Shown piece after piece: positions 1-22,680 of a DNA stretch of 22,680 nucleotides. The stretch lies in NCBI GenBank assembly GCA_945926565.1, contig CAMELY010000006.1, positions 1-22,680 of the forward strand, read 5' to 3'. This stretch comes from an uncultured Clostridia bacterium. GTDB taxonomy: Bacteria; Bacillota; Clostridia; Oscillospirales; Oscillospiraceae. A program made the position numbers and the translations under genes. The notes beneath the pieces were generated by a model. It worked only from the letters and a program-made list of their open reading frames with translations. It searched no databases and had not been told where the DNA came from. Positions within the stretch are counted from its first letter, which is position 1; each line of letters begins with the position of its first letter.

Positions 1-478
1 GCTCGCCGCTCTCCACCCCGGTGGTGCCCAGCACCCCGGCGGCCAGGGCGGCCACAGGACGGAAGGGGGCGAACTGCTCCGGGCTGTGCTGAATCAGATG
101 CCGGGTCACCATGGTGTGGTCGGCGGCCCTGGGGCCCACCGCGTCCGGGGTCACCAGCCGGTTGCCCAGCCCCACCACCAGGGCGGACAGCCCCTCCCCC
201 TCCGGCAGCAGCCGGGTCAGCTCCCGGGCCAGGGCCTGGGCGGCCCGGGGAAAGGCGTCTGCCTCCCGGCGGAGCAGGCCGTTCAGGTCCAGGGTCAGAT
301 AGCGGCCCTGGGGCTTGCCCACCGCTTCGGCCCCCTCCGGGCTGGTGATCTCCACCTGGGTGACGGGAAAGCCCTGGATGGTGTCCTCGGTCACGGCGAC
401 GCCGGGAATCTCCCCGGTCTGCTGTTCGTTCAAAAGCTGAGTGGCCTCGATGGCCAGATCGGTACGCGGCAGTGGCAT
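1..478 (-). CDS. gpr: GPR germination (spore) endopeptidase, 5' part only
   Basis: Reading leftward from an ATG at 478, the frame stays open to the window edge and gives 159 residues of a protein usually about 320-370 residues long, so the C-terminal half is missing. The N-terminus carries RTDLAIEA, the conserved segment around the zymogen processing site. Further on are VVGLGNRLVTPDAVGP, a VTRHL segment and AAGVLGTTGVESGE, all hallmarks of the GPR family (peptidase A25). GPR degrades small acid-soluble spore proteins at germination, acting in the forespore and spore core, so the organism is an endospore former. The start is supported by GGGAGGAG a few bases upstream. It is divergent from rpsT, a common gpr-rpsT neighbourhood in Firmicutes. 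A sigma-G promoter would be expected in 479-600, but I see only weak candidates. Confidence 0.93.
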   Translation of the reverse strand, partial: MPLPRTDLAIEATQLLNEQQTGEIPGVAVTEDTIQGFPVTQVEITSPEGAEAVGKPQGRYLTLDLNGLLRREADAFPRAAQALARELTRLLPEGEGLSALVVGLGNRLVTPDAVGPRAADHTMVTRHLIQHSPEQFAPFRPVAALAAGVLGTTGVESGE

Positions 479-593
479 TTTGCTCTCCTCCCGGGGATGA
501 CCCCTATATCTGGTGGCGCAGTCTCTCTGCCTCCCTATTTTTTGCCGCCGGGGCGGGGATATGCAGGAATTTCAAAAAAATTTGAAAAAACAG

Positions 594-622
594 TTGCTTT
601 TTCCCCGGACAGATGCTAGAAT
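594..622 (+). promoter_or_regulatory. sigma-A promoter of rpsT
   Basis: The -35 is TTGCTT (594-599) and the -10 is TAGAAT (617-622), with a 17-nt spacer. The stretch just upstream (about 568-592) is A/T-rich with an inverted repeat (TTCAAA, four A, TTTGAA), resembling an UP element as expected for a highly expressed ribosomal protein gene. Transcription would begin near 629, giving a leader of about 45 nt. Confidence 0.8.
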
Positions 623-672
623 ACATACTTGCACAGGATTGTGCTCAATTGCTATTAGAGGAGGTGTTTGGT

Positions 673-939
673 TTGCCGAATATTAAGTCTGCCAAGAAGC
701 GCGTTCTGGTGACCGAGACCAAGGCCATGCAGAATAAGGCCGCCAAGTCTGCTGTGAAGACTTCCCTGAAGAAATTTGACGCCGCGGTGGCTGAGGGCAA
801 CCGCAGCGAGGCTGATAGCGCCTACAAAGTGGCTGTGCAGGCAATGGACAAGGCTGCTGCCAAGGGTCTGTTCCACAAGAACAAGGCCGCCCATACCAAG
901 AGCCAGCTGACCATCAAGCTGAATTCTGTCCAGGGCTAA
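673..939 (+). CDS. rpsT: 30S ribosomal protein S20
   Basis: 88 residues, rich in Lys and Ala. It begins LPNIKSAKKRVLVTE, the typical S20 N-terminus, and ends in the usual HKNKAAHTKSQL-type segment. S20 binds 16S rRNA and is needed for 30S assembly. The frame is open further upstream (to 613), but the family start is the TTG at 673. It sits 6 nt behind AGAGGAGGTG (657-666), and using it gives the normal family length. Non-AUG starts are known for rpsT (UUG in E. coli), where they take part in autoregulation. The gene is monocistronic, with a promoter at 594-622 and an intrinsic terminator at 964-990, and is divergent from gpr. Confidence 0.96.
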   Translation: MPNIKSAKKRVLVTETKAMQNKAAKSAVKTSLKKFDAAVAEGNRSEADSAYKVAVQAMDKAAAKGLFHKNKAAHTKSQLTIKLNSVQG

Positions 940-963
940 GGCTATACTTGTTGTCGCATAGGA

Positions 964-990
964 CCGTCTGCCAAAAGCAGACGGTTTTTT
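964..990 (+). terminator. rpsT intrinsic terminator
   Basis: Perfect 8-bp stem CCGTCTGC/GCAGACGG (964-971 and 977-984) with loop CAAAA, followed directly by six T (985-990). It lies 24 nt after the rpsT stop codon. Confidence 0.92.
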
Positions 991-1048
991 GCCATCCTGG
1001 GCGCTTATACTTTCTGAGGATGGATTCCAACCGGAAAGGGGGACTTGT

Positions 1049-1927
1049 ATGAAAAAATGGCTGGAACGGCCCAACGTTCTCTTTTGCCTGGAGCTGGTTC
1101 AGATCTATCTGGAGAAAAAGGTCTCCCGGGCCAGCGCCCAGCTGGCCTACTATATTCTGCTGAGCATTTTTCCGGTGCTGATCGTCGTCTCTGCGATTCT
1201 GGGCATGCTGCCTCTCTCCGGCTCTGACCTGCTGGGTGATGTCATCGACGTACTGCCCGCCGCCGTGGGCTCCCTGCTGGAGGATTACCTGCTCTATGTC
1301 CAGAACAATCAGAGCGTTGCGCTGATCAGCGGCGGCGTCATCATGACCATCACCGCCTCCTCCGCCGCATTCCGGGGCCTGATGGACATCTTCGGCGAGG
1401 TATTCGGCCAGCGGGTGCGAGGGGGCATCATCGGAGTGTTCTTCTCCGTCCTGCTCTCCCTGCTGCTGCTGGTGATGATTTACGGCAGTCTGCTGGTGGT
1501 GCTGCTGGGCGACTGGCTGCTGGGCATGATTCAATTTCTGCTGGATATGCCGGTGGTGCACTACAGCTGGCGGCTGATCCAGCTGCTGATGCCCTTTGGG
1601 CTGATCTTTCTTGCGCTGGCCCTGATCTACCGGCTCACCGCCCGCACCCCCCGGCACAAGCGGATGGTGCTCCCCGGGGCGCTGCTGGCTGCTGTGGCGC
1701 TGGTGGCGGCGACCCGCCTGTTTTCCACCTTCATCGGCGTCTCCAGCCGGTACGCCACCGTGTACGGCTCCCTGGCCTCGGTCATTATCCTGATGGTTTG
1801 GCTGTTTCTTTGCAGCAACATCCTGATTATGGGCAATATCTTCAATTTTGTCCGGGCCCGGCACCGGGAGCTCTACGGCACCGGCCGCCTGCCCCGGCTG
1901 CATCTGAAAAAGAATTCTGAAACATAA
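1049..1927 (+). CDS. YihY/virulence factor BrkB family membrane protein
   Basis: 292 residues with about six hydrophobic transmembrane segments. The N-terminal part carries the family signature around SAQLAYYILLSIFPVLIV. The C-terminal part has YGSLASVIILMVWLFLCSNI followed by a GNIFN segment, matching the conserved YGSLA...LMxWLY...GA.xN end of the YihY/BrkB (formerly RNase BN) family. Members are inner-membrane proteins of unsettled function. The RNase BN name was a misassignment, so no enzyme activity is claimed. An in-frame ATG exists upstream at 989, but it falls in the tail of the rpsT terminator; the ATG at 1049 follows GGAAAGGGGG with good spacing. The gene is transcribed alone, perhaps by read-through or from a weak promoter, and converges on the L,D-transpeptidase gene. 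Confidence 0.88.
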   Translation: MKKWLERPNVLFCLELVQIYLEKKVSRASAQLAYYILLSIFPVLIVVSAILGMLPLSGSDLLGDVIDVLPAAVGSLLEDYLLYVQNNQSVALISGGVIMTITASSAAFRGLMDIFGEVFGQRVRGGIIGVFFSVLLSLLLLVMIYGSLLVVLLGDWLLGMIQFLLDMPVVHYSWRLIQLLMPFGLIFLALALIYRLTARTPRHKRMVLPGALLAAVALVAATRLFSTFIGVSSRYATVYGSLASVIILMVWLFLCSNILIMGNIFNFVRARHRELYGTGRLPRLHLKKNSET

Positions 1928-1931
1928 AGTG

Positions 1932-1970
1932 CGCCCCTCCGCTCATCGCTGAGCAGAGGGGCGTGTTTTT
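1932..1970 (+). terminator. intrinsic terminator between convergent genes
   Basis: Stem CGCCCCTC (1932-1939)/GAGGGGCG (1956-1963), with further internal pairing (GCTCA/TGAGC), then GTTTTT at 1965-1970. The T tract favours termination of the plus-strand YihY gene. The minus-strand copy is followed only by ACTTTATG, so it would be a weak terminator for the gene coming from the right. Confidence 0.8.
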
Positions 1971-1986
1971 CCGCTTTACAGACGGA

Positions 1987-4900
1987 TCAATAGTAGGTCC
2001 AGGACGAGGCGCCGGCCTTGGCACTGACGCCCCAGATGGAGGTGTCATAGAAGAACTTGCCTGTGACGGCGGGATCGGTGGGGTCAGATTTACGGGAAGA
2101 AATCTTATCCACCTGAGGCACACCGAAGGGCCCGGCATTGGAGGTGTTCTTGTAGAGCACCACCGGTATACGGTGATCCTCGCCATAGCCGTTTTTCGTA
2201 ATATCCTGAATCAGGTAGGCATAGATGCACTGCATCCGGATACAACCGCCGGTATTATTTCTGTTGCTGACCATGCTGTTGTAAGAGGAGGAGGAGAAGC
2301 TGTAGGGGCTCTTGGAGCCGAAATACAGGGCGGAGTGGAACCAGCTGTAGGTGCCGCAGATATAGGTGGCATACTGCTCAAAGCTTCCGGAGTCCAGCCA
2401 ACGCTGTCCGGCTCTTGCCTTCAGATAGGCGGACGAGGTGCCTTCAACATATTTCGTTTTGCTGGGATTGCCCACGCAGCGCACCGAGACCGCCGGGATG
2501 CAGTAGGAATCTGTGGCGCTGTCGTAAAGGTAAATTGTGACGTAGCTGGGATTGCTGTCATTGGTATTGATACAAAATACGATTCGGCATTTCAGATTCC
2601 GGTAGCTCTTGCCAAAGTAGGAGTACAGGTTGGTAACCAGCGCGCCGGTCTTGGTGTCAAAGTAATACTTATAGGTGCTGCCGTTGCGTTTGAGGTACTG
2701 CCAGCCCACCAGGCAGACACCGTCCTTGACGTAATAGGTATTCCCATTTTTCTTCACCCAGCCGCTGCCGCTCATGGTGATGGAGAAGGTCATGCCGTCC
2801 TCATAAGCACCGTAGGAAACGTGCTTCTTGCCGTCGACAGTGGTAGTCTTGTAGGCCTTGACCGTGTAGTAATAGGCGGTGTTCTTATTCTTGACGGAGG
2901 TATCCTTATAAGAGAGGACAGAGGCGTCGGTGGTGGTGGCCAGCCGTTCCCACGTTCCGCCGGAGGTCTTGCGATAGACCATGTAGCCGTCGGCGCCGGA
3001 GACCGCCTTCCATTTGACTGTAGTACCGCTGGAGCTGCACAGCACCGACTCCATAGCAGGGGCAGGCAAGTAGATGGCGTAGATACCCGTGGAATTGTAG
3101 TAGCTCAGCGAGGTCTTATCCGAGGCCACAGCACGGACGGTATAGAAGTAATTTGTTCCTGCAGAGAGCTTGCTGGAATCCACATAGGTTTCCGTGGCGC
3201 CGCTGGAGATCGTCGCAATCTGTTTCCAGCTGCTGCCCTCTGTCTTCCGGTAGACCCGGTAGCCGGCGGCGCTGGGCACCTTGGTCCAGGAGATCTTGAT
3301 ACCGGAGGTCGTGTTCTGAGACGCAGCATTCAGGACCGGAGCAGACAGGAAGATATACTTCTGGTAGACGAAGCCGCCCCAGTTGTTCTTCGTGTCAAGG
3401 CCCACCTTCTGAATATCACCAGTGCCGTAATAGGCCCGGACGGTATAGTTGCAGGTCGTGCCGTTGGCGACGGATTCGGTATCCACATAAGAGGCGGAGG
3501 TAGCGCCGGCCTTGAGGGAACTGGCAGATATCTTAGTCAGGGTGACCAAAGTATCGCCCACCTTCCGGAACACCCGGTAACCAGTGGCCTTGCTGTCCAG
3601 CTCCCAAGTAACCCGGGTGCCATTGGAGGCGGCGGCCACCGTGACTTTGACCGGTGCATGATAGACAGACGCGGCAGCGGGCGTATAGTAACCGCTGATA
3701 TGGTCCTTGTCCTTATAAATTGCCCGGACAGTGTAATAGTACGCGCCGTTGGCCGCAGCGGTCTTATCCAGATAGCTGTTCTTGCCGGCCCCGGTCAGTG
3801 TCGTCAGAGTCTTCCAGTTGCTGTCCGCCGTCTTCCGGTAGACAATGTAGCCGGTAGCCCCGGTCACCGCAGTCCATTTGACTGTCATACCGGTACCGCT
3901 GCTGTAGACATCGCCCAACTCCGGCGCAGCCAAGTAGAGCAGGGCCGCCGCCGTTTTATAGGGGCTCCACAGGTTGGTGGTATAGGTCTTGTTCTTGTCC
4001 ATCGCGGCTGTATCGCCGTAATAGGCCCGGACGGTGTAGGTATAGGTCTTGCCGCTGACCGCGGTTTTGTCCAGATAGGATGCAGTGGTACCCTTGGTGA
4101 TATTGGCAACAATTGTGTAGCTGGATTCGCCGCTGGCTTTTCGGAAGACCCGATAGCCGGTGGCCTCGGCATCCTTGCTCCAGGTCACCTTTACGCCGCC
4201 GGCGGCATTGGCCGACTTAACCACAGGGGTGGCGTGGTAAGCGATGCTCTTGGTGGCATCGCTGCGGAAATCGTAGTATACGCCCCCGATTCCATCGGCA
4301 TTAAAGGCCCGGACGGTGTAGAAGTAGTGCATACCCACCTCGGCCTTGGTATCCGTATAGGTGGTGACCGTGTTCTTCACCTCACCCAGGAAAGTCCACT
4401 TGGCCGTGCTGGCGTTGGCCGCCTGACGGTAGATCCGATAGGTGGAAGCGCCGGCCACTTTGCTCCAGGTCAGGCTGATGCCGGTGCCGGTGCTGTAGGC
4501 TTTTGTAATCTCAGGGGCGGCCAGATAGTAGACACTGGCGCTGGCCGTATAACCGCTCCACAGGTTGGTGGTATAGGTCTTGTTCTTGTCCATCGCGGCT
4601 GTATCGCCGTAATAGGCCCGGACGGTGTAGGTATAGCTCTTGCCGCTGGCTGCGGTTTTGTCCAGATAGGATGCAGTGGTGCCCTTGGTGATATTGGCAA
4701 CCGTTTTGTAGCTGGATTCGCCGCTGGCTTTTCGGAAGACCCGGTATCCGGTCGCGTCAGCATCCCGGTTCCAGGAAACCATCGGACCGCCGGCTGCGGA
4801 CTTCACCGTGACCTTGGGGATCGCCCGATAGGTATAGCTCACCACGCTGGTATCACCGGAGAGAGAGCCGTCAGCATAGACCGCACGCACCTGATAGAAA

Positions 4901-5886
4901 TAGGTTGTGCCCACATTTGCTGCAGTGGAATCTGTATAGGTGGTTGTGTCGGCATTCACCGTGCCGATGGGATCCCCCCAAGGCTGGCTGGCGTCAGTAC
5001 GGCGGTAAATCCGGTAGCTCTGAGCTCGATCCAGCTTCTCCCAGGTGAGTGTGGGGCTGTCGCCGGTGCTGCTTTTCTGGGCCACACCGATGATATGTAC
5101 CGCGGGTATCAAGCCGGACTCATAAGACAGGCCTTCATACGCACCGGTGTAGAGGCCGTTCTCTTTTCCCTCCTGATTGAAGGCAAAGAGATAGCTGGAA
5201 TGCACAGCGGCATCCGGATCCACAAAGACCTCCGGGGCAGTATACACCATCCGGCTCTCATCCTCCGGGGTCTGGCCGTCCTCCTGCGTGGGGGCGTCAG
5301 TCAGGCTCAGATAGTGATCAGAGAAGAGAAACAGAGCTTCTTCACTCTGCAGCACGCCCTTGTCGTAGTAGAAGAAGTAGGGATGCTCCAGCATCTTCTC
5401 CCGGTCTTCCTCATTGTAGTCGTAAAAGGCCACGACGCCGGTATATTGCTCCTCGGCAGTCTTGCCGTCGGCTTCTTTGCCGGAATCAGCATAGCCGGTG
5501 ATGTATACAACCAGCTTCTCCGGAGCCTGATAGTTGCCTTCGGCGTCCAGATAGGCCGCGTTTACCGGAGTGTTGGGGGTTTCTGACTGCTGAGGCTCCT
5601 GGCCAGCCGGCTGCTCCTGGGCGGCAGGCTGCTCCTGAGCGGCAGGCTGTTCCTGGGCGGCAGGCTGTTCCTGAGCGGCAGGCTGTTCCTCGCCCCCAGG
5701 CAGAACAGTGTCCTGACTGTCGTCAAATGGGCTCAGGGCTGTTGTGGTCTCAACCTGGCCGATATCAGCCGCGCTGCTGTCGGACTCCTGGCTTCCGGAG
5801 ACCTCCACGGCGGCTGCCGGGAGGGACAGCACCATGAGTACAGCCAGCAGCAGGCTGACAGAACGGGTGAAGAGGGGATGTTTCAC
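1987..5886 (-). CDS. secreted multi-FN3 protein with C-terminal L,D-transpeptidase (YkuD) domain
   Basis: 1,299 residues from a GTG at 5886. An upstream in-frame GTG at 5895 abuts the AAGGAAG ribosome site, so 5886, 8 nt from it, is the better start. Order of parts: signal peptide (residues 1 to about 28); Q/P/A-rich linker with five hexapeptides (67-96); a region of about 160 residues I do not recognise; eight fibronectin III-like units (about 262-1036), each with a W...ATGYRVFRK-type core and a YTVRA strand; an aromatic/Gly segment (1039 to about 1085) resembling choline/cell-wall-binding repeats; and a YkuD-like domain. The last is shown by WFHSALYFG (His1184) and TGGCIRM (Cys1215), matching H...S-x-G-C-[IV]-R. 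The usual His of the SHGC motif is Gly here. L,D-transpeptidases make 3-3 peptidoglycan crosslinks or anchor proteins to the wall. It is probably co-transcribed with tatD and the radical SAM gene. The exact substrate is unknown. Confidence 0.85.
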   Translation of the reverse strand: MKHPLFTRSVSLLLAVLMVLSLPAAAVEVSGSQESDSSAADIGQVETTTALSPFDDSQDTVLPGGEEQPAAQEQPAAQEQPAAQEQPAAQEQPAGQEPQQSETPNTPVNAAYLDAEGNYQAPEKLVVYITGYADSGKEADGKTAEEQYTGVVAFYDYNEEDREKMLEHPYFFYYDKGVLQSEEALFLFSDHYLSLTDAPTQEDGQTPEDESRMVYTAPEVFVDPDAAVHSSYLFAFNQEGKENGLYTGAYEGLSYESGLIPAVHIIGVAQKSSTGDSPTLTWEKLDRAQSYRIYRRTDASQPWGDPIGTVNADTTTYTDSTAANVGTTYFYQVRAVYADGSLSGDTSVVSYTYRAIPKVTVKSAAGGPMVSWNRDADATGYRVFRKASGESSYKTVANITKGTTASYLDKTAASGKSYTYTVRAYYGDTAAMDKNKTYTTNLWSGYTASASVYYLAAPEITKAYSTGTGISLTWSKVAGASTYRIYRQAANASTAKWTFLGEVKNTVTTYTDTKAEVGMHYFYTVRAFNADGIGGVYYDFRSDATKSIAYHATPVVKSANAAGGVKVTWSKDAEATGYRVFRKASGESSYTIVANITKGTTASYLDKTAVSGKTYTYTVRAYYGDTAAMDKNKTYTTNLWSPYKTAAALLYLAAPELGDVYSSGTGMTVKWTAVTGATGYIVYRKTADSNWKTLTTLTGAGKNSYLDKTAAANGAYYYTVRAIYKDKDHISGYYTPAAASVYHAPVKVTVAAASNGTRVTWELDSKATGYRVFRKVGDTLVTLTKISASSLKAGATSASYVDTESVANGTTCNYTVRAYYGTGDIQKVGLDTKNNWGGFVYQKYIFLSAPVLNAASQNTTSGIKISWTKVPSAAGYRVYRKTEGSSWKQIATISSGATETYVDSSKLSAGTNYFYTVRAVASDKTSLSYYNSTGIYAIYLPAPAMESVLCSSSGTTVKWKAVSGADGYMVYRKTSGGTWERLATTTDASVLSYKDTSVKNKNTAYYYTVKAYKTTTVDGKKHVSYGAYEDGMTFSITMSGSGWVKKNGNTYYVKDGVCLVGWQYLKRNGSTYKYYFDTKTGALVTNLYSYFGKSYRNLKCRIVFCINTNDSNPSYVTIYLYDSATDSYCIPAVSVRCVGNPSKTKYVEGTSSAYLKARAGQRWLDSGSFEQYATYICGTYSWFHSALYFGSKSPYSFSSSSYNSMVSNRNNTGGCIRMQCIYAYLIQDITKNGYGEDHRIPVVLYKNTSNAGPFGVPQVDKISSRKSDPTDPAVTGKFFYDTSIWGVSAKAGASSWTYY
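3964..4151 (-). repeat. in-gene direct repeat, copy A (FN3 unit)
   Basis: About 188 bp nearly identical to 4555-4742, offset exactly 591 bp (197 codons, in frame). It encodes the RVFRKASGESSY...NLWS core of one FN3 unit. The first ~80 bp are essentially identical between copies; later differences are scattered. Confidence 0.88.
4555..4742 (-). repeat. in-gene direct repeat, copy B (FN3 unit)
   Basis: Partner of 3964-4151. The spacing of two FN3 units suggests duplication or gene conversion of an A/B domain pair. Confidence 0.88.
5599..5688 (-). repeat. five 18-bp tandem repeats (EQPAAQ)
   Basis: Five consecutive 18-bp units encode EQPAAQ four times and EQPAGQ once (residues 67-96 of the FN3/L,D-transpeptidase protein), forming an extended Pro/Gln linker after the signal peptide. 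Units differ only at wobble positions and one codon. Tandem units of this size can change number by slippage without shifting the frame. Confidence 0.93.
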
Positions 5887-5934
5887 AAGTGACACTTCCT
5901 TTTCATACTTTCAATCTGGCAGATGGGAACGGAG

Positions 5935-5949
5935 TGCATATGATATGCA
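5935..5949. promoter_or_regulatory. 15-nt perfect palindrome, possible operator
   Basis: TGCATAT, one central base, ATATGCA. It lies in the 79-nt gap between the radical SAM stop and the GTG of the FN3/L,D-transpeptidase gene, 49 nt upstream of that GTG. It overlaps a TATCAT that could be a -10, but no convincing -35 accompanies it. Its role as a regulator site is inferred from symmetry and position only. Confidence 0.35.
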
Positions 5950-5965
5950 GTGAAATGAGCGGAAT

Positions 5966-6571
5966 TTACCACTCAGTAGAATAGGTGCGAACCCGGTAGA
6001 CAGCGCCCAGGGCCCGGCAGATCCGGCCGCAGGCCTCGATCTCCTCCTGGGGCATGGTGTCCACCACCGTCATAATCACCTTGGGGACGTACTTGACCGC
6101 CTCCCGGGTGAAGTCCAGCATGGCCTGATAGCTCTCAATGCCGTATTTGCTCCGGCAGGTGGCCTGATAGTCCTCCGCCGTGGCCCGGTTGAGGGAGATA
6201 GAGAGAATGTCGAACTTCCCGGCAAAGAGGTGCGCTGTGGGCCTCCCGTGGATCAGGTCGCTGTGGCCGTTGGTGTCCATCCGGATGGGAATGGAGGAGT
6301 ACCCCTTCACCTGCTCCGCCACCCAGAGGATGTCCTCCAGGCGGTAGGTTGGCTCCCCGTAGCCGCAGAAGACCAGCTCCTGATATTGGGTCAGATCCCG
6401 CTTTTGGATGTCCGCCAGGATCTCCTCCCGGGTGGGCTCCCGCTCCAGCCACAGGGGGCCGGAGTCTCCCACCCGGTCGCCGGTGGTGCGCAGGCAGAAG
6501 GTACAGCTGCAGTCGCAGCGGTTGGTGGTGTTGACATAGAGATTCTTGCCATAGACGTAGGTGATGGTCAA
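5966..6571 (-). CDS. TatD-linked radical SAM protein
   Basis: 201 residues. The N-terminus has the [4Fe-4S]/SAM motif CxxxCxxC (Cys19, Cys23, Cys26, in the segment NRCDCSCTFC). The glycine-containing strand is FCGYGEPTYR, followed by a DTNGH segment and a conserved ISLNRATAEDYQ-type region. Size, motif context and position directly after tatD match the family known as TatD-associated radical SAM proteins, whose reaction is not established. The start is a TTG at 6571, 19 nt after the tatD stop, behind a modest GAGG about 10 nt upstream. No ATG fits, because the next in-frame Met lies beyond the Fe-S motif. Co-transcription with tatD is very likely. Confidence 0.86.
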   Translation of the reverse strand: MTITYVYGKNLYVNTTNRCDCSCTFCLRTTGDRVGDSGPLWLEREPTREEILADIQKRDLTQYQELVFCGYGEPTYRLEDILWVAEQVKGYSSIPIRMDTNGHSDLIHGRPTAHLFAGKFDILSISLNRATAEDYQATCRSKYGIESYQAMLDFTREAVKYVPKVIMTVVDTMPQEEIEACGRICRALGAVYRVRTYSTEW

Positions 6572-6590
6572 GATACAGTCGCCTCGTTTC

Positions 6591-7379
6591 TCAAGAGGAT
6601 TGGGGAATGCGGAAGAACCGGCGGCCGTTTTCTGTTGTGATCCGGGCGGTCTCTTCCAGGGACAGGCCCTTGATCTCCGCCAGCTTTTGGGCCACCTGAT
6701 ACACTCGGAGGGAGGAGTTCCGGCGGAACTTTTTGTCCTCCGGGGTGCGGGGATAGGGAATCATATAGGGGGAGTCGGTCTCAATCATGATCTTCTCCAG
6801 GGAGATGGCGGCAGCCACCTCCACAGGCCGCCTGGCGTTGGGGAAGGTGAGGGCTCCGGTGAAGGAGATCATCCAGCCCCGGTCAATCAGCTCTCTGGCC
6901 TGCTCCACACCGCCGGAGTAGCAGTGGAAGACCCCGCGCACGTCGGGATAGGCCCGGACAATCTCCATGGAGTCGGCGTGGGCCTCCCGGTCATGGAAGA
7001 TCACCGGCAGATCCAGCGCCCGGGCCAGCTCAAATTGGCGGCAGAGGCCCGCCTTCTGCATCTCCCGGGGGGCGTAGTCCTCCCAGTAGTAGTCCAGGCC
7101 GATCTCGCCGATGGCCCGCACCTTGGGATCCTCCGCCAACCGGCGCAGCTGCTCCAGGGCGTCATCATTCAGTTTTTCAATGTCCGACGGGTGAAAGCCC
7201 ACAGCGGCATAGATATGCGGAAACCGGCGGGCGCAGTCCAGGGCTTTTTGGGAGCTGTCCAGCTCACAGCCGGGGATCAGAGCCAGCTCCACCCCCGCCT
7301 GGGGCAGGCCGGAGAGCAGTTCCGCCCGATCCCGGTCAAAGGCCGGGGAATCATAGTGGGCATGGGTATCAAAATACAT
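6591..7379 (-). CDS. tatD: TatD family metal-dependent hydrolase (DNase)
   Basis: 262 residues from the ATG at 7379, the usual family length. The frame is open upstream to 7472, but that region contains the promoter, and the family begins at MYFDTHAHYD. Metal ligands of the TIM-barrel amidohydrolase fold are visible: HAH near the N-terminus, Glu in AIGEIGLDYY, His in IFHDREAH, His in FHCYSG and Asp in ETDSPY. TatD enzymes are Mg-dependent 3'-5' exonucleases or deoxyribonucleases, cytoplasmic, implicated in DNA repair and turnover and D-Tyr-tRNA quality control. The ribosome site is weak (GGAT close to the start). It is the first gene of a minus-strand operon and is divergent from the amidase gene. 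Confidence 0.94.
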   Translation of the reverse strand: MYFDTHAHYDSPAFDRDRAELLSGLPQAGVELALIPGCELDSSQKALDCARRFPHIYAAVGFHPSDIEKLNDDALEQLRRLAEDPKVRAIGEIGLDYYWEDYAPREMQKAGLCRQFELARALDLPVIFHDREAHADSMEIVRAYPDVRGVFHCYSGGVEQARELIDRGWMISFTGALTFPNARRPVEVAAAISLEKIMIETDSPYMIPYPRTPEDKKFRRNSSLRVYQVAQKLAEIKGLSLEETARITTENGRRFFRIPQSS

Positions 7380-7443
7380 AGCATCATCCGATCTCAGGGA
7401 AATCAACGGCATCCCCGGCTGAGCCAGGGGATACCTAAGTATC

Positions 7444-7472
7444 AGTATATCGGTTTTTCCTGGGAATTGCAA
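7444..7472 (-). promoter_or_regulatory. sigma-A promoter of the tatD operon
   Basis: On the minus strand the -35 is TTGCAA (7472-7467) and the -10 is TATACT (7449-7444), with a 17-nt spacer. The predicted leader is about 58 nt and contains two small inverted repeats (GATAC/GTATC and CCCC/GGGG). Confidence 0.78.
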
Positions 7473-7558
7473 TGTACAACTTGCTGTTTTCCCCCTGAAT
7501 TACCGGAAAACGCCTGCAAATAAATGAAAATTAAGAAGCTGCGGTCCCATCCCTCCGG

Positions 7559-7587
7559 TTGCGGCGAAAGGGGAAACATGGTACAAT
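7559..7587 (+). promoter_or_regulatory. sigma-A promoter of the amidase gene
   Basis: TTGCGG (7559-7564), 17-nt spacer, TACAAT (7582-7587), 31 nt before the ATG at 7619. The interval 7473-7558 between this and the divergent tatD promoter shows no gene. Confidence 0.75.
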
Positions 7588-7618
7588 GCAGGCAATTGGA
7601 TTGAAAAGGAGTCTTTTT

Positions 7619-8539
7619 ATGAGACGGATTTCACTTTTGCTCAGCGTCCTGCTCCTGCTGCTGTGCTGCGGCTGCGCCGGGGCGGAGACGGCTCCGGCCC
7701 CGGAGCCTCAGGAGGAGCAGACGCAGCAGCAGGCCGAGGACGCCGCCGCCCAGGAGGCGGAGCGACAGGCCCGGGAGGAGGCCCAGCGGGCAGCAGAGGA
7801 GGCCGCCCGTCAGGCGGAAGAGGCTGCCCGGGCGGCAGAGGAGGCAGCTCAGGCGGAGGCGCCCGCTCCGGAGCCCTATCTCATCTGCATCGACGCCGGC
7901 CACCAGGCCAAGGGCAGCAGCAAAAAGGAGCCCAACGGCCCCGGCTCCTCCACCATGAAGGCCCGGGTCACCGGCGGCACCCGGGGCACCACCACCGGAC
8001 TGTACGAGTATGAGCTCAACCTCCAGGTCTCCCTCAAGCTCCAGGCGGAGCTGGAGGCCCGGGGCTATGAGGTGCTGATGGTACGCACGGAAAATGACGT
8101 GGACATCAGCAACGCCGAGCGAAGCCAGATTGCCAACGAGGCGGAGGCGGACGCCTTTATCCGCATCCACGCCAACGGCGCGGACAGCTCCTCCGCCCAC
8201 GGGGCCATGACCATCTGCCAGACCCCCTCCAACCCCTACAACGGAGATCTGTACGACCAGTCCCGTGCCCTGTCCGACGCGGTGCTGGACGGCTTGATCG
8301 CCGCCACCGGAGCCAAGCGGGAAAAGGTCTGGGAGACGGACACCATGACCGGCATCAACTGGTGTGAGGTGCCGGTCACCATCGTGGAGATGGGCTATAT
8401 GACCAACCCGGAGGAGGACAAGCTGATGGCCACCGACGAATATCAGCAGAAGATCGCCTCCGGCATCGCCGACGGGCTGGACGCCTACTTCGCCGCTCAG
8501 GAGGCTGAGACGGCAGAGCCTGCGGAAACGGAAGAATAA
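7619..8539 (+). CDS. N-acetylmuramoyl-L-alanine amidase (Amidase_3), putative lipoprotein
   Basis: 306 residues from the ATG at 7619, preceded by AAAAGGAGT. An upstream in-frame ATG at 7577 lies inside the promoter. The N-terminus is [10 protein letters not shown] plus a Leu run ending CCGC, an imperfect lipobox with Cys19 as the likely lipidated residue. Residues 30-85 are an Ala/Glu-rich, probably helical linker. The catalytic domain (about 87-295) shows the zinc amidase pattern: DAGH (His95), Glu in YEYELN, RIHAN (His184) and the catalytic Glu257 in [12 protein letters not shown]. It hydrolyses the MurNAc-L-Ala bond of peptidoglycan at the outer membrane face, for cell separation, wall turnover or spore processes. 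The Glu/Ala tail has no known role. Monocistronic. Confidence 0.9.
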
Positions 8540-8556
8540 TCCCTTTGGGACAAAGC

Positions 8557-8588
8557 TGCGCCCCTGTGCCGAACCGCACAGGGGCGCA
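8557..8588. terminator. strong hairpin between convergent genes
   Basis: Perfect 13-bp stem TGCGCCCCTGTGC/GCACAGGGGCGCA (8557-8569, 8576-8588) with a 6-nt loop. It lies between the amidase stop (8539) and the convergent isomerase stop (8605). Neither side has a proper T tract, so it may be a bidirectional but weak or Rho-assisted terminator. Confidence 0.65.
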
Positions 8589-8604
8589 TTGCCGTCAAAA
8601 AAGG

Positions 8605-9294
8605 TCAGTCCTTCGCCGGGGGATACTCATTGCACAGCAGCCGGTAGGGGGGCTCATCCTCCTCGATGGCGGGGAAGCGGCCCAGGGTCTCGTAGAACCG
8701 GTTGTCCGTGTTGTCGTCGTTGCACTGGCTCACCTCGCCCAGCAGGACGGGGCCGGTGCCCGGCTCCACCCCAAAGTCGTGGTAGAGATAGGGGTAGATG
8801 GTGATGCTCTCCCCCGGCGTCAGACGCACCTGGGTGCCGGCGGGGACGGTGCGGGCGCAGCCGTCCACATGGACGGTGACGGGGGACTCCCGATCCAGTT
8901 CCTCCTCAGGGGTGGAGTTGTACACCCGGATGAACACATTGCCGCCCCCCCGGTTGATGATGTCCTCCATCTTGTGCCAGTGGAAGTGCATGGGGGAGTA
9001 CTGGCCCTCCTTTAAATAGAGCAGCTTTTCCGCGTAGGTCTTGGGGTACTTGTCCGAAAGGGCCAGGTTGCCGTTGCGGAGGGTGATGAGGGAAAAGCCC
9101 AGCCGGTCAAACTGCCCCATGCCGTAGTCGGTGATGTCCCAGCCCAGCTGATTCTCCCGCACCTCGTCATATTCATGGCCCTTTTCCTGCCACTGTTCCG
9201 GGGTAAAGCCGCAGAAGGGCGGCAGGGAGAACCGGTAGGCCCGAATCATGGCCTCCATCTCCTTCAGCGCCGCGTTGATCTCACTGCGTTTCAT
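8605..9294 (-). CDS. D-lyxose isomerase (cupin fold)
   Basis: 229 residues, matching the family length. The metal-binding cupin motif is PMHFHWHKMED (His103, His105, Glu110), with the second-half ligand His172 in YLYHDFG. EVSQCNDDNTDNRF near the C-terminus is also conserved in the family. The enzyme interconverts D-lyxose and D-xylulose (some members also D-mannose and D-fructose) with a divalent metal in the cytoplasm. The start ATG at 9294 follows GAGGTG with 7-nt spacing. It has its own promoter, and no kinase or transporter gene for lyxose or xylulose lies nearby, so its physiological sugar cannot be read from context. Confidence 0.9.
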   Translation of the reverse strand: MKRSEINAALKEMEAMIRAYRFSLPPFCGFTPEQWQEKGHEYDEVRENQLGWDITDYGMGQFDRLGFSLITLRNGNLALSDKYPKTYAEKLLYLKEGQYSPMHFHWHKMEDIINRGGGNVFIRVYNSTPEEELDRESPVTVHVDGCARTVPAGTQVRLTPGESITIYPYLYHDFGVEPGTGPVLLGEVSQCNDDNTDNRFYETLGRFPAIEEDEPPYRLLCNEYPPAKD

Positions 9295-9360
9295 ATCAGG
9301 TCACCTCACCTGTCAGAATGTGCCGGGGCGCCGCGCGTCTGCTCCCCGGCTGCTGTCTCC

Positions 9361-9389
9361 ATGATAGCACCGTCCCGGGGGACAGGCAA
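9361..9389 (-). promoter_or_regulatory. sigma-A promoter of the D-lyxose isomerase gene
   Basis: On the minus strand the -35 is TTGCCT (9389-9384) and the -10 is TATCAT (9366-9361), with a 17-nt spacer. The spacer contains an inverted repeat GTCCC-GG-GGGAC (9372-9383 on the plus strand) that could be an operator. The -35 lies only a few bases beyond the cysK terminator T tract. Confidence 0.72.
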
Positions 9390-9395
9390 GGGGGC

Positions 9396-9448
9396 AAAAA
9401 AGGACGCCCGGCAGGGCTGAGGCTGAAAGCCTCAACACCTGCCGGGCG
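9396..9448 (-). terminator. cysK intrinsic terminator
   Basis: Two-part hairpin: outer stem of 11 bp (CGCCCGGCAGG 9405-9415 with CCTGCCGGGCG 9438-9448) and inner stem TGAGGCT/AGCCTCA (9418-9424, 9428-9434). On the minus strand it is followed by six T (9401-9396). The stretch 9449-9521 up to the cysK stop shows no gene. Confidence 0.88.
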
Positions 9449-9521
9449 CCATACCATCAAAGGAGAACCAACAGAAATTTACCGCCGCCGGAGGGGTACG
9501 CCTCTTGCGCCCCCAGCTCCA

Positions 9522-10454
9522 TCAGTCCGCGAACAGCGGCGTGGAGAGATACCGGTCGCCGGTGTCGGGGAGCAGGGCCACAATCGTCTTGCCCTTGTTC
9601 TCCGGCCGCTTGGCCAGCTGGATAGCGGCATGCACGGCGGCGCCGGAGGAGATGCCCACCAGCACGCCCTCGGCATGGCCCACCAGCTTGCCGGCGGCAA
9701 AGGCGTCCTCGTTCTCCACCGGAATGATCTCGTCATAGATCTTGGTATCCAGCACGTCGGGGACAAAGCCGGCGCCGATGCCCTGAATCTTGTGGGCGCC
9801 TGCCACGCCCTTGCTCAGCACGGGGGAGGTCGCGGGCTCCACCGCCACCACCTTGACGGCAGGGTTCTGGCTCTTGAGATACTTGCCCACGCCGGTCAGC
9901 GTGCCGCCGGTGCCCACACCGGCGACGAAGATATCCACCTGGCCATCGGTGTCCTCCCAGATCTCCGGGCCGGTGGTGGCGATGTGCGCAGCGGGGTTGG
10001 CGGGGTTGACAAACTGACCGGGCACAAAGGCGTTGGGCAGCTCCTTGGCCAGCTCCTCTGCCTTGGCGATGGCGCCCTTCATGCCCTTGGCGCCTTCGGT
10101 CAGCACCAGCTCGGCGCCGTAGGCCTTCATCAGCTGCCGGCGCTCCACGCTCATGGTCTCCGGCATGACAATGATGATCCGATAGCCCCGGGCGGCAGCC
10201 ACAGAGGCCAGGCCGATGCCGGTGTTGCCGGAGGTGGGCTCGATGATGACCGAGTCCGGCTTCAGCAGACCCCTGGCCTCGGCGTCGTCGATCATCGCCT
10301 TGGCGATCCGGTCCTTGACCGAGCCTGCGGGGTTGAAGTACTCCAGCTTGGCCAGAATTTTGGCCTCCAGCTTCTCCTGGACCTCAATGTGGGTCAGCTC
10401 CAGCAGCGGGGTCTTGCCGATCAGCTGGTCTGCGGATGTATAGATCTTGCTCAT
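9522..10454 (-). CDS. cysK: cysteine synthase A (O-acetylserine sulfhydrylase)
   Basis: 310 residues from the ATG at 10454, behind GGGAGGAA. It makes L-cysteine from O-acetylserine and sulfide in the cytoplasm. The PLP lysine is Lys47 in [10 protein letters not shown]. The substrate loop PTSGNTG, the phosphate-binding [10 protein letters not shown] and the GISSGAAV segment follow in the expected order and spacing for a fold-type II PLP enzyme. Length and motifs favour CysK over cystathionine beta-synthase, since there is no CBS extension. It is monocistronic, with a consensus promoter, a 139-nt leader and a terminator. It is divergent from the T-box-controlled metNIQ operon, so sulfur amino acid supply is organised around one intergenic region. 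Confidence 0.96.
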
Positions 10455-10593
10455 AATGAATTCCTCCCAATTTATATGGATCAATGGTGTTGTTTATTAT
10501 GATACAGCGTCTGCCGGCCCGATTGCTGTGCGCCGGGTCAGCGCCGGATACATCGTCTCCGCTTCATATATTACCAACCTCCCGAGTGGGTAT
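10455..10593 (-). promoter_or_regulatory. cysK leader with two short open frames
   Basis: The transcript from the 10600-10628 promoter would carry about 139 nt before the cysK ATG. It contains a 9-codon frame (10567-10538, MKRRRCIRR) 10 nt after GGGAGG, and an overlapping 18-codon frame (10553-10497, MYPALTRRTAIGPADAVS) behind CGGAG. At 10581-10590 CCC-GAGT-GGG forms the core of a longer imperfect dyad that reaches the -10 (ATTACC at one end, GGATAAT at the other). I saw no riboswitch fold. Translation of the short frames and operator function are both unproven. Confidence 0.4.
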
Positions 10594-10599
10594 GTAGGG

Positions 10600-10628
10600 A
10601 TAATAAACCAATTCACCCGGTTTGTCAA
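10600..10628 (-). promoter_or_regulatory. consensus sigma-A promoter of cysK
   Basis: On the minus strand a perfect TTGACA (10628-10623), 17-nt spacer and TATTAT (10605-10600). The interval 10629-10697, between this and the divergent metNIQ promoter, is A/G-rich and contains no gene. Confidence 0.9.
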
Positions 10629-10697
10629 GGGGGAATTTGAAAAATTTTCCCCTCCCGGGGGCGAAAGAAAAAGAATGGGAAAAAGTGAAAAGAGGGG

Positions 10698-10726
10698 TTG
10701 ACAATCCCGTCTTCCTGTCGTATACT
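10698..10726 (+). promoter_or_regulatory. consensus sigma-A promoter of the T-box-metNIQ operon
   Basis: Perfect TTGACA (10698-10703), 17-nt spacer and TATACT (10721-10726). Start of transcription is expected near 10733, giving a leader of about 338 nt before metN. Confidence 0.92.
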
Positions 10727-10737
10727 TCACCACAACA

Positions 10738-11027
10738 AACCTACTCGGCAGATATGATGAAAGACGTGGAAGAGGAGAGTAGGCAGGCGGATAAGTCACA
10801 GAGAGCCTCGGTTGGTGGAAAGGGGTACGGAAGCGCCTGCTGAAGATGGCCTTGGAGTCGCATGGCTGACGGCCCGGCTGGGCTTTAGGCGGTGACGGGA
10901 GCGCCCGTGACAGCGCAGGAGTTTGATGGAACTCCCGGAGGCCGGTTCTGTGAGGAGCCGGCGAATCAAGGTGGTAACACGGCGATTTTTCGTTCGTCCT
11001 TGAAGCAGATGCTTCAAGGGCTTTTTT
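10738..11027 (+). promoter_or_regulatory. T-box riboswitch, probable Met specifier
   Basis: Classic T-box landmarks appear in order. Stem I has AGAGAGCC (10800-10807) and the distal loop segment GGTTGGTGGAAAGG (10810-10823). The returning strand holds GAAG-ATG-GCCTTGGAGTCG, placing ATG (10846-10848) at the specifier position. The T-box core AAGGTGGTAACACGGCG is at 10968-10984, where TGG can pair with the tRNA CCA end, and a terminator hairpin follows at 10998-11027. Uncharged tRNA-Met would stabilise the antiterminator and allow transcription of metNIQ. The specifier reading agrees with the downstream genes but was made by eye; GAT, one base earlier, would be Asp. Confidence 0.9.
10998..11027 (+). 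terminator. T-box regulated terminator
   Basis: Perfect 10-bp stem CCTTGAAGCA/TGCTTCAAGG (10998-11007, 11010-11019) with a two-base GA loop, then GC and six T (11022-11027). Its 5' arm lies just downstream of the T-box core, as needed for a mutually exclusive antiterminator. Confidence 0.92.
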
Positions 11028-11070
11028 GTTGCCCTCTGCCCGTCTTACTTCAAAAAGGAGCTGAATCTGT

Positions 11071-12087
11071 TTGAGCGATCCCATCATTCAAATCCGCCAC
11101 CTGACCAAGACCTTCGGCGCTGGCGAGGGGGCGGTCACCGCCCTGGAGGACATCAATCTGGACGTCCTGCCGGGGGAGATCTTCGGCATCATCGGCCTGT
11201 CCGGCGCGGGCAAGAGCACCCTGGTGCGCTGCCTCAACCTGCTGGAGCGGCCCACCTCCGGCTCCGTCCTGGTGGACGGCAGGGAGATGACCGCCCTGTC
11301 GGAAAAGGAGCTGCGCCAGGCCCGGCGCTCCATCACCATGATCTTCCAGAGCTTCAATCTGCTCATGCAGCGCACCTGTCTCAGCAACGTCTGCTTCCCC
11401 ATGGAGATCTCCCGGGTGCCCAAGGCGAAGGCAAAGGCCCGGGCACTGGAGCTGCTGGAGCTGGTGGGTCTGAAGGAGAAGGCGGACGCCTATCCCGCCC
11501 AGCTCTCCGGCGGACAGAAGCAGCGGGTGGCCATTGCCCGTGCCCTGGCCACCGACCCCAAGGTGCTGCTGTGCGACGAGGCCACCTCCGCTCTGGACCC
11601 CACCACCACCGCCTCCATCCTGGCCCTGCTCAAGGAGCTGAACCAGAAGCTGGGGGTCACCGTGGTGGTCATCACTCACCAGATGAGCGTCATCGAGGAG
11701 ATCTGTCACCGGGTGGCCATTCTGGACGGGGGCACCGTGGCGGAGCAGGGGGCGGTGGAGGACATCTTCTCCCACCCCTCCACCGACGCCGCCCGGCGGC
11801 TGGTCTATCCCGGCGGAGTGACCTCCGCACAGCTGGCCACTTCTAACCGGGTGATCCGGGTGGCCTTTGACGGCGGCACCGCATACCATCCCCTCATCGC
11901 CTCTCTCGCCATTGACTGCGGCGTCAAGGTGAACATCCTGGGGGCGGACACCCGCAATATCGACGGCAAGGCCTTCGGCACCATGCTGCTGGGCCTGCCG
12001 GAGGACCCCAACGAGGCCGCCAAGGCCCTGAGCTACATCCGTTCCCAGCCCCACGTCACCGCTGAGGAGGTGGAATCCCATGCTTGA
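11071..12087 (+). CDS. metN: methionine ABC transporter ATP-binding protein
   Basis: 338 residues from a TTG at 11071, behind AAGGAG at about 10 nt. No ATG fits the family N-terminus. Walker A is GLSGAGKST (42-50), the Q-loop Gln93, the signature LSGGQ (145-149) and Walker B VLLCDE (165-170). After the ATPase domain, residues from about 250 to the end form a NIL domain (VIRVAFDGG...NILGADTRNIDGKAFGTM), the methionine-sensing domain that causes trans-inhibition in MetNI transporters and separates MetN from other ATPases. It energises high-affinity methionine uptake at the inner face of the membrane. First gene of the T-box operon; its last 8 nt overlap metI. Confidence 0.95.
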   Translation: MSDPIIQIRHLTKTFGAGEGAVTALEDINLDVLPGEIFGIIGLSGAGKSTLVRCLNLLERPTSGSVLVDGREMTALSEKELRQARRSITMIFQSFNLLMQRTCLSNVCFPMEISRVPKAKAKARALELLELVGLKEKADAYPAQLSGGQKQRVAIARALATDPKVLLCDEATSALDPTTTASILALLKELNQKLGVTVVVITHQMSVIEEICHRVAILDGGTVAEQGAVEDIFSHPSTDAARRLVYPGGVTSAQLATSNRVIRVAFDGGTAYHPLIASLAIDCGVKVNILGADTRNIDGKAFGTMLLGLPEDPNEAAKALSYIRSQPHVTAEEVESHA

Positions 12088-12832
12088 ACTCTTTACCGCC
12101 GCTTTCTGGGATCAGTACGGCGCCCTGATCTGGAAGGAGACGCTGAACACCCTGACCATGGTGGGCGTCTCCACCGTCTTTGCCTACCTGCTTGGCCTGC
12201 CCCTGGGCGTGCTGCTGGTGATCACCCAGGAGCACGGCATCCGGCCCCACAAGCTGGTCAACCAGGTGCTGGGCTGGATCATCAATGTGGGCCGATCCCT
12301 CCCCTTTATCATTCTGATGATCTCCATCATGCCCTTCACCAAGCTGATCGTAGGCACCAAGATCGGCGTTAAGGGGGCCATCGTCCCCCTGGTGGTCTCC
12401 GCCGCCCCCTTTATCGCCCGCATGGTGGAAACCTCTCTCACTGAGGTGGACGCCGGCGTGGTGGAGGCGGCCCAGTCCATGGGCGCCTCTCCCCTCCAGA
12501 TTGTCTGGAAGGTCTATCTCCCCGAGGCCATGCCCTCCCTGGTGCTGGGCGGCTCCATCTCGGTGATCACCATCCTGGCCTATACCGCCATCGCCGGCGC
12601 CGTGGGCGCCGGGGGCCTGGGCGACCTGGCCATCCGGTACGGCTATAACCGCCGGGTGGACTCCATGCTGCTGGTCACGGTGGTTCTGCTCATCGTCCTG
12701 GTACAGGTCATTCAATCCATTTTCAGCCGGGTCTCAAACCGGATTGACACGCGGGTGTCCGGGGACGCCCGGAAGGGCGTCATTGCCCAGCTGCGCAAGC
12801 TGATGCCCATTTACCCCAACAAATTCCGCTGA
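12080..12832 (+). CDS. metI: methionine ABC transporter permease
   Basis: 250 residues with five or so membrane segments. The EAA-type loop EAAQSMGASPLQIVWKVYLP (about 133-152) contacts MetN. The ATG at 12080 overlaps the metN end by 8 nt and has GAGGAGGTGG just upstream, pointing to translational coupling. Typical MetI proteins are about 215-230 residues; this one has a basic tail of some 25 residues (RIDTRV to NKFR) after the last membrane segment, which I cannot assign. It forms the channel for methionine with MetN and MetQ. Confidence 0.94.
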   Translation: MLELFTAAFWDQYGALIWKETLNTLTMVGVSTVFAYLLGLPLGVLLVITQEHGIRPHKLVNQVLGWIINVGRSLPFIILMISIMPFTKLIVGTKIGVKGAIVPLVVSAAPFIARMVETSLTEVDAGVVEAAQSMGASPLQIVWKVYLPEAMPSLVLGGSISVITILAYTAIAGAVGAGGLGDLAIRYGYNRRVDSMLLVTVVLLIVLVQVIQSIFSRVSNRIDTRVSGDARKGVIAQLRKLMPIYPNKFR

Positions 12833-12915
12833 CCGCTTCTGTTTTCAGCCGCCTGTCCGCCAACCAAGACAAGCGTTTGAAATAAATCGACATCTTTGAA
12901 TAGGAGGAAATTGTC

Positions 12916-13812
12916 ATGAAAAAGAATCTGCTTGCCCTGTTTCTTGCCCTGATCCTGGCCCTGTCCCTGGCCGCCTGCGGCAGCACCGGCTCCGGCGAGC
13001 CCGCCGCCGAGGAGGAGACTCCCGCCGCGGAAGAGCCCGCCGAGGAGCCTGCCGCTGAGGATGCCGCCGCTGATGGTGAGATGACTGTCCTGAAGGTTGC
13101 CGCCTCTCCCACGCCTCACGCCGAGATCCTGGCCCAGGTGAAGGACGTGCTGGCTGAGCAGGGCATTGACCTGCAGGTCACCGAGTACGGCGACTATGTG
13201 GTGCCCAACACCGCCGTGGAGGAGGGCGACGAGGATGCGAACTACTTCCAGCATCAGCCCTACCTGGATCAGTTCAACGCCGAGAACGGCACTCATCTGG
13301 TCAGCGTGGCCGCCATCCACTATGAGCCCTTCGGCATCTATCCCTGCAAGACCGCCTCTCTGGATGAGCTGCCTGACGGCGCTCTGGTGGGCGTACCCAA
13401 CGACGTGACCAACGAGGCCCGGGCCCTGCAGCTGCTGGAGTCCGCCGGCCTGATCACCCTGAAAGAGGGCGTCGGCCTGGAGGCCACCACCAACGATATC
13501 GTGGACAATCCCAAGAACCTGGAGTTCCTGGAGCTGGAGGCCGCCATGCTGCCCAACGTGACCACTGAGGTGGACATCGCCGCCATCAACGGCAACTACG
13601 CCCTGCAGGCCGGCTTCTCCTCCGCCGCTGACGCCATCTACACCGAGGATCCCAACTCTGAGGCCGCTCAGACCTTTGCCAACATCATCGTGGTCAAAGA
13701 GGGCAACGAGAACAACCCCGCTGTCCAGGCCCTGGTGGAGGCCCTGCAGTCTGACGCCGTCCGGAACTACATCAACGAGACCTATGACGGCAACGTGCTG
13801 CCCATCTTCTGA
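12916..13812 (+). CDS. metQ: methionine-binding lipoprotein
   Basis: 298 residues. The signal peptide ends in the lipobox LAAC (Cys21), followed by a Glu/Pro/Ala-rich linker (about 27-55) and a NlpA/MetQ-type solute-binding domain beginning LKVAASPTPHAEIL. The family segments ANYFQHQPYLDQFN and PNDVTNEARAL are clear. The lipid-anchored protein captures methionine outside the membrane and delivers it to MetI. The start ATG follows AGGAGGAAATTGTC. The 83 nt between metI and metQ contain no gene or obvious terminator, so it is the third gene of the T-box operon. Confidence 0.95.
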   Translation: MKKNLLALFLALILALSLAACGSTGSGEPAAEEETPAAEEPAEEPAAEDAAADGEMTVLKVAASPTPHAEILAQVKDVLAEQGIDLQVTEYGDYVVPNTAVEEGDEDANYFQHQPYLDQFNAENGTHLVSVAAIHYEPFGIYPCKTASLDELPDGALVGVPNDVTNEARALQLLESAGLITLKEGVGLEATTNDIVDNPKNLEFLELEAAMLPNVTTEVDIAAINGNYALQAGFSSAADAIYTEDPNSEAAQTFANIIVVKEGNENNPAVQALVEALQSDAVRNYINETYDGNVLPIF

Positions 13813-13832
13813 TTCCATCTCTCAAGCCAAAA

Positions 13833-13876
13833 CGCCGCACCCTCTGGGTTCCAGGGGGTGCGGCGCTGACGTTTTT
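13833..13876. terminator. bidirectional terminator after metQ
   Basis: Perfect 10-bp stem CGCCGCACCC/GGGTGCGGCG (13833-13842, 13856-13865). Five T follow on the plus strand (13872-13876, after CTGACG), and TTTT follows immediately on the minus strand. It separates metQ from the convergent secG. Confidence 0.8.
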
Positions 13877-13901
13877 CGCGGGCACAGGACGCGACAGATG
13901 C

Positions 13902-13933
13902 AAAAAGTGCGCATTGCAAACCGCAATGCGCAC
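13902..13933 (-). terminator. secG intrinsic terminator
   Basis: Perfect 11-bp stem GTGCGCATTGC/GCAATGCGCAC (13907-13917, 13923-13933) with a 5-nt loop. On the minus strand TTTTT (13906-13902) follows directly. Confidence 0.9.
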
Positions 13934-13953
13934 CTCATGCACGTTACAAGCTC

Positions 13954-14196
13954 TCAGATCAGGTTCAGCACCAGAACGGCGATCATGAACACGAAAGCCA
14001 CCCACTTGGTCAGCCGGGCCAGCTTGGCGTCAGCGCTGCCGGCCTTGTTCTTGCCCAGATAGGTGTCAAAGCTGCCGCCCAGGGAGCCGGACAGGCCGGC
14101 GCTCTTGCCGGTCTGGAGCAGCACGATGGCCACCAGCAGCAGGGCGGTGATTACCACGATCACAGAGAGAACGATTTTGGCGGTACCCATTTCCAT
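13954..14196 (-). CDS. secG: preprotein translocase subunit SecG
   Basis: 80 residues with two membrane segments (about 7-27 and 61-80) joined by a short loop. The loop has the family features LLQTGKSAGLSGSLGG and DTYLGKNK. SecG is the small accessory subunit of the SecYEG translocon. The ATG at 14196 lies 3-5 nt from AAAGGA; a second ATG two codons later has about 10-nt spacing, so the true N-terminus may be MGTAK. It is monocistronic; the rnr-smpB genes that often follow secG in Firmicutes are not here. Confidence 0.93.
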   Translation of the reverse strand: MEMGTAKIVLSVIVVITALLLVAIVLLQTGKSAGLSGSLGGSFDTYLGKNKAGSADAKLARLTKWVAFVFMIAVLVLNLI

Positions 14197-14256
14197 TCAT
14201 CCTTTCAAAAACGTCCTCACCAGCTGGCGGAGACGGCAGATTCAGAGACGATGATT

Positions 14257-14285
14257 ATTTTAGCACAGGGATGGGGCAAATGCAA
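14257..14285 (-). promoter_or_regulatory. sigma-A promoter of secG
   Basis: On the minus strand the -35 is TTGCAT (14285-14280) and the -10 is TAAAAT (14262-14257), with a 17-nt spacer. No gene is seen between this and the divergent operon promoter (14286-14382). Confidence 0.78.
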
Positions 14286-14382
14286 GAGGCTTTTCCCGGT
14301 TTTGTCCCGAAAATTTGCCAAAAAACCTCCGGAGGGCTGAATTCCCGGGCGCGAAATCTTCCCTCCCCCGGAGCGGTTCTCT

Positions 14383-14411
14383 TTGACAAGGGTTCTGAGG
14401 CATGTTACAAT
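14383..14411 (+). promoter_or_regulatory. consensus sigma-A promoter of the surface-glycan operon
   Basis: Perfect TTGACA (14383-14388), 17-nt spacer and TACAAT (14406-14411). It lies about 79 nt before the first gene and is the only strong promoter I see up to the terminator at 22631. Confidence 0.9.
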
Positions 14412-14489
14412 GATAAACTGTAATAATGTGGAGATTTCCGCCCTTTGACGCCGACGGAACAGCTCTGTTTTGGAAGGGAGTGGGACAAT

Positions 14490-15758
14490 ATGGAGCACAA
14501 TGCCCTGCTGCTGGCCGCCCTCCGGGCCCATCTGGCAGCCGTACCTCTGGAGGCGGAGACCGGCCCGGTCTCCCCAGAGGAATGGCTCCGCCTGTTTCGT
14601 CTTGCCCAGGAGCACCATGTGCTGCCCATGGTCTACGAGACGGTGCGCACCCTCCCCGCCTTTCAGGAGAGCGGCCAGGCCCTGATCCCCGGCATCCGCC
14701 GGGAGGTCTTTCAGGCGGTGGCCGCCCAGACCCAGCGCACCCAGCAGTTTCTGGCGGTCTGTCAGGGGCTGCGGGCTGCGAGTGTCAAGGCTGTGGTGGT
14801 CAAGGGCATTCACTGCCGCGCCCTCTACCCCATGCCGGATCACCGGGTCTCCATGGACGAGGACGTGCTGGTGGCCCCGGAGCAGTATGAGGCCTGTCAC
14901 CAGGCGCTGACCGGGCTGGGCCTGACGCCGGCCAATCCGGAGGAGGATCGCGAGGCCGCCTTTGAGGTGACCTATGTGAATGCCTCCCGCACCCTCTGTC
15001 TGGAGATCCACAAATCCCTCTTTTCGGATGAGTCCCAGGCCTATGGAACGCTGAACCGGTTCTTTGACGGGGCGATGGATCGGGCGGCAGAGCTGGAGGT
15101 GCAGGGCCAGCCGGTCTGGTCTCTCTGCCCCCACGATCACCTGCTCTATCTCATTTGCCACGCCTTCAAGCACTTTCTCCACGGGGGCTTCGGTATCCGG
15201 CAGGTCTGCGATATCGGCCTCTGCGCCCAGAGATATGGGGATCAGGTGGACTGGAGCCGCCTGTATGACCAGTGCCGGGCGGAGCGGATGGAGCAGTTCG
15301 CCGCCGCCCTCTTTGCCATCGGGAAGCAGCAGCTGGGCCTTCGGTTGACCCTCCCCGCCCAGTGGCAGGCGCTCTGCCGGGAGGTCAATCCCGGCCCCAT
15401 GCTGGCCGATCTGCTCTCCGGCGGCGTCTACGGCGGGGCGGACATGAGCCGCAAGCACAGCAGCAATATCACGCTCTCCGCCGTCAGCGACCAGAAGGCG
15501 GGAAAAACAGGGAAGGGCTCCCTGCTGCGGACGGTGTTTCTCCCTCGGTCGGCTATGGCCGGCAAATACCCCTATCTGAACCGGTGGCCGGTGCTGCTGC
15601 CGGTGGCCTGGGGCCAGCGCATTTTCCACTACCTCCGGGAGAACCGGAATCAGAGCGTAAGCGGCGCCGCCGCCGAGAGTATCCGGCTGGGCCGGGAGCG
15701 GGTGGAGCTGCTGCGCCAGTACGGCATCTTAGACGGGAAGGACAACTCCCATGATTGA
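14490..15758 (+). CDS. NTP_transf_5-like nucleotidyltransferase
   Basis: 422 residues from the ATG at 14490, behind GGGAG. A TTG at 14445 would add 15 residues but has no ribosome site. The middle shows the minimal nucleotidyltransferase pattern: VVVKGI (Lys105, Gly106), then YPMPDHRVSMDEDVLV with the metal-binding Asp123-x-Asp125. The 'KG...YP.p..R...D.D' layout is typical of the uncharacterised nucleotidyltransferase family PF14907. These occur in surface-polysaccharide and some peptide-modification clusters; the transferred group and acceptor are unknown. The C-terminal third is basic and aromatic with no domain I recognise. It is the first gene of the operon, overlapping the next by 8 nt. 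Confidence 0.78.
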   Translation: MEHNALLLAALRAHLAAVPLEAETGPVSPEEWLRLFRLAQEHHVLPMVYETVRTLPAFQESGQALIPGIRREVFQAVAAQTQRTQQFLAVCQGLRAASVKAVVVKGIHCRALYPMPDHRVSMDEDVLVAPEQYEACHQALTGLGLTPANPEEDREAAFEVTYVNASRTLCLEIHKSLFSDESQAYGTLNRFFDGAMDRAAELEVQGQPVWSLCPHDHLLYLICHAFKHFLHGGFGIRQVCDIGLCAQRYGDQVDWSRLYDQCRAERMEQFAAALFAIGKQQLGLRLTLPAQWQALCREVNPGPMLADLLSGGVYGGADMSRKHSSNITLSAVSDQKAGKTGKGSLLRTVFLPRSAMAGKYPYLNRWPVLLPVAWGQRIFHYLRENRNQSVSGAAAESIRLGRERVELLRQYGILDGKDNSHD

Positions 15759-16518
15759 TTTACACGCCCATATTCTCCCCGGCATCGACGACGGCGCCCA
15801 GTCCCTGGAGATGGCCCTGGAGATGGCCCGGATCGCCTTGGCCGCCGGCGTCCGGCAGATGGCCGCCACCCCCCACTGCAACCTGCCGGACAGTTCCCGT
15901 GCCAACTATGACGGGCCGGAGCTGCGCCGGCAGCTCAATGACCTGCGCAAGGCGCTGGAGCAGGAAAACCTGCCCCTGGAGCTGTATCCCGGGGCGGAGG
16001 TGTTTGCCGATGAGGAGCTGCCCCGTCTGGTGCGCAGCCGACGTCTGACATCCCTCAACGACGGCCGGTATCTGCTGGTGGAGTTTGGCTTTGAGGAGGA
16101 TCCGGATTTCGTCACCTTTATTTTGGAGATGCTGCTGGAGGAGGGCTACACCCCCCTCATCGCCCATCCGGAGCGCTACGGCTTTGTCATCCGCAATCCG
16201 GAGCTGGCCTACCGGTTTGTCTCCATGGGCTGCTGCCTCCAGCTCAACCGGGGCAGCCTGACAGGCCGATTCGGTCCCCGGCCGGAGCGCACCGCCTGGG
16301 CCCTGGTGGAGCATCAGCTGGCGGCCTGCGTGGCCAGCGACTGCCACCGGGCGGAATTTCGCACCCCCCACCTGGCCGACGCCTGGGAGGTGCTGGAGGA
16401 GGCCTACGGCCCGGCCTGCCCCCGGCTGCTGCTGGAGGAGAATCCCCGGCGCATTCTGGACAGCCGGCCGGTGACCGGCCTGCGGCCCTTTGGATTCCGG
16501 GGCCGGCGTGGCTTTTGA
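15751..16518 (+). CDS. cpsB: CpsB/YwqE-type PHP-fold protein-tyrosine phosphatase
   Basis: 255 residues. Metal-binding PHP motifs: DLHAHILPGIDDGA (His5, His7, Asp13/14), TPH (His42), GAEVF (Glu83), AHPERY (His139) and SDCHR (Asp197, His199). These match manganese-dependent phosphotyrosine phosphatases of the CpsB/CapC/YwqE family, which dephosphorylate BY-kinases and so control capsule length and amount. The ATG overlaps the previous gene by 8 nt. Two BY-kinases downstream in the same operon are the obvious substrates. The histidinol-phosphatase branch of the PHP fold is less likely because of the context and the LPGIDDGA motif. Confidence 0.93.
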   Translation: MIDLHAHILPGIDDGAQSLEMALEMARIALAAGVRQMAATPHCNLPDSSRANYDGPELRRQLNDLRKALEQENLPLELYPGAEVFADEELPRLVRSRRLTSLNDGRYLLVEFGFEEDPDFVTFILEMLLEEGYTPLIAHPERYGFVIRNPELAYRFVSMGCCLQLNRGSLTGRFGPRPERTAWALVEHQLAACVASDCHRAEFRTPHLADAWEVLEEAYGPACPRLLLEENPRRILDSRPVTGLRPFGFRGRRGF

Positions 16519-16548
16519 ACCGATTCATGATAGCAGACGGGAGCGACT

Positions 16549-17412
16549 ATGAAGAGATTTCGTGTATTATGGATATTTGTGCTGGCGGTTGTGACGGCTG
16601 TCTTTGTCCTGTATCAGGGCGTGCAGGCCCTGAGCGCCCAGGACGGCGGCCCTCAGTTTACAGTGGACGAAGGGGCGCTGGAGGTCAGCGTCCAGGACGG
16701 TTCCGAGGCGCTGCTCCGGGGAATCACCGCCCGGGACGGGGAAGATGGGGACGTGACTGACAGCATCCTGGTGGAAAAGCTGTCCGACTTCTATGACGGC
16801 AACCGGCGCCTGGTCACCTATGCCGCCTTTGACTCGGACGACAATGTGGCCAAGGCCAGCCGGGAGATTGTCTACACCGACTACACCTCTCCCCGCTTCT
16901 CCCTCACCCACGCCCTGCGCTGGAAGGCCGGAGAAAGCCTCAACCTGACCCAGCTGGTCCAGGCCAGCGACGCTTTGGACGGCGACCTCACCGGAAAAGT
17001 GACCGTGCGCACCGAGACCACCATCTCCAGCCGCACTGCCGGCGTGTATCCCATCTCCTTCTCGGTGACCAACAGCGCCGGAGACACCCAGACGCTGGAG
17101 ACCCAGCTGGAGATCTATGATCCCCAAGTGAACGAGGCCTCCCTGGAGCTCACCGATTACCTGGTCTACTGGGAGGGGGAGGACATCGACTACCGCTCCT
17201 ATCTCCAGAGCGTCACGGCGGGCGGCGTCAAATACAGCTTCCAGCCGGGCAGCCAGACCGGCACCTCCGCCGGCGGAGGCTCTCTGAGCCGTTCAGACAT
17301 TTCAATCCGCTCCCAGCTGGACACCAGCCAGGCCGGCGTCTATCCGGTCTATCTCACCTATCAGGACGGCACCTATCAGGGCACCACCCTGCTGCTGGTG
17401 GTTGTGGAATAA
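16549..17412 (+). CDS. membrane-anchored protein with bacterial Ig-like domains
   Basis: 287 residues. A single N-terminal membrane segment or uncleaved signal (about 7-24) is followed by an extracytoplasmic part of probably three beta-sandwich units. The first (about 36-110) has ARDGEDGDVTDSI and the second (about 117-190) has ASDALDGDLTGKVTV, the DG-x-DGD-x-T pattern of DUF5011/HYR-like Ig-fold domains. The third (about 197-287) is more divergent. No catalytic motif is visible. It lies 30 nt after cpsB and 9 nt before the first Wzz/BY-kinase, with GGGAG as ribosome site. It may bind glycan or the extracytoplasmic loop of the Wzz proteins, but this is inference from position only. Confidence 0.75.
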   Translation: MKRFRVLWIFVLAVVTAVFVLYQGVQALSAQDGGPQFTVDEGALEVSVQDGSEALLRGITARDGEDGDVTDSILVEKLSDFYDGNRRLVTYAAFDSDDNVAKASREIVYTDYTSPRFSLTHALRWKAGESLNLTQLVQASDALDGDLTGKVTVRTETTISSRTAGVYPISFSVTNSAGDTQTLETQLEIYDPQVNEASLELTDYLVYWEGEDIDYRSYLQSVTAGGVKYSFQPGSQTGTSAGGGSLSRSDISIRSQLDTSQAGVYPVYLTYQDGTYQGTTLLLVVVE

Positions 17413-17421
17413 GGAGGCACT

Positions 17422-18915
17422 ATGGCAGACTATCATACCGATCCCGTCCAGGCGCCTCTGGGCCAGCTGGACCTGCCCACCCTCTGCCGGGATCTGGTCC
17501 GGCACTGGTGGATGATCCTCTCCGCCGGTCTGGTGGGGATGATGGGAGCTTACCTGGTGCTTCAGCTGCTCTTTGTGCCGGTGTATACCAGCAGCGCTAC
17601 CCTCATCGTCTCCGCCCGGGGCGGCAGCGGCGCCGCCTCCGACCTCTCGGCCACCAACACCATGACCGAGACCTTCTCCCAGGTGCTGGACAGCAGCATT
17701 TTGAAGAAAAAGGTGCAGGAGCAGCTGGGGCTGGATCATCTCCCCGGGGAGATCACCACCCAGGTGATCCCGGACACCAACCTGCTCACCGTCCAGGTCT
17801 CCGCCCGCCACCCCAGAGAGGCCTACGAGGTGCTGCGGGGTGTGCTGGACAACTATGACCAGGTCACCAGCTACATGATGAAAAACGTGGTGCTCCGGGA
17901 GCTGGACCCGCCCACGGTGCCCACCGCCCCCTCCAACGCACCCAATCAGCGCTCGGTGCTGAAAAACGCCTTTTTGGCGGGCGCGGTGCTGATGGCCCTG
18001 ACCCTGGCCGCCCTGTCCTATTTCCGGGACACGGTGAAAAACCAGGGAGACGTGGCCGCCAAGCTGGACACCAGGCTCTATCTCACCGTCTACCACGAGC
18101 AGAAGTACAAGACCCTCTCCAGCCGGCTGAAAAAGGCCAAGCAGTCCATTTTGATCACCGATCCCACCTCCAGCTTTCTCTTTGTGGAGACCTTTAAAAA
18201 GCTGCGCACCAAGCTGATGTACCAGGCGGAAAAAAAGCAGTGCCGGGTGCTGCTGGTGACCAGCGTGGCGGAAAACGAGGGCAAGAGCACGGTGGCCGCC
18301 AATGTGGCCCTGGCCCTGTCCCAGAAGATGGAGCGGGTGGTGCTCATCGACGGAGACCTGCGCCGGCCCGCCCAGCACAAGCTGCTGTCCAAGCCGGTGC
18401 CCCCCTCCGGAGAGCTGTCCTCCTTCCTGGAGGGCAAAATTCCGGCGGACAATCTGCTGCTCCGGGACCGGAACTCTCCCCTCAACCTGATTCTCAACAC
18501 GAAAAGCTGCCCCAACTCCACCGAGCTGGTCTCCGGCGAACGGATGCGGGGTCTGATTGACGCTGTCCGGAACATGAGCGACTATGTGGTGGTGGACACC
18601 CCGCCGCTGACCCTCATGGCCGATGCTGAGGCCCTGGCAGAGTACGCCGACGTGGCCCTGCTGGTGGTACGCCAGGATCTCTCCCTGGCCCGGCAGATCA
18701 ATGACGCCGTGGATATTCTGGAGTCCGGCCACGCCCAGCTGCTGGGCTGCGTCCTCAACGACGTGCGCACCGGCCCCTTCTCCGGCCGGCACGGCGGCTA
18801 CGGCTATGGATATGGCTACGGCTATGGCTACGGGTATGGCTATGGCGGATACGGAAAATACGGAAAGGGGTATGGAGCCTACGATGGAAACCGGCAAAAA
18901 TCCGCGGATCGTTGA
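17422..18915 (+). CDS. Wzz-BY-kinase fusion 1 (capsule chain-length regulator/tyrosine kinase) with Gly-Tyr tail
   Basis: 497 residues. Membrane segments at about 31-52 and 183-201 bracket an extracytoplasmic Wzz-type domain. A cytoplasmic BY-kinase domain follows: Walker A SVAENEGKST (281-290, Lys288), Walker A' VVLIDGD (Asp310, Asp312) and Walker B VVVDTPP (Asp392). The P-loop has AENEGKST where the family usually has PGEGKST. The C-terminal tail (459-487) alternates Gly and Tyr with 12 tyrosines, a large version of the autophosphorylated Tyr cluster. BY-kinases drive polymerisation and export of capsule/exopolysaccharide by cycles of phosphorylation and dephosphorylation, here presumably with the CpsB-type phosphatase two genes upstream. 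In many Firmicutes the Wzz and kinase parts are separate proteins; here they are fused. The start follows AAGGAGG. The end overlaps the next gene by 32 nt. Confidence 0.93.
   Translation: MADYHTDPVQAPLGQLDLPTLCRDLVRHWWMILSAGLVGMMGAYLVLQLLFVPVYTSSATLIVSARGGSGAASDLSATNTMTETFSQVLDSSILKKKVQEQLGLDHLPGEITTQVIPDTNLLTVQVSARHPREAYEVLRGVLDNYDQVTSYMMKNVVLRELDPPTVPTAPSNAPNQRSVLKNAFLAGAVLMALTLAALSYFRDTVKNQGDVAAKLDTRLYLTVYHEQKYKTLSSRLKKAKQSILITDPTSSFLFVETFKKLRTKLMYQAEKKQCRVLLVTSVAENEGKSTVAANVALALSQKMERVVLIDGDLRRPAQHKLLSKPVPPSGELSSFLEGKIPADNLLLRDRNSPLNLILNTKSCPNSTELVSGERMRGLIDAVRNMSDYVVVDTPPLTLMADAEALAEYADVALLVVRQDLSLARQINDAVDILESGHAQLLGCVLNDVRTGPFSGRHGGYGYGYGYGYGYGYGYGGYGKYGKGYGAYDGNRQKSADR
18796..18882 (+). 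repeat. Gly-Tyr hexanucleotide repeat tract
   Basis: Runs of GGCTAT/GGCTAC-type 6-bp units encode the Gly-Tyr tail of BY-kinase 1 (residues 459-487), irregular toward the 3' end where Lys and Ala enter. Unit gain or loss by slippage would change the number of tyrosines while keeping the frame. Confidence 0.88.
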
Positions 18916-19387
18916 CGCCCAGGTCTACATCCCCATGCTCCAAAGCGTCATGGAGGAGGGCAAGGTGGTGCCCCTCATCATCACCGGCTCCAGCATGACC
19001 CCCTTCCTCGCCCCCGGCCGGGACCGGATCTTTCTGAAAAAGGCGGAGGGGCCCCTGAAGCGGGGGGACATGGCCTTTTTCCGCCGGTCCAACGGCCAGT
19101 ATGTCTTCCACCGGGTCCGGCGGGTGCAGGGCGATCAATACTATTTTCTGGGCGACGCTCAGACCGAGATTGAGGGCCCCGTCCCACGCAGCGCCATCTT
19201 CGCTCTGGCCGTCCAGGTGGAGCGGAAGGGGGAGCTTCTGACCCCGGACTCCTTCTGGTGGAAATTCTTCCGGGACGTCTGGCCCCTGCTGCGGCCGGTG
19301 CGGCGGCCCATCTGCCGGCTCTATGCCGCTCTCACCGCCCGCCGGCGCTCCGGCAGTTCGACCCATCACAGAGGAGGTACCCCATGA
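18884..19387 (+). CDS. S24/S26 family (signal peptidase I-like) protein
   Basis: 167 residues from the ATG at 18884, inside the end of BY-kinase 1 in another frame. GGAG at 18874-18877 is a plausible ribosome site; an ATG at 18872 is an alternative. The motif ITGSSMTPFLAPG gives the catalytic Ser37. LKRGDMAFFRR and YVFHRV (His76), then FLGDAQTE, follow the order of S26 peptidases of the Ser/His (SipW/archaeal-eukaryal) type. There is no N-terminal membrane anchor; only the C-terminal third (FWWKFFRDVWPLL, then basic residues) looks membrane-associated. It therefore differs from ordinary signal peptidases, and a proteolytic target cannot be named. It overlaps BY-kinase 2 by 4 nt (ATGA). Confidence 0.8.
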   Translation: METGKNPRIVDAQVYIPMLQSVMEEGKVVPLIITGSSMTPFLAPGRDRIFLKKAEGPLKRGDMAFFRRSNGQYVFHRVRRVQGDQYYFLGDAQTEIEGPVPRSAIFALAVQVERKGELLTPDSFWWKFFRDVWPLLRPVRRPICRLYAALTARRRSGSSTHHRGGTP

Positions 19388-20877
19388 GCGAGCAAACCAA
19401 CGCCCGGACAGAGGCTCAGGAGCCGGAGCTGATCGACCTGACCCGCATTCTGGACGGGATGTGGAAGGCCCTGCGCCACGATTTCTGGATTGTCATTCTG
19501 CTCACCCTTTTGGGTGCGGCCCTGTTTTTTGTCCGGGCCAAAATCAACTATGTGCCCCAGTACCTGTCTTCAGCCACCTTTACCGTCTCCGCCGACAGCC
19601 AGAGCATCTACAGCTCCAGCAGTTACTACAACAACGTCACCGCCAGCCAGCTGGAGAGCACCTTCCCCTATCTGCTCACCAGCGGCAGCCTGTCCCGGGT
19701 GGTGGCCGCCGACCTGGGGGTGGAGCAGCTAAACGGCAGCATTACCGCCTCGGTGATGCCCAACACCAACCTGTTCACCATCGAGGTGCGCTCCGGCGAC
19801 CCCCAAGCTGCCAGCGACATTCTCAACTCGGTGATTGAGAACTATCCGGTGGTGGCCGAACAGGTGGTGGGCCGCACAGTGCTGGAGCTGCTGGACAACA
19901 CCGGAGTGGCGGACCAGCCCTACAATACCCCCAATTATACCCGCACCGCCCTGAAGGGGGGCCTGATGGGCCTGGCGGCAGGCATTGCCTTTCTCTTCCT
20001 GGTGGCCTTTACCCGGCGCACCATCCAGCGGGAGGACGATTTCAAGCAGTTCCTCCACGCTGAGTGTCTGGCGGTTCTGCCCCAGGTCAGCCTGAAAAAG
20101 CGCAGCCGGGCCCAGCGGCAGGACATCTCGATCTGCAATCCCCACATCGCCGCCCCCTTCCTGGAGTCCATGCGCATTCTGCGCACCCGCCTGGAGCGGC
20201 TGGCCGGGGCCAGCGGCAGCAAGGTGCTGCTGGTGACCAGCGCCGCCCCCGGCGAGGGCAAGAGCACCGTGGCCGCCAATATCGCCATGGCCCTGGCCAT
20301 GAACGGCAAAAAGGTGCTACTCATGGACTGCGATATCCGCAACCCCTCGGTGGGAGATATGCTGGGCCTCCGGCCCGGCAAGGGGGTCTACGAGCTGCTC
20401 AAGGGCGAGACCACGCTGGAGGAGGTCTTCCGGTATGACAAGGCCCACGGCCTCTATGTGCTCCCCGGCGGCAAGCCCTGTGCCAACGCCTCGGAGATTC
20501 TGGACGCCCCCCAGATGGCCCAGCTGCTGTCCAGCGTCCGGGAGCTGATGGATTATGTCATCCTGGACACCGCTCCGGTGGGCATGCTCACCGACACCGC
20601 CGTTCTGGCCGAGCTGGCGGACGGAGCCCTCTTTGTGGTCAAGCAGGACTACGCCCCCATCCCCCATCTGGTGGAGGCGGCGGAGCAGCTGGCAGAGAGC
20701 CGGATTCCCCTGCTGGGCTGCATCCTCAACGGCGCCACCGCCACTCTGGGCAGCTACGGCCAGAGCTATTACAGCAGCTATTATCACTACAGCCGCTACG
20801 GCGGCTACGGCGGCCGGGAAGAGACGCCGGCCCAGTCCAAATCCAGGGTTAAATCCTCCAGCCGGCAGGGCAGCTGA
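19384..20877 (+). CDS. Wzz-BY-kinase fusion 2
   Basis: 497 residues from the ATG at 19384, behind AGAGGAGG; the longer open frame upstream is the S26 gene's region. Membrane segments at about 34-51 and 190-209 enclose a Wzz domain. The kinase part has a standard Walker A AAPGEGKST (287-295, Lys293), Walker A' VLLMDCD (Asp315, Asp317) and Walker B VILDTAP (Asp395). The tail (458-475) carries eight tyrosines in a Ser/Tyr/Gly cluster, different in style from the Gly-Tyr run of kinase 1. Residues 244-280 contain the conserved linker with EsmRiLRTRL that contacts the next subunit in BY-kinase rings. Same length and layout as kinase 1 but clearly diverged, so an old duplication or independent acquisition. 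Confidence 0.93.
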   Translation: MSEQTNARTEAQEPELIDLTRILDGMWKALRHDFWIVILLTLLGAALFFVRAKINYVPQYLSSATFTVSADSQSIYSSSSYYNNVTASQLESTFPYLLTSGSLSRVVAADLGVEQLNGSITASVMPNTNLFTIEVRSGDPQAASDILNSVIENYPVVAEQVVGRTVLELLDNTGVADQPYNTPNYTRTALKGGLMGLAAGIAFLFLVAFTRRTIQREDDFKQFLHAECLAVLPQVSLKKRSRAQRQDISICNPHIAAPFLESMRILRTRLERLAGASGSKVLLVTSAAPGEGKSTVAANIAMALAMNGKKVLLMDCDIRNPSVGDMLGLRPGKGVYELLKGETTLEEVFRYDKAHGLYVLPGGKPCANASEILDAPQMAQLLSSVRELMDYVILDTAPVGMLTDTAVLAELADGALFVVKQDYAPIPHLVEAAEQLAESRIPLLGCILNGATATLGSYGQSYYSSYYHYSRYGGYGGREETPAQSKSRVKSSSRQGS

Positions 20878-20919
20878 ACGCTCTGCCGCTGAATCAAAGG
20901 GAAATATAAGGAGACTATT

Positions 20920-22017
20920 ATGTACGACTATCTGATTGTGGGCGCAGGCCTCTATGGCGCCGTCTTTGCCCAGGAGGCGAAGAAAGCGGGCAAGACCTGC
21001 CTGGTCATCGACAAGCGGGATCACATCGCCGGCAACATCTACACCAAGGAGGTGGAGGGCATCGCTGTCCACCAGTACGGCGCCCATATCTTCCACACCA
21101 ACAACAAAGAGGTTTGGAATTATGTGAACCAATTTGCCGAGTTCAACCGGTACACCAACAGCCCGGTGGCCAACTACCACGGGGAGCTGTACAACCTGCC
21201 CTTCAACATGAACACCTTCAACAAGATGTGGGGGGTGGTCACCCCCGCCCAGGCCAAGGCCAAGATTGAGGAGCAGAAGCGGGAGGCCAACATCACCGAG
21301 CCGAAAAACCTGGAGGAGCAGGCCATCAGCCTGGCCGGCAGGGACATCTATGAGAAGCTGGTTCGGGGCTACACCGAGAAGCAGTGGGGTCGCCCCTGCA
21401 CGGAGCTGCCCTCCTTTATCATCCAGCGGCTCCCCCTCCGGTTCACCTTCGACAACAATTACTTCAACGCCCTCTATCAGGGCATCCCTGTGGAGGGCTA
21501 CACCGCTCTGGTGGCCAATCTCCTGGAGGGCACCGAGGTGCGCCTGGGGGTGGACTACCTGGCGGACAAGGAGCATCTGGATGCGTTGGCTAAGTCGGTG
21601 GTCTATACCGGCCCCATTGACGCCTATTTCGGCTTCCGGCTGGGCTATCTGGAGTACCGCAGCGTCCGGTTTGAGACCGAGTTGCTGGACACGGACAACT
21701 TCCAGGGCAACGCCGTGGTCAACTACACCGACCGGGAGACCCCCTACACCCGCATCATCGAGCACAAGCACTTTGTCTTCGGCACCCAGCCCAAGACGGT
21801 GATCAGCCGGGAGTACAGCTCCGAGTGGAAGCCGGGAGACGAGCCCTACTACCCGGTCAACGACGCCAAAAACGGCGCCCTGTACCGGCAGTACAAGGCC
21901 CTGGCCGACGCCGAGTCCAACGTCATCTTCGGCGGCCGCCTGGGCGAGTACAAGTACTACGACATGGACAGGGTGATTGAGAGCGCTCTGTCCAAGGCCC
22001 GGGAGGTACTGGGGTGA
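20920..22017 (+). CDS. glf: UDP-galactopyranose mutase
   Basis: 365 residues. The N-terminal FAD-binding motif is VGAGLYGAVFA with the acidic end at VIDKRDHIAGN. The family segments YGAHIFHTNN, NLPFNMNTF, YTEKQWG and PVNDAKN are all present, as is the C-terminal GGRLGEYKYYDMD. The flavoenzyme interconverts UDP-galactopyranose and UDP-galactofuranose, the donor for galactofuranose residues in capsules, LPS or cell-wall galactans. The ATG follows AAGGAG. It lies 42 nt after BY-kinase 2 and overlaps the next gene by 4 nt. Its presence suggests the controlled glycan contains galactofuranose, although no galactofuranosyltransferase is in the window. Confidence 0.97.
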   Translation: MYDYLIVGAGLYGAVFAQEAKKAGKTCLVIDKRDHIAGNIYTKEVEGIAVHQYGAHIFHTNNKEVWNYVNQFAEFNRYTNSPVANYHGELYNLPFNMNTFNKMWGVVTPAQAKAKIEEQKREANITEPKNLEEQAISLAGRDIYEKLVRGYTEKQWGRPCTELPSFIIQRLPLRFTFDNNYFNALYQGIPVEGYTALVANLLEGTEVRLGVDYLADKEHLDALAKSVVYTGPIDAYFGFRLGYLEYRSVRFETELLDTDNFQGNAVVNYTDRETPYTRIIEHKHFVFGTQPKTVISREYSSEWKPGDEPYYPVNDAKNGALYRQYKALADAESNVIFGGRLGEYKYYDMDRVIESALSKAREVLG

Positions 22018-22487
22018 GCACCCTGCCCCAGGGGCTGACTTGGATACCCCTCCGGGAGGCGCCCGAGCTGGCAGCAGAGGCCGCCGCCTGGTTCTCCTCC
22101 AAGTGGGGGATCCCCCTGGAGGCCTATCAGGAGAGCATGGCCGACTGCCTGGCGCATCCGGACGGAGTGCCCCAGTGGTATCTGGTACGCACCGAAGCCG
22201 GGGAGATCGCCGGCGGCCTGGGGCTGATTGAGAACGACTTCCACCCCCGGCGCGATCTGCGGCCCAATGTCTGCGCCGTCTTTGTGGAGCCGGCCTGGCG
22301 GAAGCGGGGGATTGCCCATTTTCTGCTGGATCAGGTGCGCCGGGACGCGGGACAGCTGGGAGAAAAGCAGCTTTACCTGCTCACCGACCATACGGATTTT
22401 TACGAGCGCTGCGGCTGGAGCTATCTCTGTACCATCCAGGGGGATGACGGGGACAGCAGCCGGGTGTATACCGCGGAGGCATTGTAA
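22014..22487 (+). CDS. GNAT family N-acetyltransferase
   Basis: 157 residues from a GTG at 22014 in a GTGA overlap with the glf stop, behind GGGAGG. GNAT motif A is visible as CAVFVEPAWRKRGIAHFLLD, with the acetyl-CoA pyrophosphate loop R96-x-x-G99-x-A101. DFYERCGW near the C-terminus is the usual motif B end. The acetyl acceptor cannot be told from sequence. Context suggests acetylation of a sugar or surface component, but small GNATs often sit in operons without a direct link. It is the last gene of the operon. Confidence 0.85.
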   Translation: MSTLPQGLTWIPLREAPELAAEAAAWFSSKWGIPLEAYQESMADCLAHPDGVPQWYLVRTEAGEIAGGLGLIENDFHPRRDLRPNVCAVFVEPAWRKRGIAHFLLDQVRRDAGQLGEKQLYLLTDHTDFYERCGWSYLCTIQGDDGDSSRVYTAEAL

Positions 22488-22528
22488 AGTTTGTTTTCTG
22501 GTAAAAGGAAGCTTGCGCCGGGGGCGAC

Positions 22529-22572
22529 TCCCTCAGTCGCCTTACGGCGACAGCTCCCTCGGAGAGGGAGCC
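22529..22572. repeat. short palindromic dispersed repeat (REP-like)
   Basis: Two adjacent hairpins: GTCGCC-TTAC-GGCGAC (22536-22551) and GCTCCCTC-GGA-GAGGGAGC (22553-22571), preceded by CTCCCTCA, which can also pair with GAGGGAG. I recall closely similar elements, many copies per genome, between genes of Faecalibacterium and Oscillospiraceae, but copy number cannot be shown from one window. It lies between the last gene of the operon and its terminator. Confidence 0.7.
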
Positions 22573-22630
22573 TTGGGGCGCATTTGACGTAACCGCTTAT
22601 CTTTACTTTGAGTCGCTTTTTGGTCAATAA

Positions 22631-22672
22631 AACTGCCGGGTGCGTTCCATCGGACGCACCCGGCAGTTTTTT
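22631..22672 (+). terminator. terminator of the surface-glycan operon
   Basis: Perfect 15-bp stem AACTGCCGGGTGCGT/ACGCACCCGGCAGTT (22631-22645, 22654-22668) with an 8-nt loop. Six T (22667-22672) start at the foot of the stem. It lies 144 nt after the GNAT stop. Apart from the dispersed repeat, 22488-22630 shows no gene. Confidence 0.92.
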
Positions 22673-22680
22673 CGTCTTTT

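Follow-up and report, generated by a model that had tools for sequence, protein, structure and literature searches.

Based on our findings, we propose with moderate confidence that the eight-gene operon described here forms one half of a split RiPP system resembling the linear polyphosphorylated peptides (LPPs), the half responsible for leader cleavage, NTP/sugar tailoring and phosphotyrosine control, and that the other half lies on contig C5 of the same genome. The proposal draws on gene content, homology, co-location, fusions of the S26-like peptidase to exporters in relatives, and the serine ends of the precursors. LPPs are a RiPP family published in 2026, and the available text of PMC13381572 describes the lpp cluster of Paenibacillus alginolyticus. 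The operon lies in the window, by which we mean the whole stretch of DNA analysed: the entire contig C6 (22,680 bases) of genome G000, a bin of 202 contigs that is 76.5% complete.

Table 1. Features of the operon (window positions)
Feature	Position	Strand	Match or score
Promoter, sigma-70-type, TTGACA-17-TACAAT with TG	14383..14411	+	consensus score 11/12
PF14907 nucleotidyltransferase-like protein (LppN/PsmN-like), 422 aa	14490..15758	+	PF14907 1.2e-50
CpsB/CapC PHP-type tyrosine phosphatase	15751..16518	+	PF19567 1.4e-56
IgTM, Ig-like membrane protein, PF16403 (DUF5011-type beta domains)	16549..17412	+	
Wzz/BY-kinase 1 (BYK1), fused, Tyr-rich tail	17422..18915	+	TIGR01007 over cut-off; PF02706
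S26, SipW/signal-peptidase-like serine peptidase, candidate LppS-like leader peptidase	18884..19387	+	PF00717 3.7e-05
Wzz/BY-kinase 2 (BYK2)	19384..20877	+	TIGR01007 over cut-off; PF02706
Glf, UDP-galactopyranose mutase	20920..22017	+	TIGR00031 1.3e-126, over cut-off
GNAT-family acetyltransferase, no substrate assigned	22014..22487	+	PF00583 1.3e-09
Intrinsic terminator, strong, 19-pair stem	22629..22670	+	

The eight genes all lie on one strand and span 14490-22487, with start/stop overlaps at PF14907/CpsB, BYK1/S26, S26/BYK2 and Glf/GNAT. An earlier note on this DNA had listed these genes between a single promoter and a strong terminator; our family matches bear out the list, and both signals are present (Table 1). 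Promoter-like sites scoring at least 9/12 numbered 3 in the window versus 1.7 +/- 1.1 in shuffled sequence, and terminator-like sites 11 versus 6.2 +/- 3.0, the stem at 22629-22670 being the longest. Since the window is the entire contig, which ends at 22680, 10 bases past the terminator, the region beyond lies out of sight. Rfam and tRNA scans were uninformative. The reported lack of glycan-assembly genes in the block also held: no scanned protein of the window, six minus-strand genes among them, matched glycosyltransferase, flippase or polymerase families, and the PGT, flippase and polymerase expected of a Wzx/Wzy capsule operon were all unmatched. Genome-wide, two PF01943 proteins occur in G000 (frames of 550 and 564 aa), and likewise two in G003, G007, G008 and G024. 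A precursor, a recognition element (RRE), an HprK-like kinase and an MsbA-like exporter were likewise not found in the window.

These last genes are carried by C5, together with a radical SAM enzyme, and there they adjoin a second Ig-like/BY-kinase/BY-kinase set. The only S26 and PF14907 matches found in the genome are those on C6, and its single PqqD match is on C5. The earlier note's description of a self-contained cassette is therefore ruled out by the partner genes on C5, and relatives divide the block into two units; its idea that the target might not be a glycan, or that a partner might be encoded outside the block, is supported. The C5 precursor is 135 aa long, and its leader has YEAPAV (YxxP) but lacks the FETxxS with which the published consensus for LPP leaders, YxxPxVLxHQxIxFETxxS, ends (available text of PMC13381572). 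Because the YxxP region was the basis of our leader HMM, this motif does not count as independent evidence, unlike the C-terminal serine. Serine is the last residue in 39 of 42 distinct precursors versus 8 of 227 other short genes, and in all 120 of those listed among the 182 homologues of the C5 precursor. The precursors are mostly 80-148 aa, presumably larger than lasso peptide precursors. The assignment as HprK-like is weak (TIGR04249 3.0e-04, TIGR04352 0.048); Pfam gave no match for this protein, and a solved-structure search with it was uninformative.

The S26-like gene, left unexplained in the earlier note, encodes a protein that resembles the LPP leader peptidase LppS. It also matches TIGR02228 at 2.6e-05, below the cut-off of that family. 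Its likeness to LppS, a SipW-like enzyme with Ser, His and Asp, consists of homology, of the invariant residues S37, H76 and D91, and of a structure model resembling LexA C-domains and signal peptidases. The Ser-His spacing of 39 is the same as that of S29/H68 in LppS, whereas the His-Asp spacing is 15 here and 25 in LppS (by the numbering in the available text of PMC13381572). A secretory signal peptidase I was ruled out, as no N-terminal hydrophobic anchor was visible by eye in the sequence or the model; helix 124-157 of the model is charged. A solved-structure search with the S26 profile was uninformative. Of the 31 S26 matches, 30 were compared by locus, and in 23 of these 30 the S26 relative directly adjoins an HprK-, PqqD-, exporter- or rSAM-like gene; the match outside this set, G013:C3, adjoins PqqD-, HprK-like and PF14907 genes (locus L218). 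In 6 genomes S26 relatives are fused to the N-terminus of an exporter, with Ser, His and Asp kept in 6/6; the S26 part of these fusions was detected by our window-protein search and custom HMM, not by Pfam.

The nucleotidyltransferase had also been called unexplained, and it looks like an LppN-type RiPP enzyme. It keeps the conserved K105-G106 and D123-E124-D125, and a solved-structure search for PF14907 was uninformative. The resemblance to LppN depends on our taking LppN as a PF14907 member from the wording "uncharacterized NTP transferase" in the available text of PMC13381572. Since G007, G008 and G024 keep CpsB-S26-Glf and show no PF14907 match, Glf and PF14907 do not form a fixed pair, and we dropped that idea.

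In Firmicutes, capsule and EPS production is controlled by CpsB-CpsC-CpsD. The operon is like this system in having a CpsB phosphatase with Wzz/BY-kinases, and unlike it in that an Ig-like membrane protein accompanies a pair of Wzz-kinase fusions in a block without Wzx, Wzy or PGT. Both kinases show the features of BY-kinases, namely a Wzz region, TIGR01007 over the cut-off, PF02706 and a Tyr-rich tail (12 and 8 Tyr in the last 50 residues), and both have the conserved GK-T, D-D and D-P residues, which we take to be Walker-type motifs. In CpsB the family-conserved H5, H7, D13, E83, H139, D197 and H199 are present, presumably as the PHP metal site. IgTM has a single N-terminal helix, judged by eye to be a membrane helix, followed by Ig-like beta domains (AlphaFold2 model pLDDT 92). 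Foldseek gave chitinase, cadherin and S-layer repeats as the best rows for it, all with low TM-scores, and a scan of the genome contigs with this single protein returned 64 stretches, of which 0 were confirmed.

From these data we infer each biochemical step in this organism as follows. The PqqD-type recognition element would hold the 135-aa C5 precursor via its YxxP leader, and the radical SAM/SPASM enzyme would modify the Cys-bearing core. The HprK-like kinase would then phosphorylate a serine, the one conserved at the C-terminus being the most likely target, and the PF14907 protein of the operon could put a hexose or nucleotide on the serine phosphate. After removal of the leader by S26, the product would be secreted by the MsbA-like exporter of C5. 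A membrane complex of the Ig-like protein, BYK1 and BYK2 may pace assembly or export, with CpsB resetting the complex, and Glf may provide UDP-galactofuranose for sugar decoration. The proposal is weakest in the PF14907 step, the BYK/CpsB step and the part assigned to Glf, and we infer the phosphotyrosine-peptide link in the same manner: the client of the kinases may be a secreted peptide and not a sugar capsule.

How the genes are arranged elsewhere bears on this proposal. In the nearest relatives, the block occurs as two separate units, Ig-like-BYK-BYK and CpsB-S26-Glf, and S26 does not lie between kinases. In G026:C31, CpsB-Ig-BYK-BYK-S26 faces HprK-rSAM-peptide-PqqD. A locus of an Anaerostipes species (L164) combines precursor, rSAM, exporter, CpsB and kinase genes. 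Six-frame searches of 80 named Clostridia loci found an LPP-type gene near the IgTM/kinase set in 44, at least four of the five core LPP families in 10, and none of S26, PqqD, HprK-like, PF14907 or precursor genes within the stretch examined in 36; these loci are not independent, because at least six (L105, L106, L109, L133, L138 and L144) come from genomes G007, G008 and G016 and some genomes give two. PF02397-like or EpsG-like capsule genes occur in 19/80, and 10 of these 19 have LPP-type genes too. The custom HMMs for locus gene families and S26 neighbours were built from clusters of the same loci and so may miss divergent glycosyltransferases; Pfam, run on 62 of 85 unlabelled genes from LPP-positive, glycosyltransferase-negative loci, gave no glycosyltransferase, flippase or polymerase among the 25 of 259 families listed. 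The CpsB-Ig-BYK-BYK core thus has LPP-type genes as frequent neighbours and at times precedes ordinary capsule genes, and together with the split units in relatives this describes a recurring mosaic and not one fixed cassette. In 59 genomes, pairs within 10 kb numbered 6 versus about 0.25 expected for S26-PF14907, 7 versus 0.35 for S26-CpsB and 4 versus 0.15 for S26-IgTM, the expected values assuming 2.1-Mb genomes and independent positions. These counts omit two CpsB rows (a G017 piece with stops and a 55-residue G015 piece), the G014 PF14907 row (under the cut-off), IgTM rows weaker than E 2.5e-18 and the second half of a split gene in G008.

We regard it as somewhat unlikely that the operon holds ordinary glycan regulators, in which case CpsB, IgTM and the BYKs would regulate a glycan whose genes lie elsewhere, started by TagO, exported by an ABC transporter or otherwise independent of Wzy, Glf would make its Galf, and S26 and PF14907 would be mere neighbours. 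Glf is after all a glycan enzyme, and in some Clostridia the core lies directly before PGT/GT4/EpsG-like genes (for example L115 and L147), in L151 and L182 together with S26. The block being part of an ordinary capsule operon, named in the earlier note as a refuting finding, may hold for the kinase core in the 19/80 loci with PF02397-like or EpsG-like genes nearby; it does not in the near relatives examined. The capsule initiator PF02397 is present in G010, G032, G035 and G044, each with a strong IgTM match. A second PF00953 protein, probably of TagO/WecA type, is encoded in eight near relatives, so a glycan start without PF02397 is possible, and a single frame of 1069-1081 aa carries three PF00535 domains in each of G007, G010 and G016. 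Against these points, G000 has no PF02397, no PF00534, one PF00535 glycosyltransferase and one PF00953. Because its bin is incomplete, we dropped this absence as sole proof and examined near-complete relatives too: PF02397 was not found in six such genomes, and G003 (97% complete) has PF02397 0, PF00535 4 and PF00534 1. The co-location of S26 with CpsB, far above chance, also argues against a mere neighbour.

A recent secondary assembly, in which the old units Ig-BYK-BYK and CpsB-S26-Glf were fused with stray PF14907 and GNAT genes and have no functional unity, would fit the separate units in relatives, where S26 is not between kinases, and the grouping of the window S26 with the S26 of four relatives in one clade (support 100/100). 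We consider it improbable in view of the overlapping starts and stops and the one promoter/terminator pair. In addition, relatives of S26 and IgTM (95% and 88% identity) are both reported from a contig 4994 bases long, which, if it is one and the same contig, suggests the same arrangement in a sister species. Highly improbable to us is a phosphotyrosine switch that stands by itself and controls unrelated processes of the cell, with the protease and nucleotidyltransferase as regulators; the Ig-BYK-BYK unit does stand alone in G007 and G016, but the S26 and PF14907 families are tied to LPP-like clusters by co-location and by the available text of PMC13381572.

The split LPP-like system that we favour shares with the published LPPs a SipW-like leader peptidase, a putative NTP transferase, an HprK-like kinase, a discrete RRE, an MsbA-like exporter, the YxxP motif of the leader and a capsular polysaccharide gene setting (available text of PMC13381572). 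It differs in that the RRE, HprK-like kinase, exporter and precursor lie outside the operon, so that the system is split over two contigs, in that a radical SAM/SPASM enzyme adjoins the precursor, in the pairing with Ig-like/BYK/BYK and Glf, and in the S26-exporter fusions of relatives. Nearly all precursors here end in Ser, whereas in the published LPPs it is S3 of the core that is phosphorylated. The main text of PMC13381572, as available, has 0 uses of "radical SAM" and "tyrosine kinase", and no report of a BY-kinase-RiPP link was found among the papers listed from the open-licence PMC literature. According to the same text, deletion of lppN left the detectable products unchanged, and LPP and phosphorylated lasso peptide genes often adjoin capsule loci, their roles being unknown. 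Paeninodin and pseudomycoidin, as described in the available text of PMC9266682, resemble the proposed system in that a kinase (PadeK) modifies a conserved Ser at the C-terminus and in having a nucleotidyltransferase, PsmN, and differ in being lasso peptides; PsmN, annotated as a nucleotidyltransferase, is required for hexoses on the phosphoserine. The SynChlorMet cassette (TIGR04249 ScmC, TIGR04250 ScmE), known by family names, also combines radical SAM/SPASM, ScmC-like and PqqD-like proteins, but all matches here are far below curated cut-offs, and the genes here are also linked to an exporter and to BY-kinases.

If the proposal is extended, a ribosomal peptide may have co-opted a BY-kinase/CpsB machine known from capsule assembly, so that this machine would drive the ordered maturation, the glycosylation or the export of peptides that are phosphorylated on serine and modified by radical SAM enzymes, in gut Clostridia of which some lack a PF02397 pathway and some have S26 fused to the exporter; we put this forward tentatively and think it rather unlikely. 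Through the association, CpsB/BY-kinase pairs gain a candidate client other than the capsule, and genomes like this one, with peptide genes, BY-kinases and CpsB and no detected PF02397-started capsule, would separate peptide from capsule and make the role testable. Our analysis also marks out a family of serine-ended precursors (the 182 homologues of one) linked to a radical SAM enzyme. Of additional note, the S26-exporter fusions, if working as drawn here, would be a serine-peptidase counterpart of the C39 peptidase-exporters.

From gene content and genomic neighbourhoods, we lean towards reading the window operon as one half, that for cleavage, tailoring and control, of a split system resembling those for linear polyphosphorylated peptides (LPPs). 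LPPs are RiPPs of Bacillota, located inside capsule loci; besides a SipW-like leader peptidase and an NTP transferase, their core genes specify an HprK-like kinase, a discrete recognition element and an MsbA-like exporter (Nat Commun 2026; PMC13381572). The S26 (SipW/signal-peptidase-like serine peptidase) and PF14907 proteins of the operon, which the earlier note had left unexplained, would correspond to the leader peptidase and, more tentatively, the NTP transferase, respectively. S26 relatives directly adjoin HprK-, PqqD-, exporter- or radical SAM (rSAM)-like genes in 23 of 30 short loci; the seven loci free of such neighbours are the window, four CpsB-S26-Glf units, one locus pairing S26 with a fused Wzz/BY-kinase (BYK), and one other. 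In the S26 tree, the window protein and four relatives form a single 100/100 clade, and most other S26 proteins have LPP-type or exporter neighbours. The S26 model (pLDDT 86.6) best matched LexA C-domains (E 3.7e-04) and type I signal peptidases (E 1.9e-03), with TM-scores below 0.45 by query length.

The window yielded no precursor. On contig C5 of the same bin lie genes for a 135-aa precursor-like protein, a radical SAM/SPASM protein, an HprK-like protein encoded on the opposite strand, an MsbA-like exporter and PqqD, followed by a second set of Ig-like and two BYK genes. The bin has one PqqD match, on C5, and one match each for S26 and PF14907, both on C6, the window contig. The C5 PqqD matches PF05402 (7.2e-17), and its relatives among solved structures are TbiB1 and 9x8z ("PqqD family protein"). 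Curated models give the HprK-like label weak support; the family retains H132, GK-T and D172. Two comparison genomes share the exporter-PqqD-Ig-BYK-BYK part of the C5 block, on contigs that stop within or just past the exporter gene (G007:C35 and G008:C65). G007, G008 and G016 have one S26 each and three, four and four PqqD loci; HprK-like and rSAM genes accompany nine of these 11, the other two being the contig-cut loci, and a precursor (E <= 0.01) accompanies eight.

Searching 121 loci with an HMM of the N-terminal leader (E <= 0.01) gave 43 precursor candidates, 42 of them distinct. Of the latter, 39 end in Ser, versus 8/227 other short genes and 96/1391 called genes; an rSAM gene lies within 3 kb of 41 and an HprK-like gene within 2 kb of 31. 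The C5 precursor matched no Pfam or NCBIfam family and has 182 homologues. Among the 120 listed (P0241-P0360), all have a C-terminal Ser, Cys occupies four positions at 95-100%, and His and Trp residues are near-invariant. In paeninodin, the conserved C-terminal Ser is reported as the kinase target, and in pseudomycoidin the hexoses on the C-terminal phosphoserine are reported to require PsmN (PMC9266682). In the single LPP studied, the phosphosite is instead S3 of the core (PMC13381572).

The eight-gene block described in the earlier note is confirmed: all genes are present on a single strand, their ends overlapping or close together, and the block has one promoter (11/12 matches) and one terminator (stem of 19 pairs). 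Upstream lies a MetNIQ-type transporter, along with secG in divergent orientation. Since the window is the entire contig of a metagenome bin (1.44 Mb, 202 contigs, 76.5% complete), the terminator is seen and the sequence past it is out of view. The core pattern of the GC-rich stretch before the terminator, which we take to resemble an interspersed Clostridia repeat, occurs in 2/228 loci, this contig being one. The closest named relatives of the Ig-like membrane protein (IgTM) are in "Candidatus Onthomonas" MAGs (Oscillospiraceae; 84% and 90% identity).

The further claim that the operon is self-contained is rejected, the candidate partner genes being on C5; in near relatives, moreover, the block is split. 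An Ig-like-BYK1-BYK2 unit (52-67% identical) occurs in G007, G016 and G008 without the remaining operon genes on the stretch seen; that of G008 is in broken pieces. A CpsB-S26-Glf unit (66-80% identical) occurs in G007, G008, G016 and G024, on a separate contig where both occur; G024 has no strong IgTM match. The window unites the two, with PF14907 leading, S26 between the kinases and GNAT trailing. Glycosyltransferases directly following Glf, which would have pointed to part of a capsule operon, were not seen where the sequence extends past it: in G007, G008 and G016 an opposite-strand gene comes after Glf, in G007 beyond a gap. By eye, an asparagine-synthase-like gene neighbours Glf in both G007 and G008. 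On G008:C24 (L069, L109), two adjacent frames are called for the Ig-like gene and two for BYK1, reflecting frameshifts or assembly errors.

The main rival, with the kinases in an ordinary glycan role, we regard as rather unlikely. PF02397 occurs in 36 of 59 genomes, including G010, G032, G035 and G044 alongside strong IgTM matches, and in none of G000 (the source bin) and the IgTM or S26-Glf genomes G003, G005, G007, G008, G016, G019, G024 and G026. PF00534/PF00535 counts are 0/1 in G000, 1/4 in G003 and G024, and 3/12 in G016; PF00953 counts are one in G000 and two in each of eight relatives, where a TagO/WecA-type start is therefore possible. These counts mean that no PF02397-started capsule was detected, not that glycan is absent. 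Relatives also contain 1069-1081-aa frames (G007:C10, G010:C45, G016:C82, G016:C37), each bearing two or three PF00535 domains, as candidate members of a non-Wzy glycan pathway.

A wider survey covered 80 named loci with an IgTM relative (80 of 221), nearly all Clostridia by title. BYK is present in all 80, and Ig-BYK-BYK is consecutive in 72. Further counts are CpsB 49, exporter 35, PqqD 25, HprK-like 24, rSAM 24, S26 23, precursor 22 and PF14907 17, with HprK-like and rSAM genes together in 22, four or five of the five core families in ten, and the direct order S26-CpsB-Ig-BYK in eight. On the glycan side, PF02397-like or EpsG-like genes occur in 19 and any glycosyltransferase, PF02397-like initiator (PGT) or EpsG in 26; an LPP-type gene occurs in 44 and none in 36. 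Among the 34 loci above 20 kb, 21 have an LPP-type gene, 10 PGT/EpsG and 14 any GT-type gene. G026:C31, from the same genus, gathers much in one place, with CpsB-Ig-BYK-BYK-S26 opposite HprK-rSAM-precursor-PqqD. The boldest form of the split LPP-like reading, in which the BY-kinases and CpsB would serve the peptide, is unlikely.

A protein of about 260 aa, X16, adjoins HprK-like/rSAM genes in 11/80 named loci (L204, L107, L130, L167, L168 and L171 listed); the single member scanned matched no Pfam family. In six genomes, an ABC exporter carries a fused S26-like domain at its N-terminus. For the two such fusions tested, Pfam confirmed the exporter part and left the S26 part unmatched. PqqD- and HprK-like genes adjoin four of the six, and all six retain Ser, His and Asp. 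Such a fusion could possibly be a serine-peptidase counterpart of C39 peptidase-exporters. HprK-like and PqqD-like domains also share one frame at two loci; Pfam confirmed the PqqD part of the one tested.

Positions and loci of the features discussed
Feature	Location	Position (strand)	Detail
Protein with fn3 domain and GH85_C match	window	1987-5886 (-)	1299 aa
Short radical SAM protein and TatD-type DNase	window	5966-7379 (-)	next to each other
GC-rich hairpin-like stretch	window	22514-22575	between GNAT and terminator
C5 precursor	L005	3270-3677	
Asparagine-synthase-like gene	L084 (G007)	12864-14705	opposite strand to Glf
Asparagine-synthase-like gene	L083 (G008)	6826-8667	opposite strand to Glf
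S26-exporter fusion	L055 (G015)		
S26-exporter fusion	L057 (G020)		
S26-exporter fusion	L059 (G028)		
S26-exporter fusion	L061 (G002)		
S26-exporter fusion	L062 (G001)		
S26-exporter fusion	L063 (G029)		
HprK-like/PqqD-like frame	L051		411 aa
HprK-like/PqqD-like frame	L058		381 aa
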